64,000 nucleotides of DNA from Deltaproteobacteria bacterium (GTDB taxonomy: Bacteria; Myxococcota; JACPTQ01), in NCBI GenBank assembly GCA_016192705.1, contig JACPTQ010000060.1, forward strand, positions 1 through 64,000, written 5' to 3'. Positions 1 to 64,000 of the stretch are shown here, piece after piece (the first letter of the stretch is position 1; every line of letters starts with the position of its first letter). A program made the translations under genes and the position numbers. The notes under the pieces were generated by a model. The model did no database searches. It was not told where the DNA came from and saw only the letters and a list, made by a program, of their open reading frames with translations.

Positions 1-3000
1 CCCCCGCGTGCATCAGCGCATAGTAAAGGTACCCAGTTTCCCATTGGTAATGCGCCGGAAATCGCGTCCCGCCCTGCCACACGTCCCAAAGGTTGCTTGT
101 CGCCGAATGCTGGATGGCAACGGCTCCTCGCGATGGACGCCCGGGGTAAAGCAACCGCTCAGCCGCCGCGAGCCGCTGGTTCGCCGCAGCGATCGGGGCG
201 TACGCGCCTATCGACTCGCTCCACGCATCGTCGTCAAAGAGTGAGGGGCCATAGTTGTACCACTCGACCGCCTTCGCACCGTGCCCGACGAGCCCCAAAA
301 GCCGGTAACTCGCGCCATCCTCAACGCCCGAGTACGCAAGGGTTTGGCCCACAATGTAACCGCCAAACTCTTGTTGCCCAAGCGATGCGGCCGAGCGCAT
401 GGCGTTTGCGTAGTACGACCAGATCGACGCCCGCTGGTCGGTCATCCAGTCCTCGGTCCACAGGGTCCCAGCGTTCGCGCGCCCGTGCTCGAACCAATCA
501 AAGTTCGCCTTGCCGCTTGTGTACCAGTTGCTCACCCACTCGAGCGACACCGCGTTCCAGTTGACATACGGCAGGGCGTTTGGAAAACGCGCGTGAATCG
601 CTTGACTCGTTTGGCGCACCCCGTTCGTCGCCGCTTCGACGAAGTAACGGACCGTGTGGTAGGCGAGGTGATGCCGCGCAAGGTCGGCCGCGTTCGTGAC
701 GGTGCTCATGACGCCCGCATCCGACGGCGGCGCAACCGTCGGGTCGGTTGGGTCGAGCGGAAAGATGTCGTGCCAATTCGCCGCGCCAAAGTACGTCGGA
801 TCGTTGACCTGATGCTGCAGATAGGTGCGAAACTTTGCGAGCAGCTCGGGGGTCGACGCGACCTCGCGCACCCAACTGAACGCGGTTGGGTCAGCCGCGG
901 GCAAGTCAAACTGCGGCTCGTCGCCGAGCATGAAGAGGCGAACATCTTCCGGTTGGCCGCCATACGCCCCTGCATAAGTCGTCGCGCTTCCGCTCGCCCA
1001 GCACGCGAGCTGCGACGGCGTCGCCTGAAAGTCGAAGTAAGTCATCGCGCGTGAGCTGTCGATGCCGCATGCCGCGCCGCCCGCCTGCGCGGGGAAATAG
1101 TTGCCCGCATGCAGGTTCTGCTTGAGGCCGTTCGCCGCGAGCCGCTCGTTGATGGTCGCAACCGGCAGGCCGGTAAAGTAGTTGGTGAGCGTCACGTTAC
1201 AACCCAGATCGCTGATGGTTCCCAGAAGGGCATCGAGCATCGGCACGCTGTCTTGGTTACCGATGATTGCGCCGCACGAAACCGGAAAGAGCTGCGGCCG
1301 CGTGTTCACGGATGGTCCCGCGTCGCGCGCTTCAGCCGCGATCCCGCGAAGACGCTCGGCGTGGCCCGTCAACGTTTCAAAGGCGTCGAGCAGCGTGGAA
1401 GCGCCGCCCACCCCGGCCGGCGTTCGGTAGGCGTAACCCGGCAGAACGAAGGAGACGATTGTTCCTTGAAGGGTGTCGGTCACGGACTTAAGGACGTCGA
1501 CGCCGCCCCCCGCGTTGCCGCGGCCGAGATCGATGCGAACGGTGAGGCGGCTGAATCCGCCGACGCCCGCAACATTCTGGACCGCGCCAACGTTCACCAA
1601 GAACACAAAGAGGCGACCTTTGTCTTTGAGGATGGGACCCGTTTGCCGATTCCAATAAAAGGCGTCAAGCGAGATCCACCCCGACGGCGCGCCACCCACG
1701 GTTAATGGGCTCGCCGGGAACCGGTTGACGGTAACCGGCATGAGCTGCAGCGTCTGATCGGCATCGGTGAAATCGGCGCTGTAGGTCGTGCCCGCCGCTG
1801 CGGGTTGGTTGTTGATATCCGCCGCGATGAGTGAGACCCGGACACGCCAGTCTTTGTCGAAGTTTGGGCGACGCGTTCGCACACCCCCCGCGAGGGTCGC
1901 GAGCGCCGCGGCGCCATTGTCGCTCGCCGCGACCATGAGTCCCAACCGCGCACCGACGTCGGTCGCTGAAACGACTTGCGGCGCGCCCGCGAGCTGGCCT
2001 TGCGTGTCGACGGACGCGCGCGCGATCGACATGCCCTCGCGCATCGGGCCGAGGTCTGCGTCGAGGGCGATCGACGGAACGGCGAGATAAACCGCTCCCG
2101 TCGCGCTATACGTAACGTCGGACATCGTCACGGCCGCCGAAAACGCTGGCGCCGACGCCGGCTCGCCCGACGCCTGCAGCGACCAAACGGCAAGCTGACA
2201 AAACTCGGGTATTGCCGGAGTCGCATCCGTGCGCAGGGGTGGCCTCACGTAGATCGCATTTGCGCCAAGCGCGAATCGAAGCCCAACCCCGGGCGCGTAG
2301 CATCCATCCGGCGACGTAAACGAAAACGATCGCACGACGGGCGCGCCTCGCGCGTCCAGTTGCGGCGCGCCACTCGCATCAAGATCAACGACGCGAAGCC
2401 GCGCCGAAGCTACTTCCGTACCGAAGTACAGCTTTGACCCGCGCACCGCGAGGTCCGTAACATAGGCGCCCGGCGCGACCGCGAAAAACGCAGCGGCCCC
2501 GGTCGGTTCACCGGTCGCTGGATTCAGCGTGTGCCGGTAAACGCCCGTCCACCCGCTCGTGTAGAGGGCGGGCTGCGTCGGATGCCGTGCAATCGACCAA
2601 GCCCACGTCGAACCAAACGACGCCGGGTAGTTGCGCGGTGCCCCCGTCGGGACCAACGCAGAATCGAGGTCGTAAACGGTGAGAAGATTCGCCGTGACCG
2701 GCTGGCTGTAACGAATGCTCGCGTAGAGCTTACGTTTCGTGGCGTCGACAACAAGGCCGGTCACTGACGCCGTAAACGCTGTCGCTGGCTGAACGGCTGG
2801 GTCGAGCACACGAAAGCGCTGCACCGCCGCAACACCCGTCGCTGTCATCGTTCCTACGAGGAGCGCCGCCTTTTCGTCCTCCGCAGCCGCGCCGATGTAG
2901 ACGCGCTGCCCGGTCGGGTCGAGCGCCATCGACGAAATCTTGTTCAAGCTGATCGCCTCCATGGCGATCGTCGCCTGCACCGGGGCTCCGGTCGGGCTCT

Positions 3001-3148
3001 CTAGACTCGCGCCGTAGGGTGCGGTCGTCGCCGCCATGTTTCGTCCGCCCGATTCGTCGCGCACGCCCGCGCAGCCGAGGAACGCGTCACCCAACGCCAC
3101 CAAGACGATCGTCAAAGCGAGATGGCCACGTTTGTTCATTTTGTTCAT
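1..3148 (-). CDS. Large secreted lipoprotein, propeller-like N-terminus and possible glycoside-hydrolase-like C-terminus (partial)
   Basis: An open frame runs without a stop from ATG 3148 to the window edge, about 1049 residues, and its 3' end lies outside. A strong GGGAGGA Shine-Dalgarno lies just upstream of the ATG. The N-terminus (MNKMNKRGHLALTIVLVALG) ends in a lipobox FLGC, so export and lipidation are likely. Residues of about 30-350 hold repeated motifs such as LDPTGQRVYIG and LYASIRYS, as in beta-propellers. Near residue 739 there is MLGDEPQ and near 894 LWTEDWM, two acidic sites in a region that reads like a TIM-barrel hydrolase (YLYYALMHAG near the edge). A GH42-like role is only a guess; no family was confidently recognised. 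The gene is divergent from the gp19-like pair. Confidence 0.75.
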   Translation of the reverse strand, partial: MNKMNKRGHLALTIVLVALGDAFLGCAGVRDESGGRNMAATTAPYGASLESPTGAPVQATIAMEAISLNKISSMALDPTGQRVYIGAAAEDEKAALLVGTMTATGVAAVQRFRVLDPAVQPATAFTASVTGLVVDATKRKLYASIRYSQPVTANLLTVYDLDSALVPTGAPRNYPASFGSTWAWSIARHPTQPALYTSGWTGVYRHTLNPATGEPTGAAAFFAVAPGAYVTDLAVRGSKLYFGTEVASARLRVVDLDASGAPQLDARGAPVVRSFSFTSPDGCYAPGVGLRFALGANAIYVRPPLRTDATPAIPEFCQLAVWSLQASGEPASAPAFSAAVTMSDVTYSATGAVYLAVPSIALDADLGPMREGMSIARASVDTQGQLAGAPQVVSATDVGARLGLMVAASDNGAAALATLAGGVRTRRPNFDKDWRVRVSLIAADINNQPAAAGTTYSADFTDADQTLQLMPVTVNRFPASPLTVGGAPSGWISLDAFYWNRQTGPILKDKGRLFVFLVNVGAVQNVAGVGGFSRLTVRIDLGRGNAGGGVDVLKSVTDTLQGTIVSFVLPGYAYRTPAGVGGASTLLDAFETLTGHAERLRGIAAEARDAGPSVNTRPQLFPVSCGAIIGNQDSVPMLDALLGTISDLGCNVTLTNYFTGLPVATINERLAANGLKQNLHAGNYFPAQAGGAACGIDSSRAMTYFDFQATPSQLACWASGSATTYAGAYGGQPEDVRLFMLGDEPQFDLPAADPTAFSWVREVASTPELLAKFRTYLQHQVNDPTYFGAANWHDIFPLDPTDPTVAPPSDAGVMSTVTNAADLARHHLAYHTVRYFVEAATNGVRQTSQAIHARFPNALPYVNWNAVSLEWVSNWYTSGKANFDWFEHGRANAGTLWTEDWMTDQRASIWSYYANAMRSAASLGQQEFGGYIVGQTLAYSGVEDGASYRLLGLVGHGAKAVEWYNYGPSLFDDDAWSESIGAYAPIAAANQRLAAAERLLYPGRPSRGAVAIQHSATSNLWDVWQGGTRFPAHYQWETGYLYYALMHAG

Positions 3149-3414
3149 GTCGTCCTCCCTCGTCCTCACTCAAATGCAGCGCGGAGGCCACGAAAATCGC
3201 CAAAAAGTTCGCGTATCCTACATGTCGCATCCGATCGGGCTGCGATCGTGTTCATCAGGCTTTGATCCCCCGGCCGGCGCTCGGTTCAGCGTCAGCGGAA
3301 CGCGTTACGTCGTCAGGTGGGCCACGCGAAGTCGCCGCCACCGTGCGGTTGACCGTGCCACCCCGTCAGGACTCTAATCCGAAGGCTTTTTGGAATACGC
3401 CGAAGGAGGCCTTC

Positions 3415-3945
3415 ATGAAGAACTGGTTGGTCAAGATGGTGGCGTTCGCGGTCCCGCTTGGGTTTGCGACGTTCCACGCGGAGAGGACGCCCGCCGCGGG
3501 CAAGGGGAGCTTTCGCGTCAAATGGGACGGGAAGGTCATCCCGGGCGTTGTGAGCGTGAGCGCGCTTCGCCGAAAAACCGAGGTCGTTGAGAACCGCATG
3601 GGCGGTGAGTCGAACCAACCGCGTCGGTCGCCAGGCAAAACGGAGTTCGCGCCGCTTGTCATCAAGCGCACGCGTTCAGCCGACGTTGAATTCGAACGTT
3701 GGGCAAACAAGGTCTGGAATCTGACCGGTGGACTCGGCGCCGAGGTTTCGCTGCGCGACTTTCGCAAAGACCTCCTCATTGAGCTCGTGAGCGACACCGG
3801 GCGCGTGACGACGGTTTTCAAAGTTTATCGCGCGTGGCCAAGCGAATACGTCGCAGCGGGCGATCTCAGCGCGGGTGATCCGTCGGGCGCGGAGACGCTG
3901 ATTCTCGTGTACGAGGGTTTCGATCGAGACAACGAGGTCCGATGA
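3415..3945 (+). CDS. Phage tail-tube (T4 gp19/TIGR02241-like) protein with N-terminal export signal
   Basis: 176 residues starting at ATG 3415 behind GGAGG. After a basic and hydrophobic N-terminus (MKNWLVKMVAFAVPLGFATF, with a cleavage-like AxA region near residue 25) comes the gp19 fold pattern: FRVKWDGKVIPGVVSVSAL, a basic-Gly-rich loop, FAPLVIKRTRS, FERWANKVWNL, DFRKDLLIEL, a Trp-Pro-Ser segment (AWPSEYV) and ETLILVYEGFD. In phages and contractile injection systems such proteins polymerise in the cytoplasm into the inner tube. A Sec-type signal is not expected there. It overlaps the next, paralogous gene by ATGA, so the two are probably co-translated and may form hetero-oligomers. No sheath, baseplate, spike or AAA ATPase gene is adjacent. 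Confidence 0.8.
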   Translation: MKNWLVKMVAFAVPLGFATFHAERTPAAGKGSFRVKWDGKVIPGVVSVSALRRKTEVVENRMGGESNQPRRSPGKTEFAPLVIKRTRSADVEFERWANKVWNLTGGLGAEVSLRDFRKDLLIELVSDTGRVTTVFKVYRAWPSEYVAAGDLSAGDPSGAETLILVYEGFDRDNEVR

Positions 3946-4535
3946 TGAAGACGAATGCGAAACGGAAGACGGCTGCTTGGGCGAGCTTTGCATTGTTGTC
4001 GGCCACGGTCACGATCGCGGGCGCGGCCGATTTTTCGGTGAACGCGACGCGATTCGACCCGTACAAGAATTTCAAGTTTCGCGTGAAGTGGGATGGGAAG
4101 TACGTCTCGGGCGTCGCAAAGGTGAGTGGGCTTTATCGCGAGACGGCGGTCACATCGATTCGCAACGTTCTGAGCGGACGCACCACGAAGACGCCTGGCG
4201 CAACGACGTATCAACCGATCGTCATCGAGCGCGGGCGGACGCACGACACGGCGTTCGAGGATTGGGCGAACAAGGTTTTCAACTTGGGCTCGACCGGCGC
4301 ATCGCCAACCGCGGACTATCGCAAGGACATGATGATCGAACTTTACAATGAGGCCGGGCAGATGGCGATGGCGTGGCGCGTGAAGAGCTGTTGGCCGTCG
4401 AAATACAGCCCGCTCAAAGAGTTCAATGCGAATCGCACCGAGGTCGCGGTCGAGACGATTGTTCTTGAACACGACGGCTGGGTACGCGACACCGGCGTCA
4501 ACGAGCCAGCGGAGCCAAGCTTCACGCGGCCTTGA
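3942..4535 (+). CDS. Second phage tail-tube (gp19-like) paralogue with export signal
   Basis: 197 residues from ATG 3942, overlapping the previous stop (ATGATGA); ATG 3945 is an equally good start. The N-terminus has basic residues then a hydrophobic run ending in IAGAA, a plausible signal peptide. The body matches the gp19/TIGR02241 pattern better than its neighbour: KFRVKWDGKYVSGVAKVSGL, TPGATTYQPIVIERG, FEDWANKVFNLG, DYRKDMMIELYNEAG, CWPSKYSPLKEFNA and VETIVLEHDGW. The usual length of cytoplasmic tube proteins is about 145-170 residues, so the extra length is mainly the leader. It contains a single Cys just before the WPSKY motif. Its role in an exported location is unknown. Confidence 0.82.
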   Translation: MMKTNAKRKTAAWASFALLSATVTIAGAADFSVNATRFDPYKNFKFRVKWDGKYVSGVAKVSGLYRETAVTSIRNVLSGRTTKTPGATTYQPIVIERGRTHDTAFEDWANKVFNLGSTGASPTADYRKDMMIELYNEAGQMAMAWRVKSCWPSKYSPLKEFNANRTEVAVETIVLEHDGWVRDTGVNEPAEPSFTRP

Positions 4536-4627
4536 TCGCAGCCTTACGGGTTTCGACCACTTTAGAGTAACGCCCAGGAACGAGAAAACGGTCTTAACGA
4601 ATCGATGCGCGCGTTGCGACTCACTTC

Positions 4628-5641
4628 ATGAAAAAACCTTCGGTATCAGCACATCGCCTCGACGCCGCCATCGAGGCCGGCCTTGCGCGCTTCGCTATGC
4701 TGCAGCTCGGTCGCCTCGTGCCGACGCCCCTCGCCCGCGCGCGCACCGTGACCGCCGCGAAAGTTGCGAGCCGGTTCGTCGAGGAAACCACGCCGCTCGC
4801 TGAACGCGTCGCCGCACACAACCCTCGCGCCATCGCCGATTTCGACGCGCTCGTGGCTGAAGCCATTCGAGAGGCACGCGACGTTTCGACGGACGGTCCG
4901 CTCGCCCTCCTCGCCGCGCTGGATCGTCGACTCTACGAGAATGGCGACGAGCTTCTCGACGATCCCGCGTTTTCGATGGCTGAGCGCGTGCACACGCTCG
5001 ACAAGCTCGACCGCTTCAACGCCCACCTCGGAAGTTACGCGAAGTGGGGCGCACTCGTCGAAACGCTCGTCGTCAGCGCGGAGCAAGCGGGCCACGCGCC
5101 CGTTCGCGTCGTCGATCTCGCGGCCGGGCACGGCGGATTCGCCATCGCGCTCAAGCAGCGACTCGGCCGGCGCATCGCCATCACCGCAACCGACACCGCC
5201 GACGAATACCTCGAACTCGGCCGAAGCCGGGCGCGCGCGAGCGGAGCCGATATCGCATTCGCCGTGCAGGACGCGACGAACCTAACGAATTTCGCCGAAG
5301 GCGACGTCGACGTCTTCCTCTGCACGCAATCGCTTCACCACTTTCCACCTGGAATGGTTGCGCGCCTATTCGCCGAGGCCGCGCGCCGCGCCACAACCGG
5401 CGTTTCGTTCATCGACGGTGAGCGCGGCTGGGTGCCGCTTGTCACCGCCGTCCTGCTCATGACCGCGTACGGGCGCACGTGGCCGCTCATCCACGACACC
5501 TACGTTTCGCTCCGTCGCATGTACACCCTCGAAGAGCTTCGCCTCATCGGTGCACTCGCCCCCGCGGTGCCCGACCGCATTTCCATTGCGACCGGCACGC
5601 TCCGCCCTGGATTTATCTACTTACAGGCGACGATTTCTTGA
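4628..5641 (+). CDS. Class I SAM-dependent methyltransferase
   Basis: 337 residues. The SAM-binding motif I is [11 protein letters not shown] (about residues 161-171), followed by an acidic residue at the end of the next strand ([11 protein letters not shown]) and the QDATNL region. LHHFPPGM is a motif common in this superfamily after strand 4. The N-terminal 150 residues are helical and presumably contribute to substrate choice. Near the C-terminus a hydrophobic stretch ([14 protein letters not shown]) may contact membrane or a lipid substrate. The substrate cannot be told from sequence. It is convergent with glyQ and the 3' ends overlap by 29 bp. It follows the gp19-like pair by about 90 bp on the same strand. 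Confidence 0.85.
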
Positions 5642-6515
5642 GCAGCGGAAACCCGAGACGCTCGCGCTCCTTCAAGTACGCCTCCGCGCAACGCCGCGCG
5701 AGCCCGCGCACGCGACCGATATATTTTTGCCGCTCATTGACGCCAATGCTCCGGCGCGCATCGAGCAAATTGAACGCGTGCGAACACTTGAGGACATAGT
5801 CGTACGCCGGCAACACAAGCCCCGCCGTGCAGAGCCGCTGCGCCTCTTTCTCGCACCGATTGAACTGCTCGAGGTTCAGCGCAACGTCGGCCTCTTCGAA
5901 GTTGAACTTTGAATACTCGACTTCGTTGCGGTGATACACGTCGCCGTACGTTACGCCCTCAACCCACGTGAGGTCGTAAACGTTGTCCTTGTTTTGGATA
6001 TACATCGCGAGCCGCTCGAGCCCGTACGTGAGCTCGACTGACACCGGTTTCAAATCGATGCCGCCGCACTGCTGAAAGTAGGTGAACTGCGTGACCTCCA
6101 TCCCGTCGGCCCACACTTCCCAGCCGAGCCCCCATGCGCCAAGCGTCGGCGATTCCCAATCGTCTTCGATAAAGCGCAAATCGTGGTCCTCGGGGTGAAT
6201 ACCGACGGCCGCGAGCGAATCGAGATAAAGCTGCTGCGACTCGAGCGGCGACGGCTTCAGAATCACTTGGAATTGATAGTAGTGCTGCAACCGGTTCGGG
6301 TTCTCTCCGTAGCGTCCATCGGTTGGGCGCCGCGAAGGCTGTACGTACGCCGCGCGCCACGGCTCGGGACCAAGCGACCGTAAAAACGTCGCCGGGTGAA
6401 AAGTCCCCGCGCCCATCTCGCCATCGTACGGCTGCAAGATGACGCACCCGCGGTCGGCCCAGAAACGCTCGAGCGTGAGGATGAGGTCTTGAAAAGTCAG
6501 CATGGGGACAACCAT
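5613..6515 (-). CDS. glyQ: Glycyl-tRNA synthetase alpha subunit
   Basis: 300 residues if started at ATG 6515 ([11 protein letters not shown]); ATG 6503 is the alternative. It is the catalytic alpha chain of the bacterial alpha2-beta2 GlyRS, which charges tRNA-Gly with glycine in the cytoplasm. Diagnostic blocks are present: [71 protein letters not shown] and [11 protein letters not shown]. Length matches the family. The usual partner glyS is not next to it: downstream is a convergent methyltransferase and upstream, 29 bp away, a lipoprotein gene. Confidence 0.96.
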
Positions 6516-6544
6516 CGCAAGAACAGGGTGGTCGTTCAAGGGCG

Positions 6545-7276
6545 TTACATCTGCGAGAGATCGAATGGAAGGGCAACAACACCGTTTGGCTTGAATCGCT
6601 CGAACCCCGCGCGCTTCACGACATCGCACTTCACCTTGTCGATTTTGCAATGAATGGACGAGCGGCAACTGAAGATCAGATAGATCGACTGTATCCCTGG
6701 CGTCGCGATGGGTCCGCACGTCGTCGTTTGCCAACGGTTCTGAACCTCGAGCACCTTCCGGCACCAATCGATGGTGTCCCCGCCTTGATTGAACGCGTAC
6801 ACCTGCATCTCGAGATTCCCCTGCTCCTCCGTAACGGCGTGCCAAACGTTTTGCTCGGCGCGGCATTCGATCGGATACCCTTCGGAAAGCGCAAGCTGCG
6901 CCGCGGCGCTCATCGACTCCAAGCGAACCTCCTGAAGCATCGTGTACTCGCCGCGACCAGTCGTCTCACGGTTATATGTCACGATGTTAAAGACATTGCT
7001 GTTCAGCGTTTCGTCATAATCGATGTACGTTTCGAAATAGCCTCGCCCCCAATCGCCGTGCGACCAACCGGGGTATCCGACCCCGCTCGGATCGAGCCCT
7101 GCGTTCGCCTGCGGGTTCACGATCGCGATCGGAATCCGCACGACTTCTGGTTGCGGTGCGCTCTGCTTGAGTCCGCTTGAGTCGGTCCCCATATCTTGCG
7201 TCAACACATCGCCCTCGGTTTCCATGCCACACGCGAACGAAGCAAACAAAACGATTGCCGCCAAACGGGTCTTCAT
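6545..7276 (-). CDS. Predicted lipoprotein of unknown function
   Basis: 243 residues from ATG 7276 with a strong GAGGAGGGAG site. The leader ([17 protein letters not shown]) ends in a lipobox SFAC, so it is probably a lipoprotein. The mature part has aromatic and Gly-rich segments ([17 protein letters not shown]) and several cysteines ([29 protein letters not shown]), which suggest disulfides outside the cytoplasm. No family recognised. It lies immediately upstream of glyQ on the same strand, but a functional link is unlikely. Confidence 0.78.
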
Positions 7277-7466
7277 GATTCTCCCTCCTCTTATTTTTTC
7301 GCCAGCCCCGCGCCGGCGTTCGTTACGCCCAAAGAGGAGAGCATGTGCGAGGCCAGCGGTTCATGAAGGCAACTGCGTGCAAAACCATGGGGTTTCTCGT
7401 CGCCAAATGACAACAAAACGCGACAACCCGCTGTCAATTTGGCGGATGCTGACAGAGCGGGTTGGT

Positions 7467-7784
7467 TTATGGATTCAGGTCGAGCGCGAAGGTGACGGCC
7501 TCGCTGACCTTACCGAGGAGTGCCGGCGACAGGTCTCCCAGATGACGTCGAAGGAGGTCCTTGGGGAGTGAGTGAAGACTTTCGGCCGAAACGAACGATG
7601 GCCGCACCAAATTTCCACTCTGCCCGATGAAAACCTGTGTCGGGTATCCCTTCCCACGCGTCGTTATCTCAGCAACAACGACTTTGGAGAGATGGGGGAT
7701 GACGGCCGATCGGGTCAACACCAAAACGGGGCGTCGACCAGCCTTTCCACCAATATCGGCCTCCCAGATGTCGCCGCGATTCAC
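7467..7784 (-). CDS. MazF/PemK-family toxin (putative endoribonuclease)
   Basis: 105 residues from GTG 7784. It reads VNRGDIWEADIGGKAGRRPV..., the N-terminal signature of the MazF/PemK fold (RGDIW, GxRPVLVL), followed by VVVAEITTRGKGYPTQVFI and SFVSAESLHSLPK. MazF proteins cleave mRNA at short sequences and are held inactive by the antitoxin. The GTG overlaps the antitoxin stop as GTGA, so the toxin is probably translated by coupling behind its antitoxin. The upstream in-frame extension has no better start. Confidence 0.92.
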   Translation of the reverse strand: MNRGDIWEADIGGKAGRRPVLVLTRSAVIPHLSKVVVAEITTRGKGYPTQVFIGQSGNLVRPSFVSAESLHSLPKDLLRRHLGDLSPALLGKVSEAVTFALDLNP

Positions 7785-8011
7785 CGAGGGCCCCACGCAT
7801 CGGCGCGAACCCAGCGTTTCGCCTCTCGGACGTCTTCGGGCGAATCCTTGAGCGCCTGAATCCACGCCTGTTCGAGTCGCTTCGCTTTTTCGCGTCGAAT
7901 CTTCTCCTCGATGGCCTCGCGAACAAAGGCCGACCTGGAATCGGGAGCCAACTCCAGAAGTGCCGATTCAATCTCGTCTGGGATTCGCACCTGAAGACTT
8001 GTCTTAGCCAT
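7781..8011 (-). CDS. Ribbon-helix-helix antitoxin of the MazF-type toxin
   Basis: 76 residues from ATG 8011. SLQVRIPDEIESALLEL followed by SRSAFVREAIEEKIRRE is the ribbon-helix-helix DNA-binding pattern, with a beta strand then two helices. The C-terminal third (EDVREAKRWVRADAWGPR) is the likely toxin-binding tail. Such antitoxins neutralise the toxin and repress their own promoter; no clear operator palindrome was picked out upstream. Its stop overlaps the toxin GTG by 4 bp, the usual order antitoxin then toxin. Confidence 0.9.
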   Translation of the reverse strand: MAKTSLQVRIPDEIESALLELAPDSRSAFVREAIEEKIRREKAKRLEQAWIQALKDSPEDVREAKRWVRADAWGPR

Positions 8012-8063
8012 ACAGAAAGGTTACCATTCGTCACTACGATTCGCAATACAGATCGCAATGTCG

Positions 8064-8981
8064 TTATCGAATCGCGATAACGCGGTCCATGTTGAGGGAC
8101 GAGAGAAAGCCCCGATCTCCGTCAGTTAAGGGCGGTACGGAAACTGAAACGTCGCGGCCAATGACAACGTCGATTCCCCAGCGATCGACGCGGTAGGCCC
8201 AGAAGGGGCGCGAAATCGCAGGCGTATCGCGCCACAAAACGCGTCGGTGTCGAATCGGGCGATCCGGCGGCAACTCGAACGTCGGCACGGCGCACTCCGA
8301 AAAATCGGGAAGCTCTCCGTCGAGGATGACAGCAACATCGCCATCGCCGGCGAACGCCATCGCCTCGACCGTTTGTGGCCAAGCGCGTCGCGCGAGCCGC
8401 ATGACAAGGTCGATCGATGGCAATCGGAACGCGCGTCGCTTCGCGCTTTCTGCGGACGAAAGGGGATCGAGACGAAGCGTCGCGTGCGTGAGAATCGCAG
8501 GAACGAGGCGCGGCGCACCCCCGACAAGTAAGCGATCGACGAGAGGTCCATTCGCAGCGCGTGGGGAGTCTCGCGTGGCGAAGATGGCCCCGTCGGGGAG
8601 AACACCGCGAACGGCGACAATGCGATCACGAAGCGTCATCGCGCGGGGCGACCGCCAAAGGTCGGGCGTTTCGGCAACGAAGTGATAGAGCAGTCTCGAG
8701 GGCGGACCCATCGGCTCGCCGACCGTAAACCCAGTGCGCACCAGCTCGTCGATAAGTCGACCGCAGCGAATGCCGAGCTCAACTTCAACGAGGCGCGAGG
8801 CGGTATCGACAACTCCGACCTTCGCGAGAGCCGAAATATCCATGAACGATTCCAACTCGGGTGAACTCGATTGGGGAGATTCGCCGGCTCCGTCACCAAC
8901 GCGAATCGCCCGATGAGCCCCCCGTGAAAGCGTCAACGCATCGACGATCTCTCGGACACTCCGCGGCCGAATCACCATCAT
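8064..8981 (-). CDS. GlcE-like FAD-binding-domain protein (degenerate PCMH-type)
   Basis: 305 residues from ATG 8981 (a second ATG at 8978 is possible). The N-terminal half resembles the PCMH-type FAD-binding domain seen in GlcE: RPRSVREIVDALTLSRG, MDISALAKVGVVDTASRLVEVELGIRCGRLIDEL, GFTVGEPMG. The canonical Gly-rich FAD loop is not clear, so FAD binding may be lost. It starts 4 bp after the stop of the AGPS-like oxidase and is surely in the same operon. By analogy with glcD-glcE pairs it may be a subunit or companion of that flavoenzyme. Confidence 0.75.
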   Translation of the reverse strand: MMVIRPRSVREIVDALTLSRGAHRAIRVGDGAGESPQSSSPELESFMDISALAKVGVVDTASRLVEVELGIRCGRLIDELVRTGFTVGEPMGPPSRLLYHFVAETPDLWRSPRAMTLRDRIVAVRGVLPDGAIFATRDSPRAANGPLVDRLLVGGAPRLVPAILTHATLRLDPLSSAESAKRRAFRLPSIDLVMRLARRAWPQTVEAMAFAGDGDVAVILDGELPDFSECAVPTFELPPDRPIRHRRVLWRDTPAISRPFWAYRVDRWGIDVVIGRDVSVSVPPLTDGDRGFLSSLNMDRVIAIR

Positions 8982-8985
8982 CGCG

Positions 8986-10584
8986 TCAAAGCCCCGCCTT
9001 CCCTGGGTTCAGCACGCCCGCCGGATCGAGCTCTGCTTTGAGCGCGCGAAAAATCGCCATCGCGGGCCCCACTTCGCGCTTCGCGAACGGCGCCTTCGAT
9101 AGCCCAACGCCGTGGTGATGCGTCACGGAACCACCGGCGCGCGCCGCCGCAAGAAGCGCCGCCGCGATGGTTCGGTCGTACGTCGCGCGTGTTTCGTCGA
9201 GGGTCTCACCGCGCCCCGCAAAGGTGAAGTAAACCGAGCAGCCGTCGACATAAGCGTGGCTCATGTGCGCCATCACGAAGACCGTCTCGCCCAGCGCTCG
9301 CCGCACAGCCTCCGCGAGCCCAACGAAGCGACTCCACGGTGCCGCGAATTCAAGCGTGTCGACAAAAAGTCCCATCTCGAAGAACGTCGGAAGCTTGTAC
9401 GAGATGTGGTAGCGCCGCGCGAACCACATTTCCGCGGGCCCAGGCCCAAGATCGCGCGCGCCCTGCTTGAGCAAAATCTCGCGTGCCGCGGCCTCGTCGC
9501 GCTCGGGGTTGTCGGCGCACGCATCTTCGTACATCGTGACGAGGAGGCAGTTACCCGGCGCAAATCCGGCGAGCCGATTGAGCAGCGCAGGCGACCGAAG
9601 CCCCGCCCGAAGCGCCGCGCCGCCCAGCTCGCGCGCGAGTCGTTTCTTGAGTGACGCAAACGCACCGCCGGGAGACGCCACGCGTCGCCATCTTTCCGGG
9701 TGTGCGACGTCGAGCGATTTGGGCGGCTTGTTGATCCACGTGTCGAACTCGTCGTAAAGGCGAAGCACGGCCGGCTCAAGTCCGGCCTGCATAATCGCCC
9801 GCATCGCATCGCACCCCGCGGCAACGCTCGGAAACGCGAACGCACGAAACGCACGCGCCGTCGGCGCCGGGTGAAGCCGCAGCGTCGCATCGGTGATGAC
9901 GCCGAGCAGCCCCTCGCTCCCGATGAACGCCTGCATCCAACCCGTATCGAGCCGCGTCGCGCCGGTGTCGTCGATCTCGCCGACCGCGAAGAGGCCGCGT
10001 GGCGTCGCGAATCGCAGGCCAAGCACTTGGTCCTCAATTTTTCCGTACTTCGACGAGAGCTGGCCGCCCGAACGTGTCGCGATCCAGCCGCCAAGACTCG
10101 AGCAGTAAATCGACGACGGAAAGTGCCCGAGCGTCATACCGTTTCGATTCAGCTCGTCTTCGAGAAGCTGTCCCATGACGCCGCCGTCCGCGCGCACCGT
10201 CCACGCGTCGCGATCGACCGCTCCGATGCGATCGAGACGCTTCAAGTCGACGATCACCGCTCCATTAAGCGCAACGGTCCCGCCGCAAACACCAGAACCC
10301 GCACCATACGGCACGATCGGCGTCGCCGTTTCACTCGCCGCAACGACAACCTTGAGTACGTCACTTTCGCTCGCCGGCCATATAACCGCGGTCGGCCGAT
10401 TTTCGATAACCCCCTCGCGCACCGCAATCGTCCCGCGCGGCCACAAATCGCGCGCGTAAAGCGCCGTGTGCAGCGGGCGCGTGGAGACAGCCGCCTCTCC
10501 GATCTCCGAACGTACTCGAGAAAGGAACAACGCCTTATCGTCGCTTGCCGAACTTGCCGCGGAAACACCCGACACGCGGCGCAC
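8986..10584 (-). CDS. FAD-linked oxidase of the alkylglycerone-phosphate synthase (AGPS) type
   Basis: 532 residues from GTG 10584. It has a PCMH-type FAD-binding domain (IVPYGAGSGVCGGTVAL, AWTVRADGGVMGQLLEDEL, then PSSIYCSSLGGWIATRSGGQ and SSKYGKIED, then FIGSEGLLGVITDATLRLHP). The C-terminal FAD-oxidase domain ends with HHHGVGLSKAPF and DPAGVLNPGK. The GGWIATRS and SSKYGKIED blocks and the HHHG motif near the end point to the AGPS branch, which makes the ether bond of ether lipids in eukaryotes and myxobacteria. D-lactate or glycolate oxidase remains possible. It heads an operon with the GlcE-like gene. Confidence 0.86.
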   Translation of the reverse strand: MRRVSGVSAASSASDDKALFLSRVRSEIGEAAVSTRPLHTALYARDLWPRGTIAVREGVIENRPTAVIWPASESDVLKVVVAASETATPIVPYGAGSGVCGGTVALNGAVIVDLKRLDRIGAVDRDAWTVRADGGVMGQLLEDELNRNGMTLGHFPSSIYCSSLGGWIATRSGGQLSSKYGKIEDQVLGLRFATPRGLFAVGEIDDTGATRLDTGWMQAFIGSEGLLGVITDATLRLHPAPTARAFRAFAFPSVAAGCDAMRAIMQAGLEPAVLRLYDEFDTWINKPPKSLDVAHPERWRRVASPGGAFASLKKRLARELGGAALRAGLRSPALLNRLAGFAPGNCLLVTMYEDACADNPERDEAAAREILLKQGARDLGPGPAEMWFARRYHISYKLPTFFEMGLFVDTLEFAAPWSRFVGLAEAVRRALGETVFVMAHMSHAYVDGCSVYFTFAGRGETLDETRATYDRTIAAALLAAARAGGSVTHHHGVGLSKAPFAKREVGPAMAIFRALKAELDPAGVLNPGKAGL

Positions 10585-10642
10585 GTTACCATGCGACGCG
10601 GGCCCGTGGCATTCCTTTGGCGTCTGGCCACGGTCCGACCGT

Positions 10643-11641
10643 TTGCAATCGTGTTACGCGCCCGTTACCGTCCAAGGAACCGATTGCGACGGGAAACGCG
10701 TATCGCAGCACGCGCTCTCGACGGGAGACGGGCGCTTTGCCTTCAACAACGTTCCGGGCCGCAGCCGACGCGTCGTTCTCAAAAAGGGATCGTTTCGAAC
10801 CGAACGCGCGCTCTCGGGAACGGTGTCAACGTCAGGAGCAACCACGTCGCCCGGCACCGGCGCCACCGACGAACACGAGGTCTGCTTTGACCCCAACGCC
10901 GCGAAGATCGCTGTCATCAAAGGTTCATACGACCGCGTTCAGGATCTTCTGTCGCACCTTGGATTTGCCTACGATCTCCACGACGCAGACGGCTCAAAGC
11001 CCATCTGGGACTACAAAACAGGTAAATACATCTACTTGCCAAACACAACAAATGTGCTGCTGAATCGCGACTTGCTACTCGCTCATGACATTCTCATGGT
11101 GAACTGCGGAAGCAGCGTTGAGCCCAGCGCCTTCGGCGACAAATGGCTGACGGTCGTCGCAAACCTCCGCGCGTTCCTGGCCGCCGGCAAATCGATCTAC
11201 GTTTCCGATTGGGCGTTTCCGGTTCTCGAAGCTCTCTACCCGGATGTCGCCGATTTTCTCGGGACCGACAGCGATGTCACCGACGTTCGCTCGGGCTGGG
11301 CGCCCACACAAACAGTGAACGCGACCGTGACAAATGCCACCGTCGCCGCGCAAGTCGGCAGCGACCACGTCAACGTCGTCTTCGACCTCGGCGGATGGGC
11401 CGTCATGGCGAGCGCAACAGCCGGTTCGGAGGTCCTCATCAAGTCTAACCTTGCGCGACAATGCCCGTGGAACTCTACATCGTGTCTTTCGAACGACCTC
11501 AAGCCTCTAAACGACGCCCCGCTTACGATTCTTTTCCGTTCGCCATCCGGCGGAAAGGTTCTGTACACGTCGTTCCATTGGGACGCCAATGGCACCGCCG
11601 CGATGTCAAAACTCCTTCGCGCCGTGCTGCTCATGCTGTGA
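10643..11641 (+). CDS. Secreted-type protein with carboxypeptidase-regulatory-like domain, start uncertain or 5' truncated
   Basis: The conserved reading frame begins near SCYAPVTVQGTDCDGK and continues with GDGRFAFNNVPGRSRRVVLKKGSFRTE, a carboxypeptidase-regulatory-like beta-sandwich. It is followed by a Rossmann-like part: AKIAVIKGSYDRVQDLLSHLGF, HDILMVNCGSS, AGKSIYVSDWAFPV, VVFDLGGWAVM and KVLYTSFHWDANG. I place the start at TTG 10643 (332 residues), but there is no Shine-Dalgarno site or signal peptide. Relatives normally begin with a lipoprotein leader. The open frame extends upstream to 10466, antisense to the AGPS-like gene, without a convincing start. Either the 5' end is lost or a frameshift hides it. 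Confidence 0.6.
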   Translation: MQSCYAPVTVQGTDCDGKRVSQHALSTGDGRFAFNNVPGRSRRVVLKKGSFRTERALSGTVSTSGATTSPGTGATDEHEVCFDPNAAKIAVIKGSYDRVQDLLSHLGFAYDLHDADGSKPIWDYKTGKYIYLPNTTNVLLNRDLLLAHDILMVNCGSSVEPSAFGDKWLTVVANLRAFLAAGKSIYVSDWAFPVLEALYPDVADFLGTDSDVTDVRSGWAPTQTVNATVTNATVAAQVGSDHVNVVFDLGGWAVMASATAGSEVLIKSNLARQCPWNSTSCLSNDLKPLNDAPLTILFRSPSGGKVLYTSFHWDANGTAAMSKLLRAVLLML

Positions 11642-11645
11642 CGTC

Positions 11646-11779
11646 TAACAGGTTGCTGAAAAATGTCCAGATGCAAGGCAGGCGCGGAAAGCCGCGACCG
11701 GACGCTGTACTCAGATGTACGCGGAAGGGAGCGGCGACGCGCCAACGCCGCAGATGGGCGTTTTTCAGCAACCTGCTAA
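11646..11779. repeat. 134-bp inverted-repeat (REP/MITE-like) element between convergent genes
   Basis: The left end reads TAACAGGTTGCTGAAAAA; the reverse complement of the right end reads TTAGCAGGTTGCTGAAAAA. The interior is also roughly symmetric (CCAGATGC...GGCGCG against CCCATCTGCGG...GGCGCG), so the whole unit could fold into one long hairpin. It sits between two convergent genes and could act as a bidirectional terminator. The TAG stop of the MepA-like gene lies in its right arm. No second copy is in the window. Confidence 0.8.
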
Positions 11780-13032
11780 GGTTCTTCGAAAAACTCAAGT
11801 GGTATCGACGAAGTCCCCGCACCACCATCGACGGTTTCGTAAGCCGCTTCGCTGACGCGAATATGGATATGGTTGTCGTGGTTCGGCCAGTGCTGGAGGT
11901 GCCGCCCGTCGGAGTACAGCGCGAGCAACTCGCGCCCGATGACGCCGGCATCGACGCCGCGTCGCGCGCCCGCGACAACGCTCGGAATTAGTTCGCGGTC
12001 GAGAAACGACATCGTCACGCGTCCCGATTGCAAGAAACCCGCGTACTGCCGCGCATTCGCGAAGCCGTCGAAATTTGTCATCGACCCGGGCACGCACTCG
12101 CGGCCACCGCTCACCGTGCGCCGCGTGCAGTAGCTGCGCCACGGTGCTTCGCCATCGAGTCCGTAAAGCGAGATGTCGACGTCTTTCCCGCGCTGATGCG
12201 AGACGTGGCGAAGCGCGCCGGTATCGGAACCTGGCGTCAGGCCGTCCCATTGCGAAAGATCCTCGGGCGCAAACGGCGCCATCCCGGCCTCTGCGATTTT
12301 GCTTGCGGCGTACCGCAACATCATCACGAGATCACGGCGCCCAAACTGATATCTGTAGACCGCCTTTGAAATGTCGTAGCCATCGCGCGCGATGTCGTTT
12401 GGAAGCGGCAGCTGAAGAAGGCGCACGCAATCGGCTGAGCAACGGGGGCCATCCGCGTACGGCGTTCGCGTGACCGTGAGCTTCGCCGCCGCGGCCGACG
12501 CGAGGTTTCGCGATCGCACGCGCGCCCAAAACGTGCGCGGACCCGACGCATCGACAACCGCAAGGAACCGGAGTCCCGGCCCCGCATCGGTAACGCCGAG
12601 ATGCACCGGCGCGATGCCGTCCCAGCGCTCGACCGACAGCGTGATGCCGCGATGCGCTTTGTCGAAGCTGAGCGCAAACGCAACATGCTCGTTCGCCGCG
12701 ACTTCGACGCGATACGCGACGTCATCGCTCGCCGCAAGCGTCATCTCGTTTGTTGGTTCTGCGACGCGCTCGCCGCTCACCGCCCCCGGCGGCGCAACCC
12801 CCGGACCGGCGACACGAATCGGTCCCGCATCCGCTCCCGCCCCTACATCCGCACCCGCATCCGCTCCCGCACCCGAATCCGCGTCCGTACTCGAGCCCGC
12901 GTCTATCACCGGCAGCGATGGCGCAGGTGTTCCACCAGGATCTTGCCCATTTCTCGGCGCTTCGCCGCCGCAAGCGACGACAAGCACACCGAACCCGACT
13001 GTGACGTGGGCAAAGAGACGCCAGTTGAGCAT
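11776..13032 (-). CDS. Lipoprotein with MepA-like (LAS-family, M74) murein endopeptidase domain
   Basis: 418 residues from ATG 13032. The leader ends in a lipobox LVVAC and is followed by a short Asp-Ala-Gly-rich linker (residues of about 35-70). A beta-rich middle domain follows. The C-terminal 200 residues carry SHQRGKDVDISLYG and HWPNHDNHIHIRVS, matching the zinc ligands His/Asp and HxH of penicillin-insensitive murein endopeptidases, which cut peptidoglycan cross-links. Acting as an envelope-anchored hydrolase is likely. The stop codon falls inside the adjacent inverted-repeat element, so the natural C-terminus may have been altered by its insertion. Confidence 0.85.
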   Translation of the reverse strand: MLNWRLFAHVTVGFGVLVVACGGEAPRNGQDPGGTPAPSLPVIDAGSSTDADSGAGADAGADVGAGADAGPIRVAGPGVAPPGAVSGERVAEPTNEMTLAASDDVAYRVEVAANEHVAFALSFDKAHRGITLSVERWDGIAPVHLGVTDAGPGLRFLAVVDASGPRTFWARVRSRNLASAAAAKLTVTRTPYADGPRCSADCVRLLQLPLPNDIARDGYDISKAVYRYQFGRRDLVMMLRYAASKIAEAGMAPFAPEDLSQWDGLTPGSDTGALRHVSHQRGKDVDISLYGLDGEAPWRSYCTRRTVSGGRECVPGSMTNFDGFANARQYAGFLQSGRVTMSFLDRELIPSVVAGARRGVDAGVIGRELLALYSDGRHLQHWPNHDNHIHIRVSEAAYETVDGGAGTSSIPLEFFEEP

Positions 13033-13102
13033 CCGAGGAATATAGCAGAACCGACCACATTTCACCACCGCGAAATATGGAATCAACAATGAACCTAATT
13101 AC

Positions 13103-14854
13103 TTAACGCGGCGCATTGGACGAACCGCGGCGTTCGCGCCGTCCACCCGACGTTGGCTGTTGGGCGTCCTGCGCGGCTTTCGCCCACGAATCGCGCAGCG
13201 ACACGATGCGATTGAAAACAGGCGCGCCCGGCTTCGCGTCGATCGGGTCGACGAAATAAAACCCTTTTCGCTCGAATTGGTACCGCTCGCCCGCGACCGC
13301 AGCCTTGAGACTCGACTCCCCGAGGGCGCCCGAGAGCGTTACGAGCGACGCCGGGTTTAGGTACGCCTTGAAGTCGGTGCCGTCTTTCGCCCCCGCGGGG
13401 TTTGGCACCGTGAACAAGCGATCGTAAAGCCGAACTTCAACCGGCACCGCATGCGCAGCCGACACCCAGTGAATCGCGCCGCCGATCTTTCGCCCGTCCT
13501 TCGGGTTCGCACCACGCGTCTCCGGGTCAATCGTCGCGCGCAATTCCACAATGGCGCCCGTCTTCTCGTCTTTCACGACGCCGACACACTTCATCACATA
13601 GCTCCAGCGCAGCCGCACCTCGCGCCCTGGCGCCAGCCGAAAGAATTTTTTCGGCGGTTCTTCCATGAAGTCCTCGCGCTCGATATAGATGATACACGAA
13701 AACGGCACGTTCCGCGCCCCCATGCGCGGCGGATCATCCGGAAAGAACGGCGCCAGGGTCTCCTCGACCGCGCTCTCCGCGACATTCTCGATGACGACGC
13801 GAAGCGGATCGTGCACCACCATGACGCGCCGCACTTTCGGGTCGAGGACGTCGCGCACGCACGCTTCGAGCATCCCCATATCGACGGTGCTGTTCGCCCG
13901 CGCAACGCCGACCTTGTCACAAAACGCGCGAATCGCCTCAGGCGTCACACCGCGTCGCCGCAACCCCGCAATCGTCAGCATCCGCGGATCGTCCCAACCG
14001 CGAACGTGTCCGTCCTTCACGAGTTCGATCAGCATTCGCTTCGACATGACCGTGTAGTTCAAGCCGAGCCGCGCAAATTCATACTGCGTGGGCCGATGCG
14101 GAAGCGCGAGCTGCTCAAGGAACCACTCATAGAGAGGTCGATGGTCTTCGAATTCGAGCGTGCAAATCGAATGCGTGATCCCCTCAATCGCGTCCGACTG
14201 CCCGTGCGCCCAATCGTACGACGGGTAGATGCACCACGCGTCGCCGCTGCGATGATGCGACGTCTTGCGAATTCGATACATCACCGGGTCGCGCATGTTG
14301 ACGTTGGGCGACGCCATGTCGATCTTCGCTCGCAGCGTTTTCGCGCCGTCGTCGAACTCGCCCGCGCGCATCCGCCGAAACAGGTCGAGGTTTTGTTCGA
14401 CCGACCGCCCACGAAACGGGCTGTCGCGCCCCGGCTCCGTAAACGTTCCACGCGTGTGCCGAATCTCGTCGGCGTTCAAGTCGCAAACGTACGCCTTGCC
14501 CGCGGCAATGAGTTTCTCCGCCCAATCGTAAAGCTGACCAAAATAATCGGCCGCGTGGTAAAGGTGCTCGCCCCAATTAAACCCCAGCCAGCGAATGTCC
14601 TCTTTGATCGAGTCGATGTATTCGACGTCTTCCTTGACCGGGTTCGTGTCGTCGAAGCGCAGATGGCATCGCCCCCTGTAATCGCGTGCGAGCCCGAAGT
14701 TGAGGCAAATCGATTTCGCGTGCCCAATGTGTAGGTACCCGTTCGGCTCGGGCGGAAACCGTGTCACGACTTTGCCGCCGTGTTTTCCAGCGGCGATATC
14801 GGCGTCGATGATCGTTCGCAAAAAATTGGTTGGTCGGTTTTCGGGTTCCGTCAT
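13103..14854 (-). CDS. glnS: Glutaminyl-tRNA synthetase
   Basis: 583 residues from ATG 14854 ([11 protein letters not shown]). It attaches glutamine to tRNA-Gln. The class I signatures are present: [17 protein letters not shown] (HIGH motif) and YTVMSKRML (KMSKS equivalent). The GlnRS-specific [20 protein letters not shown] and the C-terminal anticodon-binding beta-barrels also fit. It directly follows tRNA-Gln(CUG), leaving about 14 nt between the encoded CCA end and the ATG and no Shine-Dalgarno in that leader. A three-codon reading frame (ATG 14862) ends in a TGA overlapping the glnS ATG. Confidence 0.97.
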
Positions 14855-14868
14855 GTCGTCATTCGATT

Positions 14869-14943
14869 TGGCTGGGGCGGAGGGATTCGAACCCCCAGAT
14901 GGTGGATCCAGAGTCCACGGCCTTACCATTTGGCGACGCCCCA
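14869..14943 (-). tRNA. tRNA-Gln(CUG)
   Basis: On the minus strand the 75-nt gene begins TGGGGCGTCGCCAA and ends GCCCCAGCCA, with CCA encoded. The anticodon stem GTGGA/TCCAC encloses loop CTCTGGA, giving anticodon CUG. The T loop GGTTCGAATCC is canonical and the acceptor stem pairs fully. It lies 14 nt upstream of glnS in the same orientation, so its own synthetase is probably co-transcribed. Confidence 0.96.
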
Positions 14944-14997
14944 ATAGCAAAACGGATGTTATCGCGCGCGCAGAGCGGAGGTCAAACTCGATGCCAT

Positions 14998-15545
14998 CCC
15001 TGATCCCCGGATAGCGGAGAAGACTTCAGTGGGGCGGTCGGGGTTGGGCTCGCTCCGGCTCGCGGAAGTCCTCGGGTCTGACATTAGATGTGAGTCTGCG
15101 CGAAATGAATCAAACATCGTGAGAGCGGCAATTCCACGCCCCATCGGCACCTCATCCCCTGCGGACGCGAGCCTTCGCTTGCCCAATCCCCGCCCGCCCA
15201 ACCAGAAACTGGCCGTTTTCCTGGAACGGCGGTTAAGAGACTTGGGGGTCGATCGATCGTTAGCCGACACCCAGCGGGTGAACTCTTCGAACCGCCCGCA
15301 AGCCCCAAAATACGTCCCCGGAAAGCGGTCCGCCCGGATTCGCGTAGGGTCGGCAGGGGCTCGCATAGGCGCGCCTCCGCAGGGTCTGCATCGTGATATC
15401 GCGCGGGATTGCCGAGTTTTCGCATGCCTCTGCTAAGCGGCTCAATCGCGCGAGTGAGTTCAGACCCGAGGACGTCGGCGCGCCGAAGCGGCACCTGCCG
15501 ACCCTACGTACGGAAGAGACTTGGCCGCTTATCCGAGGATCGTGG
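14998..15545. mobile_element. Non-autonomous transposable element, copy 1 (about 85-bp TIRs, 8-bp TSD)
   Basis: The ends are inverted repeats: CCCTGATCCCCGGATAGCGG at the left, and CCACGATCCTCGGATAAGCGG as the reverse complement of the right. Similarity continues for about 85 bp to GTCCTCGGGTCTGA. The element is flanked by direct repeats GATGCCAT at 14990-14997 and 15546-15553, a convincing 8-bp target duplication. The interior (about 380 bp) has no conserved open frame that survives in both copies, so it looks non-coding. It matches 32132-32843 over its whole length. No transposase is present. The rest of this gene-free stretch (15554-15648) holds only the leader of the next gene. Confidence 0.9.
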
Positions 15546-15648
15546 GATGCCATTTGACATTTCGCCGCGCATACATACCCTGATGGTGATCCGCCTCAGC
15601 GATGGGTTGATGCGGGGGCGCGGCCTTAACGAAATGGAGGGTGGGCTT

Positions 15649-16608
15649 ATGTTCATTCGTCGTCTTTCAACTCTCGTCGTCTTCATGTTGGCTCTCGCGG
15701 CGTGCAAGAAGGAAGAAAAAGTCACGTACGTTTCGCCGGCGCTGGCGCCCCGGCCCGCACCCACGGTGCAAGGATCGACCGGTCTCAGCCAAGAGTCGTT
15801 CGATTTGCAAACGGCGATTGCACTACTTCGCACGAACAAAGTTAAGGATGCGCAGTCGCTCGAGGCCGCCATCAACGAAGGCGGGTCCGGCATCAACAAC
15901 GTCGACATCGATGGCGACGGGAAAACCGACTACGTTGCGATTCAGGAAACGGTTTCAGGCGCCGAGCGGCACCTGTCGTTCATGGCGTGCCCGTCGAGTA
16001 AACAGGGCGAGCCGGTCAAAATTGCGAGCGTGACCGTCCGTGACGCTGGCCAGCAGGTGTATGTCGGCGGCGGTTACACAAGCCTCGTGAGTGGGTACGA
16101 CAGCGTCTACTACTCGTATTACGTGCCGCGCATGTCGCTCGGCGACGCGCTGTTTCTCTCGTGGATGCTGAGTCCGCGCCCGCTGTGGGTTTATCGACCG
16201 TATGCGTACTACGGGGGTTGGGCACCGCGCCCAGTGCTCGCAGCGGCGACGTTGCGAACGACCCGCACAACGTACACGACGCAAACGCGCGTCGCGCCGG
16301 TTGCGAAGGCGGCTCCGCCCGCGAACTACGCATCGACCGCCGCCGTGAAGGCGCCGTCGCGGTTTGCGGCGCCGAAGGCTGGGACGGGGCTTTCGGGCAC
16401 CGCGGGCAAAATGCGGGACTATCGCGTCGACACGGGATCGAAGCCTTCCGGAACGGCGTTTGGGGCGCGACCTGCGGCGCCAAGCGCGGTGTCGAGGCCG
16501 AGCTCGTTTGGCGGTTCGTCGGCCGCGCGCCCGTCGACGTCGTGGGGCGGCGGAAGTCGTACGAGCTTCGGCGGGAGTCGCACGGGCTATTCGTCACGGC
16601 GTCGATAA
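15649..16608 (+). CDS. Predicted lipoprotein with calcium-binding-like loop and Ser/Gly/Arg-rich tail
   Basis: 319 residues from ATG 15649 with GGAGG at 15636-15640. The leader MFIRRLSTLVVFMLALAACK has the lipobox LAAC. Residues of about 75-90 contain VDIDGDGKTDYVA, a short DxDxDG calcium-loop-like motif. A hydrophobic, aromatic centre (YYSYYVPRMSLGDALFLSWML) gives way to a low-complexity Ala/Pro/Ser/Gly tail ending in repeated FGGS-type motifs. No family recognised. The next gene follows after 34 bp, so they probably form an operon. Confidence 0.78.
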   Translation: MFIRRLSTLVVFMLALAACKKEEKVTYVSPALAPRPAPTVQGSTGLSQESFDLQTAIALLRTNKVKDAQSLEAAINEGGSGINNVDIDGDGKTDYVAIQETVSGAERHLSFMACPSSKQGEPVKIASVTVRDAGQQVYVGGGYTSLVSGYDSVYYSYYVPRMSLGDALFLSWMLSPRPLWVYRPYAYYGGWAPRPVLAAATLRTTRTTYTTQTRVAPVAKAAPPANYASTAAVKAPSRFAAPKAGTGLSGTAGKMRDYRVDTGSKPSGTAFGARPAAPSAVSRPSSFGGSSAARPSTSWGGGSRTSFGGSRTGYSSRRR

Positions 16609-16642
16609 TCTCTGAATACCAGATAGAAAGAGAGGAATCGCT

Positions 16643-17734
16643 ATGCAGACAACCGGATCAACGACCCAGCCTGCGCGCGCGCGCCCCGACTGGGAAGAGG
16701 AGCTGATTCAAATTTCCGTTCTCTATCTCGCTCTCGAGTGTGGGCAAAAAATGCCGCTCGTCGGCGAGGGCGCGAGCGACTTGCAGCTCATTGAGAGCGA
16801 GCTTGCAACGATGCAGGCCAAGGGTCTCATCGGGATTGAGGGACAGGCGTGGATTGTCACGAAAGAGGGTCGTGCGATGCTCGGCCAGGTCGTGAAGATG
16901 TGCGACCAGCTCATGAAGTTCGAGATCTTTGGCGGCGTTCGCCTCACGCGAGAGCTGACGCCCGATGAGCGCCTCGATGACGATCCGCTTCAGTGCCGCG
17001 ACCACGTCTACGATCCGCGATTCGCCGCACCCGGGGAAGAAGACAGAGAGGCCAAGGACTTGCGCTTGGCGATGATCACGTTTTTGACGGAGCAGATGTC
17101 CGAAGCGCTCGGTGGGCAAGAGGTCGACCCGCGTCGCCTCGTGTTTTTGCAAAAGCTTTCATCCGGTCGGTTTCCGCGCCAAGACTTTTGGTTCCAGCTG
17201 CGACTTGGGACCTATTTCCGCGACGTCGAGAAAATCGCGCAGTCGGCGTATCAATGGAGGCAAATCGATCCATCGAGCGAAGAAAACTCGATGAACGCGA
17301 TGCGCATTCTGTACACCGCGGGGATGCTCGAACAGCGCAAGCGCGATGGAAACGAATGCGGCGGCTGCGGCATTCCGCTCGCGGTGTTTGAGCTGGGCGC
17401 CGCGCAAAACAAACAAGAGTTGACGAAGTGTCCAAATCCGGATTGCGGGGCCGACTACAATCCACCGAAGGCGCTCGTCGGGTTCGCGTGCCCAGCGTGC
17501 AACCGCGACATCCATGATGGCCAGACGCGGTGCGGCTGCGGCGCGATTATCGACCGCAGCCTGATGCCTGGGACGGTCCAGACGGAGACCGTTGCGCATA
17601 CGGAGACCGTGTATGAAACGGTTTGGGGCCACGGCTACGGGTATTACGGCTACGTTCCGTACGGCTACTACGATCCGTGGGATCCGTTCGTTGACGTTCT
17701 CGCGTTCGGATGCCTCTGCGCCGTCTTGTGGTGA
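16643..17734 (+). CDS. Winged-helix-like and zinc-ribbon protein of unknown function
   Basis: 363 residues from ATG 16643. The N-terminal 80 residues look like a winged-helix unit (IESELATMQAKGLIGIEGQAWIVTKEG). After a helical middle come paired Cys knuckles: CGGCGIP with CPNPDCGADY, then CPACNRDI with CGCGAII, as in double zinc ribbons. The C-terminus is very Tyr/Gly-rich (WGHGYGYYGYVPYGYYDPW) and ends in a short hydrophobic Cys-containing tail. There is no signal peptide. It may sense or bind a protein or nucleic acid; function is unknown. Confidence 0.8.
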   Translation: MQTTGSTTQPARARPDWEEELIQISVLYLALECGQKMPLVGEGASDLQLIESELATMQAKGLIGIEGQAWIVTKEGRAMLGQVVKMCDQLMKFEIFGGVRLTRELTPDERLDDDPLQCRDHVYDPRFAAPGEEDREAKDLRLAMITFLTEQMSEALGGQEVDPRRLVFLQKLSSGRFPRQDFWFQLRLGTYFRDVEKIAQSAYQWRQIDPSSEENSMNAMRILYTAGMLEQRKRDGNECGGCGIPLAVFELGAAQNKQELTKCPNPDCGADYNPPKALVGFACPACNRDIHDGQTRCGCGAIIDRSLMPGTVQTETVAHTETVYETVWGHGYGYYGYVPYGYYDPWDPFVDVLAFGCLCAVLW

Positions 17735-17822
17735 ATTGACTTCGGTCAGCGCTCGCCTCCGGCATCCGCACCTCGTTCCCCATCGCCCCCACTCCCGAGT
17801 CCGCAGAATCGCCCTTTCGCGC

Positions 17823-20800
17823 TTACGGCGCGATCAATCCGCGCTGGATGTACGGTCGCGTTGTTCCGTTATAGCCCCCGAAGAGATAGACCGCGTTGTT
17901 CGTGAGGAGCGGCGTGCCGTTTTCCAATCCGACCTCCAGCGTGACACCGCTGTCGGCCGTAAACGTTCCCAGCGTGTCGCCAACGATGGGCGCCATCTCT
18001 ACCGACGTCAGAAACGTTCCGTTCCAACCGCCGTAAACATACGCTTTCCCAAACAGCGCGACGACGCTCAAGCGATTGCGATTCGATACAAGGTTTCCCG
18101 CGCGGACGAACGTGCCGAGCCCGCCATCGCCGTCGTCGATCCCGCCGTCGTTCGGCATCACGACCTTCTCGATCGTGCTCAGCGACTCGCCACCCATGAC
18201 ATAAATGTTGTTGCCAAGCCGGAAAGCGCTGTGCGTCCATCGATTGTCGTTTAAGCCATTCAAAACGTTGTTCCCGTCGATCACCACGCGCGTGAGCGCC
18301 ACGAATTGACCGACGTTGCCCGTCTGAAGATCGACGGGCGCGCGCTCGATCGTGTTGGAGTCGTAGCTCGACGATGTTCCGCCGCCGATGGCGTAAAGGG
18401 CGCCGTTCGTGAGCAGCGTCGCAAAGTTGTAGCGACCTTGCGCGAGCCCCGCGTCCCACGTGGTGAAGGCACCCGCGAGCCCGTTCGAATCGACGGGAGC
18501 GCGTTCGATGCTCGCAAGCGGAGTTGATGTGGTTTGCCCCGCGCCGCTGAATCCACCGAGTACGTACACATAGCTGCCGATCCTCTCGGCTCGACTTCCT
18601 TTTCGCACAACAACGAGGTTGTATGCGCTCGGAGTGAAGCCCCCCACGCCTCCGTCCGAGTCGATGGTTGCCGCGAAAATGGCCGCCGTCGTTCCGGCGT
18701 CGAGATTGAACGCGGGATAAGAACTCCCGAGCGAGCCACCGATAAGATAAACCTTGTTGCCGATTTGCAGCGAGGCCGCGTGCTCGATGGCAACCGGCAA
18801 GTCGACATACGAGCCGCCGTCCAGGTAGCGCGCAATGTTACCGACCGTCCCGTTTGGGCGTTCCGGCGCAGCGCCGACAGGACCCGGGAACGTCTTGATC
18901 GTCACGCGGGACGGATCGGCACTGTCGATCTGATAGACCTCGATGTTCCCCGTCGCTTGGTTATACGCGAGTTGCGGCGACGCGATTTCGCCTGTCGAGT
19001 AACCCGCTGCGACCGTCGACCACGATACGCCCTCGAACTTCATGAGCGTCCCTTTTCCGCCCCGCGCGTGGTCACGGAAAACGACGTACGGCGTTCCGAG
19101 CACGACGATCATGCCGACGCCACTCACTTCGCCGTCCGAGAATGGCCCGCCACCAAGCGCCGAGAACGAACACGCGGTAACGTTGCACGTCTGGACGACG
19201 GCCTTTTTCGTTGCTGGGTCTTGGTACGCGACGTACAGCGTCGTCCCGTCGAGCGCCATGATCTGCCCCGGCCTAAGCCCATCGTTTACTTCAGCGGCCG
19301 TGAGATCCGCCCCGAGCTGCGCGAAGGTCGCACCGCCGCCCATCGAGTGAAGCACGACCGCGCGCGGCGACGCGAAATGGCCCGTGAAGAAATAGAGTTC
19401 GCTCCCCAAGAAGAACGCTCGTGAGAAGGCCGCCCAGGTGTCCAAGGACGAGTGCGACGCGAAGGTCGCCCAATTGATCCCATCGTGGCTCACAGCGCGC
19501 ATTCCCCAAGTGATGCAATTGGACGCTCGGAGTGCGAGATACGGCGTATTGCGGCCGCCAAACGAGAGCGACGGCGCATTCGTACCCTGACAGGTGCCGA
19601 CCACATTCCCCTTCGGTCCCCAGGCACCGCCATCGAATGCGTACGTATACGTGTCCGACGCCCAGCTCCCAGTGTCCTGCGTTGCCGCGAACCACGGTTC
19701 GCCCGCGTCGCTCACGGCGAGGGTCGTGTCGTTCGAACGGATCGGCAAGCTCGTGAAGCCCGCGACACCCACCTGCGCCCACGGCGCGCCGTTCGAGCGG
19801 GCGACCGTCGCTTTCCCTGAGGCCGTGCTGTCGGGGTAAGCGACGTAGAAATAACCGCCCTGGAGCGCGGGGGCGTGTAACATCGAAACCGACGTCGCGG
19901 GCGCGTAGAGCGCCGTGTTCCCCGCGTCGTCACGAACGAGGACCGCGAAGGCGTGCGGCGCGTTTGCGAGGAGCCCAGTCGCGGCCTGCGACGTGACGTT
20001 CGAAGACCAATCCATGACGATTCCGGCGTCATCGGCTTCGAGGATCGTGTCGAGCGCGCCCGTCGATGCCGCGCGCACGAGCTTGTACTCGAGCGCCGCT
20101 TGCGGTGTGACGTTGTCCGTCGCCGTGCCCCAGTTGACCGTCAGGTTCGCTATCGCGGGATTCGTCGAGCCGATCGGAAGAGTAAAGCTGATCGCCGCTC
20201 CCGCATCAGGCGCCGTCGTGTCCGGACCCGCATCCGCGCCCGCGTCATCGCCCGCGTCGTCACCTGCGTCGATACCCGTGTCCGCGCCAGCGTCGAGCCC
20301 AGCGTCGTCGCCTGCGTCCGCCCCCGCGTCCGCCCCCGCGTCCGCGCTCGCTCCCGCGCCCGCATCCTCACCCGCGTCCGCACTCGCATCCGCTGCTGCT
20401 CCCGCGTCTTCGCCCCCGTCGGCGCTCAATCCCGCATCCGCCACGCCCGCATCGACGCCCGCATCGGTCGGCGTCAACGTCGCAACACCGAGATAGAGCG
20501 GCACACGATCGAGGATAAAGATAGGGTTTTCATCCGTGCTCAAGACGCTCGCCTGCACGATGTTTCCGACCGGGTCCTTCAGCTGCACGGTGAGTGCCCA
20601 CGCGTACGGCAACCACGTCGTTGTCGCGACGCCAAGCGTGCAGTCGATTCCGCCATCCGAAATCAAAACGAGATCATCGAGCGCGCGATGTCCCCACAGG
20701 TAAATCTGGTTCGCGCCGCAGTTCTGCGCCGTGGGCGTCTGCCCCTCAAGCGTCCACCCGAACGTCACCGGGACTTCGCCTTGGTCGTCGCAGCAACCCG

Positions 20801-20843
20801 CCGCGAACGCCGCGATAAAAAACAGTTGCCGCTGTTTCACCAT
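17823..20843 (-). CDS. Kelch/beta-propeller lipoprotein with long Asp-Ala-Gly linker
   Basis: About 1006 residues from ATG 20843; GTG 20852 is possible but overlaps the OmpA stop. The leader ends in lipobox FAAGC. An N-terminal domain is followed by a low-complexity Asp-Ala-Gly linker (about residues 125-215). Next comes a fibronectin-like segment (NLTVNWGTATDNVT), then two propeller-like regions. The last has clear kelch-type repeats: GNKVYLIGGSLG, GSYVYVLGGFSG, NGALYAIGGG, GNNIYVMGGES, GKAYVYGGWNG, NAVYLFGGYNG. It is translationally linked to the OmpA-family gene upstream, so the two are probably a surface pair. Confidence 0.88.
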   Translation of the reverse strand: MVKQRQLFFIAAFAAGCCDDQGEVPVTFGWTLEGQTPTAQNCGANQIYLWGHRALDDLVLISDGGIDCTLGVATTTWLPYAWALTVQLKDPVGNIVQASVLSTDENPIFILDRVPLYLGVATLTPTDAGVDAGVADAGLSADGGEDAGAAADASADAGEDAGAGASADAGADAGADAGDDAGLDAGADTGIDAGDDAGDDAGADAGPDTTAPDAGAAISFTLPIGSTNPAIANLTVNWGTATDNVTPQAALEYKLVRAASTGALDTILEADDAGIVMDWSSNVTSQAATGLLANAPHAFAVLVRDDAGNTALYAPATSVSMLHAPALQGGYFYVAYPDSTASGKATVARSNGAPWAQVGVAGFTSLPIRSNDTTLAVSDAGEPWFAATQDTGSWASDTYTYAFDGGAWGPKGNVVGTCQGTNAPSLSFGGRNTPYLALRASNCITWGMRAVSHDGINWATFASHSSLDTWAAFSRAFFLGSELYFFTGHFASPRAVVLHSMGGGATFAQLGADLTAAEVNDGLRPGQIMALDGTTLYVAYQDPATKKAVVQTCNVTACSFSALGGGPFSDGEVSGVGMIVVLGTPYVVFRDHARGGKGTLMKFEGVSWSTVAAGYSTGEIASPQLAYNQATGNIEVYQIDSADPSRVTIKTFPGPVGAAPERPNGTVGNIARYLDGGSYVDLPVAIEHAASLQIGNKVYLIGGSLGSSYPAFNLDAGTTAAIFAATIDSDGGVGGFTPSAYNLVVVRKGSRAERIGSYVYVLGGFSGAGQTTSTPLASIERAPVDSNGLAGAFTTWDAGLAQGRYNFATLLTNGALYAIGGGTSSSYDSNTIERAPVDLQTGNVGQFVALTRVVIDGNNVLNGLNDNRWTHSAFRLGNNIYVMGGESLSTIEKVVMPNDGGIDDGDGGLGTFVRAGNLVSNRNRLSVVALFGKAYVYGGWNGTFLTSVEMAPIVGDTLGTFTADSGVTLEVGLENGTPLLTNNAVYLFGGYNGTTRPYIQRGLIAP
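20200..20470 (-). repeat. Low-complexity coding repeat for the Asp-Ala-Gly linker
   Basis: Tandem degenerate GACGCGGGC-like units on the minus strand encode runs of D-A-G in the kelch lipoprotein. Shorter tracts of the same kind lie in other lipoproteins at about 12820-12905, 30370-30430, 33060-33115 and 33670-33770. Such tracts are prone to length change by slippage. Confidence 0.8.
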
Positions 20844-20848
20844 CACCC

Positions 20849-23338
20849 TCACTCCGCGATCACAAATTCAACACGCCGATTCGCCGCGTAACACTTCTCG
20901 CGCGCCGCAACGCCTCGAATTGCGCCGCACCCGCGCAGAAGCGGCTCCTTGCTGCCCTTCCCATCGACGACGACCCGATCTCCAGGAATTCCTTCAGCCA
21001 TAAGGAAACGCCGCACAGCACCCGCGCGCTGTCGCGACAGCCGAAGGTTGTGTCCCGCATTGCCGCGTGCATCGCTGTGGCCAATGATCCGCACCCGTGC
21101 GTCCCCAAACGCGCGAATCTGCGCCGCGATGTTCTTCAGCTCGGCGTGCGAAACGCGGAGAATGACCGCGCGCCCCATCGCGAATTCAATGCGCGAACGA
21201 ACAACGATCTCCTTCGGCACGGGCTCGGGCGGCGCGGGCTCGGGGTCCGGCAAGAGTTCGGGGGATGGCTCCGGCTCGGGCGGCGGCGCGGGGTCGGACA
21301 CCGGTTCCGGTTCTGGCGCGGGCTCCTCGGGCGCGGGCGGCAGAGGTGGCGGCAGCGGCGCGTCCCTACAACCATCGAGACGCGTCCCGGGCGCGGACGG
21401 GCACTTGTCGTACACGTCGGGCACGCCATCGCCATCGCGGTCACGCGGCGCCTCCACCGCGCACTCGGGCTTCGGCCCGTAACCAAACCCAGCCATGATT
21501 CGGTTGTCGGGCGTTCCCCAATTCGTCAGCAGCCCGCGCCCATACGACGCGTTGACGAAGAAGCCGCTACAAAACCGGTGCGTCCCACCGAGCGTCGCTT
21601 CGAGCGACACCTGATCTTTAAGCTCCCCGCCCGCAAGCCCGAGCGCAAACTGCGCCTCGCCGAGAACCTCCCACCGCGGGCTCAAACGAAAGTTTCCGCC
21701 AACGCCAAGCAGGATCTCGTTGCCAGCATGGATGTTCAGCGAAACCGTCTCCGGGCGAAATCGAAACGCGAGGTTTGTCCCGAAAAACGACCCATTCGCG
21801 AATCGGTAGTCAAGCAACACCTTGGGCGTGAAAGTCACCCCTTGCTCGCCCGCGTTTGCGTTCTCGGTGGCGGTCGGGACCGTGAACTCGGGGACGAACC
21901 CAAACCCAACGCCCATCGGCGGTCGGGGCGCCATCGCCGTGAGCTTTTTCCTGAACTCATCGATCATCGCCATTAGCGCCGCGCGCCGCGCCTCGAACCG
22001 GTTATAGGTGGCGACCGCATCATTATAGATAGGGAGAATCGCCCCGAGCCGGCGACGCAGTTGCGCGAGGCGAAGCGCCTTCTCGCGCTCGAGCGCGTTC
22101 ATACCCATCATGTAGAGCGCCTCGCCGGGCGCTCCAGCAGCCAACAGGTTCTGCAGCTCGCGCGGCAGCGGAAGACCGCTCGCGAGCATCTGTTTCACGT
22201 CGGGCGGAGTCGCCACCTTGCCATCGAGCCAGTCGCGAAGTGCGGGCGGAATGGGCACTCCCGAATCCAGCAATCCAAGCAGCTCGCGCGGCACCGGCAC
22301 GCGACCCTCCAGCAACGCCCGCAGCTCGTCCGCCCTCGGCACGCCGCCGTCGAGCCATCGCTCGAGCTCGCGCGACATCGCAGGCACGCCGCCATCGAGC
22401 ACGTCCCGCAGGTCGGGCGGCTTCGGCACGTTGCCATCCAACCAGCCGCGCAGCTCAGGCGGCACGCGCACCACACCGCCATCCAGCACACCCAAGATAT
22501 CGCGCGGCGCCGGCACCTTCCCCTCCAAGAGCGGCCGAAACTCGGGCGGCACCTTTGCGACGAGCGCAGACAACGACTTCAGCCCCGGCACCTCCGGAAT
22601 CCCGCCATCAAACGTCTCCAAGAATTTCAGCGCATCTCCCGACATCGCGCGCGCGAGCGACTCCGCCTGCTTCGAAACCTGTCCGACGATCTTCTCCGCC
22701 TCGCCCCGGAGCCGATCGACCTCATCCTCGAATTCGCGAACCTTGCGCTTCGCCGCCTCGGCCATTTTCCCGACCGCCCCGAACTCCGTCAGAATCGCGT
22801 GCAGACGCTTGTTCAGGCGCTTCACCTGTGCGAGCACGCGGTTTCGCAATATCGGCAAGTTGACGCGCGGCATGACCCGGACGTCGCCGATCGAAGTCCC
22901 CGGGAGCTTCGGAACCGTGCCGATGCTGTTGACGCCGCCACACGACACCGTAAACAAGGGGAGCGGCGGTTGACCGCAGAGGTCGAAAAAATCGCTAAAC
23001 CCCATGCACAAGAGCACATCGAAGCGAAACGCGCTCGCGCAAGCCTCGAGCGTCGATTTCCCTTCGAGCATCGCCTGGAGCGGATTGCCGGCGTATCCGA
23101 ACACCGTTTTTACGGCGAAGTTCAGGTGGCCCATCGTCTCGGACGAGCTGACGCCCACGAGCCCGTCGTTCCCGAGGCTCGGCACGAACCGGTTCGAGTT
23201 AATCTTTCGCAGCTCCGAAACGTTTTGCGCTTGCGCTTCGCCGCCAGCCACGAGCATTCCCGCCGCGGTCGCGACGACAACCGCCGGCACCCGCAAGAAA
23301 ACGCGCCTTCCGCGCCGCGAGAACCCCACGACGTCCAC
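20849..23338 (-). CDS. OmpA-family outer-membrane porin with inserted coiled coil and 14-residue repeats
   Basis: 829 residues from GTG 23338 behind GAGGAG. The signal peptide ends at GEAQAQ. The barrel begins NRFVPSLGNDGLVGV and is interrupted after VMPRVNLPI. About 310 inserted residues hold a coiled coil (about 165-235) and ten tandem 14-residue repeats (about 263-404; consensus VPxPxELxxLLDGG). The barrel resumes at VGFGFVPEFTVPT. A calcium linker (DRDGDGVPDVYDKCP), a Pro-Glu hinge and a C-terminal OmpA peptidoglycan-binding domain (IIGHSDARGNAGHNLRLSRQRA, NRRVEFVIAE) follow. It heads an operon with the kelch lipoprotein. Confidence 0.92.
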   Translation of the reverse strand: MDVVGFSRRGRRVFLRVPAVVVATAAGMLVAGGEAQAQNVSELRKINSNRFVPSLGNDGLVGVSSSETMGHLNFAVKTVFGYAGNPLQAMLEGKSTLEACASAFRFDVLLCMGFSDFFDLCGQPPLPLFTVSCGGVNSIGTVPKLPGTSIGDVRVMPRVNLPILRNRVLAQVKRLNKRLHAILTEFGAVGKMAEAAKRKVREFEDEVDRLRGEAEKIVGQVSKQAESLARAMSGDALKFLETFDGGIPEVPGLKSLSALVAKVPPEFRPLLEGKVPAPRDILGVLDGGVVRVPPELRGWLDGNVPKPPDLRDVLDGGVPAMSRELERWLDGGVPRADELRALLEGRVPVPRELLGLLDSGVPIPPALRDWLDGKVATPPDVKQMLASGLPLPRELQNLLAAGAPGEALYMMGMNALEREKALRLAQLRRRLGAILPIYNDAVATYNRFEARRAALMAMIDEFRKKLTAMAPRPPMGVGFGFVPEFTVPTATENANAGEQGVTFTPKVLLDYRFANGSFFGTNLAFRFRPETVSLNIHAGNEILLGVGGNFRLSPRWEVLGEAQFALGLAGGELKDQVSLEATLGGTHRFCSGFFVNASYGRGLLTNWGTPDNRIMAGFGYGPKPECAVEAPRDRDGDGVPDVYDKCPSAPGTRLDGCRDAPLPPPLPPAPEEPAPEPEPVSDPAPPPEPEPSPELLPDPEPAPPEPVPKEIVVRSRIEFAMGRAVILRVSHAELKNIAAQIRAFGDARVRIIGHSDARGNAGHNLRLSRQRAGAVRRFLMAEGIPGDRVVVDGKGSKEPLLRGCGAIRGVAAREKCYAANRRVEFVIAE
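22125..22560 (-). repeat. Ten tandem 14-residue repeats inside the OmpA-family porin
   Basis: Units on the minus strand include VPKPPDLRDVLDGG, VPRADELRALLEGR, VPVPRELLGLLDSG, VPIPPALRDWLDGK and LPLPRELQNLLAAG. The period is 42 bp, with one unit of 15 residues. Conserved points are Val-Pro at the start, a hydrophobic pair in the middle and Leu-Asp/Glu-Gly at the end. I recognise no named repeat family. Confidence 0.85.
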
Positions 23339-23477
23339 GAGTACTCCTCTCGCTATTTCCGACGGACAGTACGCCCGACACGATTCGAGTTCAACGCATC
23401 GAGGTTGCGTACCCTTGCCGCCAAAAAAACCAGGTCTCGTTTTCAGGGCCGCCCGCGTTGCAATCCCAAAGACGGAG

Positions 23478-23828
23478 TCACTTCGCCATGTCCATGAAAT
23501 GCAGGGCGTAGCTCAGGTTGCCGAGAATGCGCACCTGGGAGCGCCCGATCGCCGAGAACACGTCCAGCTCATTTGACGAGAGCATCGCTCGCACGGCGGT
23601 GTCCGCATCGCACCACACCAGCTCCGTGTCCGCGGATTCGTCGCGCCCCCGTCGTGACTTGATGCGACCGCCCCGTATCTGAAACGACCGCGCCCTCCCG
23701 GGCAGCGCCTCCGTCCGGATGACCAGCACGAAGTCGTTTGTGCGCAAGTGCCTTCGAAAGCCGGCGCTCGCAATTGAAGACAGTTTCAACTTGATGCCAA
23801 GCGCCAGGAGCAAGAGCGAGAGTTTCAT
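23478..23828 (-). CDS. SCP2-like (sterol-carrier-domain-like) small protein
   Basis: 116 residues from ATG 23828. It has a hydrophobic N-terminus (MKLSLLLLALGIKLKLSSIA). Then comes an alternating strand/helix pattern resembling SCP2 lipid-binding domains: FVLVIRTEA, FQIRGGRI, ELVWCDADTAVRAMLSSN, IGRSQVRILGNLSYALHFM. It follows the PLP enzyme by 29 bp on the same strand and is probably co-expressed. A role in binding a lipid substrate is inferred, not shown. Confidence 0.6.
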   Translation of the reverse strand: MKLSLLLLALGIKLKLSSIASAGFRRHLRTNDFVLVIRTEALPGRARSFQIRGGRIKSRRGRDESADTELVWCDADTAVRAMLSSNELDVFSAIGRSQVRILGNLSYALHFMDMAK

Positions 23829-23857
23829 AACGGCGTCCGATCCCGCGGGGCTGTTGT

Positions 23858-25141
23858 CTACATGTACGGCTTTAAGTTCTCAATCGTAATGCTGCCCTTC
23901 TTCACGAGGTCGACGACCTCCCTGAGGGCGCCGACGAAGCCATCGACCACCTCGTCAGTGACGGGGTCGACGATGATTTTGATCAGCGGGGGCTGAAGGC
24001 AAGGCAGGCAGTAAAACTGGCGATCGAAAAGCCCGCCCATAACCGCGAACGTGTCCATGCCCCGCGGCACCTCGAAGACCAGGGGGGACAGATCCGACTC
24101 CCAACACTTCATCCCCTCTATCGCGTTTATTCCTTCTATGTACCGCTTCTTGACCTGCAGGCAGCGCTTGGCGAGATCGACGTACCCTTCCTCGCCGAGA
24201 AACTGCATCACAGCCCAAGCCGACGCGATGGGTCCGGCCGGCGTCGAACCCAGCATCGACTCCGTATTGTAAGGCCCGTCCGGCCAGTCGGACGGCGCGA
24301 ACGCATGGTATTTCTCAAACTCCTTGTTCCTGTAGGTGATGGACGACAGCGGCTTGCAGGCAAACCCGTATTTGTGCAGATCCGCCGAGATACTCCTTAC
24401 CCCCGGATTGCGGAAATCCCAGACCGGCAGCTTGTGCCCAGCCCTTTCAACGAACGCCGCCAGGAACCCGCCCAGGCAGGCGTCGACGTGCATCCAGATG
24501 CCGCGACTCTCGGCAAGCGCGGAGAGCGCCTCGATGTTGTCATAAAGGCCGTACGGCCAACAGGGGGCCGAACCCGCGATGAAGATGGTGTTGGCGGTGA
24601 CGGCCTTTTCGATGGCCTTGACGTCGGCCCGAAAGTCCGGCCCGAGCGGCACCCGCTTGATCTTGATGCCGGTGTAGCGGCACCATTTCGACATAGCCGC
24701 GTGAATCGAATATGGCACCACGATCTCCGGCTCCGCGATACGCGGTCGCTCGACCTTGGCCCACTGTCTTGCCGTGTTGATCGCGCAATACAGGCTCTCG
24801 GACCCGCCCGACGTGAACCTCACCCGCGCGTCATCGGGGTAGTTGAGGATCTCGATGACCATCCGTTTCACTTCGAGGGACATCCGTTCGGTCCCGACCA
24901 TCAGCTCCTTGAACAGCATGTTTTTCTTGACGAAATTCATGTTCGCGACCTTCGAGATCCGCGCGGCGTCAAGGTGGTTCATCAGCGTCATGGCGTAAAC
25001 GATGGCGTGCCCGTGGTTATCGTCCACGTCTTTGCCACCAAATTCGTCCAGATGCGCCATGACCTCGGCCTCGGTCCGTCCGCGCTTCGGAAACACCCTC
25101 GAAGCGAAGGAAACCTGGTGCTCGTTGCCAAAGTACCCCAT
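23858..25141 (-). CDS. PLP-dependent decarboxylase/lyase of the sphingosine-1-phosphate lyase / glutamate decarboxylase superfamily
   Basis: 427 residues from ATG 25141 behind AGGAG. The fold-type I signature is clear: FTSGGSESLYCAI for the PLP phosphate, HVDACLGGF for the Asp that contacts the pyridine ring, and SADLHKYGF with the Schiff-base Lys. The wording FTSGGSES, HVDACLGG and LHKYGFACK is closest to sphingosine-1-phosphate lyases, which cleave a phosphorylated long-chain base. An amino-acid decarboxylase cannot be excluded. The SCP2-like gene downstream fits a lipid role. It diverges from the DUF445 gene. Confidence 0.85.
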   Translation of the reverse strand: MGYFGNEHQVSFASRVFPKRGRTEAEVMAHLDEFGGKDVDDNHGHAIVYAMTLMNHLDAARISKVANMNFVKKNMLFKELMVGTERMSLEVKRMVIEILNYPDDARVRFTSGGSESLYCAINTARQWAKVERPRIAEPEIVVPYSIHAAMSKWCRYTGIKIKRVPLGPDFRADVKAIEKAVTANTIFIAGSAPCWPYGLYDNIEALSALAESRGIWMHVDACLGGFLAAFVERAGHKLPVWDFRNPGVRSISADLHKYGFACKPLSSITYRNKEFEKYHAFAPSDWPDGPYNTESMLGSTPAGPIASAWAVMQFLGEEGYVDLAKRCLQVKKRYIEGINAIEGMKCWESDLSPLVFEVPRGMDTFAVMGGLFDRQFYCLPCLQPPLIKIIVDPVTDEVVDGFVGALREVVDLVKKGSITIENLKPYM

Positions 25142-25282
25142 CTTCGTCTCCTGACTGCTCTTTGGAACTTGGTTGTGAAAACCCTGAGTGATTATTGAGA
25201 GAGCCCTGCCTGCAGTCAAGGCGAAATGGCCAGCGGCGGCTACCGTTCGATTTCGTTCGCGCCGATCAATCCCGTGGTAGAT

Positions 25283-26506
25283 ATGGGCGCCATGAGCCTC
25301 GAAAACCCCGTCGTCACGTTCGTCACGTTCACGCTCGTCTGCGCGTTCGTCGGCTGGATCACGAACGTCCTCGCCGTGAAGATGATTTTTCGCCCCTACA
25401 AGCCGTGGCGCTTCGCCGGGCTCGCGTACCAGGGCGTGTTGCCAAAGCACCAGCGCCACTTCGCCGAGGAGCTCGCGAACGTCATCACCCGCGACTTCAT
25501 GACAACCGGCGAAATGGTTTCTCACCTTCGCGCCGATAAGCTCATCGCCAACGCGCGCCCCATTCTCGACCGTCTCACGGAACGCTTCCTCGACGACGTT
25601 CGCGCCGCGTTGCCCGAAGAACGCCGCGCATTTTTGCAGCCCGCGATGATCGACGCCGCGCGGGTGGCCGTTCTCGCGGAGATCGAAAAAGAGCTCGAAG
25701 CGCTGCTCGGCGAACTGCGAACGCGCGCCGATGGCCTCGTCGACTTGAACACGTTCGTCGCCGACCGCTTTTTCGCGATCGGCCCGAAGCGCCTCGAAGC
25801 GGTCATCTACGCCGTATCGCGCAATGAGCTTTTCGCGATCGAATATTTCGGCGGCATCTTTGGCGCGGTGCTCGGCGCCGTGCAGTTTTTTTTCGCGGCG
25901 TTCGTCGACATGCGCTGGTCGCTCGTTCTCGTTGGCGCGATCGTCGGGACCGTCACAAACTGGCTCGCGATCCAGATGCTCTTTAATCCGCGTCACCCGA
26001 AGAAGTTTTGGTTCATCACAATTCAGGGGTTATTCCCGAAACGCCAAACCGACATCGCGTTTAAGATGGGCGAAATCGCCGCCGCCGAGTTCATCGTGCC
26101 GCGCGAAATCTTTGAGCTGCTCGCCGACCGCGCGATGCCGAAAACCATCGTCGAGACCGACGTCGAAAAACTCGAAGCGATCGTCGCCGAACGAATGCCC
26201 GGCGTCGCGTCCGCCGTAACGTCGCTCCTTGGCGATGACGGGATGCGCCTTCTCCGCGCGCGCCTCGTCGCGGGCTTTCCCGCGCTCCGCGAAGAACTCT
26301 GCCGCGAGGTCGCCGACGTCGCCGCATCGCACATCGACATCCACAAACTTCTCCACGACAAAGTTGCGAGCCTTTCGAAGTCGACGTTTGAACGTCTCCT
26401 CCGCGGCCTCTTCTCGAAAGAGGAGTTCTACCTCATCATCTACGGCACGCTGCTCGGCGCGCTCATCGGTCTCATCCAGCTCGGCATCACCGTCGCGTTG
26501 AACTGA
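25283..26506 (+). CDS. DUF445 family membrane protein
   Basis: About 407 residues from ATG 25283; ATG 25226 or 25292 are alternatives. The family hallmark appears twice: FVGWITNVLAVKMIFRPYKPW with AYQGVLPKHQ near the N-terminus, and GTVTNWLAIQMLFNPRHPKKFW with IQGLFPKRQ in the middle. Each follows a membrane segment. Between them lies a helical, charged region, and a last membrane helix (IIYGTLLGALIGLIQLGITVAL) ends the protein. This is the YheB/YjiN-type family of unknown function. It is convergent with the DUF6929-like gene (2 bp apart). Confidence 0.88.
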   Translation: MGAMSLENPVVTFVTFTLVCAFVGWITNVLAVKMIFRPYKPWRFAGLAYQGVLPKHQRHFAEELANVITRDFMTTGEMVSHLRADKLIANARPILDRLTERFLDDVRAALPEERRAFLQPAMIDAARVAVLAEIEKELEALLGELRTRADGLVDLNTFVADRFFAIGPKRLEAVIYAVSRNELFAIEYFGGIFGAVLGAVQFFFAAFVDMRWSLVLVGAIVGTVTNWLAIQMLFNPRHPKKFWFITIQGLFPKRQTDIAFKMGEIAAAEFIVPREIFELLADRAMPKTIVETDVEKLEAIVAERMPGVASAVTSLLGDDGMRLLRARLVAGFPALREELCREVADVAASHIDIHKLLHDKVASLSKSTFERLLRGLFSKEEFYLIIYGTLLGALIGLIQLGITVALN

Positions 26507-26508
26507 GT

Positions 26509-27468
26509 TCATAGAATGAGCCGAAAGCGTAAAAGGTCCGCGGAGAGGCTCGGGTCATCTGGGTCGGTGACCGCGCAAACGGTGGCGACATCAGCATCGA
26601 TCGATTCGATCGCGACACCCTCGATCTTTGGATCGCCCGCGGCGTCGACCGACCACATCGCATCGATCTCTTGATTTGCGCCGATGAGACCCAATACGGA
26701 ACCAGCGCATTGACCGTCGTCGTAAGTGTTTGGGCTCGCTTCGGCCGACGCGGCAAACACGACGCGTCCGTCATCGAGAGCTGCCGCTGCGCTAAATCCA
26801 AGTGGGGCGCCGCCCAGCTCGCCGAGCGTGTACCGACGAACGTTGGCAATTCTGTTCGCCATCACGGATTCCACGCCCAGCAATGTTCGCGCCAGCTCCA
26901 TCGCGTCAACATCAAAACTCGCGTTGACGCAGTCGGCGCTCGCACCCGCATTCCCGCGCTGAAAAAACCGCACGACCGAACCCACCACGCACGCGGCTTC
27001 AAGGTTCAGTGCGTCCTCAGAAATATCGAGCGCCTCGCGAGCCGCGACGTACAAACTCGTCACGTCTGCACCCCGCACAAGAATCGGGCCCGCATGTCCC
27101 TCGGTTACAATGGCCGCGCGCATGCGCGCGGGCGTCGAACCTGAACCAAAAAAAACCGCGCACGGCGCGCCGTCGATCGTCATAACCGCGCCGCATTCGA
27201 GGTCGGGCTTTCGAGCTTTCGTGCCGGCACTCTCCGAAAAGACGTCGGCTCCATCGCGCACAAAGAGACGCACCGGCTTTACGCTCATCCCAACGAGATG
27301 CGCCGCGAAGTTGGAGTCGTCTTGCGCAACAAGAAAGCCACCAGCGAACGGAACGATTGCCGACGCCGCGCGCACATGGACGTGCCAGCCATCGCGGTCA
27401 CCGAACGGCGCATCAAAAATGAGTGGGCGACAGTCGAAAGGAAAGATTCCTCCGCAAGTCCTTTTCAC
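26509..27468 (-). CDS. DUF6929-like soluble propeller-type protein
   Basis: 319 residues from GTG 27468 (VKRTCGGIFPFDCRPLIFDA); the open frame continues upstream but without sense. The block FGDRDGWHVHVRAASAIVPFAGGFLVAQDDSNFAAHL is characteristic of the DUF6929 proteins as I remember them, a propeller-like family of unknown function. Further blades read RVVFAASAEASPN and IEGVAIESIDADVATVCAV. There is no signal peptide, so it is probably cytoplasmic. Confidence 0.72.
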   Translation of the reverse strand: MKRTCGGIFPFDCRPLIFDAPFGDRDGWHVHVRAASAIVPFAGGFLVAQDDSNFAAHLVGMSVKPVRLFVRDGADVFSESAGTKARKPDLECGAVMTIDGAPCAVFFGSGSTPARMRAAIVTEGHAGPILVRGADVTSLYVAAREALDISEDALNLEAACVVGSVVRFFQRGNAGASADCVNASFDVDAMELARTLLGVESVMANRIANVRRYTLGELGGAPLGFSAAAALDDGRVVFAASAEASPNTYDDGQCAGSVLGLIGANQEIDAMWSVDAAGDPKIEGVAIESIDADVATVCAVTDPDDPSLSADLLRFRLIL

Positions 27469-27524
27469 GACACCGATTGTCGCGAATCGGCGGGCGCAAA
27501 GCCAGCGGGCGACGCGACGCTGCG

Positions 27525-30515
27525 TTACCGCCCGAGGAAGCGCCCACGACGACCGGTGTAATATCGACCCGCGAAACTTGGCGCCCCGGCATCGACACCC
27601 GAGACAACAAAACTCTGCGTCACGCCCGCGTCGTCTGGGGTCGGCTCGTCGGCGATATTTGCCGCCGCGAAAAACGGGACAAACTGCGCCGGGTTGTACG
27701 CGTACGTCCGCGTCGCGCGGTTGAAGCCAAGTTGCCGCACAATCGGTCGGTTCGCCCACTTGAGACGCACGCGACCCGCGCCCGCGGGGGCCGTCCACGT
27801 CACGCGATAAATTCCGGCATCGACCGCGACTGCGCTGACCGCGAGGTCACGCCACGTCCCGTACCACGCGCTGTTCTCGACGAGGTGCTGCAGCGCCGCG
27901 CGAAACGGATAATCGTGGTACCACCCGCGCGGATCGCCGAGCATCCCCGCACCTCTCAAAAGCAACGTGCCGCGCCGCAAGAATTCGGCATCGCCGCTCG
28001 CGAGATACCCGAAATAAAAAGTCTCCCAAGCCTCGCGAACGCCCTGATACCAGTCGGCTTGCGACCTCGGGTCAACCGGCGGCGCAAAATCGATCGGCGT
28101 CTCGTACGCAAATCCGAAATCGCCCGACGACGCACCGAGCTCGGTCCAAAGCTCATTTGACGCGAACTGCGTCGCGCCTTCGACCAGATCGAGCGACGTG
28201 TCGAATTCCCAGTCGGTCTTCGATCCGAAGTCGTGTAGGTACGCAAACATGCGCACGAGCATCGCACCGTTGATGAACGCCGCCGCAGACCGCCCATCGG
28301 GGAACAGCCCCTCGGGGTCGACGGTAAAGCCGCGCGTCCAATCGGTCCCCCACGTTGCGCCACCACCGGGAAGCGTCGCCGATGGCAACACGAGGCGCTT
28401 GACCGTCGACCAACCCGCGTCGCGAAATTCGTCGCTCCCCGTCGCGCGATACAAATCGACGAAGTTGTAAACGTTCCAAAGCATTCCGCGAATCCAACGC
28501 GCATCGTCAGACGGTTCGCGCGAGAGCATGAACTCGCCCCAATCTGAGTACACCTCTTTGAAACGTTCGTCGCCCGTGAAGTTGTACCAAGTGCGCATCC
28601 CGTAAGCGTGGCGGTGCTCGAGCTCGAAGATGACTTTGTCGAGCGGGATAAATTCGGCGTTGGCGAGATTCGAGAAGTAGCTCGCCTGCGTCACGTCGCG
28701 CCCCGTGCTGCGGTAATCGTGGCCGTCGCTGTGCACGATCGCGTGATCGGCGTTGTAGCGAAAACGCTCCTCCGCATAGAGGTGATAACCACCCGCGCGG
28801 TTTGACCCGTCCTTCAAGAAGTTAAGAAGGCGAACCTTCCCAAAGTCGTACTGATTAAAGCCGCCGCCTTCGCCCCAATATTTGTGGCGGACAATCTCGA
28901 CGTACGGCCGGCGATCGGACGACGCGGTTGACACGCCGGCATCGGCGTTGAACGCCGCCTCGCGCGCGATCGAAACGAGCGGCTCCCAAAGCGCACCCGA
29001 AAGGTTGTACCACTCAGGGTCGGTTGCCTTACCGACGAGCGGGTATTGAAACGCGAACATCGCCGCATCGCGCGACGACGCCACGGCTTGAAAATCGAAG
29101 AGCACCTCGCGCGTGATATGCGCGGAGTGACGAATGAAATGCGGTTGGCCGTTTTTCGGCGGGAAGATCTCCGCGCGCACACCGCCTGTGCCCGTTACGC
29201 TCAACCCCTGTGGCCACCAGCCAGCCGCAAAACGAGTCCCAACAACAACCGCGCGGCCATCGCCACCTTTCGCTTGCGCTGCGAAGAGGTCGATAAAATC
29301 CGAAAAGCCACCGCCGGAATTGAAGCCTCCAGGGTAACCGGCATCGACGAGCGCGACGGCGGCGCGATGCACCCAATATCCTTCGACGCGCGACGGCGGC
29401 GCCGACTCAAACCCGGACTCTTGGATTTGCGGGAATCGATTGTTGCCATGAAAGAGCGCGAGCGACTGACCCGCCGAAAGCGCGCCCGTGAGACTCGGCC
29501 CGTCGTTCTGTGTTGGAACGTCGTAAGTGATGTTCGTGAGGTTCGTTTGGAGCGTCAGCGCGAGCGATTGAAAGCCCGCGTTTTCGACAGGACTTTGCAT
29601 CGCGTTACGCAGTGTGTAAACAACGCGCACACGTGCCTTCCCCTTGTAGAAGTGGAGGCGCGCTGTGTACTCGAGGAACTTCGCGCTCGGAGCGCCGTGC
29701 GCACCACGCGCGACGACGACCGCGCGAAGCGGGCCGTTTTCTTCAATCGAAACCTGAACCGCCGTATCGTCGGCCGCCTTGCGTACGGAGTCGTCGAGCG
29801 CCGTGAGCTCGATTCCCGGCGATTGCCCGGCCGCGACAATGACCTGACCACCAACGGAAACCGAGTCGAGCAGATTAAAGCGCGTCTTTGAAACCGTGAA
29901 CTGCGCGGTGCCGGTGTTGATTTCGACGCGATCGTTCAAGTCGATTGCGAGCGGAGCGCCCGCATCAACCGGCGACGCGCTGCGCTCGAGGACGAAACTT
30001 TTATGAAGCGCGTTCGCGACGAGCGATGCCTGCGTGTCAATGAGCACCCACCGGATATTGCCCGACGGCCAGCGGTCGATCACGCGGAACTGCGCGGCCG
30101 CGGCTCCCGTCACGCGAAGCGCTGACGCCTCCTTCACACCGAGTGCGTCGGCAATCGGAATGCCGAACGTGACCGGCTCGTTCGCGCGCGCCTGCCCCGA
30201 CATGAGTGCGTAATTCCACGGGTCGACCGTAGCGTCGCGATAATCCTGCGGGAGCGCCTCCTGAATCGTTAGCGGCACAACGAGCGCCGAAACTTCCGGC
30301 CAACCGGCGTCCGTCGAAACGAAGCGGATCGACGCATCACCCGGCGGCGTCGCGCTGCTCGCCGCTCCGGCATCGCCGCCGCTCCCACTTTCCATTCCCG
30401 CATCCGCATTCGCGCCCGCATCCGCTTTTCCGCCGCCACGACCCGTATCCCCACACGCCGCGAGCACAAGCACGCACGAGATGCGAAGCCACAAATGAAG
30501 TCTACACTTTTGCAA
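27525..30515 (-). CDS. Lipoprotein related to YetA/exo-rhamnogalacturonan lyase (PL26-like)
   Basis: 996 residues from TTG 30515, supported by AGGAGG five bases upstream. The leader has lipobox LAAC and then a short Asp-Ala-Gly linker. The next 120 residues match the RIFT-barrel domain of PcRGLX/YetA proteins: VTFGIPIADALGV, FRVIDRWPSGNIRWVLIDT. The centre contains SAKFLEYTARLHFYKGKARV, and the large C-terminal part is helical (alpha/alpha-toroid like) with HRHAYGMRTWYNFTGDERF and ATGSDEFRD. It probably binds or cleaves an acidic polysaccharide outside the cell; catalytic residues were not assigned. Confidence 0.8.
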   Translation of the reverse strand: MQKCRLHLWLRISCVLVLAACGDTGRGGGKADAGANADAGMESGSGGDAGAASSATPPGDASIRFVSTDAGWPEVSALVVPLTIQEALPQDYRDATVDPWNYALMSGQARANEPVTFGIPIADALGVKEASALRVTGAAAAQFRVIDRWPSGNIRWVLIDTQASLVANALHKSFVLERSASPVDAGAPLAIDLNDRVEINTGTAQFTVSKTRFNLLDSVSVGGQVIVAAGQSPGIELTALDDSVRKAADDTAVQVSIEENGPLRAVVVARGAHGAPSAKFLEYTARLHFYKGKARVRVVYTLRNAMQSPVENAGFQSLALTLQTNLTNITYDVPTQNDGPSLTGALSAGQSLALFHGNNRFPQIQESGFESAPPSRVEGYWVHRAAVALVDAGYPGGFNSGGGFSDFIDLFAAQAKGGDGRAVVVGTRFAAGWWPQGLSVTGTGGVRAEIFPPKNGQPHFIRHSAHITREVLFDFQAVASSRDAAMFAFQYPLVGKATDPEWYNLSGALWEPLVSIAREAAFNADAGVSTASSDRRPYVEIVRHKYWGEGGGFNQYDFGKVRLLNFLKDGSNRAGGYHLYAEERFRYNADHAIVHSDGHDYRSTGRDVTQASYFSNLANAEFIPLDKVIFELEHRHAYGMRTWYNFTGDERFKEVYSDWGEFMLSREPSDDARWIRGMLWNVYNFVDLYRATGSDEFRDAGWSTVKRLVLPSATLPGGGATWGTDWTRGFTVDPEGLFPDGRSAAAFINGAMLVRMFAYLHDFGSKTDWEFDTSLDLVEGATQFASNELWTELGASSGDFGFAYETPIDFAPPVDPRSQADWYQGVREAWETFYFGYLASGDAEFLRRGTLLLRGAGMLGDPRGWYHDYPFRAALQHLVENSAWYGTWRDLAVSAVAVDAGIYRVTWTAPAGAGRVRLKWANRPIVRQLGFNRATRTYAYNPAQFVPFFAAANIADEPTPDDAGVTQSFVVSGVDAGAPSFAGRYYTGRRGRFLGR

Positions 30516-30668
30516 TGAACCTCCTATTCGAGCCTAAAGAAAAGACCCTACGGACGGAATTCAAAAAAATCAACTCCCCCGGTCAACTTCGCTTGGAATC
30601 ATTTTCGTCGCCCAGATTGAATAACCACGGCCGCGCACCGTCTAACAAACAGGGGCTTGGAGGGAAAC

Positions 30669-31871
30669 ATGCGACTCCATCACGCGTTTGCGACAGCGGC
30701 TTTCGTCAGTTTGGCCGCATCGACGGGCGGCACACGCGCCTTCGCCCGCGCTTCCGTCAACTGCCCAACGTTTTCAGAGCACGAACCGGATGCCGACTGC
30801 GCGGGAGCCGCGCCACAACGGTACTTTGGGCCAACGATCGACCGCATCATTATCCGCACGCCGCTCAAGAACGTTAAAAGCGGCGACAAAATCTCGTACG
30901 AGTGGATTGATCCGTCGGGGAACCGTCACTATTCGAAGTCGTTTTCGATTGCGTCGGACGCGAAAAAGCGCTGCAGTTGGAACTACATCGGGATTAAGGG
31001 CGCGCGCGCGGCCGAAAAGTCGGGCGTGTGGAAGGTCAAAGTCAGTTACAACGGCGAAGAACGCTGCACCGCGACGTTTCACCTCTTGACCGATCTCGTC
31101 GTTGTCGAGCCCGGGGACCTCCCGATCGTCATCACGGCACCGCACGGCGGAACTTCGGAAGTCACCGGCGTCTATCAACGTACCGCGACGTGCGGAACAC
31201 TCAAGGGTGACCAGAAAACGCTCGATGTTGCGACGAAGATCCGCGATGAAGTGAAAGCGCTTCTCGGCAGAGCGCCTTATCTGGTTGCGGCGAAGTTTGG
31301 GCGCAAGTGGATCGACGCGAACCGCAGCGACGCAACCGACGACCCGGAAGCCCGCGCCTATGATGACCCCAACGCGCGACCGGTCCACGCGGCGTATCAT
31401 CGCGCCGTGCGGGACGCCGTCGATGCCGCGCGGGCGAAATTCGGTAAAGCGATTCTTGTTGACGTGCACGGACAATCTGGTGACGGGCAGGAGGAAACGA
31501 TTCACCGCGGTACGCGGAACGGGCAGACGGTGACAGACTTGGTGTCGCGCTGCGGAGTTGCGGCGCTTGTCGGCCCAAAGAGTCTTTTCGGCGCGCTGGC
31601 CCAAGCTGGATACAAAATCTTTCCGCCGCCGGGCGTGGCGCCGGACAAGAAAAAAGAGAACCCGAACTACGGAGGCGGATTCACGGTGTCGACGTACGGC
31701 TCGCACAACGCGAACGGTGTCGACGCGGTTCAGATGGAGATTGGGGTTTCGCTGAGAACGGACGACGTGAAGCGAAAGAAACTCAAGAAGGACATCGCAG
31801 CGGCGGTCAAGACGTTTTACGACGCGTTCTTAAAGACACCCTGCGCGACCACAGACCCCTCGCGACCATAG
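30669..31871 (+). CDS. Secreted N-formylglutamate-amidohydrolase-like zinc hydrolase
   Basis: 400 residues from ATG 30669 (GGAGGG at 30659). A signal peptide (MRLHHAFATAAFVSLAAST...) is followed by an about 110-residue beta-rich domain with cysteines. Then comes the FGase-type fold: VVITAPHGG-like ITAPHGGTSEV, WIDANRSDATDDPEARAY, AYHRAVRDAVDAAR, ILVDVHGQSG and late VDAVQMEIGVSLR. These supply the His/Asp/Glu zinc site of the family. Cytoplasmic relatives cleave N-formyl-L-glutamate; an exported form probably acts on a peptide or cell-wall amide. Substrate is unknown. Confidence 0.85.
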   Translation: MRLHHAFATAAFVSLAASTGGTRAFARASVNCPTFSEHEPDADCAGAAPQRYFGPTIDRIIIRTPLKNVKSGDKISYEWIDPSGNRHYSKSFSIASDAKKRCSWNYIGIKGARAAEKSGVWKVKVSYNGEERCTATFHLLTDLVVVEPGDLPIVITAPHGGTSEVTGVYQRTATCGTLKGDQKTLDVATKIRDEVKALLGRAPYLVAAKFGRKWIDANRSDATDDPEARAYDDPNARPVHAAYHRAVRDAVDAARAKFGKAILVDVHGQSGDGQEETIHRGTRNGQTVTDLVSRCGVAALVGPKSLFGALAQAGYKIFPPPGVAPDKKKENPNYGGGFTVSTYGSHNANGVDAVQMEIGVSLRTDDVKRKKLKKDIAAAVKTFYDAFLKTPCATTDPSRP

Positions 31872-32123
31872 CAAACGATCCGCGCGGTCACGCCTCACGG
31901 CGCCGCAGCAGAGGCCGCCGGTTTTTTCTTGGACAAGAGCCACGTCTTTCCCTTGCCGCGCGCGCTGCGCCTTCGGCTCGGTCGCTCCGGCACCACTCGG
32001 GAGGAGTCATCCTTTTCATCGACATGGTCGCCTCCGATTCCGGGAGTTTTCGCCCCGCCCCGTTTTGGACGCGCGCAGTCCATTCATCAGGGAAGCGCCC
32101 CCAGTTTTCAAGTCGACACGCCG
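31872..32123. other. Gene-poor stretch with one weak small reading frame (31895-32083, minus)
   Basis: Between the FGase-like gene and the transposable element I see no firm gene. A 62-codon minus frame (31895-32083) ends in a Lys/Arg-rich tail (RGKGKTWLLSKKKPAASAA) and has plausible third-position composition, but no Shine-Dalgarno. It could be the 3' remnant of a gene disrupted when the element landed, or chance. Confidence 0.35.
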
Positions 32124-32131
32124 TTACTTGT

Positions 32132-32843
32132 CCCTCATCACCGGATAACGGAAAAGACTTCAGTGGGGCGGTCGGGGTTGGGCTCGCTCCGGCTCGCGGA
32201 CGTCCTCGGGTCTGACATGCAATGTGAGTCTGCACGAAATGAATCAAACATTATGGGAACGGCAATACCGTGCCCCATCGGCACCTCAGCCCCTGCGGAC
32301 GCGAACCTCCGCTCGTCCAATCCCCGCCCGCCCAACCAGAAACCAGCCGTTTCCCTGGAATGGCGTTTGATGGATTTGGGGGTCGATCGACGCCTGGCCG
32401 ACACCCAATTGGTGAAACCTTCATACCTCCCTCAAGCCAAGAAAATACGTCCCCGGGAAGCGGTCCGCCCGGATTCGCGTGGGGTCGGAAGGTGCTCGCA
32501 TAGGCGCGCCTATTCTGCGAACGGTCTGCAGGCAAGCCGGTGGCTTGCCTGTGTGAGCAGAATGGCGAGGGCGACGGAACACCCGAGACCTTTGTGTGCT
32601 CGGAGTTGCAAATGCCGGTTGTGCTCGACCAAACTTGGTGTCGCGGCAGTGCCGCGCAGCCCGCAGCCTACCATCGCGCAGGGTCTGCAGCGCAATATCG
32701 GCTGGGATCGCCAAGATTTCGCTTGCCTTTGAACAGCGGCACTGTCGCGCGAGTCCGTTCAGACCCGAGGACTTTTGCGAGCCGGAGCGAGCCCAGCCCC
32801 CGCCCGCCCCACGCGAATGTTGCCCGTTACCCGGGAATCGGGG
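32132..32843. mobile_element. Non-autonomous transposable element, copy 2 (8-bp TSD, carries a nested insertion)
   Basis: This is the same element as 14998-15545. The left end is CCCTCATCACCGGATAACGG; the reverse complement of the right end is CCCCGATTCCCGGGTAACGG. The best-conserved TIR core is GGGCTCGCTCCGGCTCGC. The 8-bp direct repeat TTACTTGT flanks it at 32124-32131 and 32844-32851. It is 712 bp because about 165-170 bp (from about 32511 to 32681) have been inserted relative to copy 1. The right-hand TSD contains the stop codon of the neighbouring lipoprotein gene, so the element landed exactly behind that gene. Confidence 0.9.
32512..32580 (+). repeat. Palindromic element B (hairpin plus tag), nested in the transposable element
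   Basis: The outer arms are ATTCTGC and GCAGAAT. The inner stem is AGGCAAGCC / GGCTTGCCT with GGT loop. The following tag is ATGGCGAGGGCGACGGAAC. The same plan is seen at 37033, 53769 and, on the minus strand, 56977. It forms the left part of the segment absent from element copy 1, so it arrived after that element had spread. Confidence 0.85.
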
Positions 32844-34442
32844 TTACTTGTGGATCTTCCAAACGCGGCTGTCGTAGCCGAAAAAAAGATGCGTCGCGTC
32901 GGTCGCATAGAGCGGGATGACGCCAGTCGAGAAGATTCGAATTGTGGCCGGAGAGTTACCAGGCGCTGCGCGGATGAGCCCGTTAATCCCAGAGTAGATA
33001 AACGTACCGTCAAAAACGATCGGCTGGTTTGTCGAGGTGATAATCGTCGCGACGGGCACGCCGGCATCCACAACGCCCGCATCAGCACCCGCGTCCACTC
33101 CCGCATCAGCGCCGACGCCCGCGTCGACGCGCGGCGGGATGGGTGTCTCGTAGAGCCAGCCGTTGGTCCACTCGGTCCAAAAGCACTTCGTCTCGGAGCA
33201 CGCGAGACTTCCGCGCCCCGTCGTCGAGCCGACGGAGATGAGCGTCGTGATTTCGCCGAGGTCCTTGGTGAGTCGCAGAATGGCAGCGCTGTCGGTTCGC
33301 AACACGAAAAGCGAATCGCTCGTCATCGCGATCGTGTCGGCCGTGAGCGTCCCGAGATTGGGCGTCGTTGATGCGTCAGCGCCAAAATCGTTTTTCGATA
33401 CACGGTGAATAACCCAAGGGCCCGCTTGGAGTTGCACCATCGAATAAACACCGGCGTCATCAACGGCGACGGCGTGTACGTACAGAGTTGTCGCAGGGGT
33501 CGGGACGATTGTCGCGCCACCACCATCCGTCGCAACGTCGCGCACAAAGAGCCCGTCGCTCGTTCCGGCATCGTCCGAATCGCTCACGTAGTAAACGCGC
33601 GTTCCGTCGACGGCAAACGGAAGCGTGCGATCGGGCCGCGCCACGTGCTGCATGATCATCTCGACGCCGCCCGCATCGAATGGCGCACCCGCATCTGGGT
33701 CCGCGCCCGCATCGACGCCCGCATCGACACCCGCATCGGCCCCGGCGTCCGCCCCCGCATCCGCGACGACGCTCATCGGCACGCCCGCATCGCCAATGAA
33801 CAACCGGTAAATCCCGCCGCGCCCCGCGTACGGCCCCGAATTCGGCCGCGCCGACAAATAAAGGTAATCGCCCGAAACGCGACCGCTATAAACCGACCCG
33901 AAATCCTGGTTGTTCACCTTTGCTGGCATATAGACCTGGTCGGCAACCGACGCCGTCGCCGTCGTGACCGGCGCTTCGTACTGCGTGATCGCCGCGCCCG
34001 CGTCGAACGTGAGTTCGCCCTTAAGGCCCGTGTCCGAAAAAACATTTGGGTTTCGCTCGAACGTGACGTTGAACACGACGGGACCCATTTCGCGCGGCAA
34101 CCAATCGATGATTCGCGACGCGGCGCCAATGACGCTGTCGTACGAACCGCCCTCGATCGTCACCGTTGGACTCCCGAAGCCCGCCGGGATCGGAAACACG
34201 ACGCGCAGGTCTTGCAACTCGGTCGCCGAATTGTTTCGCAGCGTCACTTGGTACGACAGCTTTACGTTGTGATCATTTTTCGAAGGGTCCCACGGGTACG
34301 GCGATCCCGCGTCCCGTGTCGACTTGATCGAAAACGTGAGCGCCGTGCCCGCATCGCTCACCGAACCACCGCCCGATGAGTCCCGCCCCGAGCACGCCGC
34401 AAGAAGCAAGAGACTGGCCGAAACCGACTCGCGCGCCGTCAT
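32844..34442 (-). CDS. Predicted lipoprotein with propeller-like C-terminus and Asp-Ala-Gly linkers
   Basis: 532 residues from ATG 34442, which overlaps the stop of the upstream gene as ATGA. The leader has lipobox LAAC. A beta-rich domain (YQVTLRNNSATELQDLRVVFPIP, a DUF11-like or conserved-repeat-like Ig fold) is followed by two Asp-Ala-Gly linkers (about residues 222-245 and 440-465). Between and after them lie propeller-like blades (GTRVYYVSDSDD, TLYVHAVAVDDAG, TDSLFVLR-type). The protein ends KIHK, right at the mobile-element target duplication. Function unknown. Confidence 0.8.
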   Translation of the reverse strand: MTARESVSASLLLLAACSGRDSSGGGSVSDAGTALTFSIKSTRDAGSPYPWDPSKNDHNVKLSYQVTLRNNSATELQDLRVVFPIPAGFGSPTVTIEGGSYDSVIGAASRIIDWLPREMGPVVFNVTFERNPNVFSDTGLKGELTFDAGAAITQYEAPVTTATASVADQVYMPAKVNNQDFGSVYSGRVSGDYLYLSARPNSGPYAGRGGIYRLFIGDAGVPMSVVADAGADAGADAGVDAGVDAGADPDAGAPFDAGGVEMIMQHVARPDRTLPFAVDGTRVYYVSDSDDAGTSDGLFVRDVATDGGGATIVPTPATTLYVHAVAVDDAGVYSMVQLQAGPWVIHRVSKNDFGADASTTPNLGTLTADTIAMTSDSLFVLRTDSAAILRLTKDLGEITTLISVGSTTGRGSLACSETKCFWTEWTNGWLYETPIPPRVDAGVGADAGVDAGADAGVVDAGVPVATIITSTNQPIVFDGTFIYSGINGLIRAAPGNSPATIRIFSTGVIPLYATDATHLFFGYDSRVWKIHK

Positions 34443-36817
34443 GGCGTCGGCACCTCGACGGTAAAGAACCGCACCGTCGACCACCCAACCGTCCCGCCCG
34501 TCCCGCTCATCACAACAGCGGGGCCGCTGATGTTCTGCCGATTTCCCGAGTTCGACCAGCACGGTGTCCCGTTGAAAACCTGCTTCACGCAAACGGGGCA
34601 CTTGAGATCCGGGTTAATCCTGAAAGTGATGGTGTGCGTGTTCCCGTCGGGCAGCGCAACGCCGACACCCGACGGCACAACCGGCTGCGGCCCGCCCCAG
34701 TAACAGAAATCGTAGATCCCACTGCTCCCGCCGCTCGTGACTTCGTCGCCGCTGTCGAGCCGCGCCGACACCGCGTAGCTCATCCAAACCGACGCCGTCC
34801 CGCAGACGCCGCCGTACCCCGCGCGCGCCGTCACCGTCACCGTCTCGCCTGGCCGCACCGACGACGGCACTGAGAACGCCCCCGTGCACCCCGACGTGAA
34901 CGCGCCCGACCCGACGACGCCGCCGGTGTTCGTGCACTCGGTCGACACCTCAGCCTTCGCTTCGCCCTTCCCGATTTCCTGCTTCACGGTCTTGCCCTTC
35001 GCGTCTTGCGTCACGACGTACACCTTCACTTTGATCGTGTCGGTTCCGCCCGGGCCGATGTCTCCCGTCTTCACCGTGTAGTCGGCCTCGCCCTTCGTGA
35101 TGGTGAACGAGTTTTTGTAAGTCGAATTGACCGATGTCGTGAGGTCGCCCCACGCAGCGGTGTTCGAGAACTCGTATTCAAGATTCGTCGAGAGCGTTTG
35201 CCCAGCGTTTTTCACCGTCACGACAAACGTCGTCTTCTCGCCGCACGTTAGTTTCGCGATGCCCGGCGTGATGAGAACTTTGGGCGCGCGGACGAGCACT
35301 TCCCAATCTTCGACGCTGTTCGCCGACGCGCCGTCGCTCGCCACCTTCGCGTAATCGATGACCGCCATCATCTTGTCGACGATGTCGATCGCGAAGAGCA
35401 GCATCTTGCTGAACGCGAGCGAGAACTTCCACGCCTCTTCGTTGCCGACGAGCTTTATCATCACGAGAATGCGGAACTGCTCGAGGAACCATTCGCGAAA
35501 CGACCCGTTGTTTTGCATGACCGACCCGAATTTCCAGATCGCGCCCCAGATGTCGCCCGCCGTGATGAGGTTGCCGACTTCGATGAGGCCGCCGTTGAAC
35601 GCTTGGTTCGTGATCTCTTTCACAAACTCGCCGAAAAACGACGAGCCGAACAAGTCGCCCAGAAACTTGAAGTTCATCAGCGATAAAAACGCGGGCAAGT
35701 AAAGGTCGGCGAGCATCGACTTGATTTCGATGAACCTCCGCTGATCGTCTTGACGCTTTGTGAGTGAAACCGACGTTGGCTGGCCGTACCCGACCGCGCG
35801 AATGCGATAGCGAATCACGTCGTCCTCGGAGTCGACGTTCCCGAGACCGACTGGCCCGTAATATTTCGGCGTGTAGGCGCCGTTGTCGTAGATGACGTCG
35901 ACGAGCGATCCGAAGACGCCGTTCAGGCCGTTCACAGGGTCGAGCTCGAACGAATAATCTTCTACGTACGTTTCGCCGACCTTGCGATCGATGAAGACGT
36001 ACGCGCGCCGCCGCCACTCGTTCATGAAGGTGATTTGATTGACGTCGGCGTTCGACTGCCCGGCTTGATCGCCGATCAGCACGGTGATGCCGCTCTTCGA
36101 TTGCGTTGGGTCGACGAGAACAAGCGGTTGCGAGAGCGCGCCCGTGCCGGTGCCCGCGTCGGCGCCCGCATCGGGGGTTCCAAGCGGCACGATGCGCTTA
36201 AGGATGCCGCCAACCGTCGCGGCAAACTCCGTTTTGTCGGCGGCGCTCGCCGTCGCGAAGTAGGTCGGATTCGCCGCGAGCTTTTGGTCGAGGAACGCCG
36301 CGAGCGAGGCGATTTCGCCGCCCGCGTCGAGAACTTTGTTCGCGACCGAGTCCCACGCGGACGGCGGAAGAAACGGCGCACCCGTATAGAGGAAAAGGAA
36401 AAACGCGGCCGTGCTGGCCGTCGAAATCGTCGCCCCCGCGTCGGGAATCGCCCACCCCACGAGCACCGGATTCCCAGCGTCGTCTTCGACGATAACGCCT
36501 TGGCGACCCGGGCCCGCGCCCATGACCGTGAATCCGCCGTCGCCATCAGGCGTCGATGAACCGAGTTGCGCGACGACGCGAAGCGACGCAACACCGCCAT
36601 CGAAGCCAAGCGGGAGCACGATTTGGCCCGTCAGCGTCGCCGCGTCCATGTCGGTAAAGCCCGCGTCACCCGCATCTGCGCTCGCATCGGGCCCGGTCAC
36701 ACGGTTCGTCCCCGTGTTGGTTGCTCCGCCGTCACCCCCCTTGCAAGCCCAAGCACCCGCGAAAAATAAAAAGACGCCGACGGAACATCGGCGCCGATTA
36801 AGCGCACCTCGATTCAT
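34439..36817 (-). CDS. Large predicted lipoprotein of unknown function
   Basis: 792 residues from ATG 36817 behind a G-rich site. The lipobox is AWAC followed by Gly/Asp-Ala linker. The middle (about 280-520) has several hydrophobic helices (FLGDLFGSSFFGEFVKEITNQAF, MLLFAIDIVDKMMAVIDYA). The C-terminal third is Ig-like, with ITPGIAKLTCGEKTTFVVTVKNAGQT and a final Cys-rich domain (CPVCVKQVFNGTPCW). It is translationally coupled to the next gene, so the two probably act together at the envelope. Confidence 0.78.
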   Translation of the reverse strand: MNRGALNRRRCSVGVFLFFAGAWACKGGDGGATNTGTNRVTGPDASADAGDAGFTDMDAATLTGQIVLPLGFDGGVASLRVVAQLGSSTPDGDGGFTVMGAGPGRQGVIVEDDAGNPVLVGWAIPDAGATISTASTAAFFLFLYTGAPFLPPSAWDSVANKVLDAGGEIASLAAFLDQKLAANPTYFATASAADKTEFAATVGGILKRIVPLGTPDAGADAGTGTGALSQPLVLVDPTQSKSGITVLIGDQAGQSNADVNQITFMNEWRRRAYVFIDRKVGETYVEDYSFELDPVNGLNGVFGSLVDVIYDNGAYTPKYYGPVGLGNVDSEDDVIRYRIRAVGYGQPTSVSLTKRQDDQRRFIEIKSMLADLYLPAFLSLMNFKFLGDLFGSSFFGEFVKEITNQAFNGGLIEVGNLITAGDIWGAIWKFGSVMQNNGSFREWFLEQFRILVMIKLVGNEEAWKFSLAFSKMLLFAIDIVDKMMAVIDYAKVASDGASANSVEDWEVLVRAPKVLITPGIAKLTCGEKTTFVVTVKNAGQTLSTNLEYEFSNTAAWGDLTTSVNSTYKNSFTITKGEADYTVKTGDIGPGGTDTIKVKVYVVTQDAKGKTVKQEIGKGEAKAEVSTECTNTGGVVGSGAFTSGCTGAFSVPSSVRPGETVTVTARAGYGGVCGTASVWMSYAVSARLDSGDEVTSGGSSGIYDFCYWGGPQPVVPSGVGVALPDGNTHTITFRINPDLKCPVCVKQVFNGTPCWSNSGNRQNISGPAVVMSGTGGTVGWSTVRFFTVEVPTP

Positions 36818-37153
36818 CAAGAGACCCCCCTTCCCAAATCCGCCACGGTCCACACCACAATTGTGCATCTCCACTTTTGACTTGTCGAGAAACGCACTTT
36901 TCTGCGCGCACGACGATCCAGTTCTGATCGCGCGTTGTCGGCTTCTGATCACACGCGCCCACACCTTGTGCGAATTTCCTATGGTTTTTCTTGGCACCGC
37001 CGCCTGCTTTATCGCCGTCCCGCAACCGCTGAATTTCCGCCGCTATCTGCGCGAAAGCCGGTGGCTTGAGCGCGCGGCGGAAATGGGGAGCGCCTGTTTA
37101 CAGAGCGCGAACCCCACCGCTGATGGACACGGTTGAAAACGAGGAGAGGCAAA
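36818..37153. other. 336-bp divergent intergenic region holding palindromic element C
   Basis: It separates two divergent lipoprotein genes, so both promoters should lie here. The element-C hairpin occupies 37033-37084, with its tag to about 37115. The first 200 bp show no open frame with coding character. I could not assign -35/-10 boxes with confidence. Confidence 0.6.
37033..37084 (+). repeat. Palindromic element C
   Basis: A perfect 11-bp outer stem, ATTTCCGCCGC / GCGGCGGAAAT, encloses a shorter inner stem centred on AAAGCC GGT GGCTT. It is followed by the tag GGGGAGCGCCTG and then CGCGAACCCC, as in element D. It ends about 70 bp before the GTG of the Cys-rich lipoprotein, so it may lie in the 5' leader of that mRNA. 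Confidence 0.85.
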
Positions 37154-37678
37154 GTGAAAAAAGCAGTTTTGAAATCGATGATGTTGGTTGGTTTGTTTGC
37201 GGGCGTCGCGTGCGGGGGCGAGATGGATGGCGAAAACCCCGAGGCGAGCGGGGACGAAGCGGTCGCATCGGTCGAGCAGAGCGCGTCGACGACATCGAGA
37301 TCCCCGACGGTCATGAAAGTCGCGAGCTCGTGCGACGTTCCAACGCAGCTGACGTGCGCTGGCCTCGTGCGGCACTGTGTCCCCGGTTGCACCATCGACC
37401 GCAACTCGAGCGTCTGCAAGTCGTGCATCGAGCACACGTTCACCTTCGGGATCGATTGCTGGAGCTGCCTCTACAATCGCCCGAGCAGCGGTGGCGGCAG
37501 CGTTCCAACGCCCGAGTACTACTCGTGCCGGTCGTTTGCATCCGGCGGCCCGGACGACACGAGCCACCCGCGGTTCCGCAGCGCCACATCAAAAATCCAG
37601 GAGACCTGCAACGCACCTGTCTACGATCGCCGTACGCGCCGCTGGACGAAGTGGTGCTGCCTCTTCCGCGTTCGGTAG
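37154..37678 (+). CDS. Small Cys-rich predicted lipoprotein
   Basis: 174 residues from GTG 37154 with GAGGAG at 37141. The leader (VKKAVLKSMMLVGLFAGVACGG) has lipobox GVAC. The mature protein carries about 14 cysteines (SSCDVPTQLTCAGLVRHC, CKSCIEHTF, CWSCLYN, WTKWCCLFRVR), so it is probably disulfide-rich and extracellular. The last 36 bp and 16 bp beyond the stop recur exactly at 38733-38784. No family recognised. Confidence 0.78.
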   Translation: MKKAVLKSMMLVGLFAGVACGGEMDGENPEASGDEAVASVEQSASTTSRSPTVMKVASSCDVPTQLTCAGLVRHCVPGCTIDRNSSVCKSCIEHTFTFGIDCWSCLYNRPSSGGGSVPTPEYYSCRSFASGGPDDTSHPRFRSATSKIQETCNAPVYDRRTRRWTKWCCLFRVR

Positions 37679-37694
37679 TTCCGCTCCCGCGGCC
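37643..37694 (+). repeat. 52-bp direct repeat, copy 1 (3' end of Cys-rich lipoprotein gene)
   Basis: Identical to 38733-38784. It encodes WTKWCCLFRVR plus stop and the following CCGCTCCCGCGGCC, which could form a small GC-rich hairpin. Confidence 0.92.
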
Positions 37695-37966
37695 GCTCCC
37701 GCCCCCGTGCGAAAAACGACCTCGGCAACATACAAGCAGCTGTGTCGCGAAATGTACGACTCTTTTCCAACGACATCGACCTAATCAAACGAGAATTTCA
37801 AGGGCGATTCTTGGGATACGGAGCGACCCGACGAATAAAGGCACGGGAAATTCGACGAATGTGACCCGACACAAAACCGGCCACACCCTTGCAAAACAAG
37901 AAGAGGCGTACCCGTTCCGTCAACGGTACGACGAAAAACGTGCGACGAAAAAGGAGGGAGAAAAAC

Positions 37967-38686
37967 GTGGAGGAAAAATCGGTTTTGTCAGCTTCCAGCT
38001 GGGTCCTTTCCGGGTTCCTTCTACTTTCCGCTACCGGGAACGCCGAAGGCGCGGCGACAACGAATCAGAGAACGTCCGCAACCGCATCGCCTCTCTCGGT
38101 CGCGCTCAGATCGAAAGTCCGCATCACCATTAAGAACGTCCTTGGAAAGCCGCTTTTCCTAAGCCGCTGTCGCCCGGTTATTCAGAAGTCGGTCGATGGC
38201 GCCTGGAAGGGCGTTAAGGAATCCGGGGTGAGGCTCTGCGCGACAACCGATCGCGACCCGATTCAGATCGGAGCACGGAAGAGCTTCACTCAGGAGATCG
38301 AGGTCGGCCAATTCGGCCGTCACCGCGTCATCTACCGGTACGCGACAACGCGCTGTACTCGCGGCGCGGTCTGCCGGCGCCCATACCGGATCGAGACGCC
38401 GGCATTCGACGTGACGGTCACCAGCGCGCCAGTCAGCCTTGAGTGCAATCGCGACTCGGACTGCAGCGCAAACGGTTGCTACGGCGAGGTCTGCGCCCCG
38501 AACCGACCCATTGTCACGGCGTGCATTTGGGACGACGATTTCAGTTGCTTGAAATGGCTACCGGATTTCGACAGCGACGGCGTCAAGGAGTCCCGCGATT
38601 GCGGCTGTCAGGCGAACACCTGCCGATGGAAACCGAGCGAGAAATACAACGAGTGTCTGGACGGCTTAAACCACCGACATGAATAA
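37967..38686 (+). CDS. Secreted Cys-containing protein of unknown function
   Basis: 239 residues from GTG 37967, chosen for the strong AAGGAGGGAG site at 37951; the frame opens earlier at 37889. Residues 1-30 form a signal-peptide-like segment (SASSWVLSGFLLLSATGNAEG). The body has an Ig-like beta region (VRITIKNVLGKPLFLSRCRP, RHRVIYRYATTRC). Then comes a Cys-rich end with CNRDSDCSANGCYGEVC, DFDSDGVKESRDCGCQ (a DxDxDG calcium-loop-like motif) and CRW. It lies between the two copies of the 52-bp repeat. Confidence 0.78.
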   Translation: MEEKSVLSASSWVLSGFLLLSATGNAEGAATTNQRTSATASPLSVALRSKVRITIKNVLGKPLFLSRCRPVIQKSVDGAWKGVKESGVRLCATTDRDPIQIGARKSFTQEIEVGQFGRHRVIYRYATTRCTRGAVCRRPYRIETPAFDVTVTSAPVSLECNRDSDCSANGCYGEVCAPNRPIVTACIWDDDFSCLKWLPDFDSDGVKESRDCGCQANTCRWKPSEKYNECLDGLNHRHE

Positions 38687-38732
38687 GCTGAGTCGTCGCG
38701 TTGATGTCGATGCGAAACTCTTGCTCAAGATA

Positions 38733-38784
38733 TGGACGAAGTGGTGCTGCCTCTTCCGCGTTCGGTAGTTCCGCTCCCGCGGCC
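38733..38784 (+). pseudogene. 52-bp direct repeat, copy 2: orphan 3' fragment of a Cys-rich lipoprotein gene
   Basis: An exact duplicate of 37643-37694, but with no reading frame upstream to serve it. It encodes only the last 11 residues and stop of the lipoprotein. The best reading is a remnant of a tandem duplication or of recombination that placed the intervening gene between the two ends. Confidence 0.7.
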
Positions 38785-38870
38785 CCGTCCCGAGTTGAAT
38801 AAACGCCCGGCCCCAACGTCTAATCTCCTGGGTTCTCGGAATTTGCCGAATCGGCAGGAGGAGCGCGAAG

Positions 38871-39596
38871 ATGAAAACGTTTGAGCGTACGTGGACCTTG
38901 GGAATCGCCTTTGTCGCGTCGATCATCGTCGTCGGCGGAAGCGCGTTTGCGACAGAGGTGACGATCACTACCGTGACGCAATCGTGCACAAAGCAAGAAG
39001 ACTGCGGGTCGGACGGGGCTTGCCTCTTCTCAGCGGGTTGCCCGGGAGTTGGGAAATGTGTGACCGGCGCGCGATGCACCGCGGACTTGACAGCGCATTG
39101 CGCCTGCGACGGCTCCACGTTTCGGTCGAGCAGCACGTGCGTCAAGAAGCCGTACAAGAATCGCGGCTCGTGTTCCGCCTCGACGCCGAGAAAGTGCGCA
39201 ACGTCGCGGGATTGCCCGCGCGGGCAGGTGTGCGCGGGCGGCGAAGGCTGCGACGCCAAGTGGACGTGCCAGGCCTCGCGCCCATGCACGAAGGACCTGC
39301 GCGCGTACTGCGGCTGCGACGGCCAGACGTTTCGCGGAAGCGGCTCGTGCCCCCAAAAGAAATTCAAGCACCGCGGCGCGTGTTCGTCCGAGCCGCGCGC
39401 GTGCACATCGAACCGCGATTGCCGCACAGGCGAAGGCTGCTATGGCCCCGCGGGCTGTAACGCGCAATGGACTTGCGCCCCCGCGCGCATGTGCACCAAA
39501 GACCTCCGCGAATTCTGTGGATGCGATGGCGTGACGTTCCGCGGAAGCAGCACGTGCCCGGGAAAGAAATACAAAAAGACGGGCGCTTGCCCCTAA
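38871..39596 (+). CDS. Secreted protein with three tandem Cys-rich (Kazal-like) repeats
   Basis: 241 residues from ATG 38871 with GGAGGAG upstream. A signal peptide ends near SAFAT. Three repeats of about 65-70 residues follow, each with CT(K/S)xxDC...C...GC...WTC...C T K D L R x(Y/F)C G C D G x T F R(G/S)SxxC and a closing KKxYKxxGxC. The CGCDGxTF block resembles Kazal-type protease-inhibitor domains and related matrix modules, though spacing differs. It may be an extracellular inhibitor or matrix protein. Confidence 0.8.
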   Translation: MKTFERTWTLGIAFVASIIVVGGSAFATEVTITTVTQSCTKQEDCGSDGACLFSAGCPGVGKCVTGARCTADLTAHCACDGSTFRSSSTCVKKPYKNRGSCSASTPRKCATSRDCPRGQVCAGGEGCDAKWTCQASRPCTKDLRAYCGCDGQTFRGSGSCPQKKFKHRGACSSEPRACTSNRDCRTGEGCYGPAGCNAQWTCAPARMCTKDLREFCGCDGVTFRGSSTCPGKKYKKTGACP

Positions 39597-39605
39597 GCGA
39601 ATTTC

Positions 39606-41057
39606 TTACTTCGCGTAGCCGTCGTACCGGGCCATCCAGTAAGCGATGAGGTAATCGACGCCAGGGCGCTCAACCCACGGCTGCGCGCAGTTTTCGTTGA
39701 TCGTCGTTGGCGAACGTTGCCACGCGTAGTCTTCGCGCGGGCGCTTGTCGATGTTCAGCGCCGACGATGCGACGTTGTCGCAAAACGTTTTCTCGGCGAT
39801 GTCGGGGTTCGAAACCGCGTCGCGACGAAGCGGCGCGCTCGGGAAGAGCGTGAGTTGCTTCGACGTGTCGTCAGAGACCGACGCAAGGCCCGACTTGCCC
39901 GAGCCGTTCAAGTAAAAAAGGTCGAAGAGCGCGTTCTTGTCGGCGCCGACGCCTGAGAAATTGAAGCCGTTACCCGACCACAGGCGATCGAGAATCGCGC
40001 GATACGCCGTGCGGCGCGTCGAATCGGTGTCGATGCGAATGAGCGTCGAAAGCGGCATCGCGACGATGTTGAATCGGTAGTAGTCGTCGCGATCGCAAAC
40101 CGTGGTCAGCGTCAAGTCGGCCGCGCAAAGCCACAGCTGCGCGCGATCGAGCCAGTTGTACCAGCCGCTCACCTTCTCATCGAACGCGTCCTTGAACCGC
40201 GATTCGCCGCTCATGTGATACGCCGTGCGCAAATAGCTGAGCGACATGATCGCGCGGTCAAACGAAATCGTCCCAGGGTCGAAGCTCAGGGTCGTTCCGT
40301 CGGCGTTCGTGATCTCCCAGTTGTTGTCCATGAGCGTGTCGACAAACTCGACAACGTCGCCGCGAATCGTCGCGCGCGTCGCGCTGTCCTCGTAGAGGTC
40401 GTACGCCGTCGCAAGCCCAAACATCCAACCCGCGTATTGGTCGCGCGAAATGTCGCCCATGAACTTGTAACCCGCGTACGCGCCGCTTCCGCTGTGAACG
40501 CCGTTCGCCGATTCGAGATAGCAGTAATCCCGCGTGCCGTTTGTTTTCTTTCCGCACGTCGTCGACGGCGGTTCGTAGCCGCGCGTGATGAGGCCGGGCT
40601 TTCCGGTCACCTTGAGGAGCGTGTGGAGCACGCCGACTTGCGTCTTTAAGAGGTCGCATGCGGCCGACGTCTTTAAAACCGCGCACCGATACGCGAGTGC
40701 CGCCGTGTAAACGCCGGTCCAGATCGCGCCATCGCCTTGCCCCGCGTACGAGCTCACCGTGTCGGTTACCGTGTACGTTTCACTCCCGTCGTCGCAACCC
40801 TTCGTCCCGGCTGAGCGTCCGCTCGTTTTCAAGATCGCGCCCCACACTTGCCCGAACGGCACATGCCGCTTCGTGAGCACGTCGAGATACGCCTCCGCTT
40901 TCGATTCGAGTTTGCTCGTCGCGCTACTCGTCGCCGCCGCATGCACGGCGTCTGCCTCTAGGTCGCGCAGGGCGACGCCCTCGCCACATCGCAGCATCAC
41001 CAACGAATAAGCCGCGAGCAGCCGCGTCGTCGTCCAGCTCCAGTCTCTTTTTTTCAC
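39606..41057 (-). CDS. Exported helical (alpha/alpha-toroid-like) protein of unknown function
   Basis: 483 residues from GTG 41057 with AAGGAGGA. The leader (VKKRDWSWTTTRLLAAYSLVMLRCGEG) may be a lipoprotein signal, but its VMLRC is a poor lipobox. The rest consists of helices with recurring aromatic and Gly motifs (GAIWTGVYTAALAYR, DQYAGWMFGLATAYDLYED, AIMSLSYLRTAYHM, WYNWLDRAQLWLC, YRFNIVAMPLS), as in six-hairpin glycosidases or epimerases. Specific function unknown. Confidence 0.72.
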   Translation of the reverse strand: MKKRDWSWTTTRLLAAYSLVMLRCGEGVALRDLEADAVHAAATSSATSKLESKAEAYLDVLTKRHVPFGQVWGAILKTSGRSAGTKGCDDGSETYTVTDTVSSYAGQGDGAIWTGVYTAALAYRCAVLKTSAACDLLKTQVGVLHTLLKVTGKPGLITRGYEPPSTTCGKKTNGTRDYCYLESANGVHSGSGAYAGYKFMGDISRDQYAGWMFGLATAYDLYEDSATRATIRGDVVEFVDTLMDNNWEITNADGTTLSFDPGTISFDRAIMSLSYLRTAYHMSGESRFKDAFDEKVSGWYNWLDRAQLWLCAADLTLTTVCDRDDYYRFNIVAMPLSTLIRIDTDSTRRTAYRAILDRLWSGNGFNFSGVGADKNALFDLFYLNGSGKSGLASVSDDTSKQLTLFPSAPLRRDAVSNPDIAEKTFCDNVASSALNIDKRPREDYAWQRSPTTINENCAQPWVERPGVDYLIAYWMARYDGYAK

Positions 41058-41343
41058 AACGTCCTCCTTGCTGATTTCTCTTGGCGACAACTCCAGAATG
41101 CAGTCGCCGCGCCACGCGCGCGGACTCGACAAACCCAAGAGTTGCGCACACAGGCCCACCGTGCGTGACAAGGCGCCTTGACGTTTGGGGACTCCTTTTT
41201 CCAAGGGAGCGTGTTGAAACGAATAAGACTTCCAAAAGTGAGAGCGCGAAAACCCGCGTGAATCTAAGCCGATTTAAGGGAACGGCCCTTGCTTCGCCTT
41301 ATCGGATGCCGCATCCTCAAATTGATTGACGGGGAGTGTGAAC

Positions 41344-43821
41344 ATGACGATGAGAATTCGATGGTTTCTACCGGTTCTAACGCTCGGCGCAATGGTGGCG
41401 ATGCCAGCAAGCCCCGCGGCTGCGGGTGTTGGTTGGGCCGGCACACAACAACCTGACGCCGGGCGAATCGCAGCGATTCGAAGCCAGCGCGCGGCGCTCC
41501 AAGCGATTTACAACCAGACGAATGCGCTTCGCGCGGAGGCGACCCGGTGTCGGCTGCCGGATGCGATAACAATACGTCTGAGCGCCGCTGAAGAGTGCAA
41601 CCCGAAACCCAAAGACGGTTCACCCGAAGCGCTCCTCGCTCGTAACAAGCGCGAAGAGACTTGCCTCGCGAACATGATTCCACTCGCGTCGCAGCAGCTC
41701 GTCAACGAACGCGCCACGTATCGACGCGCCTCGACCGTCACCAAGATCAAGTGCCGTGGGCTCGTCGCGACGGTGCTCGATGAAGCGTGCGACGCCTTCC
41801 CAAACGCGTGCGAGCTCATGATGGAAGGGAAAGCGTGCTACGACGCCGCGAGCGCCGCGAAATCGGCCGGCCTCAAGACGTTCGGTAAGACCGCGCGCTT
41901 TTTCACGTCGTCGCTCAACCGGCTTTCGCTCGCATCGATCAAGAATCTCTTTCGCCAAATGGAATCCGCCGCGCGCGACGTTCGCACCGCGATCACAGGC
42001 TGCTGGGCTTTCTTTAAGCACGCGGCGACGGAGGCTGTTGCAGCGGTTAAAAACTGGTTCTGCGGCGAAGCCGGCTCGACGGGTGCGGTCATCTGCGAGC
42101 GGATTCGAGAGGGTCGTGCGTGCTACCTTCGTATGAAAGGGGCGCTCGGCGGCGTCCCGATGAAAGCCGCGACTCAAATTCGGCGCTTGTCGATTCTCGA
42201 AACGGCAAATCCGTTTTCAATCGCTCGCTCTGTTTACGATTCGTTCGGTTCGCCAGAAATGAGCGCCGCGGTTTCGGAGTGCGCGAAGTGGGCGAAGCAA
42301 ACGATCGTCGCCGTCGCGGGGCACGTGTGTAAAAAAAGCGAGGGCTGCGCGGCGTTGCTCGAAGCGCTTGAGCGTGAAGGGATCACGGTCGACAACTGGC
42401 GCTCACGAAAACTCGACATCGCGCGGATTGCGATGCGGACCGCCTTTCGAAAGGAAGGCAGCGTCACGATCAAGCTCGGCGCGAACATCGCGGTTCCCAT
42501 TTTCAGATTCATCGGGGTTATGGGTGAGGGAGAGCTGTCGGTTACCGTCACGCACGCGGGGGACGACGTTTACGACGCACGATTCGCCGTCAAGAGAACC
42601 GGCGAAGTCACGGCCGGTTACGAGAAGGGGCAGACGGGCGCGTCGATCGGCATCGGCGGCAGCATCGAAGACGGGCGCACGTTCCGAATCAACGCAGCCG
42701 ACCCGAACGACTGGCGCCTCCTCCTCATGCTCGCGGCCGACTCCGCCGTGCGCGCACTCGCGCGGAGCGCCGTGGGACCACTCGCGCAGATTCCGGCAAT
42801 GCCCGACGTCATCGGCTCAATCGAAAAGTTGCTCATCGGCGAGCCGATCAACGCGAATGCGATCATCGCGAAGCTCGGGCGCGAATCGAGTTGCAAACTG
42901 TGCGGCATCCTCGACGGCAGTTTGTCGTTCGGCTTTGGGAAGCCAGACAAAGGTGTCCAATTCTCCGCGGGCGGTCGCGGCGAGCTCTGCTTTGGCGCGA
43001 CCCACAGCCGAAGTCCCGAGCTGGGGAAGTCGGCGCTCGATCTCGCGGTCGAGACCAACGTCACGATCATGGCCGGTGCGGAACTCGGCAAGGATCTCGT
43101 CGCGTCTGTCTCCAAGGGCCTCGACCAATTCGTTGCGTCCGCGAAAGGGACGCTGGCCAAGATTGGCGCGTGGTGGGCGGCGCACAACGCAAACGACCAG
43201 ATCGAAGGCACGCTCGATCGATTGGGCCAGGCGCAGTTGGCCGTGTCGGGGGCGTTGGGCAAATGGATAGAAAACCTGACGGGACCGACCGACCGACTCC
43301 TTGCGTGCGGTGAGCTCGCGAAAGAGTTCGTCACCAAATGGGCGAATCCAAGCGGCGCGCTGACTTTCTCGTGGTCGCTCGGTTACGTCGTGGGGAAGAC
43401 CCAGCCCAGCGGCGTCACCATCACCCTCTCAACGAGCGAACCCATTCGCGCCGTCGACGCCATCGATGCGAGCCTGCTCGGGTTCGGACCGATTGGGGCC
43501 TTTGCGCTCTTCCTAAAAAATGGGCGAGACGCTGCGCCCATCGATTGGCGCGTGCGCATCGATTCGGGGCGAGTCGCAGGGACGGGTGTTGCGCAGGACG
43601 GCGTTCGACTGACCGGGAAAGTTGAAGCGACAAGGTCGTACACGCAGGGGATTGGGAGATGGACGCTTGGCGACTTGCGCAACGCACCGCTCACGGGAAC
43701 GCTCGGTGTGTATCGCGACGTTCGCGATGGGAAGTGCGCGCCCAATGGCGAAGGCCGCTCCCCGTGTGACCGCCGTGAGACGAGCGGCAAAAACGCTCCA
43801 CCCAACACGGCATCGCGCTAA
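41344..43821 (+). CDS. Large secreted protein of unknown function
   Basis: 825 residues from ATG 41344 (GGGGAG at 41331). The signal peptide (MTMRIRWFLPVLTLGAMVAM) ends near SPAAAG. The N-terminal half is helical with spaced cysteines (CRLPDA, EECN, EETCL, IKCRG, EACDAFPNACELM, KACYD), probably disulfide-linked. The C-terminal half is beta-rich, with ANIAVPIFRFIGVMGEGELSV and GSLSFGFGKPDKGVQFSAGG. The latter resembles barrel or scaffold strands. The gene is convergent with the propeller lipoprotein (4 bp gap). Confidence 0.75.
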   Translation: MTMRIRWFLPVLTLGAMVAMPASPAAAGVGWAGTQQPDAGRIAAIRSQRAALQAIYNQTNALRAEATRCRLPDAITIRLSAAEECNPKPKDGSPEALLARNKREETCLANMIPLASQQLVNERATYRRASTVTKIKCRGLVATVLDEACDAFPNACELMMEGKACYDAASAAKSAGLKTFGKTARFFTSSLNRLSLASIKNLFRQMESAARDVRTAITGCWAFFKHAATEAVAAVKNWFCGEAGSTGAVICERIREGRACYLRMKGALGGVPMKAATQIRRLSILETANPFSIARSVYDSFGSPEMSAAVSECAKWAKQTIVAVAGHVCKKSEGCAALLEALEREGITVDNWRSRKLDIARIAMRTAFRKEGSVTIKLGANIAVPIFRFIGVMGEGELSVTVTHAGDDVYDARFAVKRTGEVTAGYEKGQTGASIGIGGSIEDGRTFRINAADPNDWRLLLMLAADSAVRALARSAVGPLAQIPAMPDVIGSIEKLLIGEPINANAIIAKLGRESSCKLCGILDGSLSFGFGKPDKGVQFSAGGRGELCFGATHSRSPELGKSALDLAVETNVTIMAGAELGKDLVASVSKGLDQFVASAKGTLAKIGAWWAAHNANDQIEGTLDRLGQAQLAVSGALGKWIENLTGPTDRLLACGELAKEFVTKWANPSGALTFSWSLGYVVGKTQPSGVTITLSTSEPIRAVDAIDASLLGFGPIGAFALFLKNGRDAAPIDWRVRIDSGRVAGTGVAQDGVRLTGKVEATRSYTQGIGRWTLGDLRNAPLTGTLGVYRDVRDGKCAPNGEGRSPCDRRETSGKNAPPNTASR

Positions 43822-43825
43822 CGCT

Positions 43826-46045
43826 CTACTCGGCGATCGGGACTTCGGCGAGATCGGTTGCGAGCGCGTCGAGTTGGTTTGCTTTGATGCGTGAATCTGA
43901 GATCGAGAAGACGTAGTCATCCATAAAAATGCTGCGCCGGACTTCGCTCTTCGCGTCGGTCCACCAGTTGCCACACGAGATGCCGGCGCTGTGCGGGTGT
44001 GAAACGCGCCCGCGCTCGCTGATGCCGGCTGCTGTCGTCACGTTGAAAACCATGAGCCCGCTGAACGTCATGTTCCGCCCGTAGCTCCCGTCGCCGCCGT
44101 CTTCGCAAATTGTCATGGGGAGCGCGAGCAAATTCTTCGACGCGAAAAACGTGAACGCGAGGTGATTCGTGAGCGCCTCGGAGCTCGAGCCGCGCGTGCC
44201 GATGACGGTCTTGTGTTTGAGCTGCGGGTTTCGCGCGTCGGTCACGTCGAAAATCTGGATTTGAATGCCGCTGAAGTAAGCGAACGAACCATGATCGTCA
44301 GCGTCGTACCCGATCGTGAGGAGGTGCGCGTCGTCCATCGGGTGCATATAAGTCGAGAACCCGGGAATCTTGAGCTCCGCCATGACCTTGGGGTCGGCCG
44401 GGTTCGATAGGTCGAAGACAAATAGCGGGTCGGTCTTTTTGAATGTGACGACGTAGCCGCGGTCACCATTAAAGCGCACCGAGCGAATGTCTTCCTTCGG
44501 CGCGAGCCCGTCGATCTGCCCGTGCGTCACGAGCGTGCCGGACTCCTCGCGAAACACCGTGAGGGCCGACGTGACGTTCGGGTCGGGGACGCGGCCAACG
44601 GACGTTGCAATGCGCAAAAAACCGTCGCGCTCATCCATCGCGAATTGGTTGAGCACGTGCCCCTTGACGACGCCGCTTGCGACGTAGCGCGATGGCGCGC
44701 CGCCCGCGCCCAGCTTGAACTTGTGAACGTTCGTCGCTTCCTTGACGTCGCCCACTTCGCCGTACCACCCGCAGTAACTCTGCTTCTTCGCCGGCACCGC
44801 GACGTAGAGCGCGTCGGCCGACGCGTAAACGGCGCCCGGCTTCGACACGATGGTGCTTGACGAAATCGCCGCGTCGGTCGTCATGTCGAACGTGAGTAGC
44901 GTCGTGAAGGTCGAGCCTTCGCCGAGCCCTGCGGCGTAAAAGCCATCGCACGACACGAGGAGGTTGCCCGACGCCGATTCGCTGTCGATCCCGATTTTCG
45001 TGTCGCTCACGGCGGGGAAAATATCGGCGAGCGTCGCGGCGTTGATGATGTCGAGGTTTGCGCGGCGAAGGCGTTCGCCCGCGTCGCGAATCTTGTCGGA
45101 CGTCGCGTTACAATAATCGTAGAAGGCGCCGTCGTAGTATCGAAGCCCCGGGAACATCGTCGACGGCGAAACGCCACCCGCGCTCACGACGGTGTGGATC
45201 GCGGTGCCGATGCGGCGCGCGTTCACGTACGATCCGGTCAGGCGAATTTCGCGAACAACGCGTGGCGCAGCTTTATCGGTTATGTCGAGAACCGTGACCC
45301 GCGTTGGATTCCCGTCGCCCGTGAAGTCGCAACTATAACCGTAAGTGCACTCGGAGTTGCGATACGAGCGACCATAACTTCCACTCGTCGGCCGATCCGA
45401 CGGCACCGACGAATAGACGACCGCGCGATTCCCATTCACGAAAAGTTTCCGCGGCGTGCCGGTGATGGCGATGCGCGCGATTTCGCGCATTTCGGTCGCT
45501 GGCCACGCCTTCACGATGCGGAAGTTCTTGCCGGTCACGGTGTAGATGTAGACGTTGTCGTTCTTGACGAAGTCGGCTTCGTCGACGCCCGCAACCTGAT
45601 TGTTCGTTCCCGATGTCTGGCTTGCGCCGGCGCTGCTGTCGTCGACCTCCGCGCTCGTGCCCGCACTTGGCGATGGCGGCGAAGCCCCGCCCGAACCCGC
45701 ACCCGAATTTGACGATCCCGCCGAACCGGCCGCCTGGGTGTCGTAGGTTCGGTTGCAGTAATATTGGCGATAATACGCGCTGTAATTCGCGATATTCTGG
45801 ATTGCGTTCTCGACTTGCTGGTCGACTTGGCGGTGCATCTCGCGAATCGCCGCCGCTCGAATCGCCGCCTTCGCCGATGCGCAATCGGGCAGCGGTGAAA
45901 GCGCCGCACTCGCCGTCGGGGCGACATTCGGTCGCGACACGATCGGCTCGCGTTCAGCGCCGCCAAAGCCGCAGGCCACCATCAAGAGCCCGGTCGCGCC
46001 GGCCGCTCTCTCAAAAAGCCACACCACCTTTGATCGATTGCTCAT
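43826..46045 (-). CDS. Lipoprotein with C-terminal beta-propeller domain (PF09826-like)
   Basis: 739 residues from ATG 46045. The leader ends in LLMVAC. A short helical region and a Gly/Ser-rich linker precede the conserved propeller block NNQVAGVDEADFVKNDNVYIYTVTGKNFRIVKAW, the hallmark of the Beta_propel family of secreted proteins. Later blades include LDITDKAAPRVVREIRLTGSYVNARRIG, TFKKTDPLFVFDLSNPADPKVMAELKIPGFSTYMHP and HLLTIGYDADDHG. Surface location is likely; the ligand is unknown. It diverges from the PHP-hydrolase gene. Confidence 0.9.
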   Translation of the reverse strand: MSNRSKVVWLFERAAGATGLLMVACGFGGAEREPIVSRPNVAPTASAALSPLPDCASAKAAIRAAAIREMHRQVDQQVENAIQNIANYSAYYRQYYCNRTYDTQAAGSAGSSNSGAGSGGASPPSPSAGTSAEVDDSSAGASQTSGTNNQVAGVDEADFVKNDNVYIYTVTGKNFRIVKAWPATEMREIARIAITGTPRKLFVNGNRAVVYSSVPSDRPTSGSYGRSYRNSECTYGYSCDFTGDGNPTRVTVLDITDKAAPRVVREIRLTGSYVNARRIGTAIHTVVSAGGVSPSTMFPGLRYYDGAFYDYCNATSDKIRDAGERLRRANLDIINAATLADIFPAVSDTKIGIDSESASGNLLVSCDGFYAAGLGEGSTFTTLLTFDMTTDAAISSSTIVSKPGAVYASADALYVAVPAKKQSYCGWYGEVGDVKEATNVHKFKLGAGGAPSRYVASGVVKGHVLNQFAMDERDGFLRIATSVGRVPDPNVTSALTVFREESGTLVTHGQIDGLAPKEDIRSVRFNGDRGYVVTFKKTDPLFVFDLSNPADPKVMAELKIPGFSTYMHPMDDAHLLTIGYDADDHGSFAYFSGIQIQIFDVTDARNPQLKHKTVIGTRGSSSEALTNHLAFTFFASKNLLALPMTICEDGGDGSYGRNMTFSGLMVFNVTTAAGISERGRVSHPHSAGISCGNWWTDAKSEVRRSIFMDDYVFSISDSRIKANQLDALATDLAEVPIAE

Positions 46046-46163
46046 GCGTGCCCTCCGTCCCCAGCGAACACCGATCGCACGAAGCACGCTCCGTGCCGAT
46101 GGGCGCCCTCGAATTCCGACTATAAACGCGCTATTTTCTCGGTCCCTTGCGCGCCGCGAGTCA

Positions 46164-48611
46164 ATGACCGTCAGTCGTCGTCAGAATCCGTTGCGATCGT
46201 TGCGATGGCTCGCCGCCTTCAGCGCGGGGTGTTTGCTCGGGTGCCCCACGTCCGAAGGTGGCAAGCGCGACGCCCATCGACAATCATTCGAAGCGGGCCG
46301 CCGAGGAGCCGCGCGCGCGTTTCGCGTCACTCGGGCCTCCGACCTCGTGGGCGGACCGAAAGCGAGCGGCCGCATCGGCGACTACCGGCTCGACAACGGC
46401 GAGGTCGCCTTCATCATCTCCGACATCGGTGTCGCCGAAGGATTCGCCGAATCGGGCGGCAACGTCGTCGACGTCGGACACCCGGGCCGCGCGAACGACT
46501 GCCTCGCGCAACTCTTCACGTTCTTCAAAAAGCGTTTTCCGCGACAAGCCATTTACGACCGCCTCACGATCGTGAGCCGTGGAGCAAACCGCAGCGATGC
46601 GGTGATTCGCGTTGAAGGCCACGATTCGCACGACAACGGGATTCTGGTGACGACAGAGTATTCGCTCGCATCGGGTTCAAATTCGCTGCGAATCGTCACG
46701 GCGCTTCGCAATCAAGGGACTCGCAACTATGCGAGGTTCGGGCTTGGTGATGCGATCCAATGGGGCTGCGTGCAAGCGTTTGCGCCGGGGCTTGGTTACA
46801 GCGTCCCCGGGCGGCATGCAGCCATTCCATATCTCACATCGGTGGGCGATGGCGTGAGTTACGGGTACGTGGCGAAATCGGCGTTCGACGTCACAAGTTC
46901 CGCGTCATGGTCCGATCCGACGGTCGCCGAACCGCGCCTTCATCGAGGCGAGGAGGTGAGATACGAGCGGTGGTTTGTGGTCGGCGACGGCGACACCGCG
47001 AGCCTCCACGCCTCGATCGCCCAGGCACGCGGCGAAACGTGGGCGCGACTCTCGGGCCGCATTCTCGACGAAACGACGCGAAGCCCAGCGGCACGGGCGC
47101 TCGTTGAGGTGCGTCGGGATGGGCAGCCGTTCGCCATCGCGCGAGCCCATGGAGACGGGCGCTTCGAACTGCATGCGCCGGCCGGCACGTATCAACTTCG
47201 CGGCACGGGTCGCGATCACGTGGCGCGTGGCGAAGTCTCCGTTTCGCTCCGCCCCAACGCCGTCCGCGACGCCGAAGTTCTCGTATCGGGTGCGGCCACT
47301 GTGCGCTACCGGGTAACCGAGCGCGCGACCAACCGCACCACACCGGCAAAGCTCACATTCGAAGGGCGAAACGGCACACCCACACCTCGCTTCGGCCTTC
47401 GCTTTCGCGCGAGTGGCGCAATGAACACGATCCACGCGCACGAAGGCGAAGGCACAACCGGCGTGCCCCCCGGCGATTACACCGTGACCGCCTCTCGCGG
47501 ACCGCGCTACGACGTCGCCCAACGCGACATCCACGTCGCTCCAGGTCAGACCGCCGAATTCGACGTCGCACTCACCCGCGTCATCGACACGCCCGGCACG
47601 CTCTGCGGCGACTTTCACCAGCACGCCGAGCGCAGCGCCGACGCACCGACATCGCTCCGCGATCGCGTCATCACGAACCTCACCGAAGGACTCGACATTC
47701 TCGTCGCAACCGACCACAACACGCACACCGACTACGGGCCGATTGTCCGCGCGCTCGGCGCCGAACCCTTGCTCGCAACCGTCGTCGGCGTCGAAGCAAC
47801 CACGCACGCCATCGGCCACTTCAACGCCTTTCCCGTTCGCTACGATGCAACCGACCGCCGCGGCGGCGCACCGAACGTATTTCGCGCTTCAAACCCAGCG
47901 TCTCTTTTCGCGCTCCTTCGTGCCGACGGCGACGACCGCGTGATTCAAGTCAACCACCCGCGCGCGGGCGAGATCGGTTACTTTGACTTGTTCGACAAAC
48001 CTGACCTCGGCTTCGACGCGATCGAAGTCGTGAACGGCAAACGCGTCGCCGCCGCACGCCGCGTGATGGCCGATTGGTTCGCCTTTCTCAACCGGGGTCA
48101 CCGCTTCACCGCCATGGGAAACAGCGACACGCACTCCATTTACGGCCAAGAGCCGGGCTATGCGCGCACGTGCGTTTTCTTCGGGCACGACGACCCGCGA
48201 AAAGTCGACGGGGCGTCACTCGTCAACGCTTTGAAGCGGCAAAAACGCGTCGTCGTCACGAATGGACCCTGGATCGACTTCACGGTCGACGGCGCCCCCA
48301 TCGGCTCCACGCTCGAAAGGAAACGCGGCGCGGCGGCGATCGCCATCACCGTCCGCGCGCCCGCCTGGGTCGACGTCGATCGCGTCGAACTCATCGCGAA
48401 CGGCACGCGCGTGTGGGAGCGCCCTGTCCCGCCGAACGCCACCCCGCTCCGCTTCTCCCTCTCGACAACGCACGAAATCGCACGCGACACGTGGTTCATC
48501 GTCATCGCCTCCGGCTCGCGCTCTCTCGCGCCCGTCGTTCCGTCACCCCATCACGACGCGACACCCTTCGCCTTTACAAACCCGATCTGGGTTAAGGTCA
48601 CTGCACCGTAA
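46164..48611 (+). CDS. Lipoprotein with CehA/McbA-type PHP metallohydrolase domain
   Basis: 815 residues from ATG 46164. The leader has lipobox LLGC. A beta-rich N-terminal half (ASDLVGGPKASGRIGDYRLDNGEVAFIIS) and carboxypeptidase-like sandwich units precede the PHP domain. That domain has GTLCGDFHQHAERS, ILVATDHNTHTDYG, VVGVEATTHAIGHFNAF, IQVNHPRAGEIGYFD and TAMGNSDTHSIYG, which give the His/Asp metal ligands of a phosphoesterase-like site. Related CehA/McbA enzymes hydrolyse phosphodiesters or carbamates. The natural substrate is unknown, but it should act outside the cytoplasm. Confidence 0.9.
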   Translation: MTVSRRQNPLRSLRWLAAFSAGCLLGCPTSEGGKRDAHRQSFEAGRRGAARAFRVTRASDLVGGPKASGRIGDYRLDNGEVAFIISDIGVAEGFAESGGNVVDVGHPGRANDCLAQLFTFFKKRFPRQAIYDRLTIVSRGANRSDAVIRVEGHDSHDNGILVTTEYSLASGSNSLRIVTALRNQGTRNYARFGLGDAIQWGCVQAFAPGLGYSVPGRHAAIPYLTSVGDGVSYGYVAKSAFDVTSSASWSDPTVAEPRLHRGEEVRYERWFVVGDGDTASLHASIAQARGETWARLSGRILDETTRSPAARALVEVRRDGQPFAIARAHGDGRFELHAPAGTYQLRGTGRDHVARGEVSVSLRPNAVRDAEVLVSGAATVRYRVTERATNRTTPAKLTFEGRNGTPTPRFGLRFRASGAMNTIHAHEGEGTTGVPPGDYTVTASRGPRYDVAQRDIHVAPGQTAEFDVALTRVIDTPGTLCGDFHQHAERSADAPTSLRDRVITNLTEGLDILVATDHNTHTDYGPIVRALGAEPLLATVVGVEATTHAIGHFNAFPVRYDATDRRGGAPNVFRASNPASLFALLRADGDDRVIQVNHPRAGEIGYFDLFDKPDLGFDAIEVVNGKRVAAARRVMADWFAFLNRGHRFTAMGNSDTHSIYGQEPGYARTCVFFGHDDPRKVDGASLVNALKRQKRVVVTNGPWIDFTVDGAPIGSTLERKRGAAAIAITVRAPAWVDVDRVELIANGTRVWERPVPPNATPLRFSLSTTHEIARDTWFIVIASGSRSLAPVVPSPHHDATPFAFTNPIWVKVTAP

Positions 48612-49470
48612 TTATCGACGCCGCGATGCTCCACTCGACGACGCGCGCTTGGGTGAAGCCGCTCACGGAAACCGACGTCATCAATAATTCCATCACGAGT
48701 ACCTGATACGGGCCTGGCCAAGCCCACGAAGTAATATCAATCAGCACATCGTCCAGGTTGGCCGGCACCCCACAAGCTGCGATCGGTGGGCCGCCCATTT
48801 GTGCCCCACCGTCCGTCTCTTGAAGAATCCCAATGAACGACACGACTCGATTGGGGTTGCCGGTCCAACGCAAGCGCATCGCCTGTCCGCGCTGAACAAC
48901 CGCGCCCACCATCGGCTCGTTGATCTTCGGAGGCGACGAAAGCTGGTGCGTGAATGACGATGCCGCAATTGTTCCTCCGTCGGGCGCGCCCGCATTTGAA
49001 AAATTGAGCGTCGACCCCGCTGGAATAATGATTTCGTCCAGCTCGTAAAAACCCGCGTCGGGAGTTCCGTATGGGATTTGGTATTGGCCTCCGCTCGGCG
49101 AGAATGAAACTGTTACCATTCCCGCGTTCAGCGACGTGTTCAAATCCTCCGATGGATCGGCGTTGACACCGCAGGCCGATGTCAGCTCTGTTCCGAACCG
49201 CTCCATGTTCGACAGCACGTACGACGACGTGAACACAACCTCGATGCCGGCCGGCATGAGACCCGAAACGCTGGTCGTTTCAATCTTGAGTTGAAACGCC
49301 GGCTCGCCCGCATCAAATCGCGGCACCGCCGGGAACGGGAGCGTCTTCACGTCGACGGGACCCGCGTCGACACCGGCATCTGACAAGCCTGGATTCGTGC
49401 GAATGCACGCCGTTCCCATCATTGACGCGGCAACAAGCACCCCGACCCGACACCGACCACGGGCGTCCAT
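48598..49470 (-). CDS. Predicted lipoprotein of unknown function
   Basis: 290 residues from ATG 49470. The leader MDARGRCRVGVLVAASMMG ends in lipobox GTAC. A short Asp-Ala segment is followed by a beta-rich mature part (FQLKIETTSVSGLMPAGIEVVF, GTLNFSN-like, AMRLRWTGNPNRVVSFIG). It ends with AASIITVQ. The 3' end overlaps the PHP-hydrolase gene by 14 bp in convergent orientation. No family recognised. Confidence 0.78.
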   Translation of the reverse strand: MDARGRCRVGVLVAASMMGTACIRTNPGLSDAGVDAGPVDVKTLPFPAVPRFDAGEPAFQLKIETTSVSGLMPAGIEVVFTSSYVLSNMERFGTELTSACGVNADPSEDLNTSLNAGMVTVSFSPSGGQYQIPYGTPDAGFYELDEIIIPAGSTLNFSNAGAPDGGTIAASSFTHQLSSPPKINEPMVGAVVQRGQAMRLRWTGNPNRVVSFIGILQETDGGAQMGGPPIAACGVPANLDDVLIDITSWAWPGPYQVLVMELLMTSVSVSGFTQARVVEWSIAASIITVQ

Positions 49471-49921
49471 TGGTTCTCATTGTAACGTCGCAACATCGAA
49501 AAATGTAGGGCGCCCAAGGACGCTCGAGAAAGCAACGCTCGTCGATTCGGCGGCCCAGAATTCGGGCGAAGCGATCGAGTCGCTCACACTCACGGCCGAT
49601 CAAAAGTTCGAGGCCCTTTACTTCTGCCCGAACTGCCGACAAGTCCCGTGGAAAGGGACATTCAAAGTGCTTCAAAAAGGAAAGCGAACCTACCTGGTGC
49701 TCACGGGCAAAGGCGTCTCGACCCACGAGGCCGTGACCAACAAGTATCAGCTCAAGCGACTCGCGTTTGACAAGCTGGAACTCCGCCGCGTCGGGGCTTC
49801 GGTGCGATTTCAAATGGAGCGCGAAGTCGACGACTGCCGGAAGAACGGCTGCGAGGCGGGTCGAAACTGCCAGATCTGCTGGCACGTGTTCGCCTGCATC
49901 CCCGAACACGCCATGTGCTGA
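49397..49921 (+). CDS. Cys-motif protein of unknown function, start uncertain
   Basis: The open frame gives 174 residues from ATG 49397, but this start lies antisense to the neighbouring lipoprotein leader. Coding character begins only near RPRTLEKATLVDSAAQNSG (about 49513). No ATG, GTG or TTG with a Shine-Dalgarno site is present there. The conserved-looking core has LYFCPNCRQVPWKGTF, TYLVLTGKGVSTHEAV and a Cys-rich end (DDCRKNGCEAGRNCQICWHVFACIP). A lost or non-canonical start, or a shortened 5' end, is likely. Confidence 0.55.
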   Translation: MRMHAVPIIDAATSTPTRHRPRASIGSHCNVATSKNVGRPRTLEKATLVDSAAQNSGEAIESLTLTADQKFEALYFCPNCRQVPWKGTFKVLQKGKRTYLVLTGKGVSTHEAVTNKYQLKRLAFDKLELRRVGASVRFQMEREVDDCRKNGCEAGRNCQICWHVFACIPEHAMC

Positions 49922-49933
49922 AGCGATCCCCGC

Positions 49934-50638
49934 TTAGAAGTTGTACGAGAGCCCACCCTGAAAGATAAATCCGTCACGAATCGCGAAATCGGCGCGCAAA
50001 GTTAAGAAGTCGGTGAAATCGACGCGAAACCCCGTCACGAGGTTAATGATCGGGACGACCGGCCACATATTCTTTTCTTCGACGGGCGTTCCAGCGGCGG
50101 CCGTGCAATCCTTGACCGTCACATACCCGGCCGGACATTGAAGCGCGTCCTGCGTCGTGATGCTCGCGCCGATTGGAATGCCGATCCCGAGCCCGACGCC
50201 CGCGTGAAACGCAAACCATTTCGCGACGCGCATATCGAAATCAGCGGTCGCATCGGCCGAGAGGATCCACATGTTGATGTTAACGATGTCGGCCGCGCGG
50301 TCTGTCTTGCCGTCCTGGAGCCAAACCGACTGCGCACTCGACATTTTCGTCCCCGCGAGCGTCGTCACGAGCGAAAAAAACGGCGTGAAGCGTCGCGTCC
50401 AAAAACCGGCGAGCGTGAACCCATCGATTTTCGACGCCTCTTTGTACGCAATCTTTAGAACCGCGGCTGGGATAACCGAGTATCCGGCGCGAAAGCCAAG
50501 GCCATGCTCGGTCGTGCGAACGAGCGACTTCGCGGTGGTTGTAACGGGAGTTCCCGGTGCATTCGCCGGTGTTTCAGCAACCGCAACTTGCGTCACGAGA
50601 AGCAAAGCGGCCGACAAACTGAACGCGCTGCGGATCAT
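49934..50638 (-). CDS. Predicted outer-membrane beta-barrel protein
   Basis: 234 residues from ATG 50638 with a GGGGG site. The signal peptide (MIRSAFSLSAALLLVTQVAVAE) is clear. Alternating amphipathic strands (HGLGFRAGYSVIPAAVLKIAY, FFSLVTTLAGTKMSS, WFAFHAGVGLGIGIPIG, FLTLRADFAIRDGFIFQGG) end in LSYNF, the C-terminal Phe typical of barrels folded by BamA. An 8-10-stranded barrel is expected; no named family. Confidence 0.82.
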   Translation of the reverse strand: MIRSAFSLSAALLLVTQVAVAETPANAPGTPVTTTAKSLVRTTEHGLGFRAGYSVIPAAVLKIAYKEASKIDGFTLAGFWTRRFTPFFSLVTTLAGTKMSSAQSVWLQDGKTDRAADIVNINMWILSADATADFDMRVAKWFAFHAGVGLGIGIPIGASITTQDALQCPAGYVTVKDCTAAAGTPVEEKNMWPVVPIINLVTGFRVDFTDFLTLRADFAIRDGFIFQGGLSYNF

Positions 50639-50687
50639 TACTGACCCCCTTTCAAAAACATACAATCTACCACATAATCAGACATCT

Positions 50688-51092
50688 TTGAAGGCCCAAT
50701 TAAGTCACCAGCACTCCGTCCTTTTTGACCGCGATTGCGGCATCTGCCAATGGGCGATGGAGTGGGTCGGGCGGCTCGACAAAAAGAAGCGATTTGCCTG
50801 CATTCCGTACCAAGAGGCCGACCTCGCGGCCCTCGCGCCTGGCCTCACGGCTGAACGCTGCGCGGTTGAAATGGTTGTCGTCTCCACGACGGGCGACGTC
50901 TACGGGGGCGGCGATGCCGTTCGATTCATCTCGCGGAGATTGCCGCTCATGAACCTCGTTTGGCCGCTCATGGAAGCGCCCGGGCTTCGCCACGTCGTCG
51001 ACCGCGGGTACCGCTGGATCGCCGAAAATCGGTTGCGCCTTTCAGTCAAGATGGGGCGCAAAAAGTGCCCGCGTCCACCCGACAAAGAGTGA
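50688..51092 (+). CDS. DCC-family (DUF393) thiol-disulfide oxidoreductase-like protein
   Basis: 134 residues, probably from TTG 50688 (LKAQLSHQHSVLFDRDCG); there is no better start before the motif. SVLFDRDCGICQWAMEWV is the family DxxCxxC signature, with CIPYQ and RFISRRLPLMNLVWPLM following as usual. The fold is thioredoxin-like and the Cys pair is presumably redox-active. It diverges from the barrel-protein gene. Confidence 0.85.
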   Translation: MKAQLSHQHSVLFDRDCGICQWAMEWVGRLDKKKRFACIPYQEADLAALAPGLTAERCAVEMVVVSTTGDVYGGGDAVRFISRRLPLMNLVWPLMEAPGLRHVVDRGYRWIAENRLRLSVKMGRKKCPRPPDKE

Positions 51093-51244
51093 GCAGCAAG
51101 ACCGAAGTGAATAATACGTTTACGAATCTCTGGAAACCGATGCGCGGCAACCCCCAGCTGGTTGAATAACACATCCCTTCGATCGTAGGATTCGAGCGTC
51201 GCGTCGAAGACGACGTGTCATCAACTCGTTTACGGGAGGACGTC

Positions 51245-53029
51245 ATGGAAAGACTGTCGGGTTTTGCTCGCTCGATCGCGGCGTGCGCGCTCGTTGCTTC
51301 GCTTGGACTCGCGACATCGTCGGCTTGGGCCGACACCGAGGACCCGTACAAATTCGTGGTCCTCAGCCCAGACGCAAAAAAAATCGCGGTCGCGACTTGG
51401 AAAACCGTGGACATTCTGGACGTCGAATCGGGCGCGGCGGTTGCGTCGCTCGCCGACGTCAAGAACGTCAACGCCGTCGCGTTCTCGCGCGATGGAAGCC
51501 GCGTTGCGGTGGGCTGCGAACGTGGCACCGTTAAGGTGTTCGACGCGGCGAGCGGGAAACTCGTTGTGACCATGAAGGGCCCGAATGGCGCCGTTGCATT
51601 TAGTCCCGATGGGTCACGGATTGCCGGCGGTGCGCCGCTTGAAGTTTCTGTCTGGGACGCGACGAACGGCAAACGAGTCGCCAAGATCAAGACGGACGGC
51701 GTAAGGTCCGTTGCGTTTTCGCCTGACGGGAAACTGCTTGCGCTGGGCGGTGACAAGGTCGAGTTTGTCGACGCAGCGGCCGGCGGCGAACCGCAGGGCG
51801 CGAGCGGCTCACGATCGGCGGCGATGATCGCGTGGAGCCCCGATGGCACAAAGGTCGTGGGCGCGAGCATGAACGGGAATTTCTACGTCGTCGATGCGGC
51901 ATCGAAAGCGATCGCGACGAAGCGCTATGAGAATGACAGCGAGCACAAGGCGTCTGGGATTGCCATCGGCGCCGATGGCGCGACGCTTTTCGTGCGAACA
52001 ACGGCGGGCGTCGACGTGCTCGAGCTTCCCAGCTTGACGCGAAAGGCGAGCCTCGAAGTTGCCGATACGGGCGAGGCTTTTTCGTTCAACGCGGAAAAGA
52101 AGGTCATCGCCTATGCGCTTAAGAATCAAGCGGTGAAGCTCGTGAGTTTCGACGGAAGCGAGGCAAAGGTCGTGAAGACGCTGCAAAGCAAGGCCGCGGC
52201 GCAAGCTGGTGCAAAGGCGACGCTCTGCGGAAGCGACGAGTACAAGGCCGCGTGCACAAACCAAACGCTGAAGGATTATTACTGGAAGGTCTGCATGGAG
52301 GCGAGCCGGCTTGACCGAAACAACGAGGCAAAGGTCAAAGAGTGGGGCGCGGCGGCTCGGAAATTCCCGGCGGCGCTCGAGGCGTACACGAAGTTCAAGG
52401 AGAAGTGGGAGACGTGCTACAGCGACAACCACAACTGCGAAAACAAGAGTGGCGCTGAGTCGTGCTTGAAGGCGGGCGATCAGTTTAAAGAGGCGTTTAA
52501 GAGTTTGGTTGAGGGCGTCAAGACCGACGTTGAGCAGGCGAAGTCGCGTGCGGCGCAATCGCTCCAAAGCAACAGCTTCGACTCGGCGCGCATGGAAACG
52601 ACGAGCGCCGATAAGTGGCTCGCGCAACTCGTCGAGCTGAACCAAATCGATTTTATCAAGACGGATGTCGGTGGGATTCAGTCGATGGTCGACGAGATGA
52701 AGAAGAGCATCGGCGGCGACGTGACGAAGGCGGTGGCGAAGGAGGAAGAGAAATGGAAGCCGTTCACGTCTGTTTTGAAGGGGGATCGGCTCGCTTTTTT
52801 TAACGACAACCATCGGCGCGGAACGAATGTATGGGGAAAAGGGAAGACGCTGATACGAACGCCCAGCGGGTTCAAGAAGGCGTCGCTCATGTGCTACTAC
52901 ACGATCGATCGCAACGGTGTGACGCCGCGGTGGGAGACGACCTGTTTCAAGTTCAAGGGGAACAAGAAGGGATCGCCCACCATCCGCAACGGCTGGGGTG
53001 ACAGCCCACCGAGCAAAGCGTTTCGGTAA
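51245..53029 (+). CDS. Secreted WD40/propeller protein with helical Cys-containing C-terminal domain
   Basis: 594 residues from ATG 51245 behind GGGAGGA. A signal peptide ends in SSAWAD. Blades of about 40 residues follow: FVVLSPDAKKIAVATWKTVDILD, AVAFSRDGSRVAVG, AVAFSPDGSRIAGG, SVAFSPDGKLLALGG, IAWSPDGTKVVGAS. The C-terminal 250 residues are helical and Lys/Glu-rich with scattered Cys (TLCGSDEYKAACTN, CYSDNHNCEN). It ends in a basic domain (RLAFFNDNHRRGTNVWGKGKT). Function unknown; location is periplasmic or extracellular. Confidence 0.85.
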   Translation: MERLSGFARSIAACALVASLGLATSSAWADTEDPYKFVVLSPDAKKIAVATWKTVDILDVESGAAVASLADVKNVNAVAFSRDGSRVAVGCERGTVKVFDAASGKLVVTMKGPNGAVAFSPDGSRIAGGAPLEVSVWDATNGKRVAKIKTDGVRSVAFSPDGKLLALGGDKVEFVDAAAGGEPQGASGSRSAAMIAWSPDGTKVVGASMNGNFYVVDAASKAIATKRYENDSEHKASGIAIGADGATLFVRTTAGVDVLELPSLTRKASLEVADTGEAFSFNAEKKVIAYALKNQAVKLVSFDGSEAKVVKTLQSKAAAQAGAKATLCGSDEYKAACTNQTLKDYYWKVCMEASRLDRNNEAKVKEWGAAARKFPAALEAYTKFKEKWETCYSDNHNCENKSGAESCLKAGDQFKEAFKSLVEGVKTDVEQAKSRAAQSLQSNSFDSARMETTSADKWLAQLVELNQIDFIKTDVGGIQSMVDEMKKSIGGDVTKAVAKEEEKWKPFTSVLKGDRLAFFNDNHRRGTNVWGKGKTLIRTPSGFKKASLMCYYTIDRNGVTPRWETTCFKFKGNKKGSPTIRNGWGDSPPSKAFR

Positions 53030-53129
53030 ACTCTTCCCGTTCTTTTCCAACCGACCACTTCCGGCGCTCGCAGGTCCGCGCTTGATCTTGCGCGGCTGAA
53101 CGCGCGAAAGTGCGCGCTGGAGGTGCGTG

Positions 53130-53681
53130 ATGGCGGGAAAAAAGAAAGACGTTAATGACGAAAATGCGACCGCAGGGACGCCGACGGTGCGTGTCGAGCG
53201 CGGGAGCTTGCTTGAATCCAAGGCCGAAGTGATTGTCAACGCGGCGAACTCAAAGGGCTTCATGGGCGGCGGCGTCGCCGGGGCGATTAAGCGTGCGGGC
53301 GGGCCCGAGATCGAGCGCGAGGCGATCTTGAAGGGGCCAACGCCGGTTGGGCGCGCGGTTTGGACGGGCGCGGGGAAAACGTTTTTTCGAGGTGTCATTC
53401 ACGCGCCGACGATGGAAAAGCCGGCCATGCGCATTCCGAAGGAGAATGTCGGCGCCGCTATGCGCGCAGCGCTGATGATGGCTGAGGAGAAAGCGTGCGC
53501 CTCGATCGCCGTGACGGGGCTTGGAACGGGCGTGGGAGGTGTCGCACCGGCCGACGCGGCAGTCGAGATGTTCGGCGCAATTCGGGCGTTTCGAGGGACG
53601 CGGTTGAGGGAGGTCGTGCTGGTCGACCTCGACGACGAAATGGTCGCCGCGTGGAACGCCGAAATGAGTGAAAGAGGTTAA
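53130..53681 (+). CDS. Macro-domain protein (ADP-ribose/O-acetyl-ADP-ribose binding or hydrolase)
   Basis: 183 residues from ATG 53130; GTG 53127 is adjacent, with GGAGG just upstream. VEVIVNAAN-type [20 protein letters not shown] is the macro ligand loop, with [13 protein letters not shown] and the diphosphate loop [13 protein letters not shown]. Macro domains bind ADP-ribose and often remove it from proteins or nucleic acids. A short charged N-terminal extension (about 20 residues) is unusual but not informative. It is followed 4 bp later by tRNA-Leu. Confidence 0.93.
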
Positions 53682-53685
53682 CTCG

Positions 53686-53768
<83 letters not shown>

Positions 53769-53819
53769 ATTTTCGCTGCAATGGCGGACGACCCAGTGGG
53801 TCGTCTGCGCAGCGAAAAT
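53769..53819 (+). repeat. Palindromic element D, abutting tRNA-Leu
   Basis: A perfect 11-bp outer stem, ATTTTCGCTGC / GCAGCGAAAAT, with inner stem GGACGACCC / GGGTCGTCT and an AGT loop. The tag GGGGAGCCCGACGGAATCGG follows, then GCGAACCCC. The first base comes directly after the tRNA discriminator A, so it will be part of the primary transcript. It may serve as a terminator or processing signal. Confidence 0.87.
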
Positions 53820-53909
53820 GGGGAGCCCGACGGAATCGGAGGGCGAACCCCACCCTTATTGCATGAATGATCGCCTGTGCGGGGATTTGGGCGCGTAAGG
53901 ATCCGTGTC

Positions 53910-55244
53910 TCAAATCGCAGCGGCGTTACGGCCCGCTAAGTGACCGGTGAGAAGCGCGACACCCATCGCGGAACCATCGACAACGCCGTCATGTCCAGCC
54001 AGCAGGTCGCCCGCGGCAAAAACGTTTGCGTAAAGAGGCCGGCGATCGCGCGCCAGCGGACGCAGCTCCGCATCGACGCGCACGCCCGCAGCGAAAAGCG
54101 ATTGCGCTTCAAACGGGTCGTCGCGCGTTAGCGCCGCGCTCGATTCACGCTCGAGAAACTCGCCGCGCGCCGCAATCGGGAAGCCGAGCACACCCTCGGC
54201 CCATGGGCGCGTGCCCTCTACGCCGCCCCCGATGTAGCGCCCCGACGCCAACACAAACGCCCGCGCCTCAACATTCTTTGGGGCCGCTCCGTCGCCACAC
54301 GCAAGACGGGCGAGAGTTCGCGTCCTCCCGCCTGACAGTGCCGCCACACAATCGTCGGGCGCCGCCGACACGCGGGCCCGAATAATCGGCACCCCCGCAT
54401 GCGCGAGCATCGCCTCAAGGGCCCGCTGGAATCGAAGCCCCGACGGCCCGGGCGACGTTCCCACCATCTCCGCGCAGACAACTTTGTTCTCGGCCTCGAT
54501 GCGGTCAAGAATCGCATCGGTCGCGTCGACACCGATGAGCGGCGGAAAGAGCAGCAAGTCGACCGGTGCCAGCGCAAGCGCCTCGCCAATTGCCGCCGAG
54601 AACCGGGCCGCGGCTCCTTCGACATCGAGCAACCGAGCCGAATCGGTCGCCGTCGTCAGCGAATCCGATTGGCGGCGAAAATAATCGAGGCCGACAACGG
54701 CAACGTTTGGAGCCGCGGAGATTACCCCAGCAGAACAGGCCGCCGCGAGGCTTCGCGAAAGCCCCTTCGCGACCGAATGGGCCTGAAACCACGAGAGACC
54801 AATGGGGTCAACGACACCGATCGTCGCATGCGACTTTCTCAAGTCGCCACGCGCATGGCTCTCAGCCGCGAGATCCGCCAACCGAAGACCACCCCGGTCG
54901 TCGGCCAGCAACAGCGGGAGATCGTCGGGCGACGCACCCCGAAGCGGCGGCGATGCGGGCCCCGCGCGAAAGAAACGAATCGCCTCGCTGAGCGCGTTCG
55001 TCACGCCTGGAACAAGATTGTAGGGATGCGCCGACGACGTCCGTAGAAGCGCCGTCACCGCCTCGCGCCCCGTTCGCGACGGACCGCAGATCGCCTGGTG
55101 CGCAAGCCCAACGCAACCTGACGTCAGGGCAGACGCGCCCCAACCCGCCGATAGCACGACCACCTGCCGGCCCGCCGCGCGCGCCCTTAGAGCGGCCACC
55201 GTTCCCGCAACGCCCCCGCCAATCACGGCGACGTCAGCTTTCAT
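53910..55244 (-). CDS. glpB: Anaerobic glycerol-3-phosphate dehydrogenase subunit B-like flavoprotein
   Basis: 444 residues from ATG 55244. The N-terminal [20 protein letters not shown] is the FAD dinucleotide-binding motif. Later ARAFVLASGRYIGGG and NVFAAGDLLAGHDGVVDGSAMGVALLTG match GlpB. With GlpA it oxidises sn-glycerol-3-phosphate at the membrane. The start overlaps the glpA stop by 11 bp, so it is translationally coupled. A glpC gene for the membrane iron-sulfur anchor is not adjacent. Confidence 0.88.
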   Translation of the reverse strand: MKADVAVIGGGVAGTVAALRARAAGRQVVVLSAGWGASALTSGCVGLAHQAICGPSRTGREAVTALLRTSSAHPYNLVPGVTNALSEAIRFFRAGPASPPLRGASPDDLPLLLADDRGGLRLADLAAESHARGDLRKSHATIGVVDPIGLSWFQAHSVAKGLSRSLAAACSAGVISAAPNVAVVGLDYFRRQSDSLTTATDSARLLDVEGAAARFSAAIGEALALAPVDLLLFPPLIGVDATDAILDRIEAENKVVCAEMVGTSPGPSGLRFQRALEAMLAHAGVPIIRARVSAAPDDCVAALSGGRTRTLARLACGDGAAPKNVEARAFVLASGRYIGGGVEGTRPWAEGVLGFPIAARGEFLERESSAALTRDDPFEAQSLFAAGVRVDAELRPLARDRRPLYANVFAAGDLLAGHDGVVDGSAMGVALLTGHLAGRNAAAI

Positions 55245-56997
55245 TGTCGCCCCGCGTCGATGCGGCGCCGATCCAGCGCCACAGCTCGGCTTCCGCGAGT
55301 TGTGCGCCCGCGAGCACCGCCGACATTTCTCGCCAACGCCACACGAAGAACTCGCGAAGCGCTGCCGAGCTCGACGGGGCTCCCACGAGCGCGCCCTCCT
55401 CTTCAAGAACATCCGCCGCGCGTGCCGCGCACCGCGCACCCTGGCACGCCCCAAGTCCGAGTCGCGTGTGACGCGCGAGGTCGGGAAGCGTTCGCACGCC
55501 CTCCTTTCGACACCCGTATCGCACCTCCGCCTCAAGCACTCCTTCGCACGCGCACGCGACAATTCCGACTCGGCTTTCGCTCGCGGCCGCCCCGAGAACA
55601 TCGGCGACCCGCGTCCCGTGTCGATAAACCGCGCGCCCGGCCGCGGCGAGAGGAATTGTCCGCCCCGCGACGAGCGCGTCGACGTCGATCTCACGCTCGC
55701 CACCTGGAAGCGGCAACTCCGCTGTGCGACATGGCGCCGCCACGCCGATCTTTTCCGCAACCAAATCCGCAAGCTCTTCGCTCATGAGTCGGTACGCGGC
55801 GAGTTTCCCGCCGATCATGCTCACGAGGCCCGCCGGCCCGCCCGCTACTTCGTGATCGACGATGCGGTGATCGCGCGTCAGCTTGTCTTCGATTTTTCGA
55901 AACTCAAAAATCGTCGGCCGCAAACCCGCAAACGCATACGTGATCCGCGCCCCTGATGCCGACGGAAACACGCGCCCGACCGCTTCAAGAAGATACTCGA
56001 CCTCGTCCTCGAGAACGTCGATCCGATCCGGGCTCCCAAAAAAATCGTCGTCCGTTGTGCCGATGGTGCTCGAGTTTTCATGCGGCATGACGAAAACCGC
56101 CCGCGCATCGAGCGTCGTCGCCAAAACCGCATAGTCCGACAGCCGCCGATCGAGAACGAGGTGGATCCCCTTTCCCGGGCGCATCCGAACCGCCCGCTCA
56201 GCGCCTGTGCGCGCGAGCGCCGCCGTCCGCATCCCCCACGGTCCGGTCGTGTTCACAACGACACGCGCGCGGGCCTCGCCAATGCGGTGGTCGATCGTGT
56301 CTTCGAGGCGAACGCCCACAACGCGCCCTGCCTCAACGATGAACCCCGTCACCTCGGTGTGGTTGCGAACCACCGCACCGCTCTCCATCGCGGAGATCGC
56401 ATTCGCGACACAGAGGCGAAACGGGTCGATCCCCCACTCGTCCATCGTCACCGCACCGTAAACGTCGGCCGTGAGGCCCGGTTCGAGCGCGAGAACCTCG
56501 TCGCGCGAAAGACGCGTGTGCGGCTTGCCGTTCTTGAGCGGCTGAAACTTGTCATACGCTTCAAAGAACGTCTCGACGAGCGCGAGCGTCCGGTCGGGAT
56601 GAGGATCGGTTCGAAGCACAGGCATGATGAACGGAATCCGAAAGAGCAGGTGAGACGCGATTTTCTGGATGTACCCCGAATCAAGACAAGACTTGCGCGT
56701 CACCTCGCGATCGTATTCGAGGTAGCGAAGACCGCCGTGGATCATTCCGCTCGACGCGCCCGTCGTTCCCGCACCCCACGTCGATTTCTCGACGAGAAGG
56801 ACACGCACGCCCCGAAGCGCGAGATCGCGCGCGGTGCCGGTCCCGTTACAGCCGCCGCCGATCACGATGGCGTCGAACGGTTCGCGGAAAAGGCAGGCTG
56901 CGACCTCCGTTCCGTCGGTCTCGCCATTTTGCTCGCGCAGAGAAGCCACTGGCTTCTCTGCCGATTGCTCGCAAAATAAATCAAGCGACGTCGTCAT
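55234..56997 (-). CDS. glpA: Glycerol-3-phosphate dehydrogenase, GlpA/GlpD family with BFD-type [2Fe-2S] domain
   Basis: 587 residues from ATG 56997, which overlaps the aspS stop as ATGA. After an N-terminal insert come the FAD motif [46 protein letters not shown] and [18 protein letters not shown]. The C-terminal BFD-like domain has CACEG and CQGARC cysteines, typical of GlpA rather than GlpD. Residues of about 8-28 are encoded by palindromic element A, so the N-terminus is longer than expected before the FAD strand. It feeds glycerol-3-phosphate electrons to the respiratory chain. Confidence 0.93.
56926..56977 (-). repeat. Palindromic element A, in frame within glpA
   Basis: On the minus strand, outer arms ATTTTGC / GCAAAAT and inner stem CAGAGAAGCC / GGCTTCTCTG with an AGT loop. 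The tag ATGGCGAGACCGACGGAAC follows, extending the element to about 56909. It is read through without stop or frame change and encodes the segment from [12 protein letters not shown] to about NGETDGT of GlpA. The upstream ATG is fixed by overlap with the aspS stop, so the hairpin must be translated. Confidence 0.88.
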
Positions 56998-58784
56998 GAA
57001 ACCGGCAACGACAACCGAATGGAGAGCTCGTCGAGCTGTTTCTGTTCGACCTCGCTCGGCGCATCGATCATGAGGTCTTGTCCGCGTTGCGTCTTCGGAA
57101 AAGCGATGACGTCACGAAGCGAATCCTCGCCCGTGAGGAGCATCATTAACCGATCCATCCCGATGGCAAGCCCGCCGTGCGGAGGCGCGCCATATTCGAA
57201 CGCCTCGAGCAAAAAACCAAATTTGCGTTGGATGTCGTCTTCGCTGAGTCCGAGAACTTTGAAGACGGTTCGCTGAATGTCACGTCGATGAATGCGCACC
57301 GAGCCACCGCCCAACTCGTTGCCGTTCAAGACGACATCGTACGCCTTCGCGCGGGCGCGTTCGGGCGCTGTCTCGAGAAGTGGGACGTCGTCATCGACGG
57401 GCGACGTGAACGGGTGGTGTTTCGCGACGATTGCGCCGCCTTCGCCGCGTTCAAAAAGCGGGAAGTCGGTGACCCACAAAAACGACCATTCACCGTCGCG
57501 GATGAGCCCGAGCCGCTGACCGATAAAATTCCGCACGCGACCCATCGCGGCGTGCGCGACGTCGGGCAGATCGGCGACGAACAAGATAAGCGCCCCCTCA
57601 CGCGCCCCGAGCTTCGCGCTCATCGCGGCGCGCGCCGACTCCGAAATCGCTTTTGCGAAGGGCGCCTGCCAAGTGCCGCCCGCCTGCACACGCGCCCACG
57701 CAACCCCTTTCGCGCCAAAAACTTTCGCCTCGTCGGGGATGAGCGTGTCGAGATCTTTTCGTGAGAACTTCTCACCGCCCTCGGGAACGACAAGCGCCAC
57801 GACGATCCCGCCCTTGGCGATGGCGTCTTCGAATACGCGAAATCCTGATCCGCGCGCTTCGGCGGAAATCTCCGCAAGCGGAAGCCCAAACCGAAGATCC
57901 GGTTTGTCGACACCGTATTTCGACATCGCCTCCGCGTATGGGAGGCGAGGGAACGGACGCTTCACCGAGACGCCAAGCGCGGTTTGCCAAATCGAAGCGA
58001 GCAGGCCCTCGACGACGTCGCACACGTCGGCCACCTCAACGAACGACATCTCGAGGTCGATTTGCGTGAACTCGGGTTGACGGTCGGCGCGTAAATCCTC
58101 GTCGCGCAGGCAGCGGCAAATTTGAAAATAGCGATCGTACCCAGCCACCATGAAGAGCTGCTTGAAGATTTGCGGCGACTCGGGAAGCGCGTAAAACTCG
58201 CCGGCGTTGACGCGCGACGGGACGAGGAAATTCCGCGCGCCGCCTGGCGTCGACTTGATGAGGAACGGCGTTTCAATTTCGAGAAACCCCTGGCCGTCGA
58301 GGTAGGCGCGCGTCGCCTGATTGACGCGGTGGCGAAGCTGCAAGTTTTTTTGGAGCGGGGCGCGTCGCAAATCGAGGTAACGATACTTGAGGCGCGTCAC
58401 GTCGGACGCATCGACGCGATCGTCGATTTGAAACGGCGGCGTCTTGGCCGCGTTGAACAGCTCGAACGCGTGCACGCGCACCTCAACCGCTCCCGTCGCG
58501 AGATTTGTGTTTGCGTTGTCGCCGCGCGAAACCACCTTTCCACGAATCGCCAAGACATACTCGCGCCGCAAATCGGCCGCGCGTTCATGCGCCTCCGCGC
58601 TCTCCTGCGGATCGAACACGATTTGCGTTAGCCCCTCGCGGTCACGAAGATCGATGAAGATGCAGCCGCCGTGATCGCGCCGATTCGCGACCCAACCCAT
58701 CAGAACGACCTCGCCCCCAATATCAGTCGCCCGCAACGATCCACAGCGGTGGGTCCGTTTCCAGTCTGTGAGAAATTTCGGCAC
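56994..58784 (-). CDS. aspS: Aspartyl-tRNA synthetase
   Basis: 596 residues from GTG 58784 ([15 protein letters not shown]). It charges tRNA with aspartate. The N-terminal OB fold ([21 protein letters not shown]), class II motif 2 ([26 protein letters not shown]), the bacterial GAD insertion (about 290-420) and motif 3 ([29 protein letters not shown]) are all present. Length fits the bacterial type. It lies 76 bp after thpR, and its stop overlaps the glpA start. Confidence 0.97.
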
Positions 58785-58860
58785 GTCGCACGCTCCGTTT
58801 CTGCGAGAAATCGGCCCTTCAACCCGTGGCGCTCGGATTATAGCGACCGCGCCGCTCTGT

Positions 58861-59433
58861 TCAAAGCGGACAGCGCTCGAGAGCCCGGTAGATCGGCCCG
58901 TCGTCGCGCAATCGGCTCTCAAACAGCGCGACCTCAGAGAGCGTTGTCGCCCCAATCTCCTCATCGCGATGCGTCTCAACGAATCTCGACAGCTCGCCGA
59001 CGTTGCGCGTGCTCTTCACGCGCGCGATCGTGATGTGCGCGCGAAACGGCTTATCTTCCGCGTCGAAGCCGAGGTCGACAAGTCCGTTCTCGATGGCGCG
59101 TTGCATCCTCTCGAGCGCGCCGGTCGGTTCGTCGAATCCAACCCAAAGAACGCGCGCCCGCTGGACGTTGGGGAACGCGCCAAACCCAGCGATGCGCACC
59201 GCGAGAGGTCGAATCTCACGCGCCGCTGCCGCGAGCACATCGCGAATCGCAAAGCGGAGCTCAGGCGCCGTGTCGCCCAAAAACCGCATCGTCACATGAA
59301 GGTTGGTTGCGGGCACAAATCGCGCCTCGACGACGCGCGTCAGATCGGCCTCGTGCGCCTGGATGAATCGACGAATCACCTGAATGGCGTCGAGCGGCAA
59401 CGGAACCGCGATGAAAGCCCGCAGGGCACTCAT
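58861..59433 (-). CDS. thpR: RNA 2',3'-cyclic phosphodiesterase
   Basis: 190 residues from ATG 59433, overlapping the cinA stop as ATGA. It belongs to the 2H phosphoesterases, with the two HxTx motifs [10 protein letters not shown] and AHITIARVK. Such enzymes open 2',3'-cyclic phosphates on RNA. The linkage to cinA is common in bacteria. Confidence 0.94.
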
Positions 59434-60683
59434 GGCCGCGGAGCCTTTCGAAGAAAATCCCAAAGAAGTTGCAACGCCATATACGCACCGAGCCGACGCA
59501 CCTGCTCGCGGTCGCCTGGAAACGTTCGCGCGCGTGATGTTTCGCCGGCGCGACTCGACACCGCCACATGAACGAGGCCAACCGGTTTCTCGGGGGTCCC
59601 GCCATCGGGCCCGGCAACTCCCGTGACCGCGAGCCCATACGTCGCACCAGACCGCGCGCAGACGCCGTTCGCCATCGCGCGGGCCACCGCCTCGCTCACG
59701 GCCCCCTCCGCGGCGATCACATTCTTATCAACTCCAAGCAGCCCGGATTTGAGGTCGTTTGCGTACGCGATGACGCCACCCCTAAACGTTCGGCTCGCCC
59801 CGGGCCGCTCTGTCCAAAGCGAGCCGAGAAGACCGCCGGTACACGACTCGGCGATCGCGATCGTTTCACCGCGCGCTTCAAGCTCACGCTGAAGAACGCC
59901 AACAAAAGTGTCGGTGTCGTGGCCATACAGAAAATCGGGAAACCGATCGGCAACAACCGCGTCGATTCGCGCGCGCAAATCATCGCGGGCCGATGGCGTT
60001 TCCGCGTCGATGACCACGCGCAAATGGTTTTCGGGGAAAAGCGTTCGGAACAAAAAGCGGCACGTTGGAAAAGCCGCGTGCAAATCGGCAACGCGGGCGT
60101 CGAGATGTGATTCGGCGATCCCCATCAGTTTGTAAACGCGAAGGAGGCGCGGCGGCGTCTTGAAGCGCGCGGCGAGACGCGGCGCAATCTCTTTCGTGAC
60201 GAGTGGGCGCAGCTCGCGCGGCACCCCGGGCAAAAAGAAAACTGGGCGCCCCGAAAGCTCGACCGAAAACGAGGGGGCGGTCCCCCAGCGGTTTTCAATG
60301 ACGTCGGCACCGCGCGGGACATCGGCTTGTCGTTCGTTGTTCGCCGTCAGCGTGAGCCCGAACGCGCGAAATCGTTCGCGCATGCGCTCGAGCGTCGGCG
60401 CGTGGCGTTCGAGCGGAACGCCGAGGGCCTTCGCCGCAGCGCCGGCCGTTAGATCGTCTGCGGTCGGCCCGAGTCCGCCGCCCACAACAACGGCATCGGC
60501 GCGTGCAACAGCGGCTTGAAGCGCTGCAACGATGTCCGCAACAACGTCGCGCACCGCGGTGTGCCAACGCGTCTCAAACCCAAGCGCACCAAGCGTTTCC
60601 GAAATAAATGCCGCGTTCGAATCGACGACCGCTCCCCCTGTCACTTCGTCCCCCACGGAGACGATTTCGATCGACGTTGCCAC
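59430..60683 (-). CDS. cinA: CinA family protein (nicotinamide-nucleotide amidase / competence-damage type)
   Basis: 417 residues from GTG 60683. The N-terminal molybdopterin-binding-like domain has EIVSVGDEVTGGAVVDSNAAFI, VVVGGGLGPTADDLT and FFLPGVPREL. The C-terminal CinA domain has IAESCTGGLLGSLWTERPGAS, GGVIAYANDLKSGLLGV and GVAGPDGGTPEKPVGLVHVAV, the NMN deamidase signature. It recycles nicotinamide nucleotide and ADP-ribose-type products in relatives. It leads the minus-strand block and diverges from yicC with 60 bp between starts. Confidence 0.95.
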   Translation of the reverse strand: MATSIEIVSVGDEVTGGAVVDSNAAFISETLGALGFETRWHTAVRDVVADIVAALQAAVARADAVVVGGGLGPTADDLTAGAAAKALGVPLERHAPTLERMRERFRAFGLTLTANNERQADVPRGADVIENRWGTAPSFSVELSGRPVFFLPGVPRELRPLVTKEIAPRLAARFKTPPRLLRVYKLMGIAESHLDARVADLHAAFPTCRFLFRTLFPENHLRVVIDAETPSARDDLRARIDAVVADRFPDFLYGHDTDTFVGVLQRELEARGETIAIAESCTGGLLGSLWTERPGASRTFRGGVIAYANDLKSGLLGVDKNVIAAEGAVSEAVARAMANGVCARSGATYGLAVTGVAGPDGGTPEKPVGLVHVAVSSRAGETSRARTFPGDREQVRRLGAYMALQLLWDFLRKAPRP

Positions 60684-60743
60684 GCGCGCACTATACCAAG
60701 ATCTCGTTTGACAGTCCGACGACACGGTCCTAGCGTCGCGCGC

Positions 60744-61595
60744 GTGATTTCGAGCATGACGGGCTTTGGCGCGGCGAGCGGCGATGTTGCCGGAATTCCA
60801 GTCCGCGTCGAAATCCGAACGGTAAACCACCGTGGTCTCGACATCTCGGTCCGCCTTCCTCCGTCTCTCGCGGCATTCGAACCACCGGTGACCAGTTGGT
60901 GTCGTGGCACGTTCACGCGCGGCCACGTCGAAATCAGCGTCCGGGGCGAAAATCATGAGATTCCAGTTAACACCGAGAAGCTGTTCGCGACACGAGCCGC
61001 GTCACTCAAGCGGATCTTGTCGGCCTGCAAGCTACCCGAGTCGCCGACCCTCCAAGAGTTGTTGGCATTGGGCCTTCCCGTCGAAGAGCCGCGCGAATTC
61101 GATGAAGCGACGTGGCAGTCCTTCCGCGCGGTTCTCGTTTCAGCCGCGTCGATAGCCTGCGAAACCCGCGTCCGCGAGGGTCAATTTCTCGGTGCTCGGC
61201 TGGGCGAAATTGCCGAGCGCGTTGGCGTCCTTGGTGCCGCGATACGTGAACGGTATCCATTGGAGCTGGCCGCCTTCCGGGTGCGACAAGAGGCGCGGCT
61301 CGCGTCACAGGGCGGCGCTCGGACAACACACGAAAAGGAACCAGTCTCGCTTCTGGTGTTTGGTCGCGACGCGGCTGAAGAGTTGGACCGACTCGACGCA
61401 CATGTGGCCGAGGTGAAACGGGCGTTGGCCGCGGGCGGGCCGATGGGGCGACGCTTCGACTTCCTGGCCACCGAAATGCTTCGTGAGGCGGCTACGCTAA
61501 CCTCGAAATGCCCATCGCCGGACCTATCGCGGCTCGCTATTGACCTTCGTTGCGAGCTTGAACGACTCCGCGAGCAAGCCCAGAACATCGAGTAA
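60744..61595 (+). CDS. yicC: YicC family endoribonuclease-like protein
   Basis: 283 residues from GTG 60744 (VISSMTGFGAASG). The opening SMTGFG, then VEIRTVNHRGLDISVRLP, is the YicC N-terminal signature. The C-terminal PMGRRFDFLATEMLREAATLTSK matches the DUF1732 domain. YicC proteins act in RNA decay in E. coli. The stop overlaps the next start (TAATG), so it heads an operon ending in folC. Confidence 0.95.
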   Translation: MISSMTGFGAASGDVAGIPVRVEIRTVNHRGLDISVRLPPSLAAFEPPVTSWCRGTFTRGHVEISVRGENHEIPVNTEKLFATRAASLKRILSACKLPESPTLQELLALGLPVEEPREFDEATWQSFRAVLVSAASIACETRVREGQFLGARLGEIAERVGVLGAAIRERYPLELAAFRVRQEARLASQGGARTTHEKEPVSLLVFGRDAAEELDRLDAHVAEVKRALAAGGPMGRRFDFLATEMLREAATLTSKCPSPDLSRLAIDLRCELERLREQAQNIE

Positions 61596-62236
61596 TGCGC
61601 CGGTTTATCGCGTTCTTAGTCTTGGCAACGTCGGGCTGGTTCATTTATCAAACAAGCTGCGCCGAGGATTTGGCGGGCTGGCGAATTCGGCTCGAGCGCG
61701 AGCGCGGCGTCGTCGCCGAGGAGTCGGCACACGTGCTTTCCACCATCAACGGAGCCAACGAGGCTGTCCGCTACTTTCGAAAGCTCGCGAACAGCACGGA
61801 CAAGCGCGTTCGGGCGGCCAAGGCTGACCGAGATGACGCTGGCACCAAGAGGGGTTACTTGATTGCGCTCGCGGTCTTTGCGTTTATCGCCTGGGTGTGG
61901 CCGAAGTCGAGGCGTGTTGTGACGGCTACAACGACCACAACAGCGAGAGCTGGACCGACCGACACCCCGGCGACTCATAGAACGGCCGTCGGGGGCGTTG
62001 TTTCGCAAACGGTTCCGTTGGGCGCCGGCGAGCGCGTCGAGTTCCTCACGGACGGCAAGGGTCAACGCGCAGACCTTGCCTCGACATCATGCCAGGTCTG
62101 TGGCGAAGCGCTTGAGTCGGATGTCGTGACGTGCGAACGCTGCCAGACGCCGCACCACGAAGAGTGCTGGACGTGGAACAAGGGCTGTTCGACGTTTGGG
62201 TGTGGTGAGCGCTCGTTCAACAGGTCCGAGGGTTAA
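61595..62236 (+). CDS. Membrane protein with C-terminal prokaryotic RING-like zinc finger
   Basis: 213 residues from ATG 61595. The N-terminus is a membrane helix (MRRFIAFLVLATSGWFIY). A helical spacer leads to a second helix (GYLIALAVFAFIAWVWP). After a Thr-rich linker comes SCQVCGEALESDVVTCERC, then PHHEECWTWNKGCSTFGCG. This Cys/His spacing resembles the Prok-RING family. It is probably a membrane-anchored binding module; ubiquitin-ligase activity should not be assumed. It is coupled to yicC. Confidence 0.82.
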   Translation: MRRFIAFLVLATSGWFIYQTSCAEDLAGWRIRLERERGVVAEESAHVLSTINGANEAVRYFRKLANSTDKRVRAAKADRDDAGTKRGYLIALAVFAFIAWVWPKSRRVVTATTTTTARAGPTDTPATHRTAVGGVVSQTVPLGAGERVEFLTDGKGQRADLASTSCQVCGEALESDVVTCERCQTPHHEECWTWNKGCSTFGCGERSFNRSEG

Positions 62237-62241
62237 TTGTC

Positions 62242-62436
62242 ATGACGGAGTTCAAGTTTGTTGAAGTTGCAACGGTTACCGACGAAGAGCTGACGCGGGT
62301 CGTGAACGATACTGTGCGGTCGGGTTGGGTTTTCGACGGGATTTATTTCGCCATGCGCGAGAGTTCGAAGCGTCCCGCCATGGCGTTTGTTTCTTTCACC
62401 CGAAAACGGTCGGAGACCGATGAGTCCGCTCCGTAA
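62242..62436 (+). CDS. Small DUF4177-like protein
   Basis: 64 residues from ATG 62242. The pattern (KFVEVATVTDEELTRVVND, SGWVFDGIYFAMRESSKRPAMAFVSFTR) fits the small alpha-beta DUF4177 or related family: a strand, a helix, then GW(V)FDGI and a closing strand. No function is known. Its last 17 bp overlap folC. Confidence 0.7.
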   Translation: MTEFKFVEVATVTDEELTRVVNDTVRSGWVFDGIYFAMRESSKRPAMAFVSFTRKRSETDESAP

Positions 62437-63676
62437 GTCCGCGGTCGAGCTAAACCGACAGATTGCCGCGCTCTTCAAGCTGCGTCGGTTCGGGATTCGG
62501 CTTGGCCTTGACCGGGTCCGCGAAGCCGCCGCGCGCCTCGGAAACCCGGAGCGCCGCTTTCGCGTGGTTCATGTGGCTGGCACGAACGGTAAAGGCTCGA
62601 CCGCCGCGATGTGTGAACGAATCCTGCGCGCCAACGGATACCGCGTCGGGCTCACAACTTCGCCCCATCTCGTCCACCTGCACGAGCGTTACCTCGTTAA
62701 CGGCCGCGCCATCACCGATGCTGCGCTTGCCCGCCACCTGGCGCGTATTCGCGAAACCGGACTTCCGCTCACCTTCTTCGAGGTCGCGACGCTTGCGGCG
62801 CTTCTACATTTTGCCGAGGCGCGCGTCAATTGGGGCGTGGTCGAAGTCGGACTCGGTGGGCGCCTCGATGCAACGAACATCGTAATCCCTGACGTCGTCA
62901 TCCTGACACCCGTCGCTCTCGACCACACGGAGCACCTCGGCGATACGCTAACAACCATTGCGCGCGAAAAACTCGGCATCGTGAAGCGCGGCGTGCCCGT
63001 TGTCTGCGGATGGCGCGAACCCAGCCTACAGAGGCTCGTCGAGCGGAAATGCGCCGCCCTCGATGCACCATTATCGCTCGTGGGGCGCGATTTCGATTCG
63101 GCTCCACTCACCCTGAAACGACGTGGCGAGAAATTCACCTATTCCGACGATCGCTCGTCGCGTTCATTCGAAGTCTCACTCGCCGGCCGGCACCAAGTTA
63201 CAAACGCCGCGCTCGCAATCCGCGCCATGCGCACCCTCGGCGTCGCCAACTCCACCATTAGTGCCGGGCTCAGGCATATTCGTTGGCCGGGCCGCTTCGA
63301 CCGAGTCGGCCGTTTCATCCTCGATGGCGCCCACAACCCACACGGAATTCGCGCTCTTGTCGCCGAACTCTCTCGCCGATTCCCGGGAAGTCGCTTCCCA
63401 ATCGTCTTCGCGGCGATGCGCGACAAGGCGATTCCCGAAATGCTGCGGGCGCTCGCCCCTGTCGCGAGTCACTTTCATTTCGTCCGAGTCGATAACACGC
63501 GTGGCATAAACCTCGCGGAGCTTTACGCGTTGTCTCGCACGCTCGCCATCTCCTCGAGTCGCCACTCCACCATTGGCGCCGCCCTAGGCGCCACACATTC
63601 CGTGACCGTTATCACGGGCTCGCTTTACCTCGTTGGGGCAGCGCTTGCCTCCCTCCGTGTCACGGGTTTGCCATAA
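62420..63676 (+). CDS. folC: Bifunctional folylpolyglutamate / dihydrofolate synthase
   Basis: 418 residues from ATG 62420 with GGAG at 62412. It ligates glutamate to (dihydro)folate using ATP. Signatures: the P-loop VAGTNGKGSTAAMCERIL, TSPHLVHLHERYLVNGRAI, VGLGGRLDATNI, ILTPVALDHTEHLGDT and FILDGAHNPHGIRAL. Length fits. It is the last gene of the yicC operon and overlaps the convergent small membrane gene by 17 bp. Confidence 0.96.
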   Translation: MSPLRKSAVELNRQIAALFKLRRFGIRLGLDRVREAAARLGNPERRFRVVHVAGTNGKGSTAAMCERILRANGYRVGLTTSPHLVHLHERYLVNGRAITDAALARHLARIRETGLPLTFFEVATLAALLHFAEARVNWGVVEVGLGGRLDATNIVIPDVVILTPVALDHTEHLGDTLTTIAREKLGIVKRGVPVVCGWREPSLQRLVERKCAALDAPLSLVGRDFDSAPLTLKRRGEKFTYSDDRSSRSFEVSLAGRHQVTNAALAIRAMRTLGVANSTISAGLRHIRWPGRFDRVGRFILDGAHNPHGIRALVAELSRRFPGSRFPIVFAAMRDKAIPEMLRALAPVASHFHFVRVDNTRGINLAELYALSRTLAISSSRHSTIGAALGATHSVTVITGSLYLVGAALASLRVTGLP

Positions 63677-63899
63677 CGGCGCCCTCCTTTTCCTTGTCCT
63701 TCGACTTCGACCCGCGCTCGCCCGAACTCCCACGCATCATGGCAATTAAGCACGCAATCCCAAACGCCTCGCCAAAGCCAACCGGGTTCGCCCACTTCGT
63801 CGCCGGGACAAGCGCGTAGTTCCAGATCAAGTAGACGGGACCCACAAAGAGGACCGCCGCTAAAACCATGAACATCAGCGCGACCGCAAGCTTATCCAT
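63660..63899 (-). CDS. Small membrane protein of unknown function
   Basis: 79 residues from ATG 63899; the adjacent ATG 63902 is possible. GAGGAGG lies upstream with best spacing to 63899. A hydrophobic helix (VALMFMVLAAVLFVGPVYLIW) is followed by a second, weaker one (FGEAFGIACLIAMM) and a charged tail (GSKSKDKEKEG). No family recognised. Confidence 0.65.
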   Translation of the reverse strand: MDKLAVALMFMVLAAVLFVGPVYLIWNYALVPATKWANPVGFGEAFGIACLIAMMRGSSGERGSKSKDKEKEGAVMANP

Positions 63900-64000
63900 C
63901 ATCACCTCCTCGACGTCTTCCCATCCGAACCGGGGTGAGCGTACGACGCCGCGCCTCCATCGTCGAGCACCCATCACTATTTCAAGCCCGCTATCGCGCG

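Follow-up and report, generated by a model that had tools for sequence, protein, structure and literature searches.

Here we describe two overlapping genes, designated P1 and P2, each of which encodes a protein with the sequence and modelled fold of the main inner-tube protein (tube1) of eCIS-type clusters, preceded by a leader that is predicted to direct Sec export. The genes lie in the window, as we call the whole 64,000-nucleotide stretch of DNA that was analysed, and none of the other contractile-machine parts looked for, the sheath included, was found with them. The cytoplasm is normally where the tube proteins of injection machines are produced and put together; an export-bound tube protein without a contractile machine would be a syringe part with a separate life. 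The explanation that we favour, and consider somewhat probable, is that P1 and P2 are an eCIS tube1 pair uncoupled from injection, exported by Sec and probably ring-forming, with a periplasmic or extracellular location.

The overlapping tube1 gene pair and its relatives

The preliminary description of this DNA had reported two overlapping gp19-like tube genes at 3415-4535, and these coordinates proved right, with matches to PF06841 and TIGR02241 and an ATGA overlap between the genes. The pair and its immediate neighbours comprise the following features:

2..3169, minus strand: lipoprotein-like protein, 1056 aa, in divergent orientation and reaching the contig end
3405..3409, plus strand: GGAGG, ribosome-binding-like, 5 nt 5' of the P1 start (sequence reading)
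3415..3945, plus strand: P1, predicted exported tube1-like protein, 176 aa (PF06841 E 3.1e-25; tube1 HMM 171 bits; AF2 and Foldseek)
3415..3495, plus strand: P1 leader MKNWLVKMVAFAVPLGFATFHAERTPA, signal-peptide-like, with h-region MVAFAVPLGFATF and net +2 ahead of the h-region
3508..3921, plus strand: gp19 tube domain of P1 (PF06841 genome search)
3934..3937, plus strand: GAGG, ribosome-binding-like, within the P1 3' end and preceding the P2 start (sequence reading)
3942..3945, plus strand: ATGA, a 4-nt overlap of P2 start and P1 stop, of the translational-coupling type
3942..4535, plus strand: P2, predicted exported tube1-like protein, 197 aa (PF06841 E 6.8e-37; tube1 HMM 231 bits, covering residue 29 to the C-terminus)
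3942..4025, plus strand: P2 leader MMKTNAKRKTAAWASFALLSATVTIAGA, residues 1-28, with predicted cleavage A28|A29
4065..4481, plus strand: gp19 tube domain of P2 (PF06841 genome search)
4628..5641, plus strand: SAM-dependent methyltransferase, downstream of P2 after a 92-nt gap

P1 and P2 belong to the CIS/gp19 tube-protein family. PF06841 was the sole family returned by hmmscan for either protein, both exceeded the cut-off of the family profile TIGR02241 in a full-length match, and the pair accounted for all PF06841 matches in the genome (5.21 Mb, 88 contigs, 96.65% complete). Since the GC content of the two genes (0.59-0.66) is near that of the window (0.62), which also carries GlyQ and glutaminyl/glutamyl-tRNA synthetase genes, the region looks like chromosome and not like a contaminant. 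A promoter and terminator scan found none; the methyltransferase gene is possibly co-transcribed with the pair. The divergent lipoprotein-like protein matched no Pfam or NCBIfam family, and by eye its N-terminal repeats appear beta-propeller-like and its C-terminal part glycosidase-like. Elsewhere in the window, long open reading frames without a Pfam match at 1e-5 are found at 15409-17734 (+), 32844-36997 (-), 39606-43821 and 48598-53398, some of which may be wrong-frame.

Structure modelling of both proteins yielded the tube fold. With a 20-row alignment, AlphaFold2 gave a mean pLDDT of 72.7 for P1 and 72.7 for P2, with cores mostly at 75-93 (mostly 80-93 in P1) and low values confined to the leaders, the arms and some loops. 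The best Foldseek matches of these models were 7b5h_AN for P2 (E 7.9e-9) and 7adz_1a for P1 (E 1.0e-9), and the top matches for both were all CIS tubes, at a probability of 1.00.

Both proteins had been assigned in the preliminary description to the phage/contractile inner-tube family; the family match stands for each of them, but their closest kin are eCIS tube1 proteins and not phage proteins. A scan of GTDB genome contigs returned 583 relatives, the best 80 of which are 53-59% identical to P2 from about its residue 29 to its end and begin, with M-AQFSVN, exactly where residue 29 of P2 lies. From this coincidence we infer that P2 is an eCIS tube1 in which a leader has replaced the initiator Met. 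These tube1 relatives belong to eCIS-type clusters in bacteria and archaea, with a sheath gene in the locus for 76 of the best 80; commonly the sheath gene is followed in turn by tube1, tube2, a 436-aa protein, an AAA ATPase and DUF4157-like proteins. P1 also falls within the tube1 subfamily, being 43-53% identical to eCIS tube1 and scoring 171 bits against the tube1 HMM versus 231 bits for P2. It is without the arm AQFSVN..DPYKN and the tail EPxEPSFTEP; the C-terminus of P2 is the canonical C-terminal tail.

A phage-tail origin was ruled against by the lack of any tblastn match among 50,697 phage records, and no phage genes were recognised in the window. In IMG/VR no relative of P2 aligned with it ahead of the canonical start at residue 29, and no relatives were returned there for P1 or for P0004, a third tube1 protein of the exported type described below. 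In nearly all of the plasmid rows, too, the relatives begin no earlier than residue 29. Tandem gp19 genes also occur as L124-L126 and like pairs in genus g54, 50-100 nt apart and ~30% identical to P2. These pairs, from Myxococcota-like genomes, were considered as counterparts of P1 and P2 and rejected: they are leaderless and distant and represent a separate contractile-tail type.

Leaders, translation starts and predicted export

The N-terminus of P1 reads MKNWLVKMVAFAVPLGFATFHAERTPA-AGKGSFRVKWDG and that of P2 MMKTNAKRKTAAWASFALLSATVTIAGA-ADFSVNATRFDPYKNFKFRVKWDG. Both leaders have a positive n-region, a hydrophobic core of 13-14 residues and small residues near the candidate cleavage site. 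The features of a Sec signal (positive n-region, h-region and AxA-type site), as read with our own score, are clear in P2 and P0004, and P1 fits with a c-region that is atypical in containing charged residues. The P1 cleavage site is uncertain, at A27 or slightly later, and its leader stands where the canonical N-terminal arm would be. In P2 the predicted cleavage, AGA|ADFSVN, leaves the canonical N-terminus without Met; the canonical M-A N-terminus is itself expected to lose Met.

The score used for the leaders is a simple rule of our own, combining hydrophobicity with the AxA site, and not SignalP. By this rule as high a score was reached at 51 of the 2634 possible starts in the window for P1 and at 56 of 2634 for P2 (~2%), and by shuffled leaders in 1.6% (P1) and 3.2% (P2) of trials. 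None of 80 relatives scored at all. Additionally, the GC3 of the leader codons, 0.94 in P1 and 0.79 in P2, is of the coding type for this DNA. The export signals proposed in the preliminary description are thus borne out under our rule, and Sec export of both proteins is a well-supported prediction from sequence.

The same description had raised the prospect of translation beginning after the hydrophobic segment. Both upstream ATGs were found to carry a Shine-Dalgarno-like sequence, and no in-frame start 3' of the hydrophobic stretch combined a ribosome-site-like sequence with retention of the whole conserved domain. We therefore hold it very improbable that P1 and P2 are cytoplasmic tube proteins with mis-assigned starts. 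Such a reading would draw on the M-AQFSVN start of the relatives at P2 residue 29 and on a GTG codon at V33 of P2, but P2 has neither Met nor any start codon at position 28/29, the GTG has no Shine-Dalgarno-like sequence and its use would remove ADFS, and P1 has no start between leader and domain. Furthermore, the ribosome sites at the upstream ATGs are good, and the P2 start is coupled to P1 through the ATGA.

Absence of other contractile-machine parts and solitary tube1 genes

The claim that the two genes stand alone was confirmed on a genome-wide scale for the sheath, gp25 and Pvc16_N. No sheath was found in the 96.65%-complete genome, by protein query or by PF17482, and neither gp25 nor Pvc16_N was found across the same genome; in a positive control for Pvc16_N, the target was recovered in 6/6 tube1-bearing genomes of the phylum. 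Within the window, HMMs for the sheath, the Pvc16-like (436-aa) protein and the CIS ATPase gave zero matches, and all three matched at the control locus L054. With the sheath, gp25 and Pvc16_N missing genome-wide and the AAA ATPase missing within the window, P1 and P2 are, as far as tested and for these parts, not part of a functional CIS.

We give scant credence to the view that the pair belongs to an injection system, complete or cryptic, with its remaining genes unassembled or too divergent to find, and that the leader serves for loading, like that of PVC cargo. It is true that the genome is 96.65% complete in 88 contigs and that N-terminal "signal peptides" can serve the loading of CIS cargo (PMC12961389). 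Against this, sheath, gp25 and Pvc16_N are all absent, a CIS normally has its genes in a cluster in which the sheath immediately precedes tube1, and a leader is carried by 0 of about 106 sheath-linked canonical tube proteins.

P1 and P2 have evolved rapidly, with terminal branches of 1.92 and 1.58, respectively, versus a median of 0.056. In the tree, P1, P2 and the proteins of L148 (the P0004 locus), L015 and L029 branch apart from the remaining 49 rows, with moderate support (98/66) and possible long-branch error. Because of the long branches the placement of P1 and P2 is unsure: the AU test rejected neither P1 and P2 as sisters (p 0.50) nor the three exported proteins as a clade (p 0.43). 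Conservation was gauged on a near-invariant set of 99 positions, each at least 97% conserved among 76 CIS tube1 proteins, of which P2 retains 67, P0004 68 and P1 51. That 51 and 67 of the 99 are kept despite such long branches suggests that the fold is under selection and that the CIS constraint is gone. The 15 lost positions shared by P1 and P2 match the chance expectation from 48 and 32 of 99, so no complementarity of losses between them is claimed.

Residues associated with the sheath were sought by comparing 106 sheath-linked with 12 solitary proteins, in canonical numbering from M1 of L005. Because the 12 solitary proteins represent about five lineages, the residue statistics overstate independence and the p-values are a mere guide, with N142 present in 102/106 sheath-linked versus 0/12 solitary proteins, K33 in 106/106 versus 4/12, Q132 in 101/106 versus 2/12, K150 in 100/106 versus 2/12 and K38 in 102/106 versus 4/12. 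N142, which is situated in the loop ahead of the last long strand and is present in the three solved CIS tubes nearest by sequence, is a candidate for a residue required only within the contractile machine. The solitary set can be regarded as a natural experiment, pointing to residues, N142 foremost, that would be needed only inside a sheath. Q147E and a W-P-S motif were also considered as marks of CIS loss and were rejected, as the solved CIS tubes have the same residues; these are probably ancestral.

The accelerated change of P1 and P2, and the fact that no other tested CIS part remains, would also suit a decaying remnant of a lost CIS in which the leaders are chance in-frame extensions. 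We regard this as improbable, for both frames of the locus are intact, have ribosome sites and show coding-type GC3 even in the leaders, P2 reaches the canonical C-terminal tail, and three signal-like leaders are known, one in another phylum, at a chance of ~2% each. Moreover, the sheath beside tube1 would have vanished without trace.

The preliminary description had called for a survey of whether exported gp19 homologues recur, and a third was found, with no adjacent sheath and in another phylum. This protein, P0004 (L148:718-1299, plus strand), is a solitary tube1 of the exported type from G844, a genome of the Bacteroidota sample in the order Rhodothermales. It is 44% identical to P2 and begins with a classic signal peptide, MKIFKGILVFVIAIGFVCTTQEAVA|QPFTVNPHRVDPYKQFKFRVKWDG, whose predicted cleavage, AVA|QPFTVN, falls at most 1 residue from the canonical start. 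Searches of its 14.7-kb contig for a sheath, a Pvc16-like protein and an ATPase gave no match, and the gene is followed there by a MarR regulator and then by an exported DOMON-domain protein.

Sheath-less tube1 loci number 11 in total, the window included, and most of them are leaderless. Four, L008, L015, L029 and L045, are those of the best 80 relatives without a sheath gene, and further sampling (392 and 396 genomes from two more phyla and 114 from one order) yielded G301, G353, G844, G1033, G1034 and G1035. The survey is a sample, in which sheath adjacency was judged for most loci from ~1.5 kb per side and the leader reading left out ~95 weaker phylum matches. In L015 (Planctomycetota) a leaderless tube1 lies at 1039-1569 between a CorA-like and a recG-like gene, and in L029 (Chitinophagales) another follows adenylate kinase at 3782-4306; PF17482 had no match in the whole genomes of either. 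In L045 (Desulfobacteraceae) tube1 follows an amidase-LysM gene, and a sheath gene is present elsewhere in the genome.

Several further arrangements were observed. The amidase-LysM gene of L045 precedes tube1 with a 4-nt overlap region, and at L045:5476-10120 tube1 stands in a same-strand row together with genes for a DUF6345 protein, a 318-aa unknown, the amidase-LysM protein and a coiled-coil membrane protein, which may make up a small separate operon. Leaderless solitary tube1 genes also lie amid housekeeping or unrelated genes at L149:3239-3790 (-) and in L158-L160. In the G353 genome of the Planctomycetota sample, L150:7487-9835 (+), on a contig of 6.9 Mb, is an uninterrupted frame of 783 codons that encodes ABC_membrane, ABC_tran and PF06841 domains, so that the tube1 domain forms the C-terminus of an ABC exporter.

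No common neighbour or partner gene was found among the solitary tube1 loci. The suggestion of a new system, made in the preliminary description, therefore goes too far: with no conserved partner gene, the claim exceeds the evidence.

Proposed function and relation to known systems

In our favoured explanation, P1 and P2 would be CIS-independent descendants of the eCIS main inner-tube protein, at the start of which a Sec signal peptide was gained. They would be translated in coupled fashion and, once exported, mature outside the cytoplasm, mature P2 being a nearly complete canonical tube subunit and P1 one with neither the N-terminal arm nor the C-terminal tail. Hexameric rings would then probably assemble, from P2 by itself or from both proteins, and act in the periplasm or outside the cell as a scaffold, conduit or pore-like ring, free of the residues that fit tube to sheath. 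In contractile systems the outer beta-sheet bears much of the tube-sheath contact (PMC8718954). T6SS tube proteins form hexameric rings in the absence of a baseplate (PMC6088184) and SPP1 gp17.1 self-polymerises (PMC8718954), and by analogy with these precedents ring assembly of P1 and P2 after export is reasonable.

The alternative that carries most weight with us, although we think it unlikely, is that the proteins are exported without forming rings, the tube fold having been put to new use in a periplasmic or surface protein, monomeric or dimeric, that would act in binding or adhesion and no longer have the hexamer interfaces. This would accord with the very long branches of P1 and P2, with the missing arm and tail of P1 and its loss of 48 of the 99 conserved positions, and with the absence of partner genes and the separate evolution of the two proteins. 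However, P2 and P0004 keep the fold together with some two thirds of the near-invariant CIS positions, and the exported proteins hold the canonical N-terminus precisely, which would be unexpected were assembly irrelevant.

Beyond ring formation by P1 and P2, we put forward only tentatively, as a possibility, that they belong to a recurrent class, in which eCIS tube subunits have repeatedly been freed from contractile machines and given signal peptides, in at least two phyla, and form periplasmic or surface-located rings or hollow tubes. If so, such rings or tubes would be conduits, scaffolds or surface layers and a new kind of envelope structure. In the open-licence PMC literature we found no precedent for exported, orphan or domesticated (eCIS) tube proteins.

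Of the known systems, the nearest is eCIS tube1 (PF06841, TIGR02241), for which structures have been solved from All3324 of the Anabaena tCIS (7b5h), AlgoCIS of Algoriphagus (7adz), PVC Pvc1 (6j0b) and AFP Afp1 (6rao). P1 and P2 share its fold, core length and sequence, and P2 retains both the N-terminal arm and the C-terminal tail. Unlike eCIS tube1, they begin with a leader of the Sec type, have lost N142 and other CIS residues and sit on ~30-fold longer branches, and no genes for a sheath, baseplate or ATPase were found for them. T6SS Hcp has the same tube fold and is itself found extracellularly and assembles into free hexamer rings (PMC8718954, PMC6088184), but it has no signal peptide and exits via its own machine, and the relation is remote, with Hcp at Foldseek ranks 25 and below. 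The solitary non-exported tube1 proteins (L015, L029 and others) are likewise without a sheath and share changes at Q132, K150, Q147E and N142 with P1 and P2, whereas they are leaderless, start with M-AQFxVN and have neighbours that vary by locus. A further counterpart is P0004, which has a signal peptide joined near the canonical start on a contig without a sheath, Pvc16-like or ATPase match, and which differs from P1 and P2 in being encoded by a single gene rather than a pair.
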